Virus record (IMG/VR): IMGVR_UViG_3300028920_000050
Location: 37,395 to 101,394 of that record
Reading direction: 5' to 3' (one strand)
Source: a virus
DNA length: 64,000 nucleotides
Part shown: positions 1 to 64,000 of the stretch, one piece after another
How positions within the stretch are numbered: position 1 is the first letter of the stretch
Layout: every line of letters begins with the position of its first letter
The notes under the pieces: generated by a model
The model's database searches: none
Seen by the model: only the letters and a program-made list of their open reading frames with translations
What the model was told of the DNA's origin: nothing
Translations under genes and position numbers: made by a program

Positions 1-151
1 TGTCAACTCCAATTATAATGATACTCTCATTGTGCTCGAAATCGTTTTTTACTAAATCAAACACATTATCTGGAGATGTTATATAAGGAGCGTTTAGCTC
101 AGCAAGCTTTAGGTAGAAATACTTTACTTTAAACTTATCCTTGTACTTCAT
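1..151 (-). CDS. Partial protein, possible RadC/JAB-like domain
   Basis: About 50 N-terminal residues are visible before the gene runs off the left edge. The start ATG lies inside the 3' end of the preceding gene (positions 149-151). The stretch ITSPDNVFDLVKNDF followed by IIIIGVD resembles the opening of RadC-type JAB metalloprotease folds, which begin with an I-x-S-P-x-D-V helix and a hydrophobic strand. The HxH metal motif that would decide this lies outside the window. The assignment is tentative, but the reading frame and overlap with the upstream gene look real. Confidence 0.5.
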   Translation of the reverse strand, partial: MKYKDKFKVKYFYLKLAELNAPYITSPDNVFDLVKNDFEHNESIIIIGVD

Positions 152-803
152 TTTCCACCTCTTCTTCATCTTCTTCGTACTCCCAAAAGCCAAAGTCAGA
201 TCCGTCACCTTCATGCGCTCCGAAGGTTGTACCATAAGGAGCAATTTCATTCATCTTATCCCAAATGACTTCATTTAACATTTCAGACGCTTCACTTTCC
301 TTGCCTATCTTTACAAGGTGTATAACATCCTTGCAATACCTTAGCAGGTTAGTGAGCCGGTGAGGTTCTACAGAATGTGGCGGAGTAATACTTATAAAAG
401 AACCTATAGCTTCCGCAATATCTTCTGGTTTATGTGTTGCACGAGAAACAGAATAATTAACGAAGCAGTTAGGGAGGCACTCCATATGCATATCGTTGTC
501 TATCATGGCCAGTTGACGAGAATTAATTGTGCACCAAACACCATTTATTTCCATAACCTTTTCTATGGTCTGCGGGGCCATTGGAATGATAAGGTAATTG
601 TGCAGATCCATGAACTCGGAAAAAACAATGTACGTGTCATATACGGCGGAACATACAATGTACCATACACATGTGCCTACTCCTTCACCAGACATGTAGA
701 TATACATAGGCATACTGTCTGTGCCAACCATTACATCAGCACTATCTACTAATCTATGTTTGCAGGACATTATTGTCCCAAGATTTTTTGTATACTTGTT
801 CAT
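135..803 (-). CDS. Unknown 222-residue protein with acidic C-terminus
   Basis: The ATG is preceded by AAAAAAGGAG at good spacing. The body has Cys/Met-rich beta-like stretches (residues 20-110) and a helical part, and ends in a strongly acidic tail (about 15 Asp/Glu in the last 22 residues). I do not recognise a family. It follows a long RNA hairpin (837-902) and overlaps the next, edge-truncated gene. The acidic tail could serve as a protein-interaction or DNA-mimic segment, which is inference only. Confidence 0.8.
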   Translation of the reverse strand: MNKYTKNLGTIMSCKHRLVDSADVMVGTDSMPMYIYMSGEGVGTCVWYIVCSAVYDTYIVFSEFMDLHNYLIIPMAPQTIEKVMEINGVWCTINSRQLAMIDNDMHMECLPNCFVNYSVSRATHKPEDIAEAIGSFISITPPHSVEPHRLTNLLRYCKDVIHLVKIGKESEASEMLNEVIWDKMNEIAPYGTTFGAHEGDGSDFGFWEYEEDEEEVENEVQG

Positions 804-836
804 AAATGAACTCCTTTTTTATTTTAGGTTAAAGGC

Positions 837-902
837 AAGTCTGCAACTCCTGGGAGGACACCCGCCATCAACAAGGGTGTACCAGAATGGAGCTGCAGAC
901 TT
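837..902 (-). ncRNA. Long hairpin leader upstream of the 222-residue gene
   Basis: Two 14-base arms (837-850 and 889-902) pair completely in minus-strand RNA. The single mismatch, A-C on the plus strand (846/893), becomes U-G on the minus strand. An inner ACACCC/GGGTGT stem (858-863/875-880) extends it. No strong U tract follows, so it looks more like a structured 5' leader or processing site than a terminator. Confidence 0.6.
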
Positions 903-931
903 ACCTGCTTAACTAACAGATTGGTTATGAA

Positions 932-1327
932 TTAGCAAGCCTTTTTGTAAGATCTTACTTTTCTACTTTTTTCGTAGCGGTAAGTATCTTTATCTTTATG
1001 AGTGGAAGAGGACTCAACAATAATACTATCCCTGAACCATGTAACACCTGTAAACCTGTGTACATCTCCGGGCTTTACTCTCATGTAGTCTCCCTTGCGG
1101 AGAACATATATTTTATTATTGAGTTCCATGCGGACCTTGCCGCAAAGAATGATGAATACTTCATCTTTTAATTTATGATAGTGCAGACTGCACTGAAAAC
1201 CTGATTTTAATACAAGTACTTTCGTACAATAGTCACTATTAACTATAAATCCTTCGAGACCCCACACTTTACGTGCGATCTCTATAAAGAAGTTTTCTTT
1301 AAATTGACGTTTAAGATTTTTCCACAT
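932..1327 (-). CDS. Cupin-domain protein
   Basis: A single cupin fold of 131 residues. The first cupin motif shows H49, H51 and E56 in LHYHKLKDEVF, and the second shows PGDVHRF with H90, giving the usual three-His/one-Glu metal site. Small cupins of this type resemble the C-terminal part of mannose-6-phosphate isomerases or WbuC-like proteins that bind sugar nucleotides, so a link with the phage glycan genes is possible; substrate unknown. SD is AGAGG, immediately after a terminator-like hairpin (1347-1402). A palindrome core lies within its last codons. Confidence 0.8.
   Translation of the reverse strand: MWKNLKRQFKENFFIEIARKVWGLEGFIVNSDYCTKVLVLKSGFQCSLHYHKLKDEVFIILCGKVRMELNNKIYVLRKGDYMRVKPGDVHRFTGVTWFRDSIIVESSSTHKDKDTYRYEKSRKVRSYKKAC
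947..958. repeat. GTAAGATCTTAC palindrome core inside a gene end
   Basis: A perfect 12-base core of the dispersed palindrome, lying in the last codons of the cupin gene. The outer T/A pair of the 14-base form is not complete. Confidence 0.6.
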
Positions 1328-1340
1328 AATAATTTCCTCT

Positions 1341-1402
1341 AAAAAGGGGTTTCCGTACCAAACGGTATCTGCTGGTCGGATGCGTGCAAGGCACGGAAAC
1401 CC
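1341..1402 (-). terminator. 13-bp hairpin with U5 tract before the cupin gene
   Basis: Arms 1347-1359 and 1390-1402 pair over 13 bases. The one A-C mismatch on the plus strand (1357/1392) is U-G on the minus strand. The minus-strand RNA continues with CTTTTTAG and then the cupin ribosome site, giving an intrinsic terminator or attenuator placed between two genes read in the same direction. Confidence 0.7.
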
Positions 1403-1429
1403 GTTTACCTAAAATGTTTTGGAGTTGAA

Positions 1430-1813
1430 TTAGCTTACCGTAACAGTATTCATGTTCCGGTAAATCCGTGTACGCTGTTTGTATTGTTTGTTTCTCTCGT
1501 TGATAAATGCACCAAGCAGTTTGCCAAGTGATTTACGGAGAGCTGTCCACCCTTCTTTTGGCTTAGGGTGGTTAGCAAGATAAAGAAGATCATTCTTTGC
1601 GGCAATAGGCAGTGTGGAGATAGAATAGACAACGGCAGCAAGCTTCTTTGCATGAGCGTCCTTTGCTTCTCCCATATCTTTTCTGGCCTTGGTTATTTCC
1701 TTCACAAGGTTATCCTTCCGTGTTTTAATTATTGACTGGACTTCCTTTTCCGGCTTTTCACCTTCAACTGAAGCAAGCTCCAGTTTAATTAATCTTATCG
1801 CTTCATCACGCAT
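1430..1813 (-). CDS. Unknown basic helical protein (127 aa)
   Basis: The ATG is preceded by AAGGAG. The protein is Lys/Arg/Glu-rich and mostly helical, with a likely coiled coil over residues 10-60 (repeated KARKD-type heptads) and a basic C-terminus. No family recognised. It sits alone between two structured intergenic regions, suggesting individual post-transcriptional control. Confidence 0.75.
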   Translation of the reverse strand: MRDEAIRLIKLELASVEGEKPEKEVQSIIKTRKDNLVKEITKARKDMGEAKDAHAKKLAAVVYSISTLPIAAKNDLLYLANHPKPKEGWTALRKSLGKLLGAFINERNKQYKQRTRIYRNMNTVTVS

Positions 1814-2107
1814 GATGTACTCCTTAAAGTAAAATAAAGGCAGCCTAGCTACTCAACTGCCGGGGTAGTTTTCAATATAGTGGAGCGGGGGGCCGTGCCA
1901 GTATTCCTGACACTGCAGCCTTTGGTGACCGCTTCCCAGGGGGCATTATTTTCGCAACTTAAGAGGACTCACTGGCATAACGTTCCGTCTTAAGACTACC
2001 TTTCCTCTCCCTGCCCTACCAGAGGGCGGGGTTTGCAGGAGGCTCCGCAACTTGCAAGTCTGTATAAAAAAGAGTGTAAGTATAAAGTCATTGGTCAAAA
2101 AATAAAT

Positions 2108-2125
2108 GATGTAAGATCTTACATC
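2108..2125. repeat. TGTAAGATCTTACA palindrome (18-base extended)
   Basis: Perfect 18-base palindrome GATGTAAGATCTTACATC centred at 2116.5. Its partner at 2154-2165 lies 43 bp away, about four helical turns. Confidence 0.8.
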
Positions 2126-2153
2126 AGGCGACTGAACCGTTACAGGCCCCAAC

Positions 2154-2165
2154 GTAAGATCTTAC
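2154..2165. repeat. GTAAGATCTTAC palindrome core
   Basis: Perfect 12-base core of the family, paired with the copy at 2108-2125, in non-coding DNA downstream of the 147-residue gene. Confidence 0.75.
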
Positions 2166-2291
2166 ATCTGCGCGGCTAATTATACCCTGTAAAGTCCGCT
2201 ATCGGAACAGGGTGACGGAATTTCAGGATCAAAAGCATCCCGGAGTATCCGTAGATGTTTTCTCCCTAGCCGTGTCCGCTTGCGGAGAGTA

Positions 2292-2735
2292 TTAAGCTGA
2301 TCTTGCTTCTTCTTTTTCTTTGGTTTCTTCTGCTTTTTCATTGGAAGCCCCCTCAGCTTTTTTAGCTTTATCCTCAAGGCGCTTCTTTTTAGCGGCCTCA
2401 AGCTCAACCTTTTTAGCTTCTTTCCGTTTGATAAGCTCGTCCTCTATGCGCTGAACAGTATCAACACTGTGATACTCTCCCGGTTTCCATAAAGGGTGCT
2501 CAACATTACCGGTAATTCGGAGGTCCGTGGTGAGTTTACCGGCTGTATGGAACTCCTCAGTAAGAACTTTCTCAATGAGATCGAGCTTACCGACATAGAT
2601 ACGCTTGCGGATACCTGTAGTACCGCTGCCCTTGGTAAAGGCAATACGGACGGCAGGTTTACCGTAGTGGCTGACGTTTTGGATGTTGACATGAACACAC
2701 TTGATGTTCATTTCTTCGATAATTTTATCTTTCAT
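2292..2735 (-). CDS. Unknown protein with charged Lys/Glu tail (147 aa)
   Basis: A globular N-terminal region (residues 1-90, alternating hydrophobic strands) is followed by a 55-residue tail made almost only of Lys, Glu and Ala, probably one long charged helix. SD GGAG precedes the ATG, and the start overlaps the 3' end of the upstream Cys-rich gene. No family recognised. Confidence 0.75.
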   Translation of the reverse strand: MKDKIIEEMNIKCVHVNIQNVSHYGKPAVRIAFTKGSGTTGIRKRIYVGKLDLIEKVLTEEFHTAGKLTTDLRITGNVEHPLWKPGEYHSVDTVQRIEDELIKRKEAKKVELEAAKKKRLEDKAKKAEGASNEKAEETKEKEEARSA

Positions 2736-2946
2736 CTTTTTTGTCTCCTTGTTTATTATTATAGTAACACTGTTGGTGGTGGACTATTAATTTGTCTACC
2801 TCATGTTCAGGTAACTTCCGTAGGGTAGTACCTGTATTGGAGTTCTTGTATTTCTTGCACCGTTTTAATGGACAATCTTTTTTAGGGGTGGGGCACTCTG
2901 TAAGGTAGGTCTTTATCATGTGCATAGATACAAGCATATCTATCAT
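2725..2946 (-). CDS. Small Cys-rich protein (73 aa)
   Basis: Contains C18-x5-C24-x4-C29 within ECPTPKKDCPLKRCKKY plus a later Cys, a spacing suggestive of a small metal-binding knuckle. The start overlaps the stop of the preceding gene by ATGA, and the stop overlaps the next start, so the three genes are translationally coupled. Function unknown. Confidence 0.7.
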   Translation of the reverse strand: MIDMLVSMHMIKTYLTECPTPKKDCPLKRCKKYKNSNTGTTLRKLPEHEVDKLIVHHQQCYYNNKQGDKKDER

Positions 2947-3206
2947 CCCCTAACTCCCGCAAAGAAGGAATACACTTTAAACTTAAACTTCCGCCAAGTC
3001 ATTTTCTTTTTCCAGTATGCGATCCTGTCAAGCACCTTTTTTTCAAGATCTTTATAATAGTCGATCTGCTCACAGCTGTCCGGACATGTCTTGCGGTCGG
3101 CGGACCGAAGGCGGAAGCCCTGGCAATTATTGCATATCGTATCACACGCTTCATTAAGAGCGTTGGACATCTTGACATGCAGGTCGTCATACTTTTTAGG
3201 TTTCAT
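2943..3206 (-). CDS. Cys-rich basic protein (87 aa)
   Basis: I chose the ATG at 3206 because TTTGGAG precedes it at good spacing; a longer in-frame reading to 3266 would run through a strong hairpin. Cysteines occur as C-x3-C-x2-C then C-x3-C, consistent with a zinc or iron-sulfur site. The C-terminus is aromatic and basic (WRKFKFKVYSFFAGVRG). First gene of a three-gene overlapping set with a promoter at 3439-3466. Confidence 0.7.
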   Translation of the reverse strand: MKPKKYDDLHVKMSNALNEACDTICNNCQGFRLRSADRKTCPDSCEQIDYYKDLEKKVLDRIAYWKKKMTWRKFKFKVYSFFAGVRG

Positions 3207-3223
3207 AATTACTCCAAAACAAA

Positions 3224-3267
3224 TGTGAGGAGACCTACAATACCTCAGCGTTACAGATCTCCTCACA
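3224..3267 (-). terminator. 12-bp terminator-like hairpin in the leader
   Basis: Arms 3224-3235 and 3256-3267 pair over 12 bases. The only C-A mismatch (3234/3257) becomes G-U in minus-strand RNA. It is followed by CATTTGTTTTGG and then the ribosome site of the 87-residue gene. Its placement inside the 5' leader suggests attenuation or stabilisation. Confidence 0.6.
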
Positions 3268-3432
3268 ATAATTAGCTAGATTATTTGCTTGTATAATAAT
3301 TTGTTTTTATATTAGGTATTTTGTGTAGCTACCGCATAACACCCCCTTGCCTACTCTCAGGCGGTCCGGTTGTTTTTTGGTTGGCATACTTGCCGCTAAA
3401 GGTTTAAATATAAGGTTTGTGTTTCCACATGA
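3268..3432 (-). ncRNA. Structured 5' leader of the Cys-rich operon
   Basis: Leader RNA between a predicted start near 3432 and the terminator-like hairpin at 3224-3267. It includes an ACCGC/GCGGT closing stem around a GC-rich core near 3330-3356. With a terminator-like hairpin immediately before the ribosome site, the layout is that of an attenuator or riboregulator. No known riboswitch class is recognised. Confidence 0.35.
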
Positions 3433-3438
3433 AATACT

Positions 3439-3466
3439 ATTATACAATAAATGTAACATCTTACAA
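3439..3466 (-). promoter_or_regulatory. Sigma70-like promoter overlapped by a palindrome
   Basis: Minus strand -35 TTGTAA (3466-3461), 16-base spacer, -10 TATAAT (3444-3439). The -35 lies inside the variant palindrome TGTAACATCTTACA (3452-3465), so a protein bound there would block the polymerase. It would drive the Cys-rich gene set starting at 3206. Confidence 0.6.
3452..3465. repeat. Palindrome variant TGTAACATCTTACA
   Basis: One base from the perfect 14-base form. It overlaps the -35 element of the promoter at 3439-3466. Confidence 0.65.
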
Positions 3467-3569
3467 GTCCCCTCTATGTAACAGAGAAAAAAGAGCAGTT
3501 GTAATTAAGCAAAAATAAAAGTAAGACCCTACACCCTGAACTGCAGCTGGGAGGCCCCGCGATCCAGAA

Positions 3570-3583
3570 TGTAAGATCTTACA
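3570..3583. repeat. TGTAAGATCTTACA palindrome
   Basis: Perfect 14-base palindrome in non-coding DNA. Confidence 0.8.
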
Positions 3584-3657
3584 ATTTATAATATTTGTGG
3601 CAAGGCGCCACCACCCTTCCCTACTCTTTCTCCAAAATTTTATTTTAATACTTGCAG

Positions 3658-3705
3658 TAAAAATCTGCGGGGACCGCCAACCTTGTCCAGGCGATCCCCA
3701 CAGAT
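3658..3705 (-). terminator. 16-bp intrinsic terminator
   Basis: Arms 3663-3678 and 3690-3705 pair along all 16 positions in minus-strand RNA. Two C-A mismatches on the plus strand (3668/3700 and 3674/3694) are G-U on the minus strand. An 11-base loop and a U5 tract follow. It lies about 290 bases downstream of the 298-residue gene, behind a first terminator. Confidence 0.8.
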
Positions 3706-3885
3706 GTTATTTACGTATACCGGATATAAAGGAAATTAAGACCGGACACACATAAACCAGTAAACAGTTATTTGCTAAAGCATAAGAGCTTTAAGCCGTA
3801 AATAAAAAACATAAATGTAAGTTCCCCCATAACAGAAATAAAAGAGATATTAAAACAAATAGTACAGGCCCATATTGATTAGGCC

Positions 3886-3932
3886 AAAAAAATACCCGGA
3901 AAGGATTATTATTTTTAATCCCTTCCGGGTAT
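3886..3932 (-). terminator. Intrinsic terminator after the 298-residue gene
   Basis: Arms 3892-3907 and 3917-3932 pair over 16 bases. The single A-C mismatch on the plus strand is U-G on the minus strand. Six or seven Us follow in the minus-strand RNA. It ends the 298-residue gene unit. Confidence 0.85.
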
Positions 3933-3937
3933 TGTAA

Positions 3938-3951
3938 TGTAAGATCTTACA
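3938..3951. repeat. TGTAAGATCTTACA palindrome (tandem copy 1)
   Basis: Perfect 14-base palindrome, 22 bp centre to centre from the next copy, about two helical turns. Confidence 0.85.
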
Positions 3952-3959
3952 ATCGAAAT

Positions 3960-3973
3960 TGTAAGATCTTACA
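3960..3973. repeat. TGTAAGATCTTACA palindrome (tandem copy 2)
   Basis: Perfect 14-base palindrome located between the stop of the 298-residue gene and its terminator. Confidence 0.85.
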
Positions 3974-3993
3974 TTTAGCAGGAAATGAAATGA

Positions 3994-4890
3994 TTATTTT
4001 TTTAACTTGCGGGTAATGGTGCGCTCATAATTTTCGGTAACCTTTTTGATATAATCAGTACAGGATTTTTCAACCTGTTTCAATTTATCTTTACCGATTT
4101 TGATCTTTAAAATGTCAGATACAATGTCAACAGCATTTTCAGCCAATAACATTTTACAGATCATTTCTTTTTGATCATTAGATTTTTTGTTTTCCTTTTT
4201 GATACTGTCTCGGTCAATTTGTTTTGACATTTCACTGATCATTTTTTCACGTTCTAAAATTGCATTGTGCTGTTTATCAATTTTTTCACGTTCTTTATTA
4301 TCGGTGATTTTTGCCGTATTTGGTAATAGATTTACTTCTTTTTTTGCCTGATCTATTCCGAGCTTGCAAATATACTTTTTATATTTGCTATCATCTTTTA
4401 AATTGCCGTTACCACTTGCAATATAGGTGATCAGCTTTTTGATGCTATCATCATTTAACTGATTTTTCTTGACCGTCTTTGCTAAGTTCATTAGAACCGA
4501 GTACGGTACATTTGTACCAAGTTCAATCTGAAAATTAGCAAAATACCCGGCTGAAATTAATTTCATTACTGCATTTTGTTTGACATGTAAACGGCTGAAA
4601 TATTCTTTCCAGTATTCATCCACGACCGAAGATATTGACGGTTTTTTGGAATAATTGTCAGGATTTTTTTTATAATCTGTTAACTTTTCTGTCAACAGAT
4701 CAGCAGTAAAATTATGTAACATGGCATGGTACACGATTTTACTTGCATTTTCATATTTTGACATGGTAATGATCTTTTTGAATTGATCATTACGATTGTT
4801 AACTACCGTTAACATATTGCCCATGTCAATAGATGATTTAAAGATTTTGTCCGTGTCGGATTTTGATACGATTGTTTGATTTTTATTCAT
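3994..4890 (-). CDS. Lys-rich 298-aa protein, candidate DNA-binding regulator
   Basis: A basic, almost wholly helical protein (Lys above 20 percent by eye) with a central region around residues 100-150 (QNAVMKLISAGYFANF, then LGTNVPYSVLMNLAK) that could hold a helix-turn-helix. A long charged, coiled-coil-like C-terminal half follows. I do not recognise the family. It is a monocistronic unit with its own TTGACA promoter (5005-5032) and terminator (3886-3932). Palindromic sites surround it at higher density than anywhere else in the window, so it may be the protein that binds them and may autoregulate. That link is inference from position. Confidence 0.75.
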   Translation of the reverse strand: MNKNQTIVSKSDTDKIFKSSIDMGNMLTVVNNRNDQFKKIITMSKYENASKIVYHAMLHNFTADLLTEKLTDYKKNPDNYSKKPSISSVVDEYWKEYFSRLHVKQNAVMKLISAGYFANFQIELGTNVPYSVLMNLAKTVKKNQLNDDSIKKLITYIASGNGNLKDDSKYKKYICKLGIDQAKKEVNLLPNTAKITDNKEREKIDKQHNAILEREKMISEMSKQIDRDSIKKENKKSNDQKEMICKMLLAENAVDIVSDILKIKIGKDKLKQVEKSCTDYIKKVTENYERTITRKLKK

Positions 4891-4923
4891 AATATTTTTC
4901 CTTTTATTTTAATTTAGTTAAAA

Positions 4924-4937
4924 TGTAATATCTTACA
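4924..4937. repeat. Palindrome variant TGTAATATCTTACA
   Basis: Lies in the 5' UTR of the 298-residue gene, 32 bp centre to centre from the 4957-4968 copy (about three helical turns). Confidence 0.75.
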
Positions 4938-4952
4938 TTCTATATAAAAAAT

Positions 4953-4972
4953 AAAATGTAATATTACATTTT
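4953..4972. repeat. Short-spacer palindrome TGTAATATTACA
   Basis: Perfect 20-base palindrome AAAATGTAATATTACATTTT. The half-sites TGTAA/TTACA are two bases closer than in the main form. It lies just downstream of the predicted transcription start. Confidence 0.75.
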
Positions 4973-5004
4973 TACAGGATCACAACATGCTGATCCTATT
5001 CTTA

Positions 5005-5032
5005 ATTGTATCATGATTATAGTTTTTGTCAA
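5005..5032 (-). promoter_or_regulatory. Sigma70-type promoter of the 298-residue gene
   Basis: Minus strand -35 TTGACA (5032-5027), 16-base spacer, -10 TACAAT (5010-5005), start near 4998. One of the best consensus promoters in the window. It is flanked upstream by a palindrome (5049-5066) and downstream by two more (4953-4972 and 4924-4937). Confidence 0.75.
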
Positions 5033-5048
5033 GTTTAATTTTTATCAA

Positions 5049-5066
5049 TTTTGTAATATTACAAAA
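5049..5066. repeat. Short-spacer palindrome TTTTGTAATATTACAAAA
   Basis: Perfect 18-base palindrome about 17 bases upstream of the -35 box. Its centre is 95 bp from that of the 4953-4972 copy, close to nine helical turns. Confidence 0.75.
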
Positions 5067-5250
5067 ATCCGATACAGTAACCCGGAACCGTGATCCCGGT
5101 ACTGGAGATTGAAGGACACCCCCGACGCCGTCAGAGGGTCCGGGTCCCTATGTACTTGAAGCTGAGAACTTTAAAGGATTTAGATTTTAAGTTAGCAATA
5201 CATAAACATATCCAACACACTTTAAAACACACTTTGCAGCACACTCTTAC

Positions 5251-5310
5251 TACTACTCTTATATAGGGTAATGTTAGAGGGCTTTCGGGCCTGGCTCCCG
5301 CCGGTTTTTA
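5251..5310. repeat. Degenerate 60-bp repeat, copy 1
   Basis: Begins TACTACTCTTATATAGGG and ends CTCCCGCCGGTTTTTA; shares both ends with copy 2 and the TATATAGGG-ATGT-AGAGGG middle with copy 3. Confidence 0.6.
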
Positions 5311-5417
5311 AAGCTGTATTATAGGAGCAAAAAATAATTCGGATCTTTGGAAATACAATATATAGCGTGCTTTGAACAATACCTGCTGCATAGAACGCAC
5401 GTAATACAGGATCTTTG

Positions 5418-5478
5418 TACTACTCTTACTATGTGTACTGTTAGTGTACTTGTTGGGCCGTTCTCCCGCCCGTTTTTA
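5418..5478. repeat. Degenerate 60-bp repeat, copy 2
   Basis: Begins TACTACTCTTACTATG and ends CTCCCGCCCGTTTTTA, aligned over its full length with copy 1. Confidence 0.6.
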
Positions 5479-5481
5479 GAT

Positions 5482-5560
5482 CTTGACACTTAAACAATAA
5501 TACAATGTAAGACCTTACATAATAGGTATGTATACCTATAAAGTATGTCTAAGTGTCAAG
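5482..5560. repeat. Nested inverted repeat with TTGACA on both arms
   Basis: Outer arms CTTGACACTTA (5482-5492) and TAAGTGTCAAG (5550-5560) are perfect 11-base inverted copies. Inside lie TGTAAGACCTTACA (5506-5519) and the palindrome TAGGTAT-GT-ATACCTA (5523-5538). The -35-like TTGACA in each arm faces inward, but neither has a good -10 at normal spacing. Confidence 0.75.
5506..5519. repeat. Palindrome variant TGTAAGACCTTACA
   Basis: Six-base arms are intact and the two central bases differ from the consensus. It lies inside the nested inverted repeat. Confidence 0.65.
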
Positions 5561-5668
5561 TGTTGATCGCTGTCATGATGTGCTTAGAGATCCCGATTAT
5601 ATGCGTAATACCACTGTGATCATGTTAAATAATAGGGTAGATCTGCTGTGGATCTGAGGGCAATACAC

Positions 5669-5730
5669 TACTACATAGGTCTCTATATAGGGGGCATGTA
5701 GAGGGGTTTACCCGTATTCCCCCGCCCTGG
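5669..5730. repeat. Degenerate 60-bp repeat, copy 3
   Basis: Shares TACTAC, then CTCTATATAGGG-CATGTAGAGGGGTTT, then a CCCGCC-rich end with copy 1. It is the most diverged copy. Confidence 0.45.
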
Positions 5731-5792
5731 CTACACAGAGGCTTTCTATGGGACGTTCTCAGGGAGGGTCTGCATATTGGGCCTACATACAG

Positions 5793-5836
5793 AAAAACCC
5801 TCTGTGCTGAAGCCGTATAAACAGCACAGAGGGTTT
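5793..5836 (-). terminator. 15-bp intrinsic terminator of the RWER operon
   Basis: Arms 5795-5809 and 5822-5836 are a perfect 15-base inverted repeat around a 12-base loop. The minus-strand RNA ends GGGTTTTTC. It lies 38 bases after the stop of the last gene of the operon. Confidence 0.85.
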
Positions 5837-5873
5837 CATGAGTGTACCCATAATTAGGAGGAACTTAAATAGC

Positions 5874-6275
5874 CTATCTGCCACGCACCTGTCTTAGAAA
5901 TATCTGGTTTCCCTGTGGATTACGTTTACCTATCCTTGGCTTACGCTTACCTGTAGATAAGAAGCTTTCACCAAACCACCCCTCCATTTTTTTGATATAG
6001 GCAGTTCGGCTTTTTATATGAAGCTTCTTTTTATACATGCTTATAGCAAGGTTGGCTTTCTGAGGATCTGTTAAATGCGGATTATAGTAGTACTCGTGTA
6101 TTCCCTTGGTGTGTATACCAATATCCTTTCTCAGAGCTTTTACTTTTCCAAGTAACTTTGCTCTTTGATCCCCGCTTAATTTTGCACGTGCCCATCTGTG
6201 GGCTTTATTTAGAACGTACTTTCTGCCCCGTATAAGCTTAGTCATTCCTACACGGAGCAACTGTTTTTTAGGCAT
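5874..6275 (-). CDS. RWER-motif basic protein (133 aa)
   Basis: Shares the N-terminal module VGMTKLIRGRKYVLNKAHRW (residues 9-28), with the motif ending R-W-A-R here. The rest is Lys/Arg-rich and helical with no clear membrane segment. It is the last gene of the five-kilobase operon and is followed by a strong terminator. No known family recognised. The module in front of an unrelated body is what links it to its neighbours. Confidence 0.75.
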   Translation of the reverse strand: MPKKQLLRVGMTKLIRGRKYVLNKAHRWARAKLSGDQRAKLLGKVKALRKDIGIHTKGIHEYYYNPHLTDPQKANLAISMYKKKLHIKSRTAYIKKMEGWFGESFLSTGKRKPRIGKRNPQGNQIFLRQVRGR

Positions 6276-6280
6276 TAATA

Positions 6281-6733
6281 TTATGCTTTTCTTTTACGGA
6301 CAGCTATTCTGTGACCAAGACGATTAATTGCTATAGATCCCACAGTGAGAGTAGCCAATGCTGCAATTCCTTTTCCTGATGTCATCAAACCGGCAGATCT
6401 TCCTGCTATCCTCATACTTCTCTGTGCTTTCCTGTACATGGAAGCGCCTTTTATTAAACTGCCTCTTTTAAGCATCCGTTTGGCTTCACCACTCATACGT
6501 ACTGCACGTTTTAACTCAACATGGTGCATAATACGTGCTCCGCTTTCCACTGCCAAATGTGCTCCGCCAGTAATAGCACCAATAGCTCCAACACCTGCAG
6601 TTATCCCACCTGCAAGCTGTCGGCCCACACCAGCACGTTCCCATCTGGATGTTTTACCTAATTTATAGGTTCTTCCTTTTACTGTTTTGGTCATTCCATG
6701 TTGAAGCTTTCGTCTTTGTTTCATACGAGCCAT
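6281..6733 (-). CDS. RWER-motif basic membrane-segment protein (150 aa)
   Basis: The N-terminal module MTKTVKGRTYKLGKTSRWER spans about residues 14-33. A Gly/Ala-rich hydrophobic stretch follows (about 37-60), with a second near 118-140 (IAALATLTVGSIAI) and a basic end RKRKA. Predicted to be membrane-associated with basic flanks. The start overlaps or abuts neighbours on both sides (2-5 base gaps), typical of one polycistronic unit. Confidence 0.75.
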   Translation of the reverse strand: MARMKQRRKLQHGMTKTVKGRTYKLGKTSRWERAGVGRQLAGGITAGVGAIGAITGGAHLAVESGARIMHHVELKRAVRMSGEAKRMLKRGSLIKGASMYRKAQRSMRIAGRSAGLMTSGKGIAALATLTVGSIAINRLGHRIAVRKRKA

Positions 6734-6735
6734 AG

Positions 6736-7083
6736 TTAAGCCCTCCTTCTCTTTATTTTCTTTTTTTCTTTGATAACCATTATAAAACTGGCAATAGCAC
6801 CAAGGCTTGTGGCTATCTGCTGTATATAATCAAATATCATTGATACTATTGACTTCTTCTCAGCTGTTGTATTGGTAACACGTGAGTCCCTTCTTGGGCG
6901 CCGAGTTGTCCGATCTGCGGTTGCAGGAGCAGATCTCCTGTATACAAATGTGGAGTTATCAGTTTTAGCTTGTATGGAGAAATTAACAAGTTTCCTTCTT
7001 ATAAATGAAAGTGCAGCAAGAACAATAAATACAATACAGACTGTTGTTAATACTTTTAATTTAATATCTTTTATTTTACGCAC
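6736..7083 (-). CDS. Membrane protein in the RWER operon, without the motif (115 aa)
   Basis: Starts with GTG, with GGAGGATAC before it, embedded in the Arg-rich end of the upstream gene. It has an N-terminal membrane segment (KVLTTVCIVFIVLAALSFI), an Arg/Thr-rich linker and a second hydrophobic helix near 90-105, ending KIKRRRA. It lacks the RWER module but shares the basic, two-segment design. Function unknown. Confidence 0.7.
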   Translation of the reverse strand: MRKIKDIKLKVLTTVCIVFIVLAALSFIRRKLVNFSIQAKTDNSTFVYRRSAPATADRTTRRPRRDSRVTNTTAEKKSIVSMIFDYIQQIATSLGAIASFIMVIKEKKKIKRRRA

Positions 7084-7618
7084 GTATCCTCCTTCTCCTC
7101 GGCCTTCTGTAATTGGAAGCAGTAAGGTGAGTAGCTATTCCACGTTTCCGCAGATTTTCCATTGTACTTGGTTTCGTATCAAAAGATATACGAGATCCAG
7201 GCTTTAAGTCTCTATTCATCTGTGCAGTAATTAGAGTATTTACTACACCGAGCCTTCTTTCAGAAGCAGCTCTCTCCCGCTTTCTTGCTGACATCTTAAC
7301 CAAGAGTCCACTTACAAAAGCACCTGCACTTGTAGCAACTAAAGCCTTGTGTACTTTATAAGGTGCTTTCTTAAGTAACTTTGTTTTCTTACTGAGTGCT
7401 AAATAGCTGGCAGCTAGACCCAAACCAACCATACTCATGCGTTTTCCTAGACGGCCACGACTACTATAATCAAAACCTTCTATGTTCCTCTTACCTGTAC
7501 GTTCCCACCTATAGTTTTTATTCAGTTCATAGGTTATTCCGCTTACTGTTTTCTGTTGACCTATTTTAGCCTTTGCTTCTTTGGCATTTTTTCTGGCTCG
7601 TCTCTTGGTTGTTGGCAT
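7076..7618 (-). CDS. RWER-motif basic membrane-segment protein (180 aa)
   Basis: The module QKTVSGITYELNKNYRWER occupies about residues 22-41, behind a strongly basic N-terminus. Two hydrophobic segments follow (VGLGLAASYLAL near 64 and VATSAGAFVSGLLV near 92). The C-terminus is RRPRRRRIRA. SD GGAGGAG precedes the ATG, and the gene follows a 21-base perfect hairpin (7637-7680). Confidence 0.75.
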   Translation of the reverse strand: MPTTKRRARKNAKEAKAKIGQQKTVSGITYELNKNYRWERTGKRNIEGFDYSSRGRLGKRMSMVGLGLAASYLALSKKTKLLKKAPYKVHKALVATSAGAFVSGLLVKMSARKRERAASERRLGVVNTLITAQMNRDLKPGSRISFDTKPSTMENLRKRGIATHLTASNYRRPRRRRIRA

Positions 7619-7636
7619 GCACTCCTCCTTAAATTA

Positions 7637-7680
7637 AATGAAAGAGATAAATGTAAGAACTTACATTTATCTCTTTCATT
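7637..7680. repeat. Perfect 21-bp inverted repeat with embedded palindrome
   Basis: 44 bases form two identical 21-base arms separated only by AA. The centre is the palindrome variant TGTAAGAACTTACA (7652-7665). In RNA it would be a long A/U-rich stem between two genes of the RWER operon. It could act as a weak terminator, RNase III site or protein-binding site. Confidence 0.8.
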
Positions 7681-7703
7681 GTTCTGTCATTGTCGCAGTG
7701 ACG

Positions 7704-7892
7704 TTATGACATCTTGACAGGGCCGATACCGTTGTGTGCCTTCGGTGCAGGATACTTTCCTTTGTATTTGTCAATCTTATCTTTTGCACCGGGAGCCTTA
7801 GACGGACCAATCCCATTACGGGCAAGCCCTGGCCGGCCAACCTGGTGTTTCGCACCTTTGTTCTTCGTGTTTTTTGGAAATGTTGCTGCCAT
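7704..7892 (-). CDS. Small Gly/Pro/Lys-rich protein with NGIGP repeats (62 aa)
   Basis: I take the ATG at 7892 because AGGAGG precedes it; the longer reading to 7961 would overlap the upstream gene. NGIGP occurs twice (ARNGIGPSKAPGA and AHNGIGPVKMS), each after a Lys-rich stretch. It is probably unstructured and basic, in keeping with the operon. Function unknown. Confidence 0.65.
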   Translation of the reverse strand: MAATFPKNTKNKGAKHQVGRPGLARNGIGPSKAPGAKDKIDKYKGKYPAPKAHNGIGPVKMS

Positions 7893-7920
7893 AGTTTTCC
7901 TCCTGTTTAATATATTAAAC

Positions 7921-8379
7921 CTATAGTAGTCCGAGTTCTTTTTGAACTCGTTTACGTACACGACCTAGAGCTTCCCTTGTACGTTTAGCCTCAGGTGTAT
8001 TGACTGTACCATGTCGTTTGTGTGCCTCGTACACACTACTTAATTTCATATATCTTTTTCTTACTCCCGGATTTACTCGTCTAATCCCCTGCCTGAAAGA
8101 TGACTTGGCCCTTACAGTAACTTTACGAGTAGACAATATAGCAAGTGTAATAAAACCAGCAGTAATAGCTGCACCCTTGGCATACGCTTTAAGCCTCATT
8201 CTTCTTCTGTATTTTTCATAACTTATGGTTGGACCGGAAAAATATGCAGACTCTTTTAGCGGAACCTTTATATAATCTCTTTCCCATCTTGAAGTACGAC
8301 CAAGTTTATACCTCTTTCCTCTAACTGTTTTTGTAGCCCCTGGTCTTATACGTTTTTGATCATACTTCTTTCTTGCCAT
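7921..8379 (-). CDS. RWER-motif basic membrane-segment protein (152 aa)
   Basis: The module ATKTVRGKRYKLGRTSRWER spans about residues 14-33 and is nearly identical to that of the 150-residue paralogue. One hydrophobic segment (AAITAGFITLAIL, about 70-84) lies between very basic stretches, and the C-terminal half is a charged helix. No family recognised. Confidence 0.75.
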   Translation of the reverse strand: MARKKYDQKRIRPGATKTVRGKRYKLGRTSRWERDYIKVPLKESAYFSGPTISYEKYRRRMRLKAYAKGAAITAGFITLAILSTRKVTVRAKSSFRQGIRRVNPGVRKRYMKLSSVYEAHKRHGTVNTPEAKRTREALGRVRKRVQKELGLL

Positions 8380-8398
8380 AATGAAATCCAGATATTAA

Positions 8399-8833
8399 TT
8401 ATTTATTTCTTTTTCTTCGTTTATATGTAGAGTGTGCGATCTTTGTAGTAACAGCTGTACCTAATGCTACAGCCACACCTTTCTTACCGTGTTTAGCAAT
8501 AGCTTTGCTTAGGGGCTTACTGGCTTTTCGTATAGCTGCTCCTGCTCTGCTTATTGTTTTACTTGCTTTACCTGCCTTATGAGAACTACTCTCTACTCTT
8601 TTACCGAAGCGTTTAACCTCTTCGCCAGCTTTCTTCCCCGCAGTTTTAAAACCGCGGTCTACTGCTTTGTTTAGACCTTTAGCCTTACCGACTGCTCCTG
8701 TCTTTTGTACCTTGACCCACCGCACAACTCCTTTGCGGATCTCTGTCAAACGGAGCATAGCACCAGCTGCTCCTTTCTTCATAGCACCGATTTTCTGGCC
8801 GGCAGCTTTCTTTATTCTTTTCATTCTTGCCAT
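8399..8833 (-). CDS. Lys/Ala-rich histone-like protein, degenerate RWER module (144 aa)
   Basis: The composition resembles histone H1 tails: Lys, Ala and Gly dominate. Around residues 29-44 LTEIRKGVVRWVKVQK is a weak echo of the module (T-x-I-R-x-G, R-W). One hydrophobic stretch lies near the C-terminus (GVAVALGTAVTTKIA), followed by YKRRKRNK. It could bind DNA or membranes. Membership of the RWER family is uncertain. Confidence 0.7.
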   Translation of the reverse strand: MARMKRIKKAAGQKIGAMKKGAAGAMLRLTEIRKGVVRWVKVQKTGAVGKAKGLNKAVDRGFKTAGKKAGEEVKRFGKRVESSSHKAGKASKTISRAGAAIRKASKPLSKAIAKHGKKGVAVALGTAVTTKIAHSTYKRRKRNK

Positions 8834-8855
8834 TTGTTATCTCCTGTTTTTTATA

Positions 8856-9764
8856 TTAACGCTCTCTTCGCTGATACTCATAATCACGAAGAGCACGTTC
8901 AGTGTAATACCGTCTTTCCATAAGTGTTTTACGTATCCTATAGTATGTAATGCCAGATAGAATACCTAAAGCAACTCCGTAAGTAGGTCTCTTTTGTATA
9001 AACTTAAGACCAGATAAAGCAGAGTTATTAAAATGATATGTAAATCGTTTTGCTCCCCGGAACTGAAATCCCATCTTATTACCTATGGGAACCTTCTTCG
9101 CCAAAGCCTGAGCCATAGTTTTAGTTCTGGTTATTTTCTGTGCTCTTTTTATCTGATTTAGATGTAATGACTGCAGTGGCTTGGCTACCCTGGCTGTCAT
9201 GTTAGATATTCCCTGATGAACTGTTTTCCAAGGTTTAGACTTACGTATTCTATCAAGCTCAAGAACTTTAACAAGATTATTACGGAAGCCACCAAATCCT
9301 GTACCTCTCCTTCCCTTCCGTCCAATACTTACAGCTGCACCATAGATACTACCAACTACCCACAGACTCCTCTCCCTCCTGGTTAAAGCCGCACGCTTGA
9401 ACATATAATCTTCACGTAATTCTGATTTTGTTTTTCCGTGGTATGTCTTTACAGCAGATACTCTCTTTAGTCCCTTAACTGCTTCTGGATTACCTGGAGT
9501 TTCTTTGAAGAAATCTGATTTTGGATTTTTATGAATAAAACCTGACCTGTCCTCTGCTACACTTACAAGATCCTGCTGTTCTTTTGGACGGACAATAGGA
9601 GGTGCATGATCCTCCATTACTGGAGGTTTATTATTTGGAAGCCTGTAGTCACGTTCCCACCTGTGGGATCTCCGCCTGAGTTTGTACCTTAGACCTTTTA
9701 TAAATCTTATTGTTCCCAGCCTGGGTTCTTCTTTCTTTTTTGTTCGCTTCCTACCATTTGACAT
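8856..9764 (-). CDS. Largest RWER-motif protein (302 aa)
   Basis: The module LGTIRFIKGLRYKLRR then SHRWERDY occupies residues 16-40. The protein is very basic throughout, with hydrophobic segments near 135-152 (LWVVGSIYGAAVSIG) and 268-285 (YGVALGILSGITYY). It ends QRRER. First gene after the operon promoter, with SD AAGGAG. Its size and design recall internal, ejected virion proteins, but no homology supports that. Confidence 0.75.
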   Translation of the reverse strand: MSNGRKRTKKKEEPRLGTIRFIKGLRYKLRRRSHRWERDYRLPNNKPPVMEDHAPPIVRPKEQQDLVSVAEDRSGFIHKNPKSDFFKETPGNPEAVKGLKRVSAVKTYHGKTKSELREDYMFKRAALTRRERSLWVVGSIYGAAVSIGRKGRRGTGFGGFRNNLVKVLELDRIRKSKPWKTVHQGISNMTARVAKPLQSLHLNQIKRAQKITRTKTMAQALAKKVPIGNKMGFQFRGAKRFTYHFNNSALSGLKFIQKRPTYGVALGILSGITYYRIRKTLMERRYYTERALRDYEYQRRER

Positions 9765-9778
9765 ACAGACTCCTTGCT

Positions 9779-9796
9779 AATGTAAGATCTTACATT
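9779..9796. repeat. AATGTAAGATCTTACATT palindrome
   Basis: Perfect 18-base palindrome in the 5' UTR of the RWER operon, between its promoter and the ribosome site of the first gene. Confidence 0.85.
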
Positions 9797-9859
9797 CAGT
9801 TAATAAAATGGGGTTCTTCGTGCAGGACAGCGTTATATAATACGGATCGTCTTACTATT

Positions 9860-9888
9860 ATTATAATGTAAAATCTCAATTATTTCAA
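9860..9888 (-). promoter_or_regulatory. Sigma70-type promoter of the RWER operon
   Basis: Minus strand -35 TTGAAA (9888-9883, overlapping the last codons of the upstream gene), 17-base spacer, -10 TATAAT (9865-9860), start near 9853. Together with the terminator at 5793-5836 it defines a discrete unit covering 9764-5874. Confidence 0.7.
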
Positions 9889-10914
9889 ATTAAATCTCCT
9901 CTTTATAATCGAAGATCCCTCTTTTAGCGTATGAAATCCACCATATACGCTCTGGTAATTTACAATAAAATCAATATACCTGTGCCTAAGCTTCTCATCT
10001 ATGGGCCTGTTCAAGTAGTCATTTATGATAAATGATATATCATCTATGTACCCCACCTCTTTATAGTTAACAGACGGTATCCGATAACCAAGCCCAAGCG
10101 GAGTAACTACCGGCAAATTACTGAAGTACAGTACTTTCTTATTACTGAGTATGGCTTCAGCCAGGGAGGATGAATTGAAAGACACAACTATCTGTGCTTC
10201 TCGTATGTGTGTAAAATGATTTGCATTTTTATTAAACACAACTCGCTTGTCTTTAATAGGCACATAGTCATAAGTGAATCCACGCTTTTTATTATAGGCA
10301 CTTGGATGTGGTTTCACCACCAGAATAAAATCAGTATAAATATTTTTTATTATATTAAATACTGTGCGAACCATATCATTTGCTCTGTAAGGGTGTCCAC
10401 CAACAGATGTAATTGATTTATCTGTTGATTTCTGTAGTGGAAAATAAATAAGGGGTACTTTGTAGTTAGCCAAGGTCCCGTTCTTGTCATTATTATGTGC
10501 TACCCAATGCAGTTCAAACAAACTCACAAGCTTGTTTACTTTATACGGATAATTATTGAATGTCATATCCGTAGTATGACTGTTGAACATAGACATAGGA
10601 GCAAGCAGAGATCCACAATACTTATTATGATCCTGCCTGTCAATAAACTGATTGAACCTGAATGGTGACCTTTCAACAAATAGCATATTTCTGTAAGTAC
10701 TCTTTTTCATCAAGTCTACAAAAGATGATGGTATATTTCCTTTCTGATTGAAGAACTTTTTATAACACAAGTATCTATTCTTCTTCCCCTTATCCTTTAA
10801 ATAAATAGAATAGAAGTCATCAGTTGATACGTGTTCTATTTTTAAACCGAGTGGTTTAAGGTACGTATCAATTATATTGAACTCACAATTATAGATATTA
10901 GAATATACTTTCAT
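9880..10914 (-). CDS. Capsule-synthesis-like glycosyltransferase, copy 2 (344 aa)
   Basis: Has the C-terminal GT-B-like pattern seen in KpsC/KpsS-type and glycerophosphotransferase-like enzymes: a strand plus HP (VVKPHP, near residue 200), then SFNSSSLAEAILSNKKVLYF near 250 with a Ser/Glu-Ala donor-site motif. Homologous along its length to the gene just upstream, with the same 344-residue length, so the pair is a tandem duplication. The start overlaps the upstream stop by four bases. It probably transfers a sugar or sugar phosphate to a phage or host glycan; acceptor unknown. Confidence 0.65.
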   Translation of the reverse strand: MKVYSNIYNCEFNIIDTYLKPLGLKIEHVSTDDFYSIYLKDKGKKNRYLCYKKFFNQKGNIPSSFVDLMKKSTYRNMLFVERSPFRFNQFIDRQDHNKYCGSLLAPMSMFNSHTTDMTFNNYPYKVNKLVSLFELHWVAHNNDKNGTLANYKVPLIYFPLQKSTDKSITSVGGHPYRANDMVRTVFNIIKNIYTDFILVVKPHPSAYNKKRGFTYDYVPIKDKRVVFNKNANHFTHIREAQIVVSFNSSSLAEAILSNKKVLYFSNLPVVTPLGLGYRIPSVNYKEVGYIDDISFIINDYLNRPIDEKLRHRYIDFIVNYQSVYGGFHTLKEGSSIIKRRFNLK

Positions 10915-11945
10915 AAGCCTAACTTCTTAACAAGAAAAATCTTAAGATCTTTTCTTGCTGTAAAATTGTTAAAGAAAGACATCTCATTGATTATAAAATA
11001 AACATACTTGTTGTACGCTTCAGTATCTATATCTGTCATAAGATAGTCTCTTATAACCATAGCATTTTCATTTAGAAACCTCCCACCCGCATAATTCCAT
11101 GACGGTACTCGGTATCCTATATCATTACAGTCCACTACAGGCATGTTTGAGAAATATAATATCTTTTTATGAAGAAGTGCTGCTTCTGCTAAAGCAGATG
11201 AATTAAAACTCACAACTACTTTGGCTGCAGTGAGCAGTGCATAGTGTGATATGGAACTTGTAGTTATAACACGATTATCATCAAAATCAAATATATATTT
11301 ATAGTTTCCTCTATGGTACGGATGCTCACGCACTACAATAACAAAATCATTGTACATACGTGCAAACAATTTATAGATGACATTTATCATCTCATTAACA
11401 GGATAGGTCTCTGCTCCTCTGGATCTGAGTGATATATCCTGTGGTAATTGTAGCGGAAGGTAAACAAGGTTTCTTGTTTTTGGTATGTCTCCTGTGTCTT
11501 TATTTAAACCTAACCAGTGCTTCCTGAACCTTGACACAGTAGCATTCATGTCAGCTTTATATGTGAACTTATTGAACTTATGTAAATTACTATAATTCAC
11601 AAAAGAACTTATGTTGGCAAGCATTACTCCGCAGTTCCTGGAATTAATATTATCATCAGTTCCCTGTTTAAAACGAAATGGTGGTTTCTCAATAAAAAGT
11701 AAATGTCTAAAATCATCGAGCCTGAAAATCTCCCTGAAGTGATCGTAGGTCTTTACTTTAGTTCCATGCAGGAAGGTCTTACCCATTACATACATGTTTT
11801 CTTTGTCCTTGGCAGCTCTCCTATACAAATCCTCCCCCGCCGGCGGACGTTCAATGTCAACAGGCAACTTCAGTCTCTTAACATTACGTTCTAAGAGAGT
11901 GGCCTCCTCACTCTCTGAGTATATCATTATAAGCTTTTTCTTCAT
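10911..11945 (-). CDS. Capsule-synthesis-like glycosyltransferase, copy 1 (344 aa)
   Basis: Paralogue of the following gene. Shared landmarks are FIEKPPFRF near residue 85, VVREHPYH near 200 and SFNSSALAEAALLHKKILYF near 247. The motif order fits a GT-B fold with the active site in the C-terminal half. It overlaps the methyltransferase gene upstream by four bases, so it is coupled to it. Family-level function (glycan assembly) is reasonable, but the substrate is not known. Confidence 0.65.
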   Translation of the reverse strand: MKKKLIMIYSESEEATLLERNVKRLKLPVDIERPPAGEDLYRRAAKDKENMYVMGKTFLHGTKVKTYDHFREIFRLDDFRHLLFIEKPPFRFKQGTDDNINSRNCGVMLANISSFVNYSNLHKFNKFTYKADMNATVSRFRKHWLGLNKDTGDIPKTRNLVYLPLQLPQDISLRSRGAETYPVNEMINVIYKLFARMYNDFVIVVREHPYHRGNYKYIFDFDDNRVITTSSISHYALLTAAKVVVSFNSSALAEAALLHKKILYFSNMPVVDCNDIGYRVPSWNYAGGRFLNENAMVIRDYLMTDIDTEAYNKYVYFIINEMSFFNNFTARKDLKIFLVKKLGL

Positions 11946-12520
11946 TCAGCCACCTGACACACATACAACCTGTACGAATAATGTCTAGGATTAGGATGTC
12001 TCTGATTTATTTCGTATCTCTTTATGAGACCAATCCTGTTAACAAGCTCAAGCATGCTGTCAACAGTTATATTAAAATGTTTATGATAATGATTTCTCAT
12101 CTTAGTTTCATTGTCAGGATGTGAGAATATAACAAGACCACCTGGTTTAACACTGTTCTTAAATAAGAATAAAGTGCTCTCAAGTGATCTATCAAGATGT
12201 TCAATAGTTTCGAGAGAAACAACAGCATCGAAACCACCATTACCTATCCTTCCCTTTACCTTATTTAGATCTACAACATCATAAGCTATGGCTTTACTAT
12301 GATTGAAATGCTTAATAGCGTGACTTATTGCTTCCTTGGAGTTATCAATACCAACAACACTTCTGGCTGTCTCAGCAAGTATTGTGCTTCCGTATCCTAC
12401 TCCACATGCAGCATCAAGTACGTGCATGCCTCTACAAAATGAGCTGGCAATATAATACCTCTCCTTGTGTAGCTTCTCTATTTTTTCAAGTGCTGTTGCA
12501 TCCTGTCTTTCTCTGGCCAT
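11942..12520 (-). CDS. Class I SAM-dependent methyltransferase (192 aa)
   Basis: Motif I is VLDAACGVGYGSTILA (residues about 34-49), a clear glycine-rich SAM-binding loop. Acidic motif II is VVGID near 55, and post-I residues include DAVVSLETIEHL near 100, as in Ubie/COQ5-type enzymes. 192 residues is typical for the single domain. Within the sugar island it most likely O- or N-methylates a glycan or lipid-linked sugar, which is inferred from context. Confidence 0.85.
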   Translation of the reverse strand: MARERQDATALEKIEKLHKERYYIASSFCRGMHVLDAACGVGYGSTILAETARSVVGIDNSKEAISHAIKHFNHSKAIAYDVVDLNKVKGRIGNGGFDAVVSLETIEHLDRSLESTLFLFKNSVKPGGLVIFSHPDNETKMRNHYHKHFNITVDSMLELVNRIGLIKRYEINQRHPNPRHYSYRLYVCQVAE

Positions 12521-12521
12521 G

Positions 12522-13535
12522 TTACCTCACTCTCATATCTGCCTTGATCAGATCTCGACCATCATAAAACTTTGTACCAGTAAACGGCTTAAAAGTATAG
12601 TGACCCATGATCTTCATCTTTCCTTTATTCCTGTGTATAAAAGCACGTGTAAGTTTCCTGTCCTCTTCTGTCTCCCCCGGAAGTTTAAACATAAAAGAAG
12701 CGCCTACAGTTAGATTTATACTGTTACAAATATCGACTACTCTCTGATGATTTGCTACTGTAGTTCGTTTATTGAGAAGTTTAAGCATACGGTCACTACC
12801 ACTCTCCGCCCCGAACCTGACACTGCTAAACCCCATTTCCTTCATCATAATAGCAATTTCCTTATCGAAATTACTAGACCGAATAAATCCTCTGAGTGAA
12901 AAGCGTCTATTATAATCACGGAACATCCACATCTCGTGGATTTCCCGCAACCTCTTCTTATTAAATACGAATAAATCATCAAGTATGTATATTTCTTTTG
13001 CTTGAGGTTCTGTTCTTCTTATGAACTCTACCTCATCAATAAAGTAATCGGAGCTGTGAAACCTGACCTTTTTCCAAAAAACAGAACTGCTACAAAAATG
13101 ACAGTCATAGGGACACCCTCTCGCACTGATAATAGGAATAGACTTACCACACTTTCCTCTTATTGGGTATGGTAAATCATCTATGTTATCAATCTGTCCC
13201 GCCAAGGGATTAAATCTGCCATCAATTAAAGATTGAAACGGAAGTTCACCTTCTCCCTTTACAACATAATCAAAGCCTATATTATCGATCTTGGGCCACT
13301 GAGTTCCTTGACCACCTACACACACAGGTATATCTGTACTATTTAATATTTCATAAGCCTCCTTCATTCCGTGGTCATTGGTATACAGTCCTATCAAATC
13401 ACAGTTATTAAGTTTATTCCTATCCTGTACAATGGTTATCTTTGCTCCCTTACTGTAAGCAGCAAGGTAGCCTAAACCTAGAGGGTATTGAGATACTGGT
13501 CTCTCTCCCCCACACATGTACAGTTTTATTTTCAT
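12522..13535 (-). CDS. B12-binding-type radical SAM enzyme (337 aa)
   Basis: C141-x3-C145-x2-C148 in RGCPYDCHFCSS is the radical SAM iron-sulfur motif. The N-terminal 120 residues have the Rossmann-like pattern of B12-binding radical SAM proteins, but the cobalamin-ligating D-x-H-x-x-G motif is not intact (TNDHGM is the nearest). The C-terminal TIM-barrel strand FSSVRFGAESGSD is typical of BchE/YgiQ-like enzymes. It may methylate or rearrange a sugar or lipid. Adjacent to two methyltransferases and two glycosyltransferases. Unusual in phages. Confidence 0.85.
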   Translation of the reverse strand: MKIKLYMCGGERPVSQYPLGLGYLAAYSKGAKITIVQDRNKLNNCDLIGLYTNDHGMKEAYEILNSTDIPVCVGGQGTQWPKIDNIGFDYVVKGEGELPFQSLIDGRFNPLAGQIDNIDDLPYPIRGKCGKSIPIISARGCPYDCHFCSSSVFWKKVRFHSSDYFIDEVEFIRRTEPQAKEIYILDDLFVFNKKRLREIHEMWMFRDYNRRFSLRGFIRSSNFDKEIAIMMKEMGFSSVRFGAESGSDRMLKLLNKRTTVANHQRVVDICNSINLTVGASFMFKLPGETEEDRKLTRAFIHRNKGKMKIMGHYTFKPFTGTKFYDGRDLIKADMRVR

Positions 13536-14017
13536 TTTGTTGCTTTTAGTTCAATGTCACACTCACGGCAATTAATAAGTTCAGTTACCTTAAAACCATT
13601 CACATTAAAAAACTCAACTAAAGATTTAGATGTATAGCCCCAATAATGATAGTAGTTCTCTCCCTTTCTCTGCCACCCAAAAAAAGCAGCCATAGCATGT
13701 TCAAAGTTACTGGCCTTTACAAATGGAGACTTCCCTGGCATGAGTAACTGCTTGGCATGGAACTCAAGATTAGGAACAATAACGTGTATAATACCCTTGG
13801 GCATGAGTACACGTCTCCATTCTTTTAGCGTGATGATAGCTAAGTCAGGAGTTAAATGCTCCAGAAAATGACGAGCATATATCTCCTCAAATGTGTCTGC
13901 TTCTTCAGGAATCTTCCACGCAGGATAGGGATACTCAACGTGTAGTGCTTTAGGATCTATATCAAGGTGCTGGTATCCCTCTCTCGGTTTCTTCCCTGAA
14001 CCTATTTCAAGTTTCAT
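13532..14017 (-). CDS. SAM-dependent methyltransferase, short type (161 aa)
   Basis: Begins with LEIGSGKKPREGYQHLDID, the motif I/II arrangement of small methyltransferases that often travel with glycosyltransferases. ARHFLEHL near 50 and PKGIIHVIVPNLE near 83 match motifs III/IV. It overlaps the flanking genes by four bases on both sides. Substrate unknown; a glycan is likely from context. Confidence 0.8.
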   Translation of the reverse strand: MKLEIGSGKKPREGYQHLDIDPKALHVEYPYPAWKIPEEADTFEEIYARHFLEHLTPDLAIITLKEWRRVLMPKGIIHVIVPNLEFHAKQLLMPGKSPFVKASNFEHAMAAFFGWQRKGENYYHYWGYTSKSLVEFFNVNGFKVTELINCRECDIELKATK

Positions 14018-14289
14018 CCTATTGCTCGTTTAAGTATTTCCTTAGCTTGAGATTTGTTTGCGCAGATGTATTTATCGTTATAACTTTTTCCGTCCCCGAC
14101 CTGCAGACCTTTCTTGTTCATCTTGGGCGGAATGTAACCAGAGACTGTAGCTATAACTCCGTTCTTCGCCTTATCAATGCTGAAGTTACTGTGCTCCATA
14201 GGTCGCTTTGTAACTCTCGGTATCTTTATACTTGGAGAGATTTTACTGATACCTGCCGAAACTCCTCTGCTCATTTTTCTTTTAGCCAT
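14014..14289 (-). CDS. Small basic protein (91 aa)
   Basis: ATG preceded by AGGAGG. The N-terminal 30 residues are Lys/Arg/Ser-rich, and the rest looks like a small alpha-beta domain (GVIATVSGYIPP, then NKSQAKEILKRAI). No family recognised. It follows an 11-base hairpin and is coupled by overlap to the methyltransferase downstream. Confidence 0.7.
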   Translation of the reverse strand: MAKRKMSRGVSAGISKISPSIKIPRVTKRPMEHSNFSIDKAKNGVIATVSGYIPPKMNKKGLQVGDGKSYNDKYICANKSQAKEILKRAIG

Positions 14290-14310
14290 TTTGTTTTCCT
14301 CCTATTAAAT

Positions 14311-14340
14311 AAGGAGAGCCAAGTTTCCCTGGCTCTCCTT
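14311..14340 (-). terminator. 11-bp hairpin after the SH3 gene
   Basis: Perfect arms AAGGAGAGCCA and TGGCTCTCCTT with an 8-base loop. On the minus strand it is followed by ATTTAATA, a weak U tract, so termination may be partial. Confidence 0.5.
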
Positions 14341-14378
14341 TGTGATTAGTACCTTATTATATTTTTATTATTGTAAAA

Positions 14379-14840
14379 TCACTCCAACTGAACATACCCA
14401 GGCACGCAGGTAATCCATCCGGTTGATCCATTTTGGAGTTTAACTTCATACTTTTCTACGGTGTACTCAAGTATTTTAAGTACAGCCCCAGGTAGCATAA
14501 AGCCTATTTTGTTTTTATCATTTTTAGCAGGGGAGCCTCTTATAACACAACCTTCACCATTTATAGTACCGGTCTCACCGGTCTTATCAACGTCAAGGTA
14601 TGTACTATAAACCCACCCCGTCTTACCTATCCACTTACTTCCTTTTTCAACGGTCCCCTTATAATAACCGATCTTCTCACCGACAACTTCAAACTCCTCA
14701 CCGGGAGCGGCGGTCCTGATTAACTCAGCACCATTGTCGGGAGCGTTACGGATATTAATATGCTTCACGATCCGCAGGTTCTCCGTATAAAGGAAGCTTG
14801 TGAATAAAATAAGCACAATGAATGTAGTTATTTTTTTCAT
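14379..14840 (-). CDS. Secreted SH3-domain protein (153 aa)
   Basis: A classic signal peptide opens the protein (MKK then ITTFIVLILFTSFLY), placing it in the periplasm or outer envelope. Two bacterial SH3 repeats follow: the first with VKHINIRNAP and TGWVYSTYL, the second with GEGCVIRGSP and STGWITCVPGYV. SH3b domains usually bind peptidoglycan or peptides. As a phage gene outside the lysis region it could alter the host wall or block superinfection, which is inference. The start overlaps the upstream stop by ATGA. Confidence 0.8.
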   Translation of the reverse strand: MKKITTFIVLILFTSFLYTENLRIVKHINIRNAPDNGAELIRTAAPGEEFEVVGEKIGYYKGTVEKGSKWIGKTGWVYSTYLDVDKTGETGTINGEGCVIRGSPAKNDKNKIGFMLPGAVLKILEYTVEKYEVKLQNGSTGWITCVPGYVQLE

Positions 14841-14986
14841 CTTTTTTTCCTCTTGTTGGATTTTTTATGAGGACTTTTGTATCCACTCGCATGAGCTGCC
14901 CTCTGGATTTGAAGTGCTTTTGCTTTTGTTTTGAAAGGGCCACGTGACCCCCAATACCATCCGTTTGCTTTTTTAACTACCGGCAT
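14837..14986 (-). CDS. Small basic protein with NGWYWGSRGPF motif (49 aa)
   Basis: Start at 14986 in a TAATG overlap with the upstream gene, stop overlapping the SH3 start by ATGA, so it is clearly coupled. NGWYWGSRGPFKTKAKALQ near residues 8-26 is a Trp-rich head followed by a basic tail (KKSNKRKKR). Short proteins of this type recur in phages as hypotheticals; function unknown. Confidence 0.75.
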   Translation of the reverse strand: MPVVKKANGWYWGSRGPFKTKAKALQIQRAAHASGYKSPHKKSNKRKKR

Positions 14987-15174
14987 TATTTCATTCTCCC
15001 TATGGGTCCTCTCCCTTTTCCCACACCAAGTCCCATTCCTCTCCCCCTACTCCTTATTTTACCTCCGGGGCAACACTCCCATCTGTGATTTTTATTTAAA
15101 CGATATAACTTATTATTAATCCTTTTAGTAGTTCCTACTTTAAGTCTAATATCTTTGTGTTTATTTCTAAGCAT
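14986..15174 (-). CDS. Short RWER-motif protein downstream of the terminase (62 aa)
   Basis: Carries the module GTTKRINNKLYRLNKNHRWE (about residues 14-33) some five kilobases from the main cluster, followed only by a Gly/Arg-rich tail. SD AGGAG. Being almost the bare module, it may show the minimal functional unit. It sits directly after the terminase gene, which fits a role in packaging or the capsid but does not prove it. Confidence 0.75.
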   Translation of the reverse strand: MLRNKHKDIRLKVGTTKRINNKLYRLNKNHRWECCPGGKIRSRGRGMGLGVGKGRGPIGRMK

Positions 15175-15186
15175 AACTTCTCCTTA

Positions 15187-16914
15187 CTATTTTACTCTCT
15201 CATATACTGATGTCGGAGCACGAGAAAGCTTTCTACCAAAAGCATCCCTCTCATCTCTCACGACTGTTTGAACTGGACCTCTACGTCTGAAATCATTAAC
15301 TACCAGTTCTTCATTCTTGATCTCTTCTACCTCTCCCATTTCTGGAATATAGGCTGCCCAGGTCATAAGGCTGAGACCATCAAAATAGTCATCGTGTGCA
15401 CCCTTGCGCTCCGGGTGGGCGCAGACAATATATTGATTTTTAGTTTTCTTCTCGATAGTTACTACTTCCTTGGCAAGTTCCTTTACCTCTTTATCTACTC
15501 GTGCTGTTCTACTCCACGGTATCCATACACGTCCGCCCTTCATTTCAACAATAAGGTTCTTGGCAAGTTTACTCTTCATGGGTATGCTGTATACAATGGG
15601 TTCCATCTCCATTTCGTATTCATACTTATTTACAAACCTGTCACCTATGGCATCCCCTACACCAGTACTATCGTATGCCATCTTTATAGGTATTCCACGT
15701 GACTCTCTTATAAAGTCATCAATGACATCACAGATTTCATAAAACTGAGTATCATAGTCTGTTCCTCGCCAAGAATAAATACCTAACACCTGCTTAGGTG
15801 GGGCAATAGTAAGATCTACTCTCAAGTTCCAGTGCTTAGTTCCTATAACAAGTACTGTCTTGTCGTCCTTCTTGGCAAAGTCCAAGCCGAAGTACAGTTC
15901 TGCTCCACGCTTAACTACATGCCACCCAAGTTCAAGCTCTGTTTTCTTGTTCTTGTTAAGCATCTTGTCATCAATAGCCATCCCGCCTTCAAACAGCCAT
16001 TTAAGACAGTAAGACTTCTGGAACTCGTCACTGTCCTCACCAAGTTCTTTCTTCTTTTTATCTATGTACGCTTTATAGTATGGGTTCTCGCGGATACCAT
16101 CTTTGTAGTCAGACACAAAGGTACATCTTTTATATCCCCTCACTTTCTTTCTTCGGGCCTCTCCATTGGTAATAAGCTTCCAGAACTTGTTCTTTGTTTC
16201 TCCCGCCACACCAAAAAAGAACTCAGAAGCGTTCCACGCAGCACCCATAGGTGAAGCATCAGCATCATAACGAGCAGTGTCTATGTCTTGCGCTTCATCA
16301 TATTGAAGTACTTTAAACGTACCAGACTCTACTTTTGCCTGTGGGTGCAGTGAGTACCACTGCATAATAGATCCGTTTGTAAGTTTTATCTTGTCATTTA
16401 TTTTACGCTTGCCTACGTTGATAGCTTTATCAGCCATTATCATCTCAGCATATTCAGTCTCAAGGATCTTATACGTACCTTCCCACACTGCAAGTGCTTG
16501 GTACTCGATGTTAGACATGTGACCTATCCACACACCGTTATTTTTTGGAAAATCAGGATTATAAAACTTAAGAAGTGGTTTGTGTACTGTATGAAAAAGC
16601 TTTGCTATGATTGGAATGAACAGCATAGCTGCGGCATCAAGGGACCTGAACAGCTCAGTCTTACCTCTCTGCCTTGAGAAAGAAATACCAACAGATGCCG
16701 GCTCATCGTTAAGCAGGATCTCAAAGAACCTGTAAGCTATCTTTTTTTGGAGGGGGTAAAGATAAGGAAGTCCACTGAACTGCTCTGTTACCGTGACAAG
16801 TCTGTCACATATCTCTCCAAGATTGAACTTCGTTATTTTAATTCGATCTTTTAAGACATATTGTTCATCATCAGTCAGTGCTTCTTTCATGTCAGCTACA
16901 TCAGATTGCTTCAT
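15187..16914 (-). CDS. terL: Terminase large subunit
   Basis: Motor of DNA packaging. Walker A is SFSRQRGKT (residues 79-87). Walker B with the catalytic Glu is VLQYDEAQ (202-209). The RNase H-fold nuclease shows D345 in YFGLDFAKKDDKT, D415 in AYDSTGVGD and the final acidic patch HDDYFD (507-512). At 575 residues, full length. It lies some 42 kb from the portal, past the fibres, and is preceded by a palindrome and two very basic small genes. No small-subunit gene is obvious next to it. Confidence 0.93.
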   Translation of the reverse strand: MKQSDVADMKEALTDDEQYVLKDRIKITKFNLGEICDRLVTVTEQFSGLPYLYPLQKKIAYRFFEILLNDEPASVGISFSRQRGKTELFRSLDAAAMLFIPIIAKLFHTVHKPLLKFYNPDFPKNNGVWIGHMSNIEYQALAVWEGTYKILETEYAEMIMADKAINVGKRKINDKIKLTNGSIMQWYSLHPQAKVESGTFKVLQYDEAQDIDTARYDADASPMGAAWNASEFFFGVAGETKNKFWKLITNGEARRKKVRGYKRCTFVSDYKDGIRENPYYKAYIDKKKKELGEDSDEFQKSYCLKWLFEGGMAIDDKMLNKNKKTELELGWHVVKRGAELYFGLDFAKKDDKTVLVIGTKHWNLRVDLTIAPPKQVLGIYSWRGTDYDTQFYEICDVIDDFIRESRGIPIKMAYDSTGVGDAIGDRFVNKYEYEMEMEPIVYSIPMKSKLAKNLIVEMKGGRVWIPWSRTARVDKEVKELAKEVVTIEKKTKNQYIVCAHPERKGAHDDYFDGLSLMTWAAYIPEMGEVEEIKNEELVVNDFRRRGPVQTVVRDERDAFGRKLSRAPTSVYERVK

Positions 16915-16930
16915 TGAACTTCCTTATCTA

Positions 16931-16950
16931 AAATGTAATATCTTACATTT
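16931..16950. repeat. AAATGTAATATCTTACATTT palindrome variant
   Basis: The stop codon of the upstream Lys-rich gene forms part of its flank (TAA-ATGTAAGATATT on the minus strand). It lies 17 bases before the terminase start. Confidence 0.8.
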
Positions 16951-17200
16951 ATGCCTGGGAGTAGAACTCCATAACGGCAGATGTTACATCAACATGCTCA
17001 TCAACAGGTTTACCTGTATTAAGCTTTTTGTTGACGAAGGCTATTAACCTCATTGTCCCTTTCGGGGGGCCTTTTTTAGCAGGCGCTTTTTTAGTAGCCG
17101 ATTTCTTCTTTACTTTAGCTTTAGGTTTAGCTTTTCCTTTCAGCTTATCCTTAACCTTGGCTACTACACTTTTCTTTTTTTTTGGTTTTGCTTTCGCCAT
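16949..17200 (-). CDS. Lys/Ala/Pro-rich histone-like protein (83 aa)
   Basis: The first 48 residues are nearly all Lys, Ala and Pro (KKKKSVVAKVKDKLKGK, then KKSATKKAPAKKGPPKG), as in histone H1 or HU-tail segments. A short domain follows (TMRLIAFVNKKLNTGKPVDE). It could bind or condense DNA. Next to the terminase, so a packaging or internal-capsid role is possible; unproven. Confidence 0.75.
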   Translation of the reverse strand: MAKAKPKKKKSVVAKVKDKLKGKAKPKAKVKKKSATKKAPAKKGPPKGTMRLIAFVNKKLNTGKPVDEHVDVTSAVMEFYSQA

Positions 17201-17211
17201 AGCTTTCCTCC

Positions 17212-17508
17212 TTATAGTCTTTTAGTAAGTTCATCAATGCCTTCACTCATACCCACATCAATAAGCTTATCAACAGCAGGGTCAATAGCTCCGGCATTAA
17301 TCCTCTTCTTCAGTCTGTCTGCAAGACGGGGTGCAAGCTCATTTTTGATCTTGCTTTTAATCATGGGCTTACCCCACGTAAGCAGAGCGTAGCCAACACG
17401 TTTAAAAAACCCTTTAAACTTGGCTCTCCATCCAGTTGACCACCGCTCCTTACGAGCGGCTCTGCGTGCTGCACGTGCGGCACGTCTTTCTTCTCTTGAT
17501 CTTCCCAT
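17212..17508 (-). CDS. Arg/Ala-rich basic protein (98 aa)
   Basis: Opens with a repetitive RRAARAARRAARKERW helix, then an amphipathic stretch (FKRVGYALLTWGKPMI) and a charged helix. A nucleic-acid or membrane interaction is plausible. The stop lies just before the Lys-rich gene. No family recognised. Confidence 0.75.
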   Translation of the reverse strand: MGRSREERRAARAARRAARKERWSTGWRAKFKGFFKRVGYALLTWGKPMIKSKIKNELAPRLADRLKKRINAGAIDPAVDKLIDVGMSEGIDELTKRL

Positions 17509-17510
17509 AT

Positions 17511-17678
17511 TTATTTCCTCCTAATGGTTAGTCCAGTACTTTCATCTTGTTTATTACCGATAGGTGCAATATGTATACTCCCACATCTAGGACAGCAGGC
17601 TTCACTCATTTTCCTGTCCCACTCGTACCTGCATGATGTACATTTGTATCTTCGTGTTTTCGGATTATATATCGGCAT
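17511..17678 (-). CDS. Zinc-ribbon protein (55 aa)
   Basis: C13-x2-C16 and C29-x2-C32 in YKCTSCRYEW and CCPRCGS form a compact zinc ribbon. The start ATG overlaps the upstream stop (TAATG). It may bind nucleic acid or act as an assembly factor; the exact role is unknown. Confidence 0.75.
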   Translation of the reverse strand: MPIYNPKTRRYKCTSCRYEWDRKMSEACCPRCGSIHIAPIGNKQDESTGLTIRRK

Positions 17679-18679
17679 TATGACGTGTATTCTGGAAGAT
17701 CAATAAACTCGGCTTCAAGCGTTCCTTTCGGTATCTTAAACTTCTTTTCATACCGACCGATCTTCAATATATAATACACATCTTCTCCGGTGTCTGCTGT
17801 CATGGTATCTGTTTCAATAAGATCCACTTCAGCTACTCCATCCCCGTCAAGATCAAGAACAAAGTCCTTGTCCCTTCTGACCTGGGCATTTCCATACCAT
17901 GCCCACTCACGATTAATGTAAACCAGTGACTCTTTTTCTGCGTAGTTCTCACCAAGCATGTTTACAATATCAAAGCGCACCTTACAGGTTTCCTTTTCCT
18001 TGGGAGTAATACCTACACTTACCTTCCTTACGTAGAATGGAAGAATAAAAGCAGTTTCGTCACCACCCGCCTCTGGTATTAAATATACTTTGTCGTAATA
18101 AAGCTTGGCGAGAGTAATAGCATTTGCAAGCTGATACCCGAACCTCCCTGTTATAGATCCATGAGGAGTTATTGATGTTATTGTTTCAAGGGGAACACCG
18201 ACACCATAGTCCTTTTTAGCTTCATCAATGTCATCATATATTTCAACTCTGACAACACTATCAGGATTTAAGGCTATTTTATTTTTAAAGAACTGGGCAG
18301 AAAGTACAAGCGGAGTATCCTGTACAGTAAGATCAAAACGATCTACACCAGTACCAAGTAACTCATATATAGTATCGAGTTCTTCATTTATATCAATCTC
18401 ATCATATCCAAAGTAATCCTCCCCGTCTTTTTGGGAAGTATACTTAACTTTGTACTGTGCTGCACCTAAAGGCGGAGTCCAGTTATAAAAATACTCTCCG
18501 TCAACATCTTCATTCATACCGTCAACAGAAAGTATTAACTCTACAGTATCATCCCCATTCATACGATAGAGATCCAATTTCGGATAATTTGCCGGCTGAT
18601 CTACAATTTTACTATCGTGCCCTATAGTGAAAGCATGAAGCGTAATACGTTTTCCTGCTGTAGCTCTTATCCTTGCCAT
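17678..18679 (-). CDS. Fibre/spike-associated protein (333 aa)
   Basis: I choose the ATG at 18679 because it overlaps the upstream stop (TAATG) and has GGAGGAG before it. The protein is beta-rich, with an Ig-like N-terminal third and a calcium-loop-like DLDGDGVAEVD near residue 285. Its place at the end of the fibre block suggests a virion surface part. No specific family recognised. Confidence 0.65.
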   Translation of the reverse strand: MARIRATAGKRITLHAFTIGHDSKIVDQPANYPKLDLYRMNGDDTVELILSVDGMNEDVDGEYFYNWTPPLGAAQYKVKYTSQKDGEDYFGYDEIDINEELDTIYELLGTGVDRFDLTVQDTPLVLSAQFFKNKIALNPDSVVRVEIYDDIDEAKKDYGVGVPLETITSITPHGSITGRFGYQLANAITLAKLYYDKVYLIPEAGGDETAFILPFYVRKVSVGITPKEKETCKVRFDIVNMLGENYAEKESLVYINREWAWYGNAQVRRDKDFVLDLDGDGVAEVDLIETDTMTADTGEDVYYILKIGRYEKKFKIPKGTLEAEFIDLPEYTS

Positions 18680-19365
18680 TAAGCTGCCCTCCTCCTGTAT
18701 CCTAAACACAAATCTCCCGAATCATCAAACTCAGGAGTACCCGATATAAAATCAGCATCATTATCAGCGTCAGTTATATCAGTTACCAAATTACTTGTTA
18801 TTACAGTCCCCGGTTCTCTTTCAAAAAAAGTCCACCGTAAAATATTACTTAAAACATTTCCGTCTCGTCCCCTAGCGGTATACATTAATTCAATTTCCTC
18901 TACAGGTAAAACACGGGAATAACAACGAGGATCACCATATACACCTGTAAATGTATTTCCTGTTTCTCCTAAATGAAAACCATCATCCGTACTAAACGTA
19001 ATACTTGTACTGTTAGTAGCTACCTCAACAGCATTTACATACATACGCACAGTACTTCCATCCCAAGTAAGAGTAATAAAAATTGGATCAAGTGCTGACG
19101 TTAAAACATCTACTTCCCGACAATGATGTGTACTACCTGTACTATCCTGAAAAAAACCGTCAAGCCTATCACTACTACCTGCTTCCTCTCGTATCTGTGC
19201 TATAGGATAAGGTGATCCTGTCCACAAACACATACGAAGATTTCCAGTAGTAAAATCCTGATCGGGTATAAGCCAAAAAGAAATAGAGCAAGTATTACTT
19301 CCGCTTATACCTAAAGCAGAAGAAGTACGGATACGATCTCCCGTTGAAATAATACAGGCTGACAT
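18679..19365 (-). CDS. LamG/concanavalin-like fibre protein (228 aa)
   Basis: Beta-sandwich pattern typical of LamG/concanavalin domains: CSISFWLIPD near residue 27, FITLTWDGSTVRMYVNAVEV near 93-112, and FHLGETGN plus GDPRCYSRVLPVEEI near 127-155. Such domains bind glycans, so it is a likely receptor-binding or decoration module of the tail. The start codon overlaps the upstream stop. Confidence 0.75.
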   Translation of the reverse strand: MSACIISTGDRIRTSSALGISGSNTCSISFWLIPDQDFTTGNLRMCLWTGSPYPIAQIREEAGSSDRLDGFFQDSTGSTHHCREVDVLTSALDPIFITLTWDGSTVRMYVNAVEVATNSTSITFSTDDGFHLGETGNTFTGVYGDPRCYSRVLPVEEIELMYTARGRDGNVLSNILRWTFFEREPGTVITSNLVTDITDADNDADFISGTPEFDDSGDLCLGYRRRAA

Positions 19366-22019
19366 TATAAGTCCCCCGTATTTGTAAAGAATACTTCGAC
19401 CCCGGCAAACTTTACATTATAAGAAAAAGTATTACTGCCATTATCATGATCCCGTACCAAACAAAACTGAGCCTTATTTCCTGCTACCAACGTAGAAGAA
19501 AAATCATCAAAATTAATCTTACCAAAAGTATCACTTTCAAGATTTACAACCTGCCAAGCAAGACTTGAAGGAAGTGTTATTACACCTACAGTTAAAGCAC
19601 TCGTCCATGCCGACCATGTTCCATTATGAGCCTTTTGTCTCATATATAATTGAAATACAAAGTTTCCACCTGTTCCACCCCCGCCATTGGCATTTTTAAC
19701 TTCAACCCGCATTACCATAGCATTTGAGTTTTCATGTACCGGGACAGTAAAACCTATCGCTTCACTTTCAGTATTCCTAAATCGTGCAACTTTTACTGCA
19801 AAGTCATCACCGTCCGCAATAACACCTACGGGATTATTTACCGCCCAATCATTTACATTACACGGCTCCATTTGATCCGGCTGAAAATAATATCGCCTTG
19901 CACTTGCCCCCGCACCTATAGGAGTTAAAGAAATATCATCCCACCACATTTCATGGCTTGTAGTCATATTTGTCAAAATACGAAGCGTAAGTGAAGTATG
20001 CTCTCGACTATCATAATAAGTTTCTGCTGTCTGCCATTGATCAAGAACTGAATTAGAGGTATTTATTGTAAACTCACCATCACTATCGTTAAGATCAAGG
20101 GCTGAAGTTGCAGGTACTTCCCCTGTTTTTTTATAAAACCAAATCTTAATTCTGTACCTAGTATATGGCTGTACTGAAATTGTACAGTTCAAAGTCTGTA
20201 CTGAACCATTCCCCGTATGCTTCATAGACCATGTACCTATATTAGACCTGTCATTCACCCGTGTATATGAACTATGCTGTGTCCATCCGTCAGCAGATAT
20301 ACCTGTGCCTGCTTCAAAAGATGGATTGCCTATTATATTCTCAGGACTATAAGCAGGATCATGATAATGATAAGGGTCGGCAGATACTCCATTGAGTATT
20401 GACAATGGAACCCATGCTCCGCCATAATAAATAACCGGATAACCTAGTGTAGTATCATTTACTATAAACCCTGCTTTAGGAGCATTTATCTGACCTCTTT
20501 GTGTAGTTGTAAGCTGTGGAGGTTGATCCATAACGGTATTTGTACCGTTGTCTACTATATCATCTGCAAAATTACCGTAAAGTACATTACCTGTTGATCC
20601 AGATGCTATATTAATCTCATCAACAAGATGTCCCTGTATATAGTTGCCAGCAATAACGCAGTTATCAGCACCATCAATTTCTATACCATAGTCACTCGTA
20701 CCTGTTATGTGATTATTACATATAACTGAATTATTGCAGGCAGCAGAAAGTGTTATACCGTTAGTTTCGTTCGTTCCTATAGTATTATTTACTATTTCAA
20801 GATTGGCCCCCGTTCCATCTATCCCTTGTGAGGCATTATTAGTTATAGTACACCCACGTATCTTTACCCCTGCCCCTACATCACATCCTTTGTTATCATT
20901 ACTGTTTATTGTGCATCCTATTAAAGATATACGTACAGCACCATCAACTACTTCAACACCATCCCCGTCATTAAAAAGAGAATGACACATATTAAGTGTA
21001 AGGTCAGCACATGTTGCTCTTATGTTGTAACCACTTGTTCCATTACTATGGCTTATAGCAGACACAACCCGTATAGCACTTGATTCTGCAAAACGAAAAC
21101 CACCTGTTGTGCAGTTTTCTGCATAACAATTATCATCAATAGATCCGCTATGACTATCTACAATATTGAAACCGTTGGCTCCTGTGTTTCTCATAGCACA
21201 ATGACTTAAACTAAAATTACAGCAGTCCCGGATCTCAATCCCGTTATCCGAACTATTACTGACATCTACATTCTCAAGCTTAAGACCAACTACTCCACGA
21301 ATAAGCACAGCTTCAAGGACAGAGTTTATAACTGTTACATTTTCTATCTTAACTCCAGTGTACATAGGACGACTGTACATACTCTGTCCAGAAATATTAT
21401 CTCCTTTCCAGTTATATTTAATGTTAAGAAGTAGGTCAGTTGGTATAGTGTCAATCTCAACGTATGCTGACCCAAGTAGAATGTAGTCACCAGGACTTAG
21501 GTTTGTAAAAGAAGTACCAACTCCATTTACAATAGTAGATCCGCTGTTTACAGAAACTGTACCTGCGGTTTCAGGAGATATACCTGAAGAACATAGTATG
21601 TGATAAGATGCATTATTAAAATCAATAATGGTTCCTTTCTCACATATAAGCTGTCCTCCATCGGGTATTACTACATCAGCTGTTTCTGTGTAAGTTGATT
21701 TGCGTACAAATACAGTTTTATGTCCTGCGGTATATGCAGCAGCTACTGAGGTGTAATGCCCTGCCTGTCCAGCAGGTGCTACAATAGCATCATAGCCTAT
21801 ACGAAGAGATCTCTCTGTAACGAACTTTGTCCAATCGTTGTCTCCATTTCCGTATTTAAGCCATGCTAATGCTTCTGCTTCAGAGGTATCAAGTACAACA
21901 ACACCTTTTACAGCTGATTGCCCCATAGGGGTAGAGGTATCCTCGTTAAAGACACCCGCTTTATCATTGAAAGATATGCCCCTCTTAAAATGAGAAGCTC
22001 GTCCTACATTAAAAGACAC
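19365..22019 (-). CDS. Beta-helix tail spike with carbohydrate-binding domain (884 aa)
   Basis: Residues about 110-480 are a right-handed parallel beta-helix with repeated N-G-I/N-x-I turns (NGIEIRDCCNFSLSHC, GFNIVDSHSGSIDDN), as in pectate-lyase-3-like spikes. Around 560-700 NIIGNPSFEAGTG and RYRIKIWFYKKTG resemble a CBM4/9-type jelly roll. A further beta-rich domain ends the chain. Likely a glycan-binding or glycan-cleaving receptor protein. No catalytic residues can be assigned. Confidence 0.75.
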   Translation of the reverse strand: MSFNVGRASHFKRGISFNDKAGVFNEDTSTPMGQSAVKGVVVLDTSEAEALAWLKYGNGDNDWTKFVTERSLRIGYDAIVAPAGQAGHYTSVAAAYTAGHKTVFVRKSTYTETADVVIPDGGQLICEKGTIIDFNNASYHILCSSGISPETAGTVSVNSGSTIVNGVGTSFTNLSPGDYILLGSAYVEIDTIPTDLLLNIKYNWKGDNISGQSMYSRPMYTGVKIENVTVINSVLEAVLIRGVVGLKLENVDVSNSSDNGIEIRDCCNFSLSHCAMRNTGANGFNIVDSHSGSIDDNCYAENCTTGGFRFAESSAIRVVSAISHSNGTSGYNIRATCADLTLNMCHSLFNDGDGVEVVDGAVRISLIGCTINSNDNKGCDVGAGVKIRGCTITNNASQGIDGTGANLEIVNNTIGTNETNGITLSAACNNSVICNNHITGTSDYGIEIDGADNCVIAGNYIQGHLVDEINIASGSTGNVLYGNFADDIVDNGTNTVMDQPPQLTTTQRGQINAPKAGFIVNDTTLGYPVIYYGGAWVPLSILNGVSADPYHYHDPAYSPENIIGNPSFEAGTGISADGWTQHSSYTRVNDRSNIGTWSMKHTGNGSVQTLNCTISVQPYTRYRIKIWFYKKTGEVPATSALDLNDSDGEFTINTSNSVLDQWQTAETYYDSREHTSLTLRILTNMTTSHEMWWDDISLTPIGAGASARRYYFQPDQMEPCNVNDWAVNNPVGVIADGDDFAVKVARFRNTESEAIGFTVPVHENSNAMVMRVEVKNANGGGGTGGNFVFQLYMRQKAHNGTWSAWTSALTVGVITLPSSLAWQVVNLESDTFGKINFDDFSSTLVAGNKAQFCLVRDHDNGSNTFSYNVKFAGVEVFFTNTGDL

Positions 22020-22030
22020 TTGCTAACTCC

Positions 22031-23830
22031 TTACAGTACTTTCCTCCGCACAATACGCACCCCGGCATTTACGTCAGACGTAAGCTTAAGCCGTAAGTCA
22101 TTACCATTCTTGTCTGCATCAATAACTACATTTGGAGGAGTTCCGATATCTTCCCAGTTATCATCAGAAAGATCCACTGTAACAGAATCTTTATGTGCAA
22201 GACAAGTTATCTCAGCAGCAGTCGCATCTGTGTCATCAGCAGTAGACCATACTGTTATATCCCACTTGTAACGATGAATGGCACTAAGAGTAATAGTATC
22301 AACAACCTTCTCTACAGTAGCAGCCAGGGTATCATTAATCTCAATACCAAGTCTATCAACTACATTAAGAAGATCCTGAATGTTCTGTTTAATATCTTCG
22401 TTGTCCGTAATACGTTTAGGGATCTCAGTACTGTTCTCTTGAGTATAAGTACCCATATGAATATTACTCTGAGCATAATTGGCAGTTCCTGTAAGAATAG
22501 ATCCTATGTTATCTATATTGCCGTCAAGTTTAGCAATACAGGTCTCAAGATCATCACTTGCCAGTATGTTCCCCGCACTTGCTGCATACCCGACAGATAG
22601 TCGCACAGCCTGGGCAGCCGCAATAAGTATGCGAATAAGAAATACAAGGTCAGACCCATTGTGCCTTATAACAGTAACTGTCTCTGATGTATCTGGATCA
22701 GAAGTGAGATCGAACTGTACAAAGAATACATCATTCTCTACAAGCTGATCTACTCCTGCGGTAGTTACTTTTAAAGTACCAGCGTCATCATATACCCTGA
22801 ATACTTTATGAGTGTCAGTACCATTATCACGTGATACCAGAAGGTCTCCATCTGAAAAGAAACCAATAGGTAATTGTGTAGGTGCGGCATCATCATCAAA
22901 ATAACCAACCTGAGATCCTGCATCAAGAATACTTGCAAGGGTAGTACCATTACTTGCTGCTCTTAGTGAAGCGTCATCTGTCATGACTACAGGTGTTTCT
23001 TTATACCAATTCATACCTGTAGTGAGTGCCGCAATATTATCAACATTGGTTTTCATCTGACCATCAAGGTCACTCAGATTTTTAAGCAGTTGCTCCGCTT
23101 TACTCCAATAGTTCTCATTCGTAACTACACTATCGGGTCCGATTGCACTATCAAGATCATCAATGTGTTTACGTATCGCTTCGGTATTTACAAGTTGATT
23201 ATTAGATCTTACCTGCGGTGTTACAACGGCTCCTACTTTTGTATCAAGCTTTCCAATGGCAGCTTCAAGATCATCACTGTTTGCCACTACAAATGTAGAT
23301 GAGTAAGACGGCAATTCATTTCCAACCGCCCCCTTCCCGATAAAAGCGTTAACGTAAGGAACATCTGCATCCAGTTTTCCGATTGCAGTTACAAGACTAT
23401 CGTTGTCTGCTACTACATTAGTGTTATCATAGTCGGGCATACTATTGCCGGCAGACTTGCCCATGAAAGAAAGAGAATACCCTGCTTCAGCATCAAGCTT
23501 ACCACAAGCCTCTTCAAGGCTATCTCCGTCAGTAATTATATTCTCTGATGTATAATCAGGAATATCACTTCCAGCTGATTTACCCATAAAAGTGTTCTGG
23601 TAACCATCCTCAAGTGATCCGCTACCAGAAGATACCTTTACCCAATCAGTATTTCCTGCTCCTGTCTTTCTCCACTTCTCAGCAGTGCCTCCGTTGTTTC
23701 TCCATAACTCAGATCCTATGTTGGCGGCATACCCACCGCCTGCACTCGGATCAATATCGTCTGGAATTAATGACGGACCGTTTCTAATCTCAAGACCAGC
23801 TGCACCTATTTTTGATTTTGTTGAAGGCAT
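22031..23830 (-). CDS. Tail fibre with FMGKSAG tandem repeats (599 aa)
   Basis: Between residues about 77 and 200 a 45-residue unit repeats three times: F-M/I-G-K, then PDY or PSY, then D-S-L-E-x-A-x-G-K-L-D. A degenerate further copy may follow. The rest is coiled-coil and beta segments, with a charged C-terminal domain. This repeat layout fits a trimeric fibre shaft. It lies between two other fibre genes. Confidence 0.7.
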   Translation of the reverse strand: MPSTKSKIGAAGLEIRNGPSLIPDDIDPSAGGGYAANIGSELWRNNGGTAEKWRKTGAGNTDWVKVSSGSGSLEDGYQNTFMGKSAGSDIPDYTSENIITDGDSLEEACGKLDAEAGYSLSFMGKSAGNSMPDYDNTNVVADNDSLVTAIGKLDADVPYVNAFIGKGAVGNELPSYSSTFVVANSDDLEAAIGKLDTKVGAVVTPQVRSNNQLVNTEAIRKHIDDLDSAIGPDSVVTNENYWSKAEQLLKNLSDLDGQMKTNVDNIAALTTGMNWYKETPVVMTDDASLRAASNGTTLASILDAGSQVGYFDDDAAPTQLPIGFFSDGDLLVSRDNGTDTHKVFRVYDDAGTLKVTTAGVDQLVENDVFFVQFDLTSDPDTSETVTVIRHNGSDLVFLIRILIAAAQAVRLSVGYAASAGNILASDDLETCIAKLDGNIDNIGSILTGTANYAQSNIHMGTYTQENSTEIPKRITDNEDIKQNIQDLLNVVDRLGIEINDTLAATVEKVVDTITLSAIHRYKWDITVWSTADDTDATAAEITCLAHKDSVTVDLSDDNWEDIGTPPNVVIDADKNGNDLRLKLTSDVNAGVRIVRRKVL

Positions 23831-23841
23831 ATTAAATCTCC

Positions 23842-24237
23842 TTAAATAAAGTTACGCACCACCTTACAGGTGATCGTATGTATTTCATTATTCTGTACAT
23901 ACAAGTTTATGTATGTGCCATCAAATGTTATATTTATAACGTGCGGAATCTCTGGTCCTACAATATCCCAAGTTTGATAATCGGGATTGGTTGCATCTAC
24001 ATGTGCTACTACTAATTTGTATTGCAGATATTTTTTAAGTGTTGGATCTTCAATATAGACCCACCACTCTACTGACTTATTGAGAGCGACTTCAAACTTA
24101 TCGACAAGAGAGTTTACAGAAGCATTTATATTTACTTCAGACTTCTGACTTACCTCCTCCTCGATCTGTTCTTCAATATATTCCTCAAGTCCGTCAATAT
24201 GTTCGGGAGGTATTTTACCAGTTAGTATAATAGCCAT
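23842..24237 (-). CDS. Small fibre or attachment protein (131 aa)
   Basis: An N-terminal helix-rich segment beginning with GKIPPEHIDGLEEYIEEQIE, as in proteins that join fibres to baseplates, then a beta domain with VEWWVYIEDPTL. Probably a fibre linker or chaperone; inferred from position. Confidence 0.6.
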   Translation of the reverse strand: MAIILTGKIPPEHIDGLEEYIEEQIEEEVSQKSEVNINASVNSLVDKFEVALNKSVEWWVYIEDPTLKKYLQYKLVVAHVDATNPDYQTWDIVGPEIPHVINITFDGTYINLYVQNNEIHTITCKVVRNFI

Positions 24238-24839
24238 TAAAAACTAACCCTCCGCATCCAGCTTCTCCAGAAGATCTCCTGACTAGGATCTTTCTTTATG
24301 ATCTTCTTATATCGTATATATTGTTCCCCGTTTAGAGCCTTCATAAGTGGCCCCTCGTCCCTTGGAAGAAGCATATTGGCTGCATTTAGTGTTTTCATCC
24401 CTATTTTACCATCTACAACCAAATCTGCGTAGAGTCTGCTGTCATTGTTCCTATTAAGTGTATTTAGGGCCTCCTGAAGCACTCTGACGGCCCCTGAGAT
24501 CCCGCAATTCACTCCTGTATCAAATAACTCGTGCTGGACCTTCTCAGAGGCAACAGAGCTTAATCTGAGGGCTTCCCAATATTCCTTGTCATAAAAGGCT
24601 TCTATCTTCTTTCTAAGGAACTGGTGCTTATCGAGAACTTTACTGAACTCTTTCCATTCAGCTTTTGTCGTAAGCTTCCGCCCGTCCTTGAGCATATCAA
24701 TAGTTTTCCACCCTTCCCAGGATGGGTGCTTCTTCCGGGCAATCCCGCAGTATGTTTCGCCCCCACGATCTTTCTTGTGGTTACAGTAGCCACCTTCAAA
24801 CTTCTCGACTACTTCACCAATAATATCCTGTTTAGTCAT
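24237..24839 (-). CDS. GH108 N-acetylmuramidase endolysin (200 aa)
   Basis: Cleaves peptidoglycan glycan strands. The start at 24839 is chosen because AGGAGA lies seven bases upstream. The family motif E-G-G-Y...D-x-G-G-x-T-x-x-G-I is present (E15, D24, T29, G32-I33), and the C-terminal half matches the PG-binding-3 region (FDTGVNCGISGAVRVLQ and VVDGKIGMKTLNA). There is no signal peptide, so release needs a holin or the nearby membrane protein. Typical of phages of Gram-negative hosts. Confidence 0.88.
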   Translation of the reverse strand: MTKQDIIGEVVEKFEGGYCNHKKDRGGETYCGIARKKHPSWEGWKTIDMLKDGRKLTTKAEWKEFSKVLDKHQFLRKKIEAFYDKEYWEALRLSSVASEKVQHELFDTGVNCGISGAVRVLQEALNTLNRNNDSRLYADLVVDGKIGMKTLNAANMLLPRDEGPLMKALNGEQYIRYKKIIKKDPSQEIFWRSWMRRVSF

Positions 24840-24886
24840 CTTCTTTCTCCTATTGAATAGTTTTGAAAGAAACATAACGTACACCT

Positions 24887-25330
24887 TTATTTTGAAAATA
24901 GTTTCAACAGTAATGTAAAAAATAAACCTACGGTAGCTCCTGAACCTATAGCAAGTCCAACGAGTTTCCATATTGATAAAGATACTTTCTCAAGTTTTCC
25001 TTCTGCGATAGAAACACGTTTGTCAATCTCTTTTCCGTATTTCTTCTCAGACTCCTTGAAGTCGATTAACTCTTTAGCTTGATTTGCAATCTCCTGTTCT
25101 ATCTTTATAATTTTATCGTGATCCTTCTGCCAGTTATCCTTAAGTTCTGTCATTGTATTCTCAAGACGACTTATATCATTTTTAATATTTGTATAATTAT
25201 GTTTTACTAAAGTAGCTACAGATCCTATATCCTTGCTCAGCGACCCTGTGACAGATTTTATATTTTCTCTGATGCCCTCAAACGCTGATTTGAGCATCTC
25301 ATCCATGACAACTTTAACTTCATCAGGCAA
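24887..25330 (-). CDS. Coiled-coil protein with C-terminal membrane anchor (147 aa)
   Basis: Residues 30-115 form a long coiled coil and the last 25 are a membrane helix (LVGLAIGSGATVGLFFTLLL) with a short basic end. This is the layout of XhlA-type hemolysin/holin partners. Lying between the patatin and the endolysin, it is probably part of the lysis machinery (holin or holin partner). Confidence 0.7.
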   Translation of the reverse strand: MPDEVKVVMDEMLKSAFEGIRENIKSVTGSLSKDIGSVATLVKHNYTNIKNDISRLENTMTELKDNWQKDHDKIIKIEQEIANQAKELIDFKESEKKYGKEIDKRVSIAEGKLEKVSLSIWKLVGLAIGSGATVGLFFTLLLKLFSK

Positions 25331-25342
25331 TTTAATTCCCTC

Positions 25343-26266
25343 CTAAATAAGTAGCTCCGGTAAAAAGCTATTCGCCCACTGCTCTCCTATTATCTTGTAG
25401 GTTTGAAGATATTTGTTTTTAACTTTATCGAGATCCATCAGTTTATTCGGTATTCTCCCGTCTACCCTGAAAACATTAAGACCAAGTTCCTCTGCATCAT
25501 TAACCTGTTCCCATATAGCCTGCTCACGTGCTATCGGTAAGAAGTTTTTTATCTGACGTATAAACCCTTGTCTCTCTTCTGTTCCAAGATTAGTATAGCC
25601 ACACCCACAGGAGAGTATAAAATAATTAGATCCTGCTTTAAGCCTTCTGGTTTCTATGTAAGCTTGCATAAGTGTACAACTTTGTGTACCACATCCGCCA
25701 TCTGTCCATATACCACCCTCTTTATCTCCGGACTTAAGAACATCTTTTTTGTCCTCAAAGTACCCAAAATAAGTCGGCGCTGAATATGTTGCCATAACAG
25801 GAAAGGCAGTAATAATATCTTTATACTTTTTCTTATAAGATTTAAAAAAATGAGTAAGCTTAGAGTCCTTCATATTAATTCCAGTAACAACAAGCTTTAT
25901 CTTTGCTTTATTCATAGGAAAATGAAGATACTTTAACATAAGAGCATCAGCGTACCCACGCTTGTACCTAGATCCTGTAAACCATGTTGCAGGATTAAAA
26001 AGCCCAAGAAATCTCTTCTTAAATATCTTTTTAAGTTCCTTAAGATACATATCTAAGATCTTTGATGCAGGCATACCCGAAGCAATAAGAGCAGCGGTTA
26101 TTCCTCCGGTAGATGTGCCTATAACCAGATCAAATATCTTGTGACATGGTTTACCCAGTGCTTTTTCAAGTCTTGAAAGAAAAGCAAGAAACATTACACC
26201 CTTCGCCCCGCCACCGTCAAGCTGAAGTACTTTTAACTTTTTATTATATTTAGATTTTAATTTCAT
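25343..26266 (-). CDS. Patatin-like phospholipase (307 aa)
   Basis: A lipid acyl hydrolase with all key elements: oxyanion-hole loop DGGGAKG (17-23), nucleophile Ser52 in GTSTG, and catalytic Asp189 in WTDGGCG. The family acts on phospholipids through a Ser-Asp dyad. Placed with the muramidase and a coiled-coil membrane protein, it may attack host membranes at lysis, though a role in lipid remodelling during infection is equally possible. Rare in phage lysis regions. A palindrome precedes its ribosome site. Confidence 0.85.
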   Translation of the reverse strand: MKLKSKYNKKLKVLQLDGGGAKGVMFLAFLSRLEKALGKPCHKIFDLVIGTSTGGITAALIASGMPASKILDMYLKELKKIFKKRFLGLFNPATWFTGSRYKRGYADALMLKYLHFPMNKAKIKLVVTGINMKDSKLTHFFKSYKKKYKDIITAFPVMATYSAPTYFGYFEDKKDVLKSGDKEGGIWTDGGCGTQSCTLMQAYIETRRLKAGSNYFILSCGCGYTNLGTEERQGFIRQIKNFLPIAREQAIWEQVNDAEELGLNVFRVDGRIPNKLMDLDKVKNKYLQTYKIIGEQWANSFLPELLI

Positions 26267-26278
26267 TCTTTACTCCTT

Positions 26279-26298
26279 AAATGTAAGATCTTACATTT
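26279..26298. repeat. AAATGTAAGATCTTACATTT palindrome
   Basis: Perfect 20-base palindrome directly after the upstream stop codon and before the patatin ribosome site. Confidence 0.85.
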
Positions 26299-26936
26299 TA
26301 ATAATATATTGTATTAAGATCATGAATACTACTGCCACCCCCTGCCTGTCCTATTGCCATGTCTGCTGCACGCACAACAAGATCAGCTTGCGTATAAGAA
26401 GAGCCTTTGTACACACTTCCATTTCTTGCTATATGTATGTACGAATTATTTCCATTGAAAGCAGTTATAAATGCAGAACGGATATAAGCAAGTGGAAGCT
26501 TTCCTTGTGATCCATAAAAAGTTATCCACTGTATACCATCAAACTCTGCTCCCGCAAAAGTATCCCAATTACGGGGAGAAGGATGTGTCATACTAGGTCC
26601 AGGACTAAAAAAGAAATTGGTAGGATAAGGCCCACCACCCGAATAACCTGGACCAGTAAATGTTAACATTCCTACACTTGTTCCTGCATGCCACTCTTCA
26701 TTCATCTGTATAGGTGTGTTCCCTCTATAAAAATAAGAAGCTCCACTTGATGAAGTTGCAGGCTTAAAACTACTTTGTGTATTATTAGCCTGTGATGGAC
26801 TATTAACCAGATCCTGTATTGCTACTGAATAACCTTCAGGTGGGCTATAGTTACCTATACGAAGTGCGTTATAAAATCCAAAAGACGGAAGGATCACATA
26901 ACTCTCCTTAATTAGAGTCCATGAGTGAACAGGCAC
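26298..26936 (-). CDS. Fibre-tip or receptor-binding protein (212 aa)
   Basis: Gly/Ser/Tyr/Pro-rich beta-type sequence with GPGYSGGGPYPTNFFFSP near residue 97. It overlaps the preceding small gene by 29 bases. The composition resembles the C-terminal receptor-binding tips of tail fibres. No catalytic motif seen. Confidence 0.6.
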   Translation of the reverse strand: MPVHSWTLIKESYVILPSFGFYNALRIGNYSPPEGYSVAIQDLVNSPSQANNTQSSFKPATSSSGASYFYRGNTPIQMNEEWHAGTSVGMLTFTGPGYSGGGPYPTNFFFSPGPSMTHPSPRNWDTFAGAEFDGIQWITFYGSQGKLPLAYIRSAFITAFNGNNSYIHIARNGSVYKGSSYTQADLVVRAADMAIGQAGGGSSIHDLNTIYY

Positions 26937-27294
26937 AATAGAGTGTCGTACCCATTCTTATTATTGTTAAACTAAATAACTCTCCGTTACCTATGTTGTT
27001 AGCGATATTCCTCACCTTACCTCCCGCCCATACTACTGAAGCAACTTGACTGGCAGAGTAAAGGTCAAGATTAGTCCCGCCGGCATCATTACTGTTTTTA
27101 CAACTAAGACTGAACGTAGTGGGCTTATTCATTATAAGCATATAAGGCACACCCTCTTCAGGACAGTATACAAAGTAAGTACCATTACCATAGTCCGTTT
27201 TTACATGTGGCTTGTCTTTATCAAGAGCAGTGGCTGCTCCTGTTAAAGTTGAAATAGCAGTAGTTATACCACCAGAAGGATCTATATTTTTCAT
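26908..27294 (-). CDS. Small tail-fibre-associated protein (128 aa)
   Basis: Starts MKNIDPSGGITTAISTLTG, followed by beta strands (YFVYCPEEGVPYMLIM, TTFSLSCKN). Encoded between the large cysteine-ladder spike and the fibre-tip gene, so likely a baseplate or fibre accessory part. No family recognised. Confidence 0.6.
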   Translation of the reverse strand: MKNIDPSGGITTAISTLTGAATALDKDKPHVKTDYGNGTYFVYCPEEGVPYMLIMNKPTTFSLSCKNSNDAGGTNLDLYSASQVASVVWAGGKVRNIANNIGNGELFSLTIIRMGTTLYCACSLMDSN

Positions 27295-27307
27295 TTAATT
27301 CTCCTTA

Positions 27308-30300
27308 TTAAAATGTACCTCTAACTGAGTATTTTGCTGTAGGTGTCCCTCCAGACCCTACTCCAATATCAACCCATTCACAATTTGAATTATTATAAGT
27401 TCCAGGAGCATATACAGATGCTAAATATTGACAAGTATGGAACCCGTAAATAGTTCCACTCGGAGCAGTAAAACTTAAGCTGTACTCACACGATGCTATT
27501 AACTCACACTCATTAAAACCATAGGCATTAGCAGCCGTACTTGATATATAAGAAGCAGTACACGAATCCAATCTACGACAGTCATTAAATCCGTAAGCAC
27601 TAGAAGCAGTTGTTGATGATATAAGGGTAGCTTCACAACTACTTAAGTTATAAGAACTATTGAAACCCCAGGCCGGTCCACCAGCATTAACAAGATCATT
27701 AGCCTCACATGAAGCGATCCTGTGACAGTCATTAAATCCAATTACATTCCCTCCACCACTTCCTCCATTAAAATCATAGGCATAACATGCTGACACGTTC
27801 CTGCAACTGTTGTACCCATATAAAGCAGCATTGTCACTTGAAGTTATATTACTAACAGCACAAGCAGATACTCTTTTACAGGTATCAAAACCTCTAAAGC
27901 TACCACTTGTTGTAATTGTTACGTTTTTTATCTCACAAGCAGATATCTTCTCTGATTGATAAAAACCATAAGTAGTTGATCCCCCAGGAAATGAAATACT
28001 ATCTATTACTACACTGGTAACATTATGACACAGTTCAACTAATCGGAGACCAGTTGCAGTAAGTGTCTTAGCAGAGCAATTAGACACCCCGATACACTGA
28101 TTAAATAAACGAATAACATCACCAAGAGCATCTACATCTTCAATTCTGCAATTAGATACCCGTTCACATATATTAAAAACATTAGTCCATTTACCAGAAT
28201 CTATATTGTGTACAGTACAATTAGTAACACTCTTACAGGTTTGAAAGGGATAGACAGCACCTAATGCTGCATCCATATTCTCAACCCTGCAATTAACAAC
28301 GTTGTGTGCATTATAAAAACCATATAGATCCTTATCTGAAGCTGTTGTTTTAAGATTATCAACTGTACAATTAATAAACTTTGAACTTCTATAAAATGCA
28401 TCACTTGCATTGTAACGAAAACCACTCATAGTTACACTTGAGTACCTGTCCTTTACAGTTACATTTTCAAATGTAAGGTTTCTCTGTGTTATATAAAATG
28501 AATATATTATTGGTGCAGCAGAAGATCCAAGACCTTTAACTGTTACATCCTTTATATAAGCATATTCACAATCTACATAAAAGTACCCATTGTTATCTCC
28601 ATAATAAAAATATGATCCGGGGTCCATTTGTAAATGTGAACAGTTATTAAAATGAAGAAATCCATAAGTGTCTCCCCCACTTAAAAAACTCTGCATATCA
28701 TATCCGCCACTTAAATATTTACAATAAACAGATCTGTATTCGCTTTTAAACCTATAGGTGTTTGTCGTTGTTCGTTCTATAATGGCGTTAAACTCTGCTT
28801 GAGTAGCAACAACTACATCTTTAGTAGCAACTCTTTTAAGTGAAATACCGAGTTCATCGTCATTTACGACAGGAGAATACCCCGCCTTACCAGAAAGGCT
28901 ACTATCTGTTACATCAGACAGTTCAGGAAAACTGGCAGGACTCCATGCTTCTCCGCCAATAATAAGTACACGGTAGTTACCTGTTGTAGGAAACCGTACT
29001 TTGACATTATTTAAAGTATAATCCTTTACTTCAGGAATAACATACTCGTCATTATCAATATCCTGAGCATATACCCAATAGTGAGTGTCAGTCTGTATGG
29101 GAAAGAAGGTAACTGTATGCCACGTTCCCGCCGTGTAAGATATTACATACGGATCAATAGAATTAGGCTGTGCTACTTCACGAAGTTCAAACTTCTTACT
29201 GGTATTATTCCAGACAACAGCATACCCTTCTTCGCTTGCCCCCGGACTTGTTATATCAACATCTTGGAGGTCAACGAGACTATTAAAGATGTTACTCTCT
29301 TCCCACTGTGTAGTATACACCCAATAACGAGAAGGAGAAGGAGATTTAACCTGTACAAGAAAGCCAGTCTCAGGCTCAGTAAAGGTCCAGGCATCAGGAT
29401 TAAGCTCTGTAGACCACTGTGCAATCTCATCAGCATGACCAGACCATGCACCTGTAGGTGTATCTCCTATTATATATCTCTCATCATCAACAGGAGATCC
29501 AGGAGGATCATTTTGTATAGCTTCTACTGCAGTCTGCATAGACTGCCCCTGCTGAAAAGCCTGAAAGTAATCATAAATAGCTTTGGTAGAAGCAAACACA
29601 TCTGTAGCTGTTTCATATCCATTAAGTGTATCAACAAACTTCTTTCCATGAACAGCATTTGCAGGAGCAGGTACGTTTGCAATATGTGCTTCATGGTTTG
29701 CCTTATTATCCATGATGTCATCAAGGAGACCGGTATTAGTATCATAACTTTCCCGTTCATCAACAATACTTGTTCCAGATACACTGGCAACTTTAAGATT
29801 AAGTCCGATATCCCAAAAACCTCCGGTATCAGGTGCCATCTCCACATCAGCTTCAATAGTGTCACCGTAGTATATCTCACACACAAGCTGTAGTCTTGCA
29901 CACCGCATAACATTAAGAAGAGGGTGTACAAGATTAGGGTCCTCGGTATAGTCTACATACTTGAAAGAAAGCTTATAATAAAAATTCTTATTAAGAGTAA
30001 GATCAAGCTGATCCCCTGAGGTGGTTCTGTCATTAAGATTGGCATTTGTTTTTGTTATTTCAAGATCCTCATAAAGAGTAAATACAAAACCCTTATAAAC
30101 CCACGTCCCCGCCTTAATCTTAACACGACCATTATCCATCTTTTCAATAAGAAGGCCGTCAGAATAAAATACACTGCCGGCTCCGCCGACAAGCTTCAAA
30201 GTCTCACGCTGTATATTAAGTACTATATCCTGAAAGTTGTTCCAATCAACGTCAAGAACAGGTACTCCCATTTGAAGTACAGATGCAATATAGTTTTTAT

Positions 30301-30346
30301 AAAACTGAGTTATATTACCGCCGATCTTTAAGTTTTCTTTAGACAT
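27308..30346 (-). CDS. Large tail spike with cysteine-ladder beta-helix (1012 aa)
   Basis: The N-terminal 350 residues carry a baseplate-attachment-like region (LKIGGNITQFYKNYIASVLQ). Residues about 530-1000 form a long helix of 22-30-residue turns following the pattern G-F-x-x-C-x-x-h-x-S/N-C-x-A/V-x-x-h (for example YGFNDCRRLDSCTASYI). At least twelve turns are visible, with paired Cys at fixed positions, a ladder not usual in phage spikes. Host glycan binding or cleavage is likely. A palindrome variant lies within the gene (29134-29147). Confidence 0.75.
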   Translation of the reverse strand: MSKENLKIGGNITQFYKNYIASVLQMGVPVLDVDWNNFQDIVLNIQRETLKLVGGAGSVFYSDGLLIEKMDNGRVKIKAGTWVYKGFVFTLYEDLEITKTNANLNDRTTSGDQLDLTLNKNFYYKLSFKYVDYTEDPNLVHPLLNVMRCARLQLVCEIYYGDTIEADVEMAPDTGGFWDIGLNLKVASVSGTSIVDERESYDTNTGLLDDIMDNKANHEAHIANVPAPANAVHGKKFVDTLNGYETATDVFASTKAIYDYFQAFQQGQSMQTAVEAIQNDPPGSPVDDERYIIGDTPTGAWSGHADEIAQWSTELNPDAWTFTEPETGFLVQVKSPSPSRYWVYTTQWEESNIFNSLVDLQDVDITSPGASEEGYAVVWNNTSKKFELREVAQPNSIDPYVISYTAGTWHTVTFFPIQTDTHYWVYAQDIDNDEYVIPEVKDYTLNNVKVRFPTTGNYRVLIIGGEAWSPASFPELSDVTDSSLSGKAGYSPVVNDDELGISLKRVATKDVVVATQAEFNAIIERTTTNTYRFKSEYRSVYCKYLSGGYDMQSFLSGGDTYGFLHFNNCSHLQMDPGSYFYYGDNNGYFYVDCEYAYIKDVTVKGLGSSAAPIIYSFYITQRNLTFENVTVKDRYSSVTMSGFRYNASDAFYRSSKFINCTVDNLKTTASDKDLYGFYNAHNVVNCRVENMDAALGAVYPFQTCKSVTNCTVHNIDSGKWTNVFNICERVSNCRIEDVDALGDVIRLFNQCIGVSNCSAKTLTATGLRLVELCHNVTSVVIDSISFPGGSTTYGFYQSEKISACEIKNVTITTSGSFRGFDTCKRVSACAVSNITSSDNAALYGYNSCRNVSACYAYDFNGGSGGGNVIGFNDCHRIASCEANDLVNAGGPAWGFNSSYNLSSCEATLISSTTASSAYGFNDCRRLDSCTASYISSTAANAYGFNECELIASCEYSLSFTAPSGTIYGFHTCQYLASVYAPGTYNNSNCEWVDIGVGSGGTPTAKYSVRGTF
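29134..29147. repeat. Intragenic palindrome variant TGTAAGATATTACA
   Basis: The only near-full copy inside a long coding region. It may be chance or a roadblock-type site. Confidence 0.4.
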
Positions 30347-30356
30347 TTAGATCTCC

Positions 30357-30818
30357 TTAATTCATTAAAACAAGATTTACGTACCTGTTAACAGTCTCAC
30401 CGCCAGCTTTGACTGCTTTAGGATGTATTTCATGAAGGATCATGGTTCCTTCGTCTACTCCTGGTATATCACTACCTTCAGGATCTACAAATACTGCGAA
30501 CTCCCTGAGTTCACCTATTGCTTCATCTGTATCAAGCTCAACTCTGAACTGTAGCTTTTTAGTAGGAGTAATAGATACCTGATTGTTATCATCAATATAA
30601 TCAGTATCAGATACATTATCGATCTTTTTACGGAATACCTCATTGAAAAGAGTCGTTCTTGATCTGCTTTTTTTACTCAAACCTTTATCTGCTTCATTAT
30701 CCCACTGAGTATCTCCAGATCCTACAGCATAATAAAGAGTACAATTTGATTTTAAAAGTTTATTTAGAAGTGGACCAAATGCATCCACAAATATATTAGG
30801 ATTGGTAAGTATCATCAT
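30357..30818 (-). CDS. Baseplate or fibre-connector protein (153 aa)
   Basis: Starts with NPNIFVDAFGPLLNKLL, followed by a beta domain with LREFAVFVDPEG near residue 102, a pattern like the N-terminal connector domain of tail-fibre proteins. Position between gpI-like and spike genes fits an adaptor. Confidence 0.6.
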   Translation of the reverse strand: MMILTNPNIFVDAFGPLLNKLLKSNCTLYYAVGSGDTQWDNEADKGLSKKSRSRTTLFNEVFRKKIDNVSDTDYIDDNNQVSITPTKKLQFRVELDTDEAIGELREFAVFVDPEGSDIPGVDEGTMILHEIHPKAVKAGGETVNRYVNLVLMN

Positions 30819-30841
30819 TACCCTCCTTTTTAATTATAACA

Positions 30842-31831
30842 TTAACCAAGCGTGTATTCCACTAAATTATCCAATTCTTTGTCCAAAACAGCATCAGAAA
30901 AGTACATTGGATACGGTATTATGCTAACATACTCAGGAAAATAGTTATTGAGTATTTCACACGCTCTCTCATATAACAAACTATGTCTATACGTATTAAA
31001 TGGTATGAAAATAAAAACATACATCAAATCAACTAAATAAGTAGTCTCTCCATATCCAGAATAATCTATAGTTCTTTTTAAAATGTCACGGTGCGTTCCA
31101 AGATCTTGCACACGATGTATATCCGGGTCAAATGTAATTGACCCATTATATTCACATGAATAAAACCCGCTTTTATGTGCTGACTTATAAAGTATCTGTG
31201 CATTAAAATTAAACAACCAATATAAATATCTCTTAATGCCAGACTCTGTTCCTTTAGCCTTCGCCCCCAAAAGAAAATATGTAAGTTCATTAGAATAATA
31301 ATCAACAGGAAGGTTATCCCTGAAAGAAACACCAATCCTTTCATATAGTACTTTTGTAAACTTTATAGGTACAGCCCTTAAGTGAAATATATCATCAATC
31401 TGCCTTATCTTAGATTTTATTCCGCCAAAAAACTTACCGAATGTATTGAATAATGCTTTAAGCTCCTCAGCTGACGTATACTTTTTATAGTTGGTCCACA
31501 CTAACCTCTTCCACATGTAATCACCATAATCATAATTATATGGACCTATTATAGAATCTCTATTATCACTGGCAGAATAATATACACTATCTTTTTCTAT
31601 AAATAATGTATAACAATAAATCTTTCCCTCTTCAACATCACTGTCTTTATAGTACTTGTTAGTACCTACATAAACAGTATCTCCATCGTACACATCGAGA
31701 GGATACCCTTTACTGTTTTTAACAAGATGATAAACACCATCTTCTATAGGTGAATTATCTGTCCAGCTTATATCTACTATGCCCGGATCAAAAGAGTGCT
31801 GGCATACAAGTGGACTGATATGTATATTCAT
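30842..31831 (-). CDS. Baseplate protein, gpI-like with Fn3-like N-terminus (329 aa)
   Basis: Residues 1-90 look like a fibronectin-type domain (VDISWTDNSPIEDGVYHLV, then GKIYCYTLFIE). The rest matches the P2 gpI / tail protein I family: LPVDYYSNELTYFLLGAK, GTESGIKRYLYWLFN. It follows the gpJ-like gene with a four-base overlap, the usual J-I order. Links the baseplate to the fibres. Confidence 0.75.
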   Translation of the reverse strand: MNIHISPLVCQHSFDPGIVDISWTDNSPIEDGVYHLVKNSKGYPLDVYDGDTVYVGTNKYYKDSDVEEGKIYCYTLFIEKDSVYYSASDNRDSIIGPYNYDYGDYMWKRLVWTNYKKYTSAEELKALFNTFGKFFGGIKSKIRQIDDIFHLRAVPIKFTKVLYERIGVSFRDNLPVDYYSNELTYFLLGAKAKGTESGIKRYLYWLFNFNAQILYKSAHKSGFYSCEYNGSITFDPDIHRVQDLGTHRDILKRTIDYSGYGETTYLVDLMYVFIFIPFNTYRHSLLYERACEILNNYFPEYVSIIPYPMYFSDAVLDKELDNLVEYTLG

Positions 31832-33324
31832 TCCTGGCCACCCTCCACTGTAATATTAAGATTTCCTAAAACAGGAAGTTCATACTCAGTCATTTCTATA
31901 GATGACACACCCTCTGTTCCTCCCTGACGAAAAAGCTTATTAACAACAATGTCATCTACACGATTATCTACTTTATAGAGTACAGTAATGTCTGAAGGCC
32001 GTATAGTTGCTTTAAACAACCAATTATCTTTTATAAAATAATCACTGGCAAGCCTTGTGTAATAGGAAGCCATCTCTGCATTACTTAGTGTAGAATCTGC
32101 AAGCTTTATATAAATATCAACATCAATAGCTACCCTGACTGGCGGATAGACTGTAATCACATATCCTATTGCAGACTTACTCTCAAGATACGTTTTAAGA
32201 TTAAAAGACTGTGCTTCAGTTACCTCTCCATCCCCATTTACATCCACATAGGCAGCTAAATGTCTGTTACTTGTAGCAAAGAAACGACTATCAAAAGATA
32301 CATACCTTGCACGTATACCGAACAGTGGGTTCTCATCAATCAGCTGCTCTATATCAGGAATAGTAATTCCCCGATCCTGTGCATTAATATAACCAGGAAC
32401 TAAAAACTTAGTCTCTTCAGTTGTGTATGTATTAATACCTCCCTCAGCCTCCTCTATATTAATTACATCAGTAAACTCTGTTATAGAGCTATCTATAAAC
32501 TCAGTAATAATACCCGCGGGTACATTACCTTTATCTCCGTCACTCTTCCTCCACTTAGAAGTTACCTTTGCACCTTCAGGTATCAGAAGCCCCTTACTTC
32601 CATCACCAGACTCTATGTATGGAACATAGTCATTATTAAGTAACACCCTGTAGTGCTTGTTATAAAACTGACTGTTACGAAAAGTTTCAACACGCTTCCA
32701 TTCCTCACCATTAACAAACAGCTGCATGGAAGCTTCCTGATAATTTCTATCAGAACATTTTACAAAAAAGTATTTACCATCAGCCGTACCGAAATCTTCT
32801 ATAATAGTTTCACCCTGAGTAACAACAGCATTTACACTCGACTCTCCTGATTTTATAAGTTGTGTTTCAAATACTTCATAAGGTATATTCCTCCCGGTTT
32901 CCACATCAAGATACCCTACCTTATAACCGGCAGGTAATACTATATCTCTCTCAAGCGGAGAGAAAGTTATCATAACTGTAGTTACAGCACTAAGGTATCC
33001 TCTTCTTTTAAAATTGAATATATCAATGTAGTTCCTTATGTTCTCAATCTCTCTTGCATGAAATGGATTTAATTCATTGAATGTACGATCAGTATAAAAA
33101 GAAAGTACATCACCTACATAAGAAAAAGCCTCAATATCCATCATGAGTGGATCATTATCATCGAAATTACGAAAATACTCCTGATGGTTCGCTTCGAGAT
33201 AACTTATAATTCCATCCTTGAAAGACTGAAAATCCCTACCTGTATAATCAATCTGATCAAAAGACCCCCTTACAAATGTACTCACATACGAGCTTACAGG
33301 TACTGAACTATTTACTTCTGACAT
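31828..33324 (-). CDS. Baseplate wedge protein, gpJ/gp6-like (498 aa)
   Basis: The N-terminal region is characteristic: YTGRDFQSFKDGIISYLEAN, then DDNDPLMMDIEAFSYVGDVL and YTDRTFNELNPFHAREIENI. This is the BaseplateJ family that forms the wedge ring with gp25 and gpI. 498 residues is within the usual range. Starts 19 bases after the gp25-like gene. Confidence 0.85.
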   Translation of the reverse strand: MSEVNSSVPVSSYVSTFVRGSFDQIDYTGRDFQSFKDGIISYLEANHQEYFRNFDDNDPLMMDIEAFSYVGDVLSFYTDRTFNELNPFHAREIENIRNYIDIFNFKRRGYLSAVTTVMITFSPLERDIVLPAGYKVGYLDVETGRNIPYEVFETQLIKSGESSVNAVVTQGETIIEDFGTADGKYFFVKCSDRNYQEASMQLFVNGEEWKRVETFRNSQFYNKHYRVLLNNDYVPYIESGDGSKGLLIPEGAKVTSKWRKSDGDKGNVPAGIITEFIDSSITEFTDVINIEEAEGGINTYTTEETKFLVPGYINAQDRGITIPDIEQLIDENPLFGIRARYVSFDSRFFATSNRHLAAYVDVNGDGEVTEAQSFNLKTYLESKSAIGYVITVYPPVRVAIDVDIYIKLADSTLSNAEMASYYTRLASDYFIKDNWLFKATIRPSDITVLYKVDNRVDDIVVNKLFRQGGTEGVSSIEMTEYELPVLGNLNITVEGGQE

Positions 33325-33343
33325 TTTGATCTCCTTAAATCAA

Positions 33344-33724
33344 TTATATATTTTCATTATCAAGTTTAAATATAACTTTATCCTCAAGCTCTGCAAAACT
33401 TAAACCAATTATAAGTGCTGACTCTTTTTTATTACGTGAGTCCTGAATGTATATATTAAGTAATGTGTAATCTGGAACTACACGTGTAACAATACGTTTA
33501 ATGCAAGCATAGAACTCTGGACCGTATATTTCCTGTTCGGTTCTATGTATATAATCAATGGGAAGCTCCTCCTCATCAAACTCATCATTCATAAGTCTTT
33601 CACCGTGATGCATAGTTAAAGCACAAAGTAACTTTCCCATCTCTGAACTTATACCTTCATCTACAGCAAATCCTTTTGTTTTGCTTATTAAAAGAGGAAA
33701 ACTTCTAGTTCGTATTACTGCCAC
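33344..33724 (-). CDS. Baseplate wedge protein, gp25/gpW-like (126 aa)
   Basis: HGERLMNDEFDEEELPIDYI near residue 40 is the gp25 family signature (G-E-R-x-x-N-x-E), followed by the helical-beta core ending IIGLSFAELEDKVIF. Cytoplasmic assembly of the baseplate around the tube; family role well established. Neighbours on both sides are baseplate genes. Confidence 0.85.
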   Translation of the reverse strand: MAVIRTRSFPLLISKTKGFAVDEGISSEMGKLLCALTMHHGERLMNDEFDEEELPIDYIHRTEQEIYGPEFYACIKRIVTRVVPDYTLLNIYIQDSRNKKESALIIGLSFAELEDKVIFKLDNENI

Positions 33725-36046
33725 TTATACCTCCTGAGACTTCACAAGCACTTTAGTTCCTGCACTTATAGATGTCTTGGTAGCATCCTTGCTCATCGTA
33801 AAAGTATTTGATTCTTCGTCAACTGTTAAAAGAGTAGTTCCTTGAGGTATTCCCCCTCCCTCAGCTCTTATTGACCACCCTGCTTGTGCCGGTGATATAT
33901 TACCATTTCCAAAGTTACTCCCTTCCTCAATATAAACAGTCTTAGTAGCGGGTAACTCAAGTTTTTCAGGATCTATACCGAAATAATTAAACATAGCAAG
34001 AAAAGCTTTTATTCCATCAAACACTTTATTAACACCTTCCTGATCAAAAGAAGGATAACCTGTAAAAAAATAGAGACCGAGTGTAAGGTGATTATCTTTT
34101 ATAAAACCATTACTACGAAGATGGTTCATATTACCTTCAAGTTCTGTCCTTATTAACTCGTTGCCCCCTGGTCCTCCCCACACAGATCCATTGACAGGAG
34201 GCATATACCAAGCACTTGCGCTTGCACTTAAATCCTTTAATGTATTTATAAACTTCTCAATAACATCAATGGTTTTTGATATAATATTAATGTAATAAGT
34301 GACGAGCTTTCTTTTGTCCTCTATAAGTTTAACCATATCCTCAAGTGGATTATTAAAAGAGTCGAACAGATTTCTAAAGTTTAACATCTCCCGTCTTACA
34401 GTATCAAACATAGTCTTTATAGGTGGAACAAGCTGAGCGAATGTAGTACCTATCCAGGGAGTAGTTGTAGAGGACACTGGGGGAGGAACATCATAAGCCT
34501 GTTTAAATGTTGGTATATAAATAGGTCCGCTATCATAAACAGATCCTACCTCGTCCTCTGGATAGCTTTCAATAATACCAATCTCATTTCTATAGACACG
34601 CAATCTGCAGGTACCATACTGATCAATACCCTCTGCATCTCTCATTGGATAGTTATACATGTTACCTATAGAATCATCCTCTTTAGACACAGATCTTCTG
34701 AATACAAGAATAGCATTTCCATTCGGACCCCAAGAATAATTAGCACCATCAGATCTTGGAAACAGTCTTTCTATTTCAGCTTCCATACGGGCACATACTT
34801 CACCAATCATATTTTGGTTGACTCCGTACCTGCTTGACCGCTTGCCTCCTCCATCTACACTATTAAGCCCACACACCCACACATCAAAATCTGAATTATC
34901 TTCCGCATACTGTTCCTGTAATGTCTTTACAGGCCCGTCAAGACTTACTTCATCTCGTGGTGTTTGTGCTTCTTCTTTATAAAAACTTATACGTATATGT
35001 GGTATACACGTTATTTCTTTTGAAAAACCAGTAGCTGTAGCTCCTTCATCCTCATTAGCTGCTGGATACATATTTCTCCGCTTACTGAAATCAGTACCTT
35101 GTATAGCTACTATTAAACTTGTCCAGCTTACTATAGCATCATCTCGCTGTCTCCTTACACTTACCTTAAACCCCTTAAGTGTAGCTAGTAGTACAGGCTG
35201 CCTCCATATCTTAGGAAGAACTTCCTTAAGATTATCGAACAGCTTATTTGGAAATGAAAAAGAAACAATAAAGCCGGCACCCATTACCACATCGGACTCA
35301 CTGAAGTTAGGACCTACTGTATCAGTAAGTAAATCAAGTGCCTTTTCTATCCTTTTTTTCTTCTCTTCATCCTCCTCTTTTTCATCCTTCTCCTCTACCT
35401 CACCGAGTAAACCTCCGAGATAGTTATTTACAATCTTCCTGGTACGGGCAGCAGTTACATCAATCGTTCCAGCGGTCCCCCTGAACGACTCCGCAAAATA
35501 AAACGCATTATTGATCTGCTCAAGAACATTACCTACACCCCTTCTGGCTTCATTAGGATATATAGGTAAAAGAAATGCTCCTGTATCCTCTATGCTACTA
35601 AGCATATCATCAATGTAAGCTATAACTTCATCTATGACAGCAGTAAGTGGATTTAAAGATATAAACTTTGTAAGTTCAGATATAATCTTCATTACTTCTT
35701 CTATAGCTTTAAGTATGGTGTCAGCTTTCTCCCCCACCTGACTAACTAGATCAATAAACCCCTGAATAGCATCACCAAGCTCAATACCTGCTTGGCCCAT
35801 ATAAGAAAAGTCGCTGTGTATATCCTCAGCTTTAGTTTTTAAGATCCTGCCTTCTTCCCCGGCAAAATTATATTCCTCATTACGCTTTTCATACCAGTCT
35901 CTAGATCTTAATCCTGAATTATACCAGATGTTTGTACTACGGAACTCGGACCACAGGTCAGATATACTGCCTCCCTCCTTAAAAGGAGCAGTAGAAGCAC
36001 CAACTACAGTGTTCTTATCTCCGTTATTTTGAGTTACCTGTGCCAT
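33725..36046 (-). CDS. Large baseplate structural protein (773 aa)
   Basis: Long helical N-terminal part (about 60-250, with an acidic EEKDEKEEDEEKKKR linker), a central mixed domain and a beta C-terminal domain (WSIRAEGGGIPQGTTLLTV). No known family can be named. It lies between spike and gp25-like genes, so it is assigned to the baseplate by position. Its start overlaps the 58-residue gene upstream. Confidence 0.65.
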   Translation of the reverse strand: MAQVTQNNGDKNTVVGASTAPFKEGGSISDLWSEFRSTNIWYNSGLRSRDWYEKRNEEYNFAGEEGRILKTKAEDIHSDFSYMGQAGIELGDAIQGFIDLVSQVGEKADTILKAIEEVMKIISELTKFISLNPLTAVIDEVIAYIDDMLSSIEDTGAFLLPIYPNEARRGVGNVLEQINNAFYFAESFRGTAGTIDVTAARTRKIVNNYLGGLLGEVEEKDEKEEDEEKKKRIEKALDLLTDTVGPNFSESDVVMGAGFIVSFSFPNKLFDNLKEVLPKIWRQPVLLATLKGFKVSVRRQRDDAIVSWTSLIVAIQGTDFSKRRNMYPAANEDEGATATGFSKEITCIPHIRISFYKEEAQTPRDEVSLDGPVKTLQEQYAEDNSDFDVWVCGLNSVDGGGKRSSRYGVNQNMIGEVCARMEAEIERLFPRSDGANYSWGPNGNAILVFRRSVSKEDDSIGNMYNYPMRDAEGIDQYGTCRLRVYRNEIGIIESYPEDEVGSVYDSGPIYIPTFKQAYDVPPPVSSTTTPWIGTTFAQLVPPIKTMFDTVRREMLNFRNLFDSFNNPLEDMVKLIEDKRKLVTYYINIISKTIDVIEKFINTLKDLSASASAWYMPPVNGSVWGGPGGNELIRTELEGNMNHLRSNGFIKDNHLTLGLYFFTGYPSFDQEGVNKVFDGIKAFLAMFNYFGIDPEKLELPATKTVYIEEGSNFGNGNISPAQAGWSIRAEGGGIPQGTTLLTVDEESNTFTMSKDATKTSISAGTKVLVKSQEV

Positions 36047-36200
36047 CCTTTACCCCGGCCATTTTCTTTAATTTAGCTATCTCTTTATTATACTCAATAT
36101 CAAGTAATTTTTCAATCTTAAAAAGAGATTCCCGAACAAACTTTAGCTGTTCAAGCTGCTTTTCAAACATGCTTTTTGGCCTTTTCTTAGTATCTGACAT
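36024..36200 (-). CDS. Small coiled-coil protein (58 aa)
   Basis: Start at 36200 with GAGGT upstream, stop inside the next gene. One continuous charged helix (MFEKQLEQLKFVRESLF, then IEYNKEIAKLKK). Probably a baseplate assembly factor or linker; function unknown. Confidence 0.7.
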   Translation of the reverse strand: MSDTKKRPKSMFEKQLEQLKFVRESLFKIEKLLDIEYNKEIAKLKKMAGVKDGTGNSK

Positions 36201-36214
36201 TATTTACCTCAAAA

Positions 36215-36228
36215 TGTAATATCTTACA
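36215..36228. repeat. Palindrome variant TGTAATATCTTACA
   Basis: Directly follows the stop codon of the Cys-rich spike gene (TTAAATG on the minus strand) and precedes the 58-residue gene. Confidence 0.8.
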
Positions 36229-36229
36229 T

Positions 36230-36676
36230 TTAACTGCCCTGACAGTCAGACTGCCCACCATCCACTATTTCAATAGTACAAGATCCAGTAATAGGTGTAA
36301 TAACACCTGTCTGGTTATGTGCTGAGTTTATGGCACACGAACAAGTAGCTGAGTCACCTTTTTTCATACAGGCTTTTCCATTCTCTTTGTTGTCTGTCAT
36401 CCCCGCATTTATAGTATATGAACCTGTATTAGTTGGTGTATCTGTATGTGTACCTGCTTTTTGTCCTGGTGACTCACACCCCCAGGCAGGTAATGATCCA
36501 CCAGACGGATTCGTAATCTTGTCAGTTAATACCTTTTTACCTGACGGCATTTCATTATCAGTATCTTCATTTACAGTACAGTCATCTTTTCCACCTGAAC
36601 TTATACCAGGGATCGCAGCTGCGTTCTGAGTTACAGAGAACTCAAAGTCTACATTAACATGATCATCTGCTGCCAT
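36230..36676 (-). CDS. Cys-rich spike-tip candidate (148 aa)
   Basis: Encoded directly after the gp5-like spike, where PAAR-like tips are usually found. Ten Cys are spread over the chain, with KACMKKGDSATCSCAINS near residue 100, and there are many Gly/Thr/Asn turns. The sequence does not show a clear PAAR motif, so the tip role is inferred from position and the MKKGD-type turn only. Confidence 0.55.
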   Translation of the reverse strand: MAADDHVNVDFEFSVTQNAAAIPGISSGGKDDCTVNEDTDNEMPSGKKVLTDKITNPSGGSLPAWGCESPGQKAGTHTDTPTNTGSYTINAGMTDNKENGKACMKKGDSATCSCAINSAHNQTGVITPITGSCTIEIVDGGQSDCQGS

Positions 36677-37827
36677 TATGTTGCCACCGTATGCTTTCCG
36701 CCATTGATATCAACCTTTCCGTTTTCCATTGATATCTTATTTCCATTCTTACAGTCAATAACTGTACCATCACTATTCATTGTATATTTATTACCTGTAT
36801 TTTTACCATCCTCAACAATGATACCTGATGAGTCAAAGGTCGCCTTGTGACCATTATTAGTATCATCAATAACCAATGATTTATTTGTTCCATCAAGTTT
36901 AATGTTGTACCCGAACAAATCGAACTCAAGTGTCTTATCAGACTCTTTGATCTCAAACTTAACCTTATTAGTTTCAAACAGGTTAGTAAGAAACTCAGCA
37001 CTTCCTGTTGTAAGATATTTAAAAATAAGTTCTAAAGCAGGAGATGTAATTTCATCCATAACACTTGAAGTGGGCGGAGTATTGATGCCCATGATTAATT
37101 TATAACCATCAGCTGTATACTCTTCTCTCGATCCAGATGTATAAGCAGCACCACCTGACTTATGTGTATAACTATCAGCTATATATTTATGATAACGCTT
37201 ATCCCCACTTTGCTCATGGAACTCCCCCATAACACTAAGGCGCATAGCCTTACCTACTGTCTGTACAAGCTCATTACCTATAGACCTGACATAGCTACCA
37301 AGTACTTTCTTCTTATCTCCCCCGCGAATAACCTGAACTTTATCCCGGATCACTTTTCGCTCGAAAGTACCATCCTCAAGCATGCGCATATAAGATCCAG
37401 ACAAATCATGAAACAAACCTATGAGTTTAAAATAATCATCAAATAAAAGTCGTCCAGTATTATTTTTAAGAACCTTCTGCTGTTCACCTACAGACGGAGC
37501 ATTGGATTCCCCAAATCCATCTATCTCATAATAGCACCCCGTCCATATAGGCTTTGATGGATCAAACCTCTCAAACTCAATCCACACACCAGTACCTACT
37601 TGAGGGACAGTATAATCATTTATAGTAGGAACACTTGCCCTGGCCCATTTTGTAGTTATACCTTCCACCAAGAGTTTCGCTCTTACTCTTCCTTGGTTCA
37701 TTGGATCTTTATTGTCAACAACCCTTGCCCTGTACTTTCCGATCATAGGCTGGTAAGGTAAACTTGCATTTACACCCAAAAACTTTAATAAAAGTTGTCT
37801 TACATAATTTTCAATCTTCTGCCACAT
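36676..37827 (-). CDS. Baseplate spike, gp5/gpV-like (383 aa)
   Basis: The OB-fold of the gp5/gpV family lies at residues 25-100: KYRARVVDNKDPMNQGRVRA, VPQVGTGVWIEFERFDPSKP and WTGCYY. The C-terminal third (ESDKTLEFDLFGYNIKLDG, then VIDCKNGNKISMENGKVDI) has short repeats expected of a triple-stranded beta-helix needle. No lysozyme domain is present. Forms the membrane-piercing central spike. Confidence 0.85.
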   Translation of the reverse strand: MWQKIENYVRQLLLKFLGVNASLPYQPMIGKYRARVVDNKDPMNQGRVRAKLLVEGITTKWARASVPTINDYTVPQVGTGVWIEFERFDPSKPIWTGCYYEIDGFGESNAPSVGEQQKVLKNNTGRLLFDDYFKLIGLFHDLSGSYMRMLEDGTFERKVIRDKVQVIRGGDKKKVLGSYVRSIGNELVQTVGKAMRLSVMGEFHEQSGDKRYHKYIADSYTHKSGGAAYTSGSREEYTADGYKLIMGINTPPTSSVMDEITSPALELIFKYLTTGSAEFLTNLFETNKVKFEIKESDKTLEFDLFGYNIKLDGTNKSLVIDDTNNGHKATFDSSGIIVEDGKNTGNKYTMNSDGTVIDCKNGNKISMENGKVDINGGKHTVAT

Positions 37828-38654
37828 TACTCAATCCCTAAAGCTTCTTTATCTTCATCTAACTGTTTAAGTGCAGAAAACACATCTGTTGCTACACTAA
37901 GTTCATCTTCCACAAGATAATCAGAGAAGTTATCAAATGCTTCCATTTTCATATTGTCGTGCATAGCTCCATAAACAGTATTCATTCTGCTACCTTGACT
38001 GGAAAAAAGAGATCCAGAATAATCCCCAAAACCAAATACAGCTTTCATTCTTTGTGTAAGAAGGTATTCATTTACTCCAGCTGCATCTCCTGACAATACG
38101 TTAACCCCTTCCTGGTCCTTCATCTCCCCGACTTTTTCTTCTGACTTTTTTGACTGATTGTCACTTATCTTCTTATTGAAAATCTCAAGTGACTCCTGAA
38201 AGTCAAACATAGATACTATCCTTTCCTTAAAACCTACCCCAAGTACACTGGCAATAGTACCTACCATTCTCTGACCTTTTTTTATAAACTCATCAGTGGT
38301 TATACACCCCGCCTTTGCTTTAAAACCCCCACGTGAGTCAAGTGTGTTAGTTAACTCTTTGAGAGTATAGGTTCCCTCCATCTCCCCAGGACCCTTAAGG
38401 CTTACACGTGTTGGTACAATCCCCCAGGTGGTAACTGTTCTCTGCTGTATGTTAGTATTAGATATCTGCTCAGAGTTTTTTACAAATGAATTACTTCCTA
38501 GCATAACGTCAGCCGATTGAAGAGTTAATGTAACATCATTAAAGAAAGAGTCTTTTATTTTCTTTATGTATGTTTCATATAGATCACGTGGACTTCCTCC
38601 ACTACTTCCACGATTGCCTCTTCGTCCTCTATTACGTCCCGGTCTGTAAGCCAT
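37827..38654 (-). CDS. Baseplate hub-associated protein (275 aa)
   Basis: Starts with an Arg/Gly-rich low-complexity tract (RPGRNRGRRGNRGSSGG), then a beta domain with VSLKGPGEMEGTYTLKEL and a helical C-terminal half. Precedes the spike gene and abuts the 991-residue gene by one base. No family recognised; hub position inferred. Confidence 0.6.
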   Translation of the reverse strand: MAYRPGRNRGRRGNRGSSGGSPRDLYETYIKKIKDSFFNDVTLTLQSADVMLGSNSFVKNSEQISNTNIQQRTVTTWGIVPTRVSLKGPGEMEGTYTLKELTNTLDSRGGFKAKAGCITTDEFIKKGQRMVGTIASVLGVGFKERIVSMFDFQESLEIFNKKISDNQSKKSEEKVGEMKDQEGVNVLSGDAAGVNEYLLTQRMKAVFGFGDYSGSLFSSQGSRMNTVYGAMHDNMKMEAFDNFSDYLVEDELSVATDVFSALKQLDEDKEALGIE

Positions 38655-41629
38655 TATTCAGTAGCTTCCTTTTTCTTAATGTACTTTTTATATACTTCTG
38701 TTTTGTTCTCTATATCAGTGAGCTTACTGCTCACATCTGCATGCAAATCCTGGAGGTTACGAACTCTACCTGACTCTGATGAACCATCAACCATAGCTTC
38801 GTAGTCCTTACTTACAACCTCACGTGCCATATCAATACTGTTGGCTATCTCTGTCGCATTGTAGTCTTTCACTGTTCTTGGATCATAGTGTATTATACGT
38901 GCCGCCTTTTTAACCGCCATTTCCTGTATGTTAATAAGAGAGTCCTCCATTTGCTGTAAAAGAGTTTCAAGCTGATCTTCCATAGCACGTATGCCGTCTT
39001 TAAGATACCTCTGCCATGCATCTTCTGCAGCAAGCTTGTCCCTCTCATTACCTTGAAAAGCTTCTAAAATACCGTAACCAGATCCATGCAGAACATTACC
39101 TGCTATAGATCCTTTCTGTACAGCATTTACTATTCCGTCCCACCATCTACCAAGTATTCCACGATCTTCTTCAACCTGTGTCATGTAAGTTTTTATGTCA
39201 ACTATTCTGTTTATTACCTCAAGGTAGTCGGCAGCAAGTACTACTGCCTGTGGATCTACTTCGTGTTTTATAGCTACCTTACCTGTGGCTATCTCTCTCC
39301 ACTTCCCACTCTTTAACTTTATCTTTATATGGCCGTATCCTGCATGTACCAGATTTAAGTTTAATGGGTCCAATATTGACTTCTTTAAAAAATCAAAAGC
39401 ACTTTGATTACCTCTCCATACTACATAAGGAATACGTGGCAGATCCCAAAACTCTTCTATATCATTAAGCTTAGTTACCTCCTTCCTTCCCTCCTCATTC
39501 CAGGTTTTTGATACGTGGTCTGTTATTGTAGCTTTAGCATCAGGATTTCTTTCAACCCATGCATCTCTATCATCAGAGTCTACCGACCACGCATAATAAG
39601 AAGTCACACTGTCACTATCTAATGCTGCTCCATTATTATAGACATAAACATCAGCTACGTTTTTAGGAGGTTCCCAAAAGTCATCTGTCTTTTTATTGCG
39701 TTCTTCAAGATCATAATTATACCTTCTTACTTTACTTTCCTCCTCTTCAACTTTATTTACCCATGAACTCATACGTTCCTTAGCTGCTTTTTCATCTGCT
39801 GAACCTTTTATGTAACGAAGAGATCTTATAGAATAGTAAGCATATATATCACTATTAGGATCTGGAGGTGCCATTTGTAAATTAAACATGGCTATTACTT
39901 CCCCAAGTATTTCAAGGAAGTTTTTATTTATAAAAACTACATCAAGTGACCCCGGCTTAACACGTATATTACTTTCATTAAATAACTGCATATACCTTAA
40001 ATGTGCCTTAGCACTCTTAGTACTGAACTCATTAACATACGTAGTTATATCTTTGTACTCATTACGCTCATCACCTATTCTGTTTTTATTAAGCTCTGCT
40101 TTTGGTGGTACATCATACTTATAAGCTTCAAAGGGTTTGGCTACTTTCCACGACTTTTTGTAAGCCCCAAGCTCTGTAAAGTACTTATACTTACGATAAC
40201 GAGTAACGGCTAGGTTCTTCAATAGATAAAGAGCCTCAACAAATACAATGGTTATCTCAGGTACCCCTCCTTCTGGAAACTTAGGTTCAATGCGATCAAT
40301 AATTCCGGTAAACTTATACGGATTAAAATTAACTCTCTCAGAATGTGGTGTGTTTCTACTCTTTACATTAAACTGGTTATACGAATTGTTACCATAACCA
40401 ATAGTCCATACACAGTTCCTGCGCATCCACTGCACACTAAGATCATAAGCTCTCTTCTTAGGATCTTCTCCTATGGTAAAAGACTGCTCGTAGTGATCAA
40501 AGAAAGAAGGAAAACTCATTGGAGTAGTTGTAGTTATATCATAGTTAGGATGATTAGGATCATCTTTCACCGTTGTACTATCCGCCTGTCTTTTAAGTCC
40601 TTTACTGTACTCTTCGGCCCAAGCTGTCCACCCAGGAATATTTCCATTTACAAACTCATTATAAAAAAGACCTTTCTGCTTCTTGAACGTCTCATGCTTA
40701 AACGGAGTTACAATATAACCAACTCCGCCAAATCTTATCTCTGCAAGAATATACCCCTTCTCTGTTCTGGCTGACATCATTTCATTAGCAGCTTCTTCTG
40801 AGAAACCAGCTCCGCCAGGAGGAGTAAGCTGAACCCATGTTTTGAAATTAGATCCAACATTCTTTTCATTTAATTTTATATAATAATGGTTTGTAGTTTG
40901 CTTAGAATAAGTACCTACAGACTTAAATAACTGCAGTTCTCCTACACCGTCAGGGTTTGTTTCTGCAGCTGTAAGCCCCCACGTCCATGCTTCGTCAAAT
41001 CTATAGTTATCACTAAACTCTGCTACATCCCCCCATGGATAGCCGGTCTGACCTGCCAGCTCACGTACTGTTCCTATGTATTCAAGGTTAGCCCCTGTAT
41101 CAGCAGTACCACTTAATCCCCATATAGAAGGATCACCCTGCTTTGCACCATAGGCCCAATATAAAAGAGCATCTAACTTTTCCTCTTCAGTTAACGGACT
41201 AGGAATAGCACTACCTACAGATACAAGCTTTCCATCAACTGTTATCTTAGACTCTATATCTTCTTTAGGAAAACGTATAGGGCGGTCCTTCCCTTTTCTT
41301 ATAAAAATAAAATTAGGATCTGCAAATGTATATTTTAAAGTATCAAACTTAACAGCACTATCAGTGTGCTGAAGTCTTATAAAATTCTGTTTTATATAAC
41401 TGATCTGAGTATGCCCTTTCATCTTACTTCCTAACTTTGTGCCAGGAACAGGATGGTATGGACTTTGGTGCTCATCTACTACAAGCTCACCAAAAATATC
41501 TACCCAATGTGGAATGAGGTTTATTAAAGGAACAGATGTATGTAAAGCTTGAGCAGTTACCTTACCAGTACTTGCCTTCTTGCTCTTACTCCTTCTGTAA
41601 CTTGTTAACTTCCTGCTAGGTTTACCCAT
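38654..41629 (-). CDS. Large baseplate hub protein (991 aa)
   Basis: A long multidomain chain between the LysM-type gene and the spike gene, the usual place for the hub (gpD/gp27-like) protein. Regions seen: an N-terminal beta domain (WVDIFGELVVDEHQSP), a middle region with hub-like strands (YKFTGIIDRIEPKFPEGGVP near 440), and a helical C-terminal 180 residues. Residues around 430-500 are the best candidate for a hub fold. No enzymatic motif found. Confidence 0.6.
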   Translation of the reverse strand: MGKPSRKLTSYRRSKSKKASTGKVTAQALHTSVPLINLIPHWVDIFGELVVDEHQSPYHPVPGTKLGSKMKGHTQISYIKQNFIRLQHTDSAVKFDTLKYTFADPNFIFIRKGKDRPIRFPKEDIESKITVDGKLVSVGSAIPSPLTEEEKLDALLYWAYGAKQGDPSIWGLSGTADTGANLEYIGTVRELAGQTGYPWGDVAEFSDNYRFDEAWTWGLTAAETNPDGVGELQLFKSVGTYSKQTTNHYYIKLNEKNVGSNFKTWVQLTPPGGAGFSEEAANEMMSARTEKGYILAEIRFGGVGYIVTPFKHETFKKQKGLFYNEFVNGNIPGWTAWAEEYSKGLKRQADSTTVKDDPNHPNYDITTTTPMSFPSFFDHYEQSFTIGEDPKKRAYDLSVQWMRRNCVWTIGYGNNSYNQFNVKSRNTPHSERVNFNPYKFTGIIDRIEPKFPEGGVPEITIVFVEALYLLKNLAVTRYRKYKYFTELGAYKKSWKVAKPFEAYKYDVPPKAELNKNRIGDERNEYKDITTYVNEFSTKSAKAHLRYMQLFNESNIRVKPGSLDVVFINKNFLEILGEVIAMFNLQMAPPDPNSDIYAYYSIRSLRYIKGSADEKAAKERMSSWVNKVEEEESKVRRYNYDLEERNKKTDDFWEPPKNVADVYVYNNGAALDSDSVTSYYAWSVDSDDRDAWVERNPDAKATITDHVSKTWNEEGRKEVTKLNDIEEFWDLPRIPYVVWRGNQSAFDFLKKSILDPLNLNLVHAGYGHIKIKLKSGKWREIATGKVAIKHEVDPQAVVLAADYLEVINRIVDIKTYMTQVEEDRGILGRWWDGIVNAVQKGSIAGNVLHGSGYGILEAFQGNERDKLAAEDAWQRYLKDGIRAMEDQLETLLQQMEDSLINIQEMAVKKAARIIHYDPRTVKDYNATEIANSIDMAREVVSKDYEAMVDGSSESGRVRNLQDLHADVSSKLTDIENKTEVYKKYIKKKEATE

Positions 41630-41913
41630 TAAGCACTCTCTTCCATTACCGGAATTTTTATAATATCTCCTTTCTTAAGTTCAGTAGGATCTCTGAACTG
41701 TGGATTTAAGAGCATTATATATTTCCAGTGTTCCGTGCTTCCAAGAAGCGACTTAGCTACTCGGTCTATACGATCACCTTCTTTAAAAATATACTTGTAA
41801 TATTCAATATCCCTGAAAAGAGGAACCATAGCTTGATGTATAGAAATATAATCAACAACAACACCATCGGCTCTTATAAGCTCCATATCTACACAAGCGT
41901 TATATACAGACAC
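41629..41913 (-). CDS. LysM-type baseplate protein, gpX/gp53-like (94 aa)
   Basis: A single LysM-like unit in residues 40-90: IFKEGDRIDRVAKSLLGSTE, then WKYIMLLNPQF and LKKGDIIKIPV. In phages and contractile injection systems such small proteins join the hub to the tube end. It sits between the tube-initiator-like gene and the hub gene, as in those systems. Confidence 0.8.
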   Translation of the reverse strand: MSVYNACVDMELIRADGVVVDYISIHQAMVPLFRDIEYYKYIFKEGDRIDRVAKSLLGSTEHWKYIMLLNPQFRDPTELKKGDIIKIPVMEESA

Positions 41914-41925
41914 AATACTCTCCTT

Positions 41926-42738
41926 CTATTCAAGGTACTTCTTTGAAAAGGCGGCATACTTCTCTCCAGAAGTAAGCTTAGCTACAACATCATCCTCCCA
42001 TGTTACTTTATCTATGGCATACGAACTTGACATGTTATTAAATAAAGTAGGGATAGAACCATCAAAAATATAGCTGTTATAATTACACTCAGCTAATTTA
42101 AAAGACAAGGTTATATCTACTGTTTGTATATTTAAGTATGGATCAAACTGCTTAAGATCAAATCGTATATCATTAAGTACCCATACTAGAGGCACATGAT
42201 TACCCATTATAATCTTAACTAGGGGAGTTAGTAGGTACCTGGATGTCTCCTCGAACTCAGTATTGGGATACTGGAGTGAGTCAAGAAACACCAGACGAGC
42301 ATATAGATCTTTGTATGCCTGAACATTATCACCTGAATTAAAAAATACCTCATTACCTTTATCAAAGGATGGAAAGTCACTATCAGGAGTTAATACTGGA
42401 TGGTACTTAGCATTTACAACAGAAGAAGCATCTGTGTTAAGTACATCCCATGTGTCTCCACGAGTATTCAGTCTCAAAACAAAATCAAGCGTATTAGCGG
42501 CTCCGCCAAGTATCTCGACCGGCGGATTGTACTCACCTGCTGCAGGATTTTCTTTTGAAGAAACTTTCTTACCATACCCTATCTTTTCAGGGTTCCACTG
42601 TGCTGTAATAAATGTACCTGTTCCTTTTATTACCTGATTACTTTTAAGCCTAACCCCGCTGTTAGATACCTTTTCAATATTAAGACGGTTTTCTGCCTTA
42701 ACTCTGTAAAACTCATTTATTGTAGAATAGCCTGCCAT
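41926..42738 (-). CDS. Tube-initiator/CIS tube-like protein (270 aa)
   Basis: TGTFITAQWNPEKIGYGKKV near residue 40 and LDFVLRLNTRGDTWDVL near 85 resemble contractile injection system tube proteins (Afp7-like), which start tube growth from the baseplate. The gene order, initiator, LysM protein, hub, supports this. C-terminal strands TVDITLSFKLAECN also fit a tube fold. Confidence 0.65.
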   Translation of the reverse strand: MAGYSTINEFYRVKAENRLNIEKVSNSGVRLKSNQVIKGTGTFITAQWNPEKIGYGKKVSSKENPAAGEYNPPVEILGGAANTLDFVLRLNTRGDTWDVLNTDASSVVNAKYHPVLTPDSDFPSFDKGNEVFFNSGDNVQAYKDLYARLVFLDSLQYPNTEFEETSRYLLTPLVKIIMGNHVPLVWVLNDIRFDLKQFDPYLNIQTVDITLSFKLAECNYNSYIFDGSIPTLFNNMSSSYAIDKVTWEDDVVAKLTSGEKYAAFSKKYLE

Positions 42739-42751
42739 ACATACTCCTTAA

Positions 42752-42771
42752 AAATGTAAGATCTTACATTT
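42752..42771. repeat. AAATGTAAGATCTTACATTT palindrome
   Basis: Perfect 20-base palindrome. The stop codon of the tape measure gene lies in its flank, and the next ribosome site follows at once. Confidence 0.85.
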
Positions 42772-45700
42772 ACTGGTAGCTATACGTAAAATCTTCATCG
42801 AGAACGTTAGCCAGCTTCTCCTGAAGTGTTCTCAGAAAATCCTCAGGTAAATCGCCTACTACATTACCATTAAAATTAACAGGCATATTTATATGGTAAG
42901 TATTGCCTCCACCTGCTCCACTACTTAATGGAGCAACCTTTGCTGGAGGAACTATTTTTTCATAAGGATGTGTTACATTAACGAGACCCGGACGTACAAC
43001 AATCCCGCCTTCCTGCATGTTGGGTATTCCTATATCTCCGTATGCAGACTGATACTCTTTCTTAGGAGAAAACTTTGTGGCAGCAGCTGACCCTACAGCA
43101 CCCGCGGCGAGTGCTCCCATTATAAGCTTAGGAGTAGCCATCCATGTTGCTCCCCCGGTATAAAATCCTCCTATTACTGTAACTAAAGCAGCTATGCCAA
43201 GACCTATAGCTACTATATACTTCTTGAACTTCTCAACAATGTTATCCCACTTAGAAGCTACATAACTTAACGCTGTAGAAATTATCATGATCTGTATACC
43301 GAACTTAGAAACAAAAGCCCATACCCTACCCAAGGCTCCTGTTGCAGCTCCTATCTTACCTGTCATAGCACCGGCTGTAGCTGCTGTGCCGGCAACTCCA
43401 GCACCTACCTTCACACCTTTAGCTACACCAGATGTAGCTTTTGCCATAGTAGCTGCAGTAGCTGTACCACCTACTCCACCTAATCCAGTGGCAACCGCCC
43501 CTTTACCAAAAGCTCTGACTATCGCATTATGTACAATAAGTGCTCCTGCTTTAAGTGCCTGAAGTATTGAGGTAGCCATTGGAGGAAGCCTCCCCATAAG
43601 AGATGATTTAAACACTCCTGCATAATGCATGATCTTCTTCCATAAACCAGCCCTTACTTGTTCTGTTTGTAATTGCTGTCTGCTTGCAGAAAGTTGAGAT
43701 TTCTGACCAAACAGTATAACCTTCATAACTTTAACAACTCCCCACAAAGGTCTACCGAAGCTTTTAAAGTAACCAAGCAAAATCCATCCCATTCTGCCCA
43801 TAGTCGCCATAAGATTTACGATCATAGCTATAGCAGGTACAGCAGCTAGTATTCCTACAAGCATACCTGTTCCTCTGGCTCCCAAGGCCCCCGCTATATA
43901 TCCGAATACTTTTCCTATACCACGCATGATATCCATGAAACCCTGAAAACCTGGACTGTTAAAAAAATCTTCTACAGTCTTTTGCCATCTCTTAAGGGCT
44001 TCTGCTGAATTATCTATTATCCGATCTGTACCTGTCAAACCCTTGTACACTTCTTTAAACCCTTCAGCAAATGCCTTAAAACCTTTTTTAAGAAAATCTG
44101 TAAAAGCGGACCACGTAATAGTAATCCTCTTAAGAACACCACTAAGTAGTGTACCGAATGATGGGAATATTTTACTAAGAGCAGTAAGGCTTACAAATAA
44201 AACACCAAATGTCCCAACAAACCGGATCATAAGAGGAAGTAGACTTTTTATAGAGTTCTCAAACTTACCTGTTCCAAAAAGAGTAGATACCCATCCAAGT
44301 CCTGTCCTACCCATACCAGCGATCCCGCCTACAATACCTCCCCTGCCTACTAGGGCACCAAGCATGCCTATTCCCTTACCTGCTCCAGTGGCTACACCTA
44401 TTGCCCCAATCCTCCCCATCATACCAGCAAACTTTACCTGAAGCATACTGACCAATGGTCCAATCGCAGCTACTGCCCCACCAAAGGCGGTTACAGCAAG
44501 AGTTGCTGCCACAAAATACTTAACGAGTGGCAACTGTAACATTCTTATTACTACGTTAACACCCTTCGTCATACCTTTATACATAGCCTGTTGAAAAGGT
44601 TGAAAGGTACGGCCAAGTAGTGTCCATGCAGTATCCATAGATCCTTGTAACTGCTTCTTCCACCCGGATACTGTGTTAATCATATCATCACGAAATGATT
44701 CGGCTGCTCCTTTTGACTCATTCTTTAATTCGCTGTACCACTCTCTTACTCTTCCAAGCCCCACCTTAATTACATTCATAAAAGGAGCAAGGTAATACTC
44801 AGATGGAAATATTTCACGTAACTGCTTCTGTATCTCCTTGGCCTGTCCACGTGTAGCAATATTAGCAGCTGTAAGGCCAAGCTTACCGGCAATCGCTCCG
44901 ATCATATCCATAAGCTGTCTGTTCTTTCCTTCTGATGTAAGGAAGGACTGTCCAGTGATCCTCTCGTATGCTTTCTTATTCATGGATAATGCCCGGATCA
45001 TCATATCAATACCGAACCCTGCCATTACAGGGTTCATCGGATTTGTTTGCTTTAAAGCTCCCATTACAGCAAGAGTAGCTTCAAGATCCTGGTTGTACGC
45101 TGAAATGGCACGAGATGCACCTTGGAAAGCAGGACCGAACTCCTGCATAACAAAAGGAGAGATCCTCTGCATAGTAGTTAGAACATCGGCCTGTCTACGT
45201 GAGGACTCGGCGAGTTCCCAACGGGTTTTTCCGTTGACCTCATTAAACATGTTTAAAGTCTGAATTAATAAATTACTTCCCTCTGCAAGACCCATGTTGC
45301 CGGCGAGTGCCGCATCCATCATAGCGGGAGTTGCTGCCAGTGTTTTATTTACATCTCCGAGAGAAGAGGCCAGATAGTATACCGCCTGTGCGGACTCGGC
45401 CATTGAGAAAGGTGTATCTATACCTAATTGAATTATGGTCTGATCGACCATACGTGCCTGGGCAGCTGTTGACCCAAGCACAAAGTTTACTTCTTTAAGT
45501 TTTACCTGATACTGTTCCGCAGCACGTGTTGCCCTGTGGATCATGGCAATAGCGCCTGCTCCAAAGATCCCGCCCCATACGGTAGCTGCTGAGAAAGAAA
45601 CAAAGGTCTGCCACAGTTTATTGGCTGTAACGTTAGCTACACCCATAGCAGTGCTTGCTCCGGTAGCTGCTTTTGCCATTCCGACAAAACGCTGACCTAT

Positions 45701-45994
45701 AGTTCGGATAACAGCCCCTGCCCTTGTCTGTGATATAAATCTTTTATAAACGAGTGTGAGGCCACCAATAGCTGTAGCACCTATGGCTACATTTTTAGCT
45801 ATGGCTTTAAAATGATTAGTTTGTGCTTTTGAGGAGTCCTTTAACCTGCGTTCTACATGTTTCGTAGTATCATCAGTAGCTTTCTGCCACTTTCCGAGAG
45901 AACCAGTCATGTGATTGACAGTTCTCTCGAAACTTTTATCCTCAGCAGAGAACTCTGTATGTACTCGATGCTTTTCGTAGCTAGTGTCTGCCAA
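42770..45994 (-). CDS. Tail tape measure protein (1074 aa)
   Basis: Sets tail length. TTG start with TAGGAGATAACC upstream. TP901-type core: LGSTAAQARMVDQTIIQLGI, then SMAESAQAVYYLASSLGDVN (about 165-215). Several hydrophobic segments (470-500, 690-730, 880-940) would form membrane channels on ejection. 1074 residues would predict a tail of roughly 160 nm by the usual 1.5 angstrom per residue rule. Preceded by the frameshifted chaperone-position gene. Confidence 0.9.
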   Translation of the reverse strand: MADTSYEKHRVHTEFSAEDKSFERTVNHMTGSLGKWQKATDDTTKHVERRLKDSSKAQTNHFKAIAKNVAIGATAIGGLTLVYKRFISQTRAGAVIRTIGQRFVGMAKAATGASTAMGVANVTANKLWQTFVSFSAATVWGGIFGAGAIAMIHRATRAAEQYQVKLKEVNFVLGSTAAQARMVDQTIIQLGIDTPFSMAESAQAVYYLASSLGDVNKTLAATPAMMDAALAGNMGLAEGSNLLIQTLNMFNEVNGKTRWELAESSRRQADVLTTMQRISPFVMQEFGPAFQGASRAISAYNQDLEATLAVMGALKQTNPMNPVMAGFGIDMMIRALSMNKKAYERITGQSFLTSEGKNRQLMDMIGAIAGKLGLTAANIATRGQAKEIQKQLREIFPSEYYLAPFMNVIKVGLGRVREWYSELKNESKGAAESFRDDMINTVSGWKKQLQGSMDTAWTLLGRTFQPFQQAMYKGMTKGVNVVIRMLQLPLVKYFVAATLAVTAFGGAVAAIGPLVSMLQVKFAGMMGRIGAIGVATGAGKGIGMLGALVGRGGIVGGIAGMGRTGLGWVSTLFGTGKFENSIKSLLPLMIRFVGTFGVLFVSLTALSKIFPSFGTLLSGVLKRITITWSAFTDFLKKGFKAFAEGFKEVYKGLTGTDRIIDNSAEALKRWQKTVEDFFNSPGFQGFMDIMRGIGKVFGYIAGALGARGTGMLVGILAAVPAIAMIVNLMATMGRMGWILLGYFKSFGRPLWGVVKVMKVILFGQKSQLSASRQQLQTEQVRAGLWKKIMHYAGVFKSSLMGRLPPMATSILQALKAGALIVHNAIVRAFGKGAVATGLGGVGGTATAATMAKATSGVAKGVKVGAGVAGTAATAGAMTGKIGAATGALGRVWAFVSKFGIQIMIISTALSYVASKWDNIVEKFKKYIVAIGLGIAALVTVIGGFYTGGATWMATPKLIMGALAAGAVGSAAATKFSPKKEYQSAYGDIGIPNMQEGGIVVRPGLVNVTHPYEKIVPPAKVAPLSSGAGGGNTYHINMPVNFNGNVVGDLPEDFLRTLQEKLANVLDEDFTYSYQ

Positions 45995-46003
45995 GGTTAT
46001 CTC

Positions 46004-46252
46004 CTAAAACACTTTTGACTTTGGATTAAAACGTCTATTCCGTGGTGGAGACTTCGGCTCTTTACTGGCCTTCTCCACCTCTTCACGTTCTGCATCCAAC
46101 TGTTTATTAAGAGATGTTACCCTTCTGTTCCTCTCTTTAATTGTCCAACTATCAACATCTAGGGCACTAGTTTTATAATGATACATCAAGAAGTGATAAT
46201 GACTATCCCTGATCTCATTATACTCCTTTAAGTACGATGTATCATTTATTAA
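46004..46252 (-). CDS. Frameshift extension ORF of the zinc-knuckle protein
   Basis: Open without stops from the slippery run to a TAG at 46004, about 82 codons, in the -1 frame relative to the gene ending at 46249. The part from the TTG at 46189 lacks a good ribosome site, so it is probably made as a fusion after -1 slippage. The tail is charged and helical (RRVTSLNKQLDAEREEVEKA). Its stop lies within the ribosome-binding region of the tape measure gene. Confidence 0.65.
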   Translation of the reverse strand, partial: LINDTSYLKEYNEIRDSHYHFLMYHYKTSALDVDSWTIKERNRRVTSLNKQLDAEREEVEKASKEPKSPPRNRRFNPKSKVF

Positions 46253-47001
46253 AAAAAAAGTGCTATCGGGACCTCTCGTTCCTCAGCATGACCACAGTTA
46301 TCACATGTATCCGTTACACGTAACTGCGGACCTACTCCTTCAGACAGCTTATTGATTTCTTCAATAAGCCGTGTAACAGTAGCAGACTTTACGTTGTCAA
46401 AGAATTGCAAGGGATTTACCCTTGTTAGACTGTCCTTCTTGTTAGACTTTACTCCGAGTAAACAGTGCTTGATCATGGCCATTTTTATAGCAACAGGATC
46501 TTGGTTATTCAATGCATCAAAGAAAGAGACCTGACAATCACCATTTGGCATTGTGATACGAGCAAACTTAAACTCTGCATCCTCCTGCTTATATGGTGAC
46601 AGCAACTCTACATCCCTCTCTGGCTCCTCACAGTCATTAACCGGCATGCTCATAAGATTTACCGTCTTATTACTTTTGTGCTGACATGTAGGGCACTCGT
46701 GTATATACTTGAAAGTTTCGTCATCGAGTAACCTGAGATGAAGCATTATGAGATTTCTATCACATACCTTGAGCTTCCCTGCCTGCTGCCTCCGCATTTC
46801 ACTGTACGGACCGAACTTTAAAGTTATGGCAGTGATCAGTTCAGTAACACCCCTCGCAGGGTTATTAAGGTATTCCTTCTTAACAACCCTGCGTTCATGC
46901 TTACCAGTATACTCATCAATTTTTATTTCCTTAATAGTCTCATCCACTGAGGACTTCCATCCAACCAGCAGATCAAACTCGGAAACCGCTTTTACTTCCA
47001 T
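46249..47001 (-). CDS. Zinc-knuckle tail assembly protein, gp26-like (250 aa)
   Basis: Resembles the T4 gp26-type baseplate/assembly family. It has a CxxC pair in IHECPTCQHKSNKTVNLM (C103, C106) and a second in TDTCDNCGHAEERE (C233, C236), likely sharing zinc. It lies between tube and tape measure, the place of tail assembly chaperones, and its last sense codons are CTT TTT TTT before TAA, which allows -1 slippage into the 46004-46252 ORF. Position plus slippery site support a chaperone-like role. Confidence 0.7.
   Translation of the reverse strand: MEVKAVSEFDLLVGWKSSVDETIKEIKIDEYTGKHERRVVKKEYLNNPARGVTELITAITLKFGPYSEMRRQQAGKLKVCDRNLIMLHLRLLDDETFKYIHECPTCQHKSNKTVNLMSMPVNDCEEPERDVELLSPYKQEDAEFKFARITMPNGDCQVSFFDALNNQDPVAIKMAMIKHCLLGVKSNKKDSLTRVNPLQFFDNVKSATVTRLIEEINKLSEGVGPQLRVTDTCDNCGHAEEREVPIALFF
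46251..46260 (-). promoter_or_regulatory. Programmed -1 frameshift site (C-T9-A)
   Basis: Minus strand CTTTTTTTTTAA: nine Ts end the zero-frame gene. A -1 slip avoids the TAA at 46251-46249 and enters an open frame of about 82 codons with no stop up to the tape measure. No strong stimulatory hairpin is evident downstream. Confidence 0.7.
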
Positions 47002-47079
47002 TGTATCTCCTTTTTATTCTATATTAAATAAACCATTAAGTAGTACGTTGTTATACTATAAATAATATTATACTGATGT

Positions 47080-47745
47080 TTAAACACCAGTGGGTGTGAA
47101 CGTAGATATGAGATTTGCTCCTACCTGTGACTTCCAGTTCTTTTCCATAAGCACGTCATCTACAACGCAGCCTTCATGCTCAAGGGTAATGGTAGCCAGG
47201 GAAATCCCATCAGACTCACGATCAAGCTCTCCCATATCATACTCAGAGGGCCAGCTGTTAACGACCTTCCATGCTCTTTCAATGTCACCTTCGATAAACT
47301 TGGCGCCTGATGAATCTGAGGACGTTTCATCATAGTAATATGACAACTGGTATATGTTCATCTGTAAAACCTTAAAGCTAGGTACACCTGCACCTAGTCT
47401 GAGGTTAAACACCCGCTTACACCATTCCCATACACCGTCCTCCGCGAACACGGCCCTTGTAAAAACAATAGGCTCATATTCAGGACGGGTAGGAATGACA
47501 CGTGGGGTCATACCACCACCATCATAGTACTTAAACGTACCGGTTTTCCATTTGAGGCCCGATATCTTAGTCACACCCATAAAAGGCACCTCTGTAGTAC
47601 CTGCCTGTAATGTGACCAGGAAACGGAAGGGACGTAGGGGATCTTTTGCTGCGGAGCCGTCTAAGTAAAACTCAACATCATTCGTTCCGAGCTTGGAGTC
47701 CTTAAACAGCGTATAGTTTACTTCATAGGGATTGTCTGTTGACAT
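47080..47745 (-). CDS. Tail tube protein, gp19-like (221 aa)
   Basis: Follows the sheath gene, as usual. PFRFLVTLQAGTTEVPFMGV near residue 40 and VTKISGLKWKTG then YYDGGGMTPRVIP match the T4 gp19/tube family, whose copies stack to form the inner tube. The length is slightly above the family mean. Confidence 0.85.
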   Translation of the reverse strand: MSTDNPYEVNYTLFKDSKLGTNDVEFYLDGSAAKDPLRPFRFLVTLQAGTTEVPFMGVTKISGLKWKTGTFKYYDGGGMTPRVIPTRPEYEPIVFTRAVFAEDGVWEWCKRVFNLRLGAGVPSFKVLQMNIYQLSYYYDETSSDSSGAKFIEGDIERAWKVVNSWPSEYDMGELDRESDGISLATITLEHEGCVVDDVLMEKNWKSQVGANLISTFTPTGV

Positions 47746-47758
47746 AGTGTTGCCCTCC

Positions 47759-49417
47759 TTAACTTACGAGTTCCGCACTTCCGGAAAAGAAGCCGATCTT
47801 AAAAATAAAGAACTCGACCATCCTTGCCAGTCGCACACCAACCTCAGCATAGGCCATATCTTTTGCAAGAATGGCTTCTGTGTTGAGAGTGGGGTCATCA
47901 ACCCTCAAGTGAATACTTTCAGCAAACACTGGAGAGTAAAACATCCCTGCTGTATTCTTGAGTATCTTGTCAAGCCTCTGATATATAAGCTTCTCAGCAG
48001 CAGGGAGGAACCCTTTGTCCAAGGGACGGAAAACAAAACCCCGTCCGAGTTTCAACATATCACGCTGTATCCACGTTAAGGCCCTCCTGTTAGGAAAGAA
48101 CTTATAATCGTTATCACGTGACAATGTACGCTCACCCCAGGACATAACAATAAGTGTGTCGTCATTCGAGTAAAACTTTCGTACCTCGGATATCCGACCA
48201 GCAAGAAGGTCTTTACCCTCTTCCTCACTTATGTCATGTGACAGACCAAAGGCTCCCTTATCTGTATAAGAACCGTAAGGACTGTTTGAGATCGCAAGAT
48301 TACGTCCGCTTGAAATCCCGCCCTCTTTGAGAAGGGCGATATCCTGGGCGCAGTAACCTCCAATTTCAAAACCACATGCAGGGACTTTAATGAAGTCACC
48401 TGTAGCCTTGACCTGATCATACATTTCGATCCACGGATAAGCAATCTTCATAAACGAATTAATATAATCGTTTATATTGATCTTTTCAGTATCAATAGGA
48501 TACTCAGCGGGGTCTTCACCATAGTCCTTTTTGGACAGTACAATTCCCTTTGAAGAAGCGGAGTTAGGAAGGGTATCACTTGGAAGGGTAGATACAAAAG
48601 GTATATTGTATGCAGCACCGAACTTAACAAGGGCTTCGATATATGAGTCAGTAAAGATTTCAACATTTGCTATAAAATCAATCTTGCTGTAGATCGGAAG
48701 AATTGCGTACATACCTGTCTTGGATGACTTAACACCTATGTAGTCAGCTTCAAGGGCTTCAATACCGTCACTCCCTCCCGCAAGCGTAAATGCCGGACTG
48801 TTATTTCCAGCAGACACACCTTTAGGAAGATTTGAACTCCCGGTACTGTCAACCACATAGATATAGTCAGATCCGAGATCATTTATAACTTCGCCGTTTG
48901 AGTTGTACTTGTTAAGCTCCTTCTCCCAAAAAAGCACATTGTCCGGGTCTTTTGAAAGCGGACCATATGTGATTATGGTGTTGGAGTTTCTGCGTAAGCG
49001 AAGATAGAATAGATCTGACTCGCCAGGAACGGGGGCACATACAACACTGAACTGATTACCTGCAGCGCAGGCATAGTTAAAGTATATGTCACCGATCTTA
49101 GTGTCGCCGTCATCAACGACAGGTATAGTAGCCTGTGTAGGCTGTGCAACTGTAGTAGACGCTTTTAAGCTCTGTACATAACAGACACTTCCACCCGCCC
49201 TGAAGAACGAATAAACAACGTAAGGGAGGTACGCACCGCTTATAAAGCTACCGAACTTGATTTTGTAATCAGTCCAAGAAGTAACTTTAATAGGTACACC
49301 AATGTACCCCCACTCTGTTTTACCTGTAAAAAACGGAGTGGTAGCGGCAACTGATGGAATTGCCCGAGCACCGAACTTGGTCTCCTGATAATAAGCATCA
49401 GCTCTGCCTAGTTTCAT
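47759..49417 (-). CDS. Contractile tail sheath protein (552 aa)
   Basis: N-terminal AIPSVAATTPFFTGKTEWG then YVVYSFFRAGGSVCYVQSL, and C-terminal FPNRRALTWIQRDMLKLGR, MAYAEVGVRLARMVEFFIFK are typical of the phage tail sheath family. Contracts on adsorption to drive the tube. Full length. SD precedes the ATG, and the neck gene upstream ends three bases earlier. Confidence 0.92.
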   Translation of the reverse strand: MKLGRADAYYQETKFGARAIPSVAATTPFFTGKTEWGYIGVPIKVTSWTDYKIKFGSFISGAYLPYVVYSFFRAGGSVCYVQSLKASTTVAQPTQATIPVVDDGDTKIGDIYFNYACAAGNQFSVVCAPVPGESDLFYLRLRRNSNTIITYGPLSKDPDNVLFWEKELNKYNSNGEVINDLGSDYIYVVDSTGSSNLPKGVSAGNNSPAFTLAGGSDGIEALEADYIGVKSSKTGMYAILPIYSKIDFIANVEIFTDSYIEALVKFGAAYNIPFVSTLPSDTLPNSASSKGIVLSKKDYGEDPAEYPIDTEKININDYINSFMKIAYPWIEMYDQVKATGDFIKVPACGFEIGGYCAQDIALLKEGGISSGRNLAISNSPYGSYTDKGAFGLSHDISEEEGKDLLAGRISEVRKFYSNDDTLIVMSWGERTLSRDNDYKFFPNRRALTWIQRDMLKLGRGFVFRPLDKGFLPAAEKLIYQRLDKILKNTAGMFYSPVFAESIHLRVDDPTLNTEAILAKDMAYAEVGVRLARMVEFFIFKIGFFSGSAELVS

Positions 49418-49419
49418 AG

Positions 49420-50442
49420 TTATGCTCCTGTATTATATTTAGTAAAGATAAAGTTAAAGTTTTGCAGTATTTTGTAAGCTTCATATACATCATGTTTTAG
49501 ATAAATAATTCCTTCATACTCAATAACATTATCCGATATTCCATTATCGTCTCCAACTACATCCAAAGAAGATGCGTTATCTTTACGAATGAAAATCGCA
49601 CGATGTCTCTCCTCGGAACCTACCTGAATTGAAAAAGCCCTGGTCAGCTTATTCATAAGCTGTGAGTACACACCCATACCTGTATACTCATTGTTGGCTC
49701 TAATCAATACCCGTAACCGAAGCTTGTATGGAACAATTTCAGAAACAGGTATGTAGGCTCCCTTTTTTCTGGAGTACAATGCATTAAGCTTAGGCTCACG
49801 CATGTAATCCTCAACAAGACTTACCGCTCGAATAAGTATTGCCGTATAAGGTTTGTCTACGTCTGGTTCTACTGTATAGAACTCACGATCAGGTGTACCG
49901 AAAATAGTTTTACACTTCACATCCATAAAGCCACACTGGAAGTTCTTATGCACTACCAAACTTCCAGCGGGAAAATCTTTACTCAGTGGAGTAGTAAACT
50001 GTACTTCCCGTACACCTTCATCCTGTACTGAATAATCAAGTACTTCTTTGCTTTCAACGTCATTTCCGTTAACCACGTCCACCTCCATCCCGGTGTGGAA
50101 TAGGTCAAGTCTCGGAACCACTACTTTATCTTCACCCGAACTTGCATTCTCCAGTGTTTGATCTACAGGATTTTTGTAAACCGATTCTCTAAACTTATTA
50201 TAAGCTATAATAGTAGATTTGTCAATTTTAAACACTGCATTTAAGAAGGAAACCCCATTATATTCGTTATTTATACTTATTATGGTTTTCTTCTTAAGCA
50301 CAGTACTTAATTCTTTGGTCGCTGTAACTGGTATAATTCTGGTATTTTTTACGCATGTATCCTCAAGTGACACCCGATATAAAGTAGCCACCTTAGTAAA
50401 ATGACGAACCAACTTATCTACTACTTGCTCAAGCGTATACAT
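49420..50442 (-). CDS. Neck/tail terminator candidate (340 aa)
   Basis: Directly precedes the sheath, where tail-terminator or neck proteins are expected. Alpha-beta N-terminus (YTLEQVVDKLVRHF) and mixed strands, ending YEAYKILQNFNFIF. No family recognised by sequence; assigned by position. Confidence 0.55.
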   Translation of the reverse strand: MYTLEQVVDKLVRHFTKVATLYRVSLEDTCVKNTRIIPVTATKELSTVLKKKTIISINNEYNGVSFLNAVFKIDKSTIIAYNKFRESVYKNPVDQTLENASSGEDKVVVPRLDLFHTGMEVDVVNGNDVESKEVLDYSVQDEGVREVQFTTPLSKDFPAGSLVVHKNFQCGFMDVKCKTIFGTPDREFYTVEPDVDKPYTAILIRAVSLVEDYMREPKLNALYSRKKGAYIPVSEIVPYKLRLRVLIRANNEYTGMGVYSQLMNKLTRAFSIQVGSEERHRAIFIRKDNASSLDVVGDDNGISDNVIEYEGIIYLKHDVYEAYKILQNFNFIFTKYNTGA

Positions 50443-50911
50443 TATAAACTAATCTCCAAGTTGCCCGCCTTCCTTTCTTTGACCTCTTAAATGCCGGCTC
50501 AAGATGAGGGCGCTGTGCTTCAAGTATCTCCCCAAGTTCAGCATAACTTAAAGTAGTCCCTGGCACCTTAACGTAAGGGGAAGGCCCAACAAAAACAGAA
50601 TTACTATTACGAGCTACTTTAAAAACACGTATACTATCAAGATACCCTTTTGTAGAAATAAGTATCCTCCTATCCTTACCCTCCCTGACTTTTCTTTTAA
50701 GATAACTCAACTTAAGAGGTATGTTAGCACCAGGAAAATCCTGTGCTTTAATTATATTAACAAGCATATCCCTGTACATCTGTGCATTAACAGCAGGTGC
50801 TCTGTTCTTAAGAGTTTTCATCCTATTTACTTTTTCATTAAAAACATTACGAAGTAAATATGCTCCCCGTATTACTGACTTTGTTCTTAACTTCGGACCT
50901 GCGTAAGCCAT
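50429..50911 (-). CDS. HK97-gp10-like tail completion protein (160 aa)
   Basis: The start at 50911 follows the upstream stop in TAACATG with GAGGG before it; an in-frame longer reading is less likely. FVGPSPYVKVPGTTLSYAEL then RPHLEPAFKRSKKG resembles the C-terminal part of HK97 gp10-like completion proteins. Basic throughout. Confidence 0.65.
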   Translation of the reverse strand: MAYAGPKLRTKSVIRGAYLLRNVFNEKVNRMKTLKNRAPAVNAQMYRDMLVNIIKAQDFPGANIPLKLSYLKRKVREGKDRRILISTKGYLDSIRVFKVARNSNSVFVGPSPYVKVPGTTLSYAELGEILEAQRPHLEPAFKRSKKGRRATWRLVYNVYA

Positions 50912-50912
50912 G

Positions 50913-51434
50913 TTAACCCTCGAAATAAATATCAAAACCCATAGGCTCACCCTGCCACCGGCTATGAGGCTCTACACGACTTACAGTTTTAGTAATCTTT
51001 TTACCTAACTCAGTATATGTAATCTTAGCACCTACCCACTCTTCCTTATTAAGTGGAAGTTTTGCACTCCTTAACTGATCAATTATTGTAACGAGATCTC
51101 CAGTAACCTCACTCTGCTTAGCCCCGCCATCCCCCTCAACAATATCTGTATAAGTTGTAGACATTAAACAATAAAACTTTCTTGGATACTTATACTTCTT
51201 AACAATACTATCAGCTGGCCTGTCGGTCGCCACAGGTGTATTGGATGGCTCCACTTCCGGTGAAAAGATATCTATGTCATCGTAATCTTCAGTTTCAACA
51301 TCATCCTGATCCAGTTCAGATGGTTTAGTTATCATGCTGTGCGTTCTTTTATTATCGAATATAGCCACCTTGACAATCTGTCCATAACCGATAAGTAATT
51401 TAGTAGCTGCTCTTACGAGCTTTTCTTTTGTCAT
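50913..51434 (-). CDS. Neck-region protein (173 aa)
   Basis: N-terminal basic part and an acidic middle (DDVETEDYDDIDIF), then a beta domain (YCLMSTTYTDIVEG, then WVGAKITYTELGKKITKTV). In the head-tail connector block. No family recognised. Confidence 0.6.
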   Translation of the reverse strand: MTKEKLVRAATKLLIGYGQIVKVAIFDNKRTHSMITKPSELDQDDVETEDYDDIDIFSPEVEPSNTPVATDRPADSIVKKYKYPRKFYCLMSTTYTDIVEGDGGAKQSEVTGDLVTIIDQLRSAKLPLNKEEWVGAKITYTELGKKITKTVSRVEPHSRWQGEPMGFDIYFEG

Positions 51435-52546
51435 TTTGTTATGACAAGCTCCTTACTTTTAATAACAGTATTCTGCATGTTAAGTGCAACAATTTTAAAA
51501 TATTTACTTTGTCCTTCACTTAACCCTGCATAAAAATCAGCCATAACATACTCAGGATACTGACTGTCTGTTATAGTTGTTTCAAGCGTAACACTCTCAG
51601 GCATATCCGCAATCTTCATTGGAACATGAAAGCTTTCAGTATGCGAGTACACTCTGTACTCTTTAAAATCAGCACCCCTTAACTGTGTCCAGTTAAGAAT
51701 AAGATCATTTCTAAGTTTAGTAAACTTAATTTCAATTCGCTGACTAGCCTCAATATTCCTTAATGGTATTTCATTTCCTGTTATACTATCTACAACAGTT
51801 TTGTGTCCTATAACCACTTCAGGCATAGAACCTGTTCCGTCATCAATGAACTTCTTGGCAAGATCCTGGTACTGCTTGGCCATGTCATGCCAATGCTTAG
51901 CAATACTCTGCACATCCTGACTGAGGCTTGTATCGGATGTAATTGATATCTTTCCAAGATTTACTGTTTCTTTTTCAATGACCGTAAGCTTTGACACAGA
52001 CTCAAGTAAAGCTGCTCCCCGTTTGTTACATAGGCCCATAGCCGCAAGCCACTTGACATAAACAAGTTCACTGGGGTCAAGATCTTCTACGTCATATCCT
52101 TCTTTAACCAGGGAAACCGCATCCTCTATAGCGGTATCATATACATAGTTAGGATAGAAACTGCTTACATACAGGTCTACCCCCGGTGTTCTGGTTTCAG
52201 GATTGTCGTCATTGAATATAATAGATGTTTTTGGCTGATAAAAAAGACCTGTTATGTTATAGGATATAACAATGTTAGGATCAAGGTCCACCTTCATGCC
52301 TGGGATAGCTGTGTAGTGTTTTATAAGATCAAGTAAAGTAACCACATCCGTACTCGTAAACAATACTTCATGAGTTGTCTCGTTAGTGTCACCTTCCCCA
52401 AGAATAACCTTTATACGATCAGCTGTTATTTCTACAGAAGCTTTATCTTTTTCACCTTCATACTGAAAGCGGGCAAACTTTCTCCGCTCAAACTCGTCAG
52501 CAATAGTGACCCGAAGATCGTTACGCAGTTTTTCCAAGTTTGTCAT
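51431..52546 (-). CDS. Head/neck protein with Fn3-like C-terminus (371 aa)
   Basis: Helical N-terminal 250 residues followed by a fibronectin-III-like beta domain (LILNWTQLRGADFKEYRVYS, then YFKIVALNMQNTVIKSKEL). Such Ig-like domains are common in phage virion proteins and often bind surfaces weakly. The gene overlaps the glycosyltransferase stop by 26 bases and the next start by four. Confidence 0.65.
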   Translation of the reverse strand: MTNLEKLRNDLRVTIADEFERRKFARFQYEGEKDKASVEITADRIKVILGEGDTNETTHEVLFTSTDVVTLLDLIKHYTAIPGMKVDLDPNIVISYNITGLFYQPKTSIIFNDDNPETRTPGVDLYVSSFYPNYVYDTAIEDAVSLVKEGYDVEDLDPSELVYVKWLAAMGLCNKRGAALLESVSKLTVIEKETVNLGKISITSDTSLSQDVQSIAKHWHDMAKQYQDLAKKFIDDGTGSMPEVVIGHKTVVDSITGNEIPLRNIEASQRIEIKFTKLRNDLILNWTQLRGADFKEYRVYSHTESFHVPMKIADMPESVTLETTITDSQYPEYVMADFYAGLSEGQSKYFKIVALNMQNTVIKSKELVITK

Positions 52547-53714
52547 TATTTAAGACCTCATTTATTTTTTTAATTATCCTTTTAGGATTTAACTTAAGCA
52601 TGCACTCACCCTGAAGCTTTCCGTTTATAAGACATTTATTATGCCAGCTTCGTATGTTACTCCAACAGGGACGATCCTTGCACTTAATGCCGGCATTTAC
52701 TACATTAAGATTTTTATGTCCCCATATCTTATAGGGAGTCGGACCGTAGATACACACATTCCGTACATTATAGAGTGAAGCAATATGGGTAAGGAACCCG
52801 TCTACTCCTATATACAGATCACAGTTCTTTATGTAGCCTACTGCCTGTTGAAGTGCTGTAGTTCCGACAAGTGATTTAACTCCAGGTATTATATTGGTAA
52901 ACTTGTCACCAACTTGATACACCTTATAGTTTATGTTTTCAAGGTACTCTACTACCTCTTTGAATAAGTTTACAGGATAACTCTTTACTTGTGTGCCTCC
53001 CGCCCCGTCACATACAATGACTGCATGTTTTTCTTGTGTTATTGGATAATCACAAGAAGTAGGTATGTCGAACCACATATCTTCTTCACGCACTTCAATA
53101 CCTATACTTTTTTTGTATACATCTGTCCACCACAAACCTGACTTCTTGATCCATTCATAACTCGACATTTTCTTATTATAAAAATGTAGCCTTCTGAACT
53201 TATCAGATTTTTTTAATTCTGGATATTTTTCTGGAAGTTTAGGATTGAAATACCACACTTCTGCATCCGGTTTAGTTGCAAAGAACATATCGAAATCATA
53301 TATATTCCTTTTAAAAAATATATCCTCACCGGAATAGCAATTATGCAGTCTTGCTTGATTAATATGTGGAAATCTTCGCAGCATCTGAATGAACTGCGGT
53401 GTCGTGTACCATGTTATAAAGGCATCAGGATACTTTCTCCTGATGCCTGTAGCTATAGCTGTACCAAGTAAAACATCACCATACCCTCCGTTACGCATAA
53501 TACCTATACGTAAGTGAGGTGATGTGGGCTGGTCCCCAGCCGTACTGCTTATGCGCTTATTATCATCAACAGCACAAAACTGATCGCTATTACATAAATG
53601 ATTATATAGGTGTGCTTCTAAATTACCAGTAGGCCCACGTCTAAAGGTATAACGGTTCTTACCTAATATAAAACTAACATCCTTTAGACAGAACAGCTCT
53701 TTAGACTTTTCCAC
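52521..53714 (-). CDS. GT9-family glycosyltransferase (heptosyltransferase-like), about 397 aa
   Basis: GIMRNGGYGDVLLGTAIATG near residue 77 is the N-terminal GT9 signature, and the C-terminal half has VIVCDGAGG, then YIKNCDLYIGVDGFLTHIAS with the family Asp-Gly, and VCIYGPTPYKIWG. I favour a GTG start near 53714, since further upstream codons overlap another gene. About 65 residues precede the GT9 domain (DVSFILGKNRYTFRRGPTG), perhaps a virion or oligomer module. A sugar-transfer enzyme set among capsid and neck genes is unusual. Confidence 0.8.
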   Translation of the reverse strand: MEKSKELFCLKDVSFILGKNRYTFRRGPTGNLEAHLYNHLCNSDQFCAVDDNKRISSTAGDQPTSPHLRIGIMRNGGYGDVLLGTAIATGIRRKYPDAFITWYTTPQFIQMLRRFPHINQARLHNCYSGEDIFFKRNIYDFDMFFATKPDAEVWYFNPKLPEKYPELKKSDKFRRLHFYNKKMSSYEWIKKSGLWWTDVYKKSIGIEVREEDMWFDIPTSCDYPITQEKHAVIVCDGAGGTQVKSYPVNLFKEVVEYLENINYKVYQVGDKFTNIIPGVKSLVGTTALQQAVGYIKNCDLYIGVDGFLTHIASLYNVRNVCIYGPTPYKIWGHKNLNVVNAGIKCKDRPCWSNIRSWHNKCLINGKLQGECMLKLNPKRIIKKINEVLNNDKLGKTA

Positions 53715-54309
53715 CCTTTTCAAGGACAAATAAGATTTTGTTCGGTACTCGTAACCTGGCTCCCTTCCTGTAGGGACCGTACCATGTTCCATTACCCCGC
53801 TGTGCGGAACCATAAAAGAAACGTGGAACATCTTCAACAAGACGAACAGTAACCATTTCGTTTGGATCATTGACCCTCCTCCCTGCTCCAAGGTCACCTA
53901 AGACCTGGATGCTTGTATCGGTTTTGGTGGGTTCTTCTTTACTGGCATCGTCTGCTTGCTTTTTAAGTGCTGCCTTTCCTTCATCTGTCATAGACACCTT
54001 ACCTTCAGGGTAAGTAGCATTAGACTCAGGTTTTGTTTCTTTAAGTTCTTTTTCTGTAGGTTCTCCGTCAACCGCATCTACATCTTCAATAAGATCTTCA
54101 CCTGTAGGCTCATCAGCCGCAGTTAACGGCCTACTCTTTTCAATACGCTTATTTACTTTTTTAGCGGACTTCTTCCCCATACCCCTTGCCTTCTTTATGG
54201 CTGCGATTGCTCTTTTGAGGTCACTATCTGCCCAATCCTCGCGGATCGGTTCATCATTAGTTATTTTATTCCATTCTGCAACAAGGTTTGCATTAAGTTT
54301 ATCAGACAT
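53701..54309 (-). CDS. Head-completion or decoration protein (202 aa)
   Basis: Low-complexity acidic/Lys middle and a compact C-terminal domain (RLVEDVPRFFYGSAQRGNG, then PYRKGARLRVPNKILFVL) with an SH3-like look. First gene after the capsid terminator. Role on the capsid inferred from position. Its stop overlaps the glycosyltransferase start region. Confidence 0.65.
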   Translation of the reverse strand: MSDKLNANLVAEWNKITNDEPIREDWADSDLKRAIAAIKKARGMGKKSAKKVNKRIEKSRPLTAADEPTGEDLIEDVDAVDGEPTEKELKETKPESNATYPEGKVSMTDEGKAALKKQADDASKEEPTKTDTSIQVLGDLGAGRRVNDPNEMVTVRLVEDVPRFFYGSAQRGNGTWYGPYRKGARLRVPNKILFVLEKGGKV

Positions 54310-54328
54310 TTTTTCTCCTTATTATAAT

Positions 54329-54373
54329 GCCCTCCCGCAAAAAATGTAAGATATTACATTTTTGCGGGAGGGC
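54329..54373 (-). terminator. Hairpin after the capsid gene with embedded palindrome
   Basis: GC-rich arms GCCCTCCCGC (54329-54338) and GCGGGAGGGC (54364-54373) enclose A/T-paired stretches and the palindrome variant TGTAAGATATTACA (54345-54358), making a stem of about 20 bp with one bulge. It separates the highly expressed capsid gene from the next genes. The U tract is weak. Confidence 0.75.
54345..54358. repeat. Palindrome variant TGTAAGATATTACA inside a hairpin
   Basis: Forms the apex of the capsid-gene terminator hairpin. Confidence 0.75.
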
Positions 54374-54386
54374 AGTTTAGGCCCTT

Positions 54387-55301
54387 TTAGGCAGTATAAA
54401 TATTTACGATATTTTCGGAAGTGATAATTCCCGAACCGTACATACCGTAGTGTGCCAGAGCACGCTTCCTCTGGAAGTCCTCAATACCGTTATCCCGCAT
54501 TTCAACGGGAAGCCCTACAGCGTAGCCTACGGCATATTCACCAAAGATGACAGCCTGATAGACGTTTACTGCGGCAGAGCCGGTAATGATGGGCATGACA
54601 GTTGTTTCAATGAAGATAACATTATCGTACATGCCAGTTTCGCCCAGGAAGATGTTCCTTGCGCCTGCGTACTTGTTTGCAGATACCCACTCAGCATCAT
54701 CTTTGAGGCCACGTGCCTGATGGGGATGTAAGAAACAAACAAAGTACTGACCGACAACCTCATAAGCGTTGTTAGTCCGCAGAACCTCAACCGCATCCTT
54801 AATAATTGTGGTGTTGAACAGATCGGTTGCTATAATTTCATTTACAGCAGTCCGTCCGTTAGGAAACACCGTATTAAGAGATGAGAGATAAGAGTTCTTT
54901 GCCAGCCGGTCAGCAAGGTGACCATAGTTCCGCCCGAGAAGAACGGAAGCGTCCTGCATCGTGTTTGTAAACGAAGCTTTCAACAGCTTGTTTGAAACTG
55001 CTACCGCTTTTGCGTACTCAGTAACAGTGATCTGGATGCGGGAGCTTTCCAGTGCCTCGGTTTCAATCGGAATATGTTCCTGCAGTTCTTCGTCACCTTC
55101 GGAAAGGTTGTTATACTTTGTAAAGTTGATCGTCAGACCGGGGGCATTAAGCAGTTCCGTTTTCTGATTAACGAACTGCTGAAAGCGAAGTACAGGCTCA
55201 GCCTGGAACAGAAGCTCCATGCTGTATACTTCTTTAATGTTGTTAGGGAGTGCTTTATACCCTGAACCAACATCGGTTGCAGTTGCAGTAATAAAGTTCA
55301 T
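54387..55301 (-). CDS. Major capsid protein, N4-gp56 family
   Basis: Main shell protein, HK97 fold. Family landmarks: EPVLRFQQFVNQKTEL near residue 36, LTINFTKYNNLSEGDEELQE near 56, ITVTEYAKAVAVSNKLL, and YFVCFLHPHQARGLKDDAEW near 190. 304 residues with no long N-terminal delta domain, because a separate scaffold gene precedes it. SD GAGGAG. Confidence 0.85.
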   Translation of the reverse strand: MNFITATATDVGSGYKALPNNIKEVYSMELLFQAEPVLRFQQFVNQKTELLNAPGLTINFTKYNNLSEGDEELQEHIPIETEALESSRIQITVTEYAKAVAVSNKLLKASFTNTMQDASVLLGRNYGHLADRLAKNSYLSSLNTVFPNGRTAVNEIIATDLFNTTIIKDAVEVLRTNNAYEVVGQYFVCFLHPHQARGLKDDAEWVSANKYAGARNIFLGETGMYDNVIFIETTVMPIITGSAAVNVYQAVIFGEYAVGYAVGLPVEMRDNGIEDFQRKRALAHYGMYGSGIITSENIVNIYTA

Positions 55302-55338
55302 ACTTTACTCCTCGAAGTTATTTTGATATTAGAAATTT

Positions 55339-56253
55339 TTAACCAGTCATCTCCGTCGAGCTTTTTGCTGCTTCAGTGAGTAATTCCTTTCTTTTCTGCT
55401 TATAGTCTTTCATGTCGGTCGGGACTTGAATGTTGCCATTCCCCGCCGCACTCGAATTGTCGATGTTTTGTCCAGCATTTTGCGGTACACTAATTTTTTG
55501 ATCGGAAGGGGATGCTCCCTGATCTGCACCAGTAGCTTTTCTAATATTAGCAATAACATCCTGCAACTGCTCAGGCTTAACTCCCAGTGTTTGTGCAAAA
55601 GCACTGGTCTGTTGAGCCTTAACAGCTTGTGCTGTCTTGAATGATTCATTTAATTCATCTATAGTATTACCTTGGACAAGCTCAGGAATGATATCGTCAC
55701 GTACTTTCCCGTCAGGTGTTTTGATAATAGTATTCCTGTACGATGAGAGATCATTCTTATTAAGCCGTTCTGTTATAGAACCAATAGCCTGTGTAACTTG
55801 TGTTATCTGGTTGTTGAACATTTCATTCTGCTTGCGAAGTGTCTCCGCAAGTTGCTCATCAGGCTTAAGTGAATTGAAGTTTTCCTGGTCCTTTTTTTTC
55901 TGAGCTTCCTGTGCTGCTTTCTCAGCATCAGCTTTCGCTTGAGTGAGAGTCTGAACCTGCTTTGTCAAGTTTTCGATCTCACCGTAATGCTGTGACTTAA
56001 AAGTTTCAGCAGCAGTCTTTGTTGCGTTCTCGGTAATATTTTTAGTAAGATCAGGGAGTAAGCCACTTACTGACTCCGCCACGATCTTAGTTATGTCCTC
56101 AGTTGTTGGTGCTTTTGGCTTATTGTCTCCGCCATCTGCTGGTTTCTGATTTTTTTGCCATGCTTCTAACGCTTTGTTTACAACTCCGGTAATAGCTTCA
56201 GCTGTTAATCCTACGTTATTAGTGTTTCCACTGTCATCATTAGTCTCTGCCAT
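55339..56253 (-). CDS. Capsid scaffold protein (304 aa)
   Basis: Highly charged and helical, with a central coiled coil (IENLTKQVQTLTQAKADAEK, residues about 95-140) and a low-complexity C-terminus ending near KELLTEAAK. Lies immediately before the capsid gene, the usual scaffold position. No protease domain seen, so a separate or no protease is used. Confidence 0.8.
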   Translation of the reverse strand: MAETNDDSGNTNNVGLTAEAITGVVNKALEAWQKNQKPADGGDNKPKAPTTEDITKIVAESVSGLLPDLTKNITENATKTAAETFKSQHYGEIENLTKQVQTLTQAKADAEKAAQEAQKKKDQENFNSLKPDEQLAETLRKQNEMFNNQITQVTQAIGSITERLNKNDLSSYRNTIIKTPDGKVRDDIIPELVQGNTIDELNESFKTAQAVKAQQTSAFAQTLGVKPEQLQDVIANIRKATGADQGASPSDQKISVPQNAGQNIDNSSAAGNGNIQVPTDMKDYKQKRKELLTEAAKSSTEMTG

Positions 56254-56281
56254 AGATCCTCTCCTTTGTTAGTATACTACT

Positions 56282-56311
56282 ATTATAACACAAAATAATA
56301 GTTTTTTGCAA
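56282..56311 (-). promoter_or_regulatory. Extended -10 promoter for scaffold and capsid genes
   Basis: Minus strand -35 TTGCAA (56311-56306), 18-base spacer, -10 TATAAT (56287-56282) preceded by TGT, an extended -10. Start near 56275, 22 bases before the scaffold gene. It explains high expression of the capsid unit, closed by the hairpin at 54329-54373. Confidence 0.65.
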
Positions 56312-56324
56312 GTAAAAACTTAAT

Positions 56325-58865
56325 TTAATACCCAAAATGCCTTAAAATGCCCTCATGTAGGCTACCAAGGATCTCATTTTTAGTCTTTTTTACCAGAAAA
56401 TCAAATGTCTCTGAAAACACTTCTTTAAAATAAGTATGATCTTTTACAAAGGTTCCCATTATAACTCTCATCTGCTCGCCTGTACTTTTAGCAGAATAAA
56501 ATCTTGTAGCTATTTTTTTAAGCTTAGGTGTCGGACGTAACTGCATTGTATCCTTAAGTTTTGTCTTGAATAACTTAACAGTCTCCTGTTTACCGGCAAG
56601 TTTAAGGTGATTACCTATACGTGCCACTCTTTGAATATTATCACCAACAGCATCAGCAATCTGATCAGAAAGTAAACCATAAACATCCTGCGGCTTAAAT
56701 CCTGGCTGAGCCAGCCAATACTCAATATTCTTTGTATAGATAATTATGTCTCCGGGTCCAGACAATATTGTCTGTGGCTTTCCTTTTACAAATACACGAT
56801 ACCTATATGTATGTCTACGCAGTTTAACCATCTGCTTAGACACTCTTCTCCGCCCTGCCGGTCCTGTACGTAGTACTGTCCTGCTATTCATCCACCCATC
56901 AATAGTATCTCCTGCTGGTGTTTTATTAGCACTGTCTGAAAGTACTGATGTAAAATCATTTACCATGTGCCTTGAAGCAAGTCCATGCTCATCAATTATT
57001 CCTCCGCTTTTTGATTTCTCAAGTATATATCTGTAAGCAATAAGCTTTCGCTTCCTGTCAAGTGTTATAGCATCCTTTACACCTAACAAACTCTCAATCT
57101 TAATAAGCTTATCTTTTATTGTAAGCTCAAGCTTCTCTGAAAGAGATTTAGACTCTATAAGCCTTCCCCTCTTATCTCGCTTGTCAAAAACATAATCACC
57201 GTACACAGCTACAAGTGTATGCCTGATCTTTTTTCTAAGCTCTCTTCGTTCCAGTTCTTCTGGTGTATATTCTGGAGGTCTAGTAGGTTCTACATCAGGT
57301 GCGCGTGGCACGTATGGTTTTTGTATTTCAATATTATTCTCTTCAATAATATCCCGCAAATCAATAGAGGATATAACACACCATCCGTTCTTGTGATCGC
57401 GGGGAGTATGCATCGGTAAATATATGTTTTTAAATAACTCAGCAGGTACTCCTGCTTCTATAATATCTTTAATGATCTGCTCTATTGTAAAAAATACTGG
57501 AAGCCTAAGCTCTCCTCCTCTCGGATTATTAAATGATTTTAATGTCCTATTCCTCCCTGGCTTTTCTTTATTATAAACTGCTGCTTCAGCTTCATATACA
57601 GAAGAGGGTATAGCTCCCGGATCATACATATCCTCTGTCGGTGTATCTTCATTGTATGATAAGAAAGGATGCCCTTCCTCACTTACAAAAAACTGACCAG
57701 AGTAAACATCACATATATCAAATGGCCTATTCTTGCTCTCAAGCCACTCAAAGTGAGCATCGTAACTCATATCATATTTCATTAAAAGAAAGGGGGAGTC
57801 TGTATTATGAAACCAGTTTCTGAACATGTTACTATTTATACCACCGCTACCCATCATGTCTATGAAGTTATTAAAAGTGGTATCACTCATAGGTTTACCT
57901 GTAGCGTAATTCTCTGGAACAACTACATCCTTAACACTGTGTATTGCTTCATCAGAGAAGTACTTGAAGTCCTCTGCATAAGCACGTTCTGTTACCTTAG
58001 ATATACTATCTCTTAATTCAGGATCAGTTCTGTCTAATATTAAATCAAGAACACTATTAAAAGCTTTTATAGTTCCCTTTCTTATTAAACCAGTAATACC
58101 ACTTGCAATAAACTGATTAAACCTAAGGAGCCTTCTCTGCCCCTCAGTGAGTTCAAGCTCCCGCCCGCCCTCAGTAAGTGTTCTTGTTGAATATCCTTCA
58201 TGCCCATTTATTATTTTATCTATACGATCTTTAATATCAGAATAACTCTCATCATTAACATAGTCTCCTACCTCAAGACCCCGCATAGCACTTTGTATAA
58301 AATCGTCACTTAATCCTGCGTCTCTCATTTCTTTATAGTACTCATTCTTTACATCACTTACATACTTACCTGTAATAAGAGACCATAACTGCTTTCTTGT
58401 TTTATTATTTAAAGGAAGATTTCTCGGCCTGTACTTTCTCTCATCAAGTTCATGATAGCTTGGTGCTGAAGTTGTTAATGCTAATTTTTGTCCAGCCATC
58501 CCCTTAGTTATAACAGGAACTCGTGGTATAGGTCTCTTAAGCTCCTGTCCAGATCCACTTCTGGATACTGTTTGCATCATGCTATTACCAAAGCCAATCT
58601 GCATAGTATCTTCAAAGTACTGCTGTTCTTTTTTAGTAGCCAATTCACCTGTGCGTGGCTTTACTCCCTCTGCACGAGCGAGTACCCACCTTTTAAACCT
58701 AGTTCTTTCTTGCGGTGAAGTTGAGTAACCTTGAGCGGCCAGATCTGCAAACTCTTCTACTAGATCTTTCCGTCTGTTTTTTAGATATTTTTTGACTTTA
58801 TTATTTACTGATCTTGATGTATTAAATACATCAATAAACTTGCTCAGATACTGATCTTGGCTCAT
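56325..58865 (-). CDS. Large head morphogenesis protein, MuF-like (846 aa)
   Basis: Position right after the portal fits a MuF (gp7-like) protein. Residues about 390-500 hold a MuF-like arrangement: KNRPFDICDVYSGQFFV, then FKNIYLPMHTPRDHKNGWC, the counterpart of the family's P-x-H-P-x-C end. About 330 further residues form a long C-terminal extension with basic helices. Domain boundaries are uncertain; no enzymatic motif was found in the extension. Confidence 0.65.
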   Translation of the reverse strand: MSQDQYLSKFIDVFNTSRSVNNKVKKYLKNRRKDLVEEFADLAAQGYSTSPQERTRFKRWVLARAEGVKPRTGELATKKEQQYFEDTMQIGFGNSMMQTVSRSGSGQELKRPIPRVPVITKGMAGQKLALTTSAPSYHELDERKYRPRNLPLNNKTRKQLWSLITGKYVSDVKNEYYKEMRDAGLSDDFIQSAMRGLEVGDYVNDESYSDIKDRIDKIINGHEGYSTRTLTEGGRELELTEGQRRLLRFNQFIASGITGLIRKGTIKAFNSVLDLILDRTDPELRDSISKVTERAYAEDFKYFSDEAIHSVKDVVVPENYATGKPMSDTTFNNFIDMMGSGGINSNMFRNWFHNTDSPFLLMKYDMSYDAHFEWLESKNRPFDICDVYSGQFFVSEEGHPFLSYNEDTPTEDMYDPGAIPSSVYEAEAAVYNKEKPGRNRTLKSFNNPRGGELRLPVFFTIEQIIKDIIEAGVPAELFKNIYLPMHTPRDHKNGWCVISSIDLRDIIEENNIEIQKPYVPRAPDVEPTRPPEYTPEELERRELRKKIRHTLVAVYGDYVFDKRDKRGRLIESKSLSEKLELTIKDKLIKIESLLGVKDAITLDRKRKLIAYRYILEKSKSGGIIDEHGLASRHMVNDFTSVLSDSANKTPAGDTIDGWMNSRTVLRTGPAGRRRVSKQMVKLRRHTYRYRVFVKGKPQTILSGPGDIIIYTKNIEYWLAQPGFKPQDVYGLLSDQIADAVGDNIQRVARIGNHLKLAGKQETVKLFKTKLKDTMQLRPTPKLKKIATRFYSAKSTGEQMRVIMGTFVKDHTYFKEVFSETFDFLVKKTKNEILGSLHEGILRHFGY

Positions 58866-58868
58866 TCA

Positions 58869-60740
58869 TTATTCTTCGTTAGCACCTAGTTTGGCATCTG
58901 CCTGTTTATCTACACCACCATCTTGTGATTGATTTGTAACCTGTGTAGCAGGAGTAGAACCTCCTCCACTAGAACCAGGAGGTACATTGTCAAACCCACC
59001 ATCCATAGGAGGCTCAAGTATAGCGTTCTTCTTAGAGTCATGCATAGCTTTACGAAGTTCATCACGTTCTATTTGAGCAAGATATCCATCAGGATCTGAT
59101 ACCTCAAGTTTCTTAAGAGCGTCACGATCAGTTATAAGAGACAAGTCTTTACGATCACGTATATTACCTATCTCTGTGTACTCATCTTTCGGAAGAGAAT
59201 AAGCAATACCAATATCCATGTCCTCAACCCAACGAGCATAGATACCTTCCTTCATAAACTTAAAGTAATCGAACACACCTGTTTCATTCTTTGTCTGAAC
59301 AATGTCCACCTTAAGTACAAGTGCAGCCATAAGCTTTGAGAACTTATCTACAGGAAATGCTTCAGGATCTTTTCGTGCCTTATCAAGGGCTTCCTTTAAA
59401 TCTTTAACTCCCAGGTCAGCTCCTATGTTATCTATGGTCTTGTCAACATGAATAAAAAGACCATTATACAGAAAGCCATAGCATATAATTATACGATTAA
59501 GTTTTTTAAATCCTTCTATATAATTATCCTTGCACATATCTGTGGCCCGAATAAGAGAATAATATTCTGTGTGAAGGGCGGAACCTGATGTATTTGAAAT
59601 GGCACTTTCAGTCCCACCAAGGGATCTTGCATGCACACCAGTAGCTTCATGCAGTGCCTGTTTTATTAATTCAAGAAACTTTGTAGCTGCCGGCAGATCA
59701 GTATCGAGAGTAACATGCTTCAGATCTGCACCTTTAGGAATAGCATAAGTTTTGTCTGGACCCACCACCATTGACTTAAGAGAAGCTCCTGTCAAAACTG
59801 TCATTGGTGAAGCGAAGTACCTTACAATACCACGTATATCGCGAACAATATCGTTGTAAATAAAATTAAGATTATATGATTTCTGAACGTCAGACTCTCC
59901 GAAGTCGCTGTTCTTTACCTCAGAGTTGACAATATGAGCAATAGGTATATAACCAAGATAGTTCGGAGCGGGGTATCCCATTACAAGTTTATCATCCTTG
60001 TAAACAGCTACTGTGGTTTTTGTCCACACTTCCCGCAACGTGAACGAATTACCATCATCAGTAACACCGTCCATGAATACTTCACACTTAACCATCTCCT
60101 TCCTTGGAGTGTAAGCATAGGTTGGGAATACACGCTTCTCATCAAGAACGAGTATCTCCATTTTAAGATTGGCAGGATCGAAACTATCAGTTAAAACATA
60201 AGCCCCTTCATCAACAACCTTGTCCTGGCTCTCATCGAGAACAAGATGAAGCTTCTCTATCTCTGATGTTTCCTGTGAGATAGCCGCTGTATCATCAGCA
60301 ACTCCTTCACTTTCAAACTTATTATCCTTGGTAACTTCTCTGCCTACAGTATCCACATAAGGGATCACTTTTATAAAGGCATCACCAGCTACCTTACCTG
60401 TACGGACGATCTCCTTAGCCTTCTTGTCACGGCCATTGAGTTCCCATACTTTGTTTACAAAATCTTGGAGGGTTTGGTTGTAAGGAATATAGGGCTTGAT
60501 GCCCTTGCCAACCATGAAGTGAACCAGAGCGTCAATGAACACTCTGTTATAATTGATGTCAGCCGTTATAAGTCTGCCGTCATTTTTGTCCTGCAAATTA
60601 TCGGCCTTCGTTCTATAGGCTATCCAGAACTTACGGTAGTTATTAACTCGCTCAGTGTGCTGCTTCTCAACATCAAGGTCTGTAACCTTAAACTGTAGAG
60701 CATACCTTTTATAGAACTCATTAGCTGTGTTAACTGCCAT
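58869..60740 (-). CDS. Portal protein (623 aa)
   Basis: SPP1-type portal: RLITADINYNRVFIDALVHF then MVGKGIKPYIPYNQTLQDFV near residue 65-95, and clip/stem helices around 300-350 (KSYNLNFIYNDIVRDIRGIV). Twelve copies form the DNA channel. The C-terminal 60 residues are Gly/Pro/Gln-rich and disordered. It abuts the head morphogenesis gene with a 3-base gap. Confidence 0.88.
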   Translation of the reverse strand: MAVNTANEFYKRYALQFKVTDLDVEKQHTERVNNYRKFWIAYRTKADNLQDKNDGRLITADINYNRVFIDALVHFMVGKGIKPYIPYNQTLQDFVNKVWELNGRDKKAKEIVRTGKVAGDAFIKVIPYVDTVGREVTKDNKFESEGVADDTAAISQETSEIEKLHLVLDESQDKVVDEGAYVLTDSFDPANLKMEILVLDEKRVFPTYAYTPRKEMVKCEVFMDGVTDDGNSFTLREVWTKTTVAVYKDDKLVMGYPAPNYLGYIPIAHIVNSEVKNSDFGESDVQKSYNLNFIYNDIVRDIRGIVRYFASPMTVLTGASLKSMVVGPDKTYAIPKGADLKHVTLDTDLPAATKFLELIKQALHEATGVHARSLGGTESAISNTSGSALHTEYYSLIRATDMCKDNYIEGFKKLNRIIICYGFLYNGLFIHVDKTIDNIGADLGVKDLKEALDKARKDPEAFPVDKFSKLMAALVLKVDIVQTKNETGVFDYFKFMKEGIYARWVEDMDIGIAYSLPKDEYTEIGNIRDRKDLSLITDRDALKKLEVSDPDGYLAQIERDELRKAMHDSKKNAILEPPMDGGFDNVPPGSSGGGSTPATQVTNQSQDGGVDKQADAKLGANEE

Positions 60741-61191
60741 TCCCTCCTCCCTTTTTTCCGCCTAAAAGGGTCTCAAGGATGGTTTGTCCTGGCCCAGGGG
60801 TATCACCCCCTTCTCTTTTAATAGTAACAACTTCTTTATTTGTAGACAAGTCCTTGATCACCTTAGCCAGTTTAAATATATTCTCTGCCTGTTGTGTGAC
60901 ATTTTTATCATGAGATCCACCAGATAGTTCTTCAAAGGTAGTGCCCCGCATGTACCTTTCCATTTCTTTCTGCATAATAGCAAGTAAAGCAGGGGCTAGG
61001 TCTTTTACCTTCTCAATGGCGGGACCATTAGCTAATTGACACTTTTGCCCTGACTTCTTAAGTGAACACTGCTCATTATAATCACAGTTATCACATACAA
61101 GTGCATTGTCAATATAAACAGCAACTTTATTGCTGCCATTATCAACAACTACTTGCTTGCCGGCATTTTCTTTCTTCTTGCCTTTAGCCAT
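60730..61191 (-). CDS. Cys-cluster protein upstream of the portal (153 aa)
   Basis: A C-x2-C-x5-C-x7-C cluster (VCDNCDYNEQCSLKKSGQKC) near residue 33 suggests a zinc or Fe-S site. A helical region (APALLAIMQKEMERYMRG) and a Gly-rich tail follow. Its place before the portal makes a small-terminase role thinkable but unsupported. The start ATG directly follows a palindrome and has no purine-rich ribosome site. Confidence 0.7.
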   Translation of the reverse strand: MAKGKKKENAGKQVVVDNGSNKVAVYIDNALVCDNCDYNEQCSLKKSGQKCQLANGPAIEKVKDLAPALLAIMQKEMERYMRGTTFEELSGGSHDKNVTQQAENIFKLAKVIKDLSTNKEVVTIKREGGDTPGPGQTILETLLGGKKGGGNGS

Positions 61192-61193
61192 AA

Positions 61194-61207
61194 TGTAAGA
61201 TATTACA
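61194..61207. repeat. Palindrome variant TGTAAGATATTACA at a start codon
   Basis: Lies between the upstream stop (TCTAA) and an ATG only two bases after it, replacing the normal ribosome site. Confidence 0.8.
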
Positions 61208-61208
61208 T

Positions 61209-61517
61209 TTAGACTTTCGATAAAGTAAAAACCGTAACGCTTACTTCCTTCTGCTGGATCTGCTTTGTCTTGTAACCAAGATCGATTCCTACACGATAGT
61301 TGTCTGCGAAAATTAATCTTTTTACTTCAATGATTGTCTTGACTGCTTGTGACACTGGCAAAACACCGATTGCATGGAGTTCTACCTTCTTTACATCCTG
61401 GGTATAAAGATGACGTATCCCGGAGGCCGCCTTCTTATGAGAAGTACCCTTGGCTATAAAATAAACAGCTACACCATCAACTATTTTTACGTCTTGCTTT
61501 TGCTTCGTTTCTTCCAC
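61209..61517 (-). CDS. Unknown small protein (102 aa)
   Basis: GTG start with AGAGGAT upstream, overlapping the resolvase gene by 31 bases. Alpha-beta pattern (KIVDGVAVYFIAKG, then VSVTVFTLSKV). No family recognised. Confidence 0.65.
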   Translation of the reverse strand: MEETKQKQDVKIVDGVAVYFIAKGTSHKKAASGIRHLYTQDVKKVELHAIGVLPVSQAVKTIIEVKRLIFADNYRVGIDLGYKTKQIQQKEVSVTVFTLSKV

Positions 61518-62086
61518 TCGTTATCCTCTTTTTTAATTAATGCCTCAATCACTTCACGCTGATACGTAAAGTGCTTACTTTTTACATTGTTTCTTATATT
61601 ATAATACAATAAGGCTATATTTGCAAGGATAAAAGCATCTGCTTCATCGTCATTATTGATGTCTAAACAGTATTTTTTATAGATCTCCCGGATTATTATG
61701 GTTTTCGCCTCTTTTCCCTTGGCTTTTTTCATGAGTTGAGGACCAAGTATAAACTTCTTGAGCTGGATCGGAACAGGCTCTATAATAACAGAAGGAGTAA
61801 ACGAATATATCTTAAATCGTATATGACTACCAATTTCCACAAGCTGAGCAAGCTTACCCTTAGATGCAAAAGAATAAGCCTCAATAGCCGTACACATAAT
61901 AATATTTTTACCAAGAGCAGCTAATACTTCTTTGCCTACATTCTTTATACGTAGCATCCTTCCACTAACATCATTACCTATATTCTCTGACGTTATATGT
62001 GTTATAATACAAACTTTCCCCTTCTCGTTAATGACACAGACACCTGTACTAGTAAGAGATATATCAAGTCCTAAAAAGTATTTCAT
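61487..62086 (-). CDS. RuvC-like Holliday junction resolvase (199 aa)
   Basis: RNase H-fold nuclease: D8 in LGLDISLTSTG, E69 in AIEAYSFASKG and the closing DDEADAF (D147, E148, D150) give the four acidic residues of RuvC-type enzymes. Phage copies resolve branched replication intermediates before packaging. SD GGAG; start shown by good spacing. The length is typical. Confidence 0.85.
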   Translation of the reverse strand: MKYFLGLDISLTSTGVCVINEKGKVCIITHITSENIGNDVSGRMLRIKNVGKEVLAALGKNIIMCTAIEAYSFASKGKLAQLVEIGSHIRFKIYSFTPSVIIEPVPIQLKKFILGPQLMKKAKGKEAKTIIIREIYKKYCLDINNDDEADAFILANIALLYYNIRNNVKSKHFTYQREVIEALIKKEDNEWKKRSKSKT

Positions 62087-62110
62087 CAGTTACTCCACTT
62101 ATTTCTATCT

Positions 62111-62245
62111 TCATTTCTTCCTCCTTTTTCTGCGTATTAAAATAATAACTACAGCCCAAAAACCCCCACCTATAATAGTAAGGCCCAAACTATAAATTAT
62201 AAAAAAAGATATTACACTAAGAGAATATTCTCCATCTGGTATCAT
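62111..62245 (-). CDS. Single-pass membrane peptide (44 aa)
   Basis: One long membrane helix or hairpin (VISFFIIYSLGLTIIGGGFW then AVVIILI) with a basic end RRKRRKK. Overlaps the upstream stop by four bases. Holin-like in size but unproven. Confidence 0.65.
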   Translation of the reverse strand: MIPDGEYSLSVISFFIIYSLGLTIIGGGFWAVVIILIRRKRRKK

Positions 62246-62535
62246 ATTTTTTTCCTAACTTTACCTCTAAAATAAAACCCGCAAGCAATCAAAAGAACAT
62301 TCTTAAAAATATCCCTGAAACCTTCCGGGTGTATTACAGTTAAAAGACACAGAGTAAATATCATCATGATCCATGTAATATCTACTATAGTCTCTGTATC
62401 AAAAACTTCCCTTACTATTAAAGTAATTATCTTATGAAAAAACTTACCCGTCCTCTCTGTTAATCTTCTTCGTCTGTTCCGGGGTCGCTTTGACAATAAG
62501 TTTCTCTTTCGCTTTACCTTTGAGGTCTGTTTCAA
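62242..62535 (-). CDS. Basic membrane protein with TTG start (97 aa)
   Basis: TTG start with an excellent GGGGAGGT ribosome site, although it overlaps the upstream gene by 92 bases. N-terminal NLLSKRPRNRRRRLTERTG is very basic; two membrane segments follow (VDITWIMMIFTLCLLTVI and NVLLIACGFYF). Holin-like topology, function unknown. Confidence 0.6.
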   Translation of the reverse strand: MKQTSKVKRKRNLLSKRPRNRRRRLTERTGKFFHKIITLIVREVFDTETIVDITWIMMIFTLCLLTVIHPEGFRDIFKNVLLIACGFYFRGKVRKKI

Positions 62536-62863
62536 TTATAACTACCTCCCCACTTATTCTCACAACCTTCATTATCTTTCCGGTTTTATCCGTATAAAAA
62601 GGTGTGGTGACAGGTCGCCCGAAAAGACCACAATCATTCAAGGCAGCGATCTCAAGCCACCCCTCTTTGGCATTTGCCTTTATGACATTACGAGCAAACC
62701 TTGCATTAAAAAAAGGAAGCCCAATGGGGTCATCAGGCTTCCTGTCCATAAAACTACACAGCTCTAACTGTTTGTAGTTCTCACGATTAACGTACAGTTC
62801 TACAAGTTCACTTGCTTTGTATTCCTGCATATTGTTACTATTGGCTTTGTTAGCTTGATCCAT
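62444..62863 (-). CDS. Unknown protein (139 aa)
   Basis: Begins with MDQANKANSNNMQEYKA and has a beta-rich middle (EIAALNDCGLFGRPVTTPFY, then IMKVVRISGEVVIIETDL), possibly a small SH3- or OB-like barrel. No family recognised. Its 3' end overlaps the basic membrane gene. Confidence 0.7.
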   Translation of the reverse strand: MDQANKANSNNMQEYKASELVELYVNRENYKQLELCSFMDRKPDDPIGLPFFNARFARNVIKANAKEGWLEIAALNDCGLFGRPVTTPFYTDKTGKIMKVVRISGEVVIIETDLKGKAKEKLIVKATPEQTKKINREDG

Positions 62864-62877
62864 AAAATTATCCTTTA

Positions 62878-63012
62878 TTATAGTTTATATTTAAGTAGTC
62901 CCCACACGACCATCAGTATAAGCAAAACAGTAATGACTACAACTGAGCCAAAAACTATCTTACCTAACGGAGTGAACATGTGGTCGAACCATTTACGTAT
63001 CCTTCTTAACAT
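62878..63012 (-). CDS. Single-pass membrane peptide (44 aa)
   Basis: Basic N-terminus MLRRIRKWFDH then a membrane helix (IVFGSVVVITVLLILMVVWG). SD GGAGGG. One of a group of tiny membrane proteins at this end. Confidence 0.65.
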   Translation of the reverse strand: MLRRIRKWFDHMFTPLGKIVFGSVVVITVLLILMVVWGLLKYKL

Positions 63013-63027
63013 TATTCCCTCCCGGTT

Positions 63028-63204
63028 TTATTTTTCTACTAAGAAATACTTTCCGTCTTTATGCATGTGAGTACAATTACAATAACACCCCATTTTAAGA
63101 TAAAATATAATAGAGTCTAGGTTCCCATCAGAAAACGGATAACCATTTTCCTTCATGTGCTGTGCCACACACTCCTTTAGTGTCTTACCTTTATATACTT
63201 TCAT
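63028..63204 (-). CDS. Small Cys-rich protein (58 aa)
   Basis: KMGCYCNCTHMH near residue 38 is a compact Cys/His metal-site candidate. The ATG directly follows a palindrome, as in the 61191 gene, without a ribosome site. Function unknown. Confidence 0.6.
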   Translation of the reverse strand: MKVYKGKTLKECVAQHMKENGYPFSDGNLDSIIFYLKMGCYCNCTHMHKDGKYFLVEK

Positions 63205-63206
63205 AA

Positions 63207-63220
63207 TGTAAGATCTTACA
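63207..63220. repeat. TGTAAGATCTTACA palindrome at a start codon
   Basis: Perfect 14-base palindrome between the stop of the 190-residue gene and an ATG two bases downstream on the minus strand. Confidence 0.85.
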
Positions 63221-63222
63221 AT

Positions 63223-63795
63223 TTAATAAGTAGAGTGCTTACGCATACTGTGCTTCTCATAACCTTGACGGCGGGTTATCTCACGTGACAGGGCATCTAC
63301 TTTTTTCAGAACACCCGCACATATAGATCTAAGAAGATGTGCTTTAGTGTGCGCCTTACCTTTCTCCAGAAGCGCCCTGGTCGTTTCCCGATGGGTCTTG
63401 GCCGCGGCATCCCGATCTTCCCTGGATGTAAGACCTTGTATAATGTCCTCAATAAGAATGACGGAAAAGGTATGATCGTAAATAATTTCATTATTTACCT
63501 CCTCTATTTCAGCTATTGCCAACTCATAAGCAAGCCAGCTATAATACTCAACAAACTCAGCATACTTCTTTCCAAGTGCCGGCCCCTCAAGCCTAGTTAT
63601 ATCCCCTAACTTAAGGTCCACCTTAGTAGGTGGCTTGGGTACAGCAATATGACTCTTAGCAATATCAGCCTGTGCCTGCTTGGTGTCCCCGAACTTTTTA
63701 AGCTTGGAAACTACCTCCTTCTTTGTAAGGATCTCTTTTGACTTCTTAAGATCCCCCAGTGCTTGCAACCTTGTTTCAGACGTTTTTGTTGGCAT
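63223..63795 (-). CDS. Unknown helical protein (190 aa)
   Basis: Basic helical ends and a hydrophobic middle (YAEFVEYYSWLAYELAIAEI near residue 78). The overall look is of a small oligomeric DNA-associated or terminase-small-type protein, but no motif decides. Starts within the preceding membrane gene with AGGAG. Confidence 0.65.
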   Translation of the reverse strand: MPTKTSETRLQALGDLKKSKEILTKKEVVSKLKKFGDTKQAQADIAKSHIAVPKPPTKVDLKLGDITRLEGPALGKKYAEFVEYYSWLAYELAIAEIEEVNNEIIYDHTFSVILIEDIIQGLTSREDRDAAAKTHRETTRALLEKGKAHTKAHLLRSICAGVLKKVDALSREITRRQGYEKHSMRKHSTY

Positions 63796-63943
63796 CGTTT
63801 TGTTCTCCTGTAATTACTTTTACTATCTTCCAAAGAGTAGGACCGAATATAAATAAAAATAATAAATATAGTCCTCCGCTAAACAGTAACACTAAAATCA
63901 TATCAATATAATCACGAATAAATAGTCTTAATTCTAATGACAT
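63776..63943 (-). CDS. Membrane peptide (55 aa)
   Basis: A hydrophobic stretch (MILVLLFSGGLYLLFLFIFG), one or two passes, after a short charged N-terminus. SD GAGGAAG. Overlaps the 190-residue gene by 20 bases. Confidence 0.65.
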   Translation of the reverse strand: MSLELRLFIRDYIDMILVLLFSGGLYLLFLFIFGPTLWKIVKVITGEQNDANKNV

Positions 63944-64000
63944 TTCTTCCTCTTTATTTTATACTTTTTAATAAAATAAACTATAATAACAACCACCATC
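63934..64000 (-). CDS. Possible membrane peptide cut by the window edge
   Basis: A short open frame ends in VVVIIVYFIKKYKIKRKKCH and overlaps the next start. It may begin at an ATG at 63999 or further right. Similar in style to the other tiny membrane genes. Confidence 0.35.
   Translation of the reverse strand, partial: MVVVIIVYFIKKYKIKRKKCH

Follow-up and report, generated by a model that had tools for sequence, protein, structure and literature searches.

The window makes up the final 64 kb of an IMG/VR virus record of 101,394 bp. It carries six genes on the minus strand whose products share a short sequence module within their first 41 residues (Table 1). The module follows the consensus L-x-x-G-x-T-K-x-x-N-G-x-T-Y-x-L-N-x-N-H-R-W-E-R, in which G, Y, L, R and W are nearly invariant, and we refer to it as the RWER module and to its carriers as RWER1 to RWER5 and RWER-mini. 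RWER1 to RWER5 lie in one operon (5874-9764), as had been described in the earlier note on this DNA; that description has to be extended by three further genes of the same operon (6736-7083, 7704-7961 and 8399-8833), which have no module and are also very basic (pI 10.5-12.0). Shine-Dalgarno-like sequences are found upstream of most genes and are weak at 5874 and 7921. Matches to PHROGs placed the portal (58869), the major capsid protein (54387), a tape measure protein (42770) and the large terminase (15187) on the minus strand; the module genes share the strand of the late structural genes and follow the large terminase. A scaffold candidate lies at 55339-56253. Between RWER-mini and the operon lie genes that we take, from reading their sequences, to be of methyltransferase, radical-SAM-like and polysaccharide type.

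Table 1. Module-bearing genes, their modules and reference genes in the window (positions are those of the 64-kb window; bit scores are from profile HMM searches)
Feature	Positions	Strand	Description
RWER1	8856..9764	-	302 aa, basic, pI 11.2, net charge +49; opens the operon; module at the N-terminus with one-residue insertion
RWER1 module LGTIRFIKGLRYKLRRRSHRWERDY	9645..9719	-	14.4 bits with a profile of the five remaining window modules, reached by 0/1000 shuffles
RWER2	7921..8379	-	152 aa, basic, pI 11.6, net charge +35; one hydrophobic Gly/Ala segment
RWER2 module RPGATKTVRGKRYKLGRTSRWERD	8272..8346	-	22.6 bits, profile without window sequences
RWER3	7076..7618	-	180 aa, basic, pI 11.7, net charge +36; strong Shine-Dalgarno
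RWER3 module IGQQKTVSGITYELNKNYRWERTG	7490..7567	-	30.4 bits, profile without window sequences
RWER4	6281..6733	-	150 aa, basic, pI 12.0, net charge +30
RWER4 module LQHGMTKTVKGRTYKLGKTSRWERAG	6629..6706	-	30.4 bits, profile without window sequences
RWER5	5874..6275	-	133 aa, basic, pI 11.3, net charge +29; no hydrophobic segment
RWER5 module LRVGMTKLIRGRKYVLNKAHRWARAK	6180..6257	-	38.3 bits, profile without window sequences
RWER-mini	14986..15174	-	62 aa; module and Gly/Arg tail; directly follows the large terminase
RWER-mini module LKVGTTKRINNKLYRLNKNHRWECCP	15067..15144	-	38.1 bits, profile without window sequences
Module-less operon protein	8399..8833	-	144 aa, basic
Module-less operon protein	6736..7083	-	115 aa, basic; strong hydrophobic segment near the N-terminus
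Module-less operon ORF	7704..7961	-	85 aa; translation may in fact start at an internal ATG (MAATFPK...)
Large terminase	15187..16914	-	phrog_5909; directly upstream of RWER-mini
Major capsid protein	54387..55301	-	phrog_1357
Portal protein	58869..60740	-	phrog_64

A regular expression for the module was run over all open reading frames of at least 40 aa in all six frames of the complete record (101,394 bp). Apart from the six genes, it retrieved only a loose, unrelated match within an ORF of 45 aa. The proteins were also scored with a profile HMM trained only on the modules of other phages, without any sequence from the window, using 20 shuffled proteomes as the control. Five of the six genes scored between 22.6 and 38.3 bits with this independent profile, as compared to a highest score of 7.3 bits in the shuffled proteomes. 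The sixth gene, RWER1, scored 5 bits because a single residue is inserted before its RW (YKLRRRSHRW); when its module was scored with a profile made from the remaining five modules of the window, none of 1000 shuffles reached the same value. These results confirm the N-terminal module that the earlier note had reported in the six genes. The faint trace of it that had been noted in the product of 8399-8833 is at chance level, with 663 of 1000 shuffles scoring as well, and this protein is ruled out as a seventh member.

The same scores bear on the explanation that a beta-hairpin-like pattern arose by chance convergence in Lys/Arg-rich proteins, as it did in phosphoglycerate mutase (GRYYAMDRDNRWDR). 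A tblastn search with the consensus does match phosphoglycerate mutase, and we consider these matches convergent false positives. However, the distance of the window genes from the shuffled proteomes under a window-free profile, the position of all six copies near N-termini and the lack of the module in the other ORFs of the genome make chance convergence extremely improbable; for practical purposes, the profile scores and the whole-genome regular expression refute it.

The six proteins are small (62-302 residues) and strongly basic, with pI values of 11.2-12.0 and net charges of +17 to +49, and several of them contain a moderately hydrophobic Gly/Ala-rich segment. Outside the module, their bodies do not resemble one another significantly (best E 0.06), in agreement with the initial picture of a shared short head on unrelated bodies. 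None of the six gave a Pfam match above any cut-off, and none joins at least two disparate domains in a single chain, as DarB-like and polyvalent proteins do. Searches for relatives found no direct RWER2 homologues in viral contigs; in the phage collection there were no RWER1 homologues, and RWER2 gave only a non-significant match (E 6). At the level of the whole phage, IMG/VR searches with the terminase and the capsid protein revealed no close relatives. Judged by the capsid protein, the nearest phages are BS162P1 (Bacteroides), MT835482 and BRock (Streptomyces) at 38-41% identity, with the cultured BS162P1 and BRock at 38-39%; no module was found in any of the three.

These properties could also be those of a lineage-specific, late set of basic proteins that condense DNA or act on the envelope in the infected cell, having acquired the module from a polyvalent gene, without being components of the virion. 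In favor of such a set are the high charge of the six proteins, their likewise very basic operon neighbors without the module, the predicted helices and hydrophobic segments, and the lack of the module in the nearest phages by capsid protein. Yet a set of this kind leaves the occurrence of the module on head and polyvalent proteins of other phages (see below) unexplained, and RWER-mini is located directly after the large terminase; we regard this explanation as improbable.

To characterize the module itself, we examined AlphaFold2 models. In RWER-mini (alignment of 30 rows), the module is modeled as a three-stranded beta-meander (strands 16-19, 22-26 and 32-34) with a mean pLDDT of ~90 over residues 11-30; in RWER4 a beta-meander at residues 15-33 (pLDDT ~96) precedes helices at 55-89, 93-114 and 120-149. 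The module is accordingly best described as a predicted self-folding mini-domain of ~25 residues. Hydrophobic helices in some of the bodies are the sole hint of envelope or membrane targeting.

We found no curated family for the module. A comparison of 27 modules with Pfam, PHROG and NCBIfam gave no significant match, the best being phrog_1610 (E 0.0039; unknown function, two members), followed by unrelated families in Pfam (E 0.015) and NCBIfam (E 0.045). A profile search of the PDB yielded nothing significant (best E 0.041, a plant NDH subunit), and neither did Foldseek against the PDB, where the best match, a 34-residue chain of the phiKZ capsid (E 0.25), was taken as noise. A literature search for the string HRWER together with phage returned no report. 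The suggestion that the module belongs to no described family therefore stands for these databases and for the core string. The searched main-text passages of the work on polyvalent proteins by Iyer et al. 2017 (PMC5512222) contain no description of the module, and LPD36, a domain from the same paper, was rejected as its equivalent, since LPD36 is an alpha-helical domain that precedes the methylase on its N-terminal side.

The module is not restricted to this phage, and occurs also on head and polyvalent proteins in IMG/VR and bacterial contigs, with one profile finding both the window proteins and the DarB-like and polyvalent carriers. These relatives were collected by degenerate DNA patterns over IMG/VR and GTDB species genomes; the patterns favor NG...NxNHRWE forms, many of the records are related, all are possible fragments, and the annotations of giant proteins are profile matches. 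In one record (L017) the module is found near the N-terminus of the products of three neighboring genes, encoding a MuF protein (L017:535), a zeta-toxin-like protein, and a giant ART-PolyVal protein in which it occurs three times. It precedes ART-PolyVal and MuF in L027, lies between a Mu-type portal (Portal_Mu) and an inorganic pyrophosphatase (InPase) in L015, and is found between an adenine methylase and an SNF2 helicase in L009, L034, L036 and L046. It also follows a domain resembling a head maturation protease in L097 (phrog_9427, E 7e-5; weaker in L093) and a Dps-like ferritin domain in L092. With regard to the polyvalent proteins of phages and conjugative elements (PMC5512222), the likeness is that the module is found in proteins having ART-PolyVal, InPase, MuF and DarB-like domains, and the difference is that the window proteins are small and not multidomain.

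Within this collection, we examined 36 virus records with the module, 24 of which have a MuF or Mu-type portal match. A module is located within 6 kb of this match in 19 of the 24, as compared to 12.1 expected by random placement (P ~9e-4, under a uniform null, with non-independent records and several MuF matches below the family cut-off). The module and MuF or portal share one open frame in five records, and modules stand shortly before ART-PolyVal domains in seven records, repeatedly in several. A group of phages of 76-93 kb has 3-5 confident copies per genome, including copies on protease-like and Dps-like proteins; bacterial genomes of 3-8 Mb have only 1-3. The notion of a tag that is always N-terminal did not hold beyond the window, since elsewhere the module is often internal, between domains, and present in several copies per polypeptide. 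A beta-clamp-binding-like QxxLF motif was found within 60 residues of 16 out of 70 distinct modules, as compared to 0.83 expected from shuffled flanks, a 19-fold enrichment that counts related sequences; no QxxLF was seen beside the module in any of the window proteins.

The methylase-helicase carriers belong to a family with known biology. Of those tested, all 8 for which blastp gave a hit list are homologues of DarB (best E between 9e-34 and 3e-97), and an alignment of the DarB family places their modules in coinciding columns, at a single site that separates methylase from helicase. The cultured Bordetella phage PHB04 has a clear copy at this site (VGDTKVVDGVTYILQGRPPRWHRVDEF; 15.8 bits, E 4e-5), Thermus phage Lalka27b carries AEGTVSADGQYVLRNHRWHRLQ there, and phage D6 has a degenerate copy (VGDKRLVGGIWHEFDGLKWVKD); no module was found at this site in LE1, Mwe-JY07 and Y7. 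In DarB of P1, an internal and degenerate copy (DEGEMRLINGVWQKYAGGRWIESDA) lies at residues 369-394. Its profile score was equaled in 2 of 1000 shuffles when cultured relatives were included in the profile and in 27 of 1000 when they were not, so that by profile alone the P1 copy is weak, and its strength is in the location of the best match, which is at the homologous site. The window proteins share the module with DarB and DarB-like methylase-helicases, in whose homologues it occupies one site after the methylase, and differ from them in having no methylase or helicase, in their small size and basic charge, and in the position of the module near the N-terminus.

Mass spectrometry identified P1 DarB as a protein of the virion head, and the N-terminal 30 residues of DarB are enough to direct a reporter into the capsid (PMC9024508). 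A search by the same authors for a consensus shared by the Dar proteins was without result (PMC9024508). Since these 30 residues suffice, and the module copy is internal and degenerate, the module is not the packaging signal of P1 DarB; we rejected its identity with the P1 capsid-targeting sequence, as both site and sequence differ. It is conceivable, then, that the module serves injected proteins as an interaction or spacer domain which works after delivery into the new host, for example by holding the protein on DNA or on a replication or repair protein, while packaging depends on other signals. The several module copies on single giant proteins would be in line with such a role, and the QxxLF motifs would fit work on host DNA. 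A role after delivery accounts less well for the module on MuF, portal and a probable head protease, for the lack of QxxLF beside it in the window proteins, and for RWER-mini, which is barely more than the module. Because P1 packages DarB by another signal and has the module internally, we nevertheless leave a role after delivery a substantial minority share of the probability, although we think it unlikely.

The explanation that we favor, and to which we give an even chance, is that the RWER module is a mini-domain of cargo packaged into virions, present here on six small basic late proteins. The module would dock on a fixed partner in the interior of the prohead, such as the scaffold, the inner capsid face, the portal or another cargo protein, and this docking would take the different bodies into the head. 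The basic bodies would then lie against the packaged DNA and be ejected together with it, and after ejection the helical Gly/Ala-rich segments of some of them could enter the host envelope. What the analysis shows is the module, its recurrence, its predicted fold, its occurrence on head and polyvalent proteins of other phages and its conserved place in the DarB family; the docking, packaging, ejection and later action of the six proteins are inferred.

Packaging and ejection were among the roles put forward in the earlier note. Because the module is found on head and polyvalent proteins, including the DarB family, this idea gains independent circumstantial support, from MuF, the Mu portal-InPase protein, the probable head protease, ART-PolyVal and the DarB homologues, which are components of the head or believed to be packaged and injected; a targeting role of the module is not supported for P1 DarB, which is targeted by its first 30 residues. 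P1, where another signal does the packaging and the module is internal, is the strongest counter-evidence to cargo docking. Further observations pointing away from docking are that multiple internal copies are as compatible with a linker or interaction domain as with a tag, that three operon genes without the module are very basic too, that the nearest capsid relatives lack the module, that on this record ~45 kb separate the operon from the genes for capsid and portal, and that no MuF match was found in this phage. With more reserve, we suggest as a possibility that we ourselves find somewhat doubtful that the RWER beta-meander is a phage-wide label for cargo docking, recognized by a conserved part of the prohead, through which unrelated proteins (effectors, methylases, Dps, MuF fusions and small basic proteins) are loaded and injected, the six small proteins here being its barest form.

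Phages inject proteins along with their DNA, and to our knowledge the signals that mark such cargo have been described for few cases, for example the T4 internal proteins and P1 DarB. The ejection proteins of P22/T7-type and giant phages are basic or hydrophobic-helix proteins that are stored in the head and released with the DNA, and would look alike; we found no sequence similarity of the window proteins to them, and know of no shared tag of the RWER kind in these proteins. The capsid targeting sequence of T4 (IPI-IPIII) is likewise a short N-terminal element common to otherwise different small proteins, a trait that the six window proteins have as well, and by analogy we propose that the module may work in a similar way. 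The T4 element has ~10 residues and is removed by the prohead protease (PMC10229621), whereas the RWER module is predicted to be folded, has 25 residues, is often internal, and has no conserved cleavage site that we could see after it (the residues that follow are not conserved in the alignments).

The module may therefore be a common handle for protein cargo inside phage heads. As it is common to DarB homologues, MuF fusions, ADP-ribosyltransferases and small basic proteins, it provides a sequence signature by which candidate cargo of uncultured phages can be listed, and its shortness makes the question of targeting testable with small constructs.

Sixteen of the 70 distinct RWER modules carry a QxxLF peptide within 60 residues, frequently in the form SPGQLGLFGG, as compared with 0.83 expected from shuffled module flanks, related sequences being counted. 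By its sequence, this peptide appears similar to the bacterial beta-clamp-binding motif. Phosphoglycerate mutases retrieved by the module searches were rejected as false positives, their GRYYAMDRDNRWDR motif being convergent.

In the window, two related genes of 344 residues each lie in tandem, and their products, as read, resemble capsule-polysaccharide-type enzymes.

Features in the window and at other module-bearing loci (L-numbers)
Feature	Location	Remark
Patatin-like protein	window 25343-26266	among tail genes; DGGGAKG and GTSTGG motifs read from sequence
Tandem pair	window 9880-10914, 10911-11945	between methyltransferase genes and RWER operon
H1-histone-like protein, 83 residues	window 16949-17200	Lys/Ala/Pro-rich; just upstream of terminase gene
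QxxLF in module flanks	L092, L094, L099, L107, L108, L110, L017, L030, L038, L046, L048, L022	
Second common sequence	L092:3881-4972, L092:9030-11648, L097:3290-6244, L099:5239-5973, L108	
Similar start	L046:6345-12836	Leptolyngbya-type locus
Dps-like ferritin-module protein	L092:9030-11648, L108:8015-10024	
Phosphoglycerate mutase with GRYYAMDRDNRWDR	MT835488, PLSDB gpmI records	false positives

A second common sequence, Y-x-L-x-G-x-x-Y-x(6-8)-G-I-V-L-R-K-A, is located upstream of the module in the phage group of L092, L097, L099 and L108, and a start similar to it is present at the Leptolyngbya-type locus L046.

In one phage protein, a Dps-like ferritin domain (Pfam Ferritin, E = 7e-12) is fused to the module, and the chain also has an extended basic tail. 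This may be a packaged protein that protects DNA.

Follow-up and report, generated by a model that had tools for sequence, protein, structure and literature searches.

In phages lambda and HK97, the genes between the tail tube and the tape measure (G/GT and gp13/gp14, respectively) yield a short product and a frameshift-extended one, with the slippery site placed immediately ahead of the zero-frame stop. The G/GT arrangement is described as conserved "except T4" in the available part of an NAR review (PMC5009743). T4 gp26 and gp51 are covered in the accessible sections of a T4 review (PMC3004832), and a table lists gp51 of phage DLP6 next to gp26, frameshifting being unmentioned in those portions of the two papers that were available (PMC9024508, PMC5349666). 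A full-text search found no published report of a frameshift at the end of gp26, with the caveats that most subscription papers and preprints were outside its scope and that sources were available only in part, so absence from print is unproven. The idea of gp26 as a chaperone is not new, since in the GenBank record of Acinetobacter phage Stupor a gp26 already carries the label "tape measure protein assembly chaperone".

The locus described here is found in the window, the whole 64-kb stretch of DNA that was analysed, and its features all lie on the minus strand. A gp26-type gene (46249-47001; 250 amino acids, two CxxC pairs), here proposed to encode a G-like tail assembly chaperone, is located between the tail tube gene (47080-47745; PF06841, T4 gp19) and the tape measure gene (42770-45994; PF10145, PHROG 1533). 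The tail sheath gene is found at 47759-49417 (PHROG 23). The gp26-type protein matches PF12322 with 29.0 bits against a Pfam gathering cut-off of 24.5 (E=1e-6), and it also matches PHROG 150 ("baseplate hub"). In BFVD, its predicted structure (pLDDT 67) finds gp26-type proteins (best E 7e-11). These matches support the earlier note, which had called the zero-frame partner gp26-type. The 101-kb viral record that contains the window has a single PF12322 copy. Compared with lambda G and the HK97 chaperone, gp26 is larger, carries two CxxC pairs and has no sequence match to solved structures; its family, PF12322, is classed among baseplate proteins.

The gene ends with GTC CCG ATA GCA CTT TTT TTT TAA. 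The heptamer U UUU UUU (46252-46258) meets the X XXY YYZ pattern in the zero frame and is part of a run of nine T (46251-46259), also a possible site of transcription slippage and the only T run of eight or more on the coding strand of the window. No stop interrupts the -1 frame at the junction, and it extends over 82 codons plus a stop (46004-46252; referred to as T). The stop at 46004 is 9 nt ahead of the TTG start of the tape measure gene (45994), and a fusion product would be 332 amino acids long. Both this gene end and an open -1 frame of about 82 codons reaching up to the tape measure gene had been claimed from the letters alone, and both were confirmed. The -1 reading frame overlaps the gp26-type gene in a shifted frame, and its first NTG appears only after 21 residues. 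A Shine-Dalgarno-like GAGAGG (46272-46277) is present 13 nt upstream of the heptamer.

A programmed frameshift that makes a gp26-T fusion is very probably the best account of this locus, with the caveat that there are no product data. Most ribosomes would stop at TAA and release the gp26-type protein, which would take the G role of tail assembly chaperone in a contractile-tailed phage. A minority would shift into the -1 frame on U UUU UUU, read the 82-codon T and produce gp26-T in the GT role. The shift itself, in this phage, and its rate are inferred. If the lambda system is a guide, the role of the gp26 portion would be to coat the tape measure protein and that of T to bring in tube subunits, and gp26 and gp26-T would both leave before the tail is completed. 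A G-like gp26 with a GT-like gp26-T is the best reading; these chaperone roles, binding to the tape measure and tube, and absence from the virion are all inferences.

The layout recurs in distant relatives. It was examined in 14 named T4-superfamily phages, comprising phages of Rhizobium, Sinorhizobium, Caulobacter, Pelagibacter, Vibrio, Stenotrophomonas and Pseudomonas, cyanophages, Aeromonas PX29 and Ackermannviridae SP1. All 14 have a T domain of ~55-65 residues after gp26 in the -1 frame, and 11 have U UUU UUN, both of its codons being among the final four sense codons of gp26. Cygsa01, K393 and SP1 have T in the -1 frame without the heptamer at the end of gp26, and they are unexplained exceptions. 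In SP1, T is unannotated and no ATG, GTG or TTG precedes its core. A scan of viral_contigs with three gp26 proteins detected at least 80 loci; in the best 80, T is always in the -1 frame and the heptamer is always present, reading NNT TTT TTC in 79. A gut clade consisting of BS162P1, MT835482 and four contigs possesses both features in 6/6 loci (a seventh locus, in which the end of the gene is missing, was left out). In total, the heptamer is present in 97 of the 100 -1-type loci examined. These findings back the proposal in the earlier note of a -1 frameshift at the tail-chaperone position. Its remark that the combination had not been seen described stands insofar as no literature report was found, but the combination is not a one-off: it is widespread in T4-superfamily phages. 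Heptamer conservation applies to distant relatives only, and no relative was found in the window's own close lineage. The closest analogue of the window's slip site is found in Pelagibacter phage HTVC008M (AGT TTT TTT TAA).

In several phages the small domain is already annotated, as "gp51" or "baseplate hub assembly catalyst". The pairs of gp26 and a small gene under either name in cyanophages, HTVC008M, Caulobacter Cr30 and Sinorhizobium phiM19 resemble the window in having a -1-frame T directly behind gp26 and U UUU UUN. Unlike the proposed fusion, these pairs are annotated as two genes, and the feature tables examined contain no frameshift annotation. If the frameshift reading is true, it would correct the annotation of the small gene in many genomes of cyanophages and other phages.

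Codon choice at the slip site was analysed in 48 representatives with less than 80% identity, drawn from the best 80 contigs. All 48 have T as the last base of the codon that precedes the Phe pair, though the residue varies (Ser, Asp, Ala, Gly, Asn); elsewhere in those genes, codons end in T in 63% of cases for Ser, 28% for Ala and 40% for Gly. The first Phe is TTT in all 48 (72% elsewhere in the same genes) and the second is TTC in 47 (28% elsewhere). The genes contain 48 further Phe pairs, and none of these has the form NNT TTT TTC. No p-value is given for these counts because the sequences are related. The heptamer is held at synonymous positions in this contig set, which represents a large marine clade. 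In the gut phage L110, the TTT of the slip site is the sole TTT among 12 Phe codons.

An upstream stimulator is less uniform. The bacterial dnaX gene has a Shine-Dalgarno-like stretch upstream of its slip site. In the 48 contig representatives such a stretch peaks 7-10 nt upstream of the slip site, with a mean of -8.25 kcal/mol against a null of -5.48, and it is stronger than the synonymous-codon null in 41. A Shine-Dalgarno stimulator was not supported at the codon level in the window (GAGAGG is not stronger than its null, p 0.47), in the 11 phages (p<=0.05 in 1/11) or in the gut clade. Structures 3' of the site were computed without shuffles.

These observations bear on whether the ribosome or RNA polymerase slips on U9, which remains an inference. 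Transcription slippage on long A or U runs is established, and the window has a run of nine U, the only one of eight or more on its strand. Polymerase slippage on this run would leave a fraction of mRNAs one base longer or two shorter; it rivals the frameshift step and not the product. It is nevertheless unlikely: in most relatives the run is limited to six U with a C behind it (TTTTTTC), a site better suited to tandem slippage of the ribosome, and a Shine-Dalgarno-like stretch beats its null in 41 of the 48 contig representatives.

The main rival for T is its synthesis as a separate small protein through reinitiation. The earlier note had described an internal TTG as lacking a ribosome site, but it had missed the ATG (46186) that neighbours this TTG (46189). 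An AAAGGAG site precedes a mini-ORF of 10 codons (46218-46186; site and mini-ORF together 46186-46229), and the mini-ORF stop overlaps the in-frame ATG as TGATG, so a reinitiation route exists. An ATG for T is also present where gp26 stops in K393, Cygsa01, D483, Moby and RL38J1, and in some relatives it is annotated as a gene of its own. Among the contigs (79 of the 80, one incomplete contig being left out), an ATG is found closely downstream of the slip site in 71, and T could therefore also be made separately in most of them. In a few this is not possible via the usual starts: the T core is preceded by TTG only in 5/79 and by no ATG, GTG or TTG in 3/79. Reinitiation leaves such start-less T domains unexplained, as it does the T9 run and the conservation of the heptamer. 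In the window, its product would also start too late to include the initial 22 residues of T, a segment that aligns with the domain conserved in the relatives. A point against the frameshift reading is that the codons for these residues, ahead of the internal ATG, score only -0.15 bits/codon; this value lies between coding and non-coding ones, and 0.03 marks the 5% point of true coding stretches. Reinitiation as the source of T was judged very unlikely.

That the gene is really one continuous frame, broken by a homopolymer error in sequencing or assembly, is more improbable still. The window derives from a single metagenomic record and a nine-base run is prone to such errors, but the same -1 layout is present with the shorter TTTTTTC in 79 of the best 80 contigs, and it is present in isolate genomes.

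Homology of the window's T to that of its relatives is likely, not proven. Six T profiles, built from 48 of the 80 contigs where contigs were used, were tried against 953 window segments. The -1 segment ranked first with three of them (E 0.51, 0.51, 0.033); it did not appear in the results of the remaining three, hence the reservation. The best case was the fullest profile, built without the window, with E=0.033 for the -1 segment and 0.92 for the next segment; the alignment places HYKTSALDVDSWTIKER opposite FHKYSLTEIENMVSWER. Such a match is weak and leaves the homology unproven from sequence alone. PHROG and NCBIfam searches detected no convincing family for the segment. DUF6760 (PF20546) was rejected as the T family, as only 2/29 T domains match it (best E 0.18) and none in the window's record; it is retained merely as a lead. 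The weakness of this homology is the one point in favour of a chance open frame with T noncoding, an extremely improbable explanation in view of the position of T, its first rank among the 953 segments with the fullest profile, its codon usage (0.08 bits/codon, with scores of -0.91 and -1.66 for the remaining frames) and the rarity of equal openness in order-1 Markov sequences with the window's base steps (0.08% of 5000 trials).

T4 resembles the window in that its gp26 belongs to PF12322 and that T is homologous to the C-terminus of its gp51; unlike the window, it has two PF12322 genes, and its gp26 ends without the heptamer. Both T4 gp26 and gp51 match PF12322 (E 9e-64 and 4e-52). A T profile built from -1-frame domains, with gp51 excluded, finds the gp51 C-termini in 7/7 two-gene phages (E 2e-12 to 0.0015), and the last ~50 amino acids of T4 gp51 match it with E=4e-7. 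Judged by these profile matches, gp51 is a gp26 with T fused in frame. Among 21 records (RCIP0002 and PhT2 were omitted from this count), two PF12322 genes are present in 5, all five with gp51, and one in 16. None of the seven two-gene loci has the heptamer at the end of gp26 (0/7) or a T behind gp26. The T4 gene ends in GAG TTC TTT GAG, with the two Phe kept as TTC TTT. Aeromonas PX29, filed under Straboviridae, has one gene and retained the heptamer.

In the tree, the two-copy gp26 and gp51 are placed on one side and the single-copy genes on the other (100/99), with the caveats that the tree contains long branches that meet and that its root is not known. Together with the T at the C-terminus of gp51, the tree is consistent with one duplication in which gp51 would have taken the fused form. 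Frameshifting at the end of gp26 is probably ancestral to the whole T4 superfamily, and T4 would then be no exception to G/GT: in the T-even lineage the gene would have been duplicated, gp26 (= G) being the copy that lost its T and its slip site and gp51 (= GT) the copy with T fused in frame. Both proteins would be chaperones of the gp29 tape measure and not parts of the hub. T4 may have been listed as an exception because this duplication replaced the frameshift. The comparison offers a specific, testable answer to the T4 exception, namely gp26/gp51 as G/GT with duplication in place of frameshifting, and if true it is a clear example of gene duplication taking the place of recoding.

Predicted folds give limited further support to the chaperone reading. 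The AlphaFold2 model of the gp26 protein of contig L029 (pLDDT 84.8, pTM 0.79) has the HK97 tail assembly chaperone 2OB9 as its best PDB match (Foldseek probability 0.87, E 0.53; Z 7.6), followed by 3FGX (Z 7.2) and YqbN 3KLU (Z 6.9). Like 2OB9, 3FGX and 3KLU are proteins of the chaperone type. The top three matches all fall on residues 1-95; further rows are 5IR0 (Z 4.8) and unrelated proteins (3.8). A Z below 8 is no proof of a fold and can result from a common arrangement. For the window model, a Foldseek search of the PDB returned nothing at E <0.001, and the two best rows (3FGX, Z 5.8; 2OB9, Z 5.4) are weak and fall on residues 116-230. Different halves of the L029 and window models thus resemble the same chaperone structures. 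It may be guessed from these models that gp26 holds two chaperone-like repeats. A sequence search of the PDB gave no match for the gp26 profile and nothing above chance level for the T profile.

Exact-peptide scans of viral_contigs with the window's gp26, tube, sheath and portal proteins found no kin. TBLASTN with the window gp26 detected Streptomyces phages BRock, LuckySocke and Alone3, and the portal protein led to the BRock group, Bacteroides phage BS162P1 and fecal phage MT835482. By gp26 and portal, the BRock group is thus the nearest kin of the window, and its use of the +1 frame counts against the -1 reading. The portal gene (58869-60740) had been considered as a terminase, which was rejected as its product matches portal proteins. 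In five Streptomyces records (BRock, LuckySocke, Alone3, GiJojo, pSt2308) a T-like domain overlaps the end of gp26 and mostly lacks an early start codon, as in the window; unlike in the window, T is in the +1 frame, and the heptamer is absent (0/5). The junction reads GAA CTC TGA or GAA CTC TAA, which resembles +1 sites such as that of prfB, and a +1 frameshift likely joins gp26 to T in this group. Conserved sequence is found upstream of the annotated T starts. The records are annotated with two genes, or with T missing (pSt2308).

Several other genes of the window were noted. Small basic proteins encoded at 5874-9764 and 14986-15174 (minus strand) have a common motif, G-x-TK...G..Y.L.....RWER; the one that was searched had no Pfam match. 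Genes for sugar or surface chemistry are located at 9880-13535 and 52521-53897 (minus strand). Two of the products are Capsule_synth proteins, and another is a radical SAM protein that also has a weak B12-binding match; a glycosyltransferase of family 9 is encoded beside the tail genes. A gene for a patatin-like phospholipase (PF01734, E=1.5e-19) is found at 25343-26266 on the minus strand, within the block of tail and structural genes.
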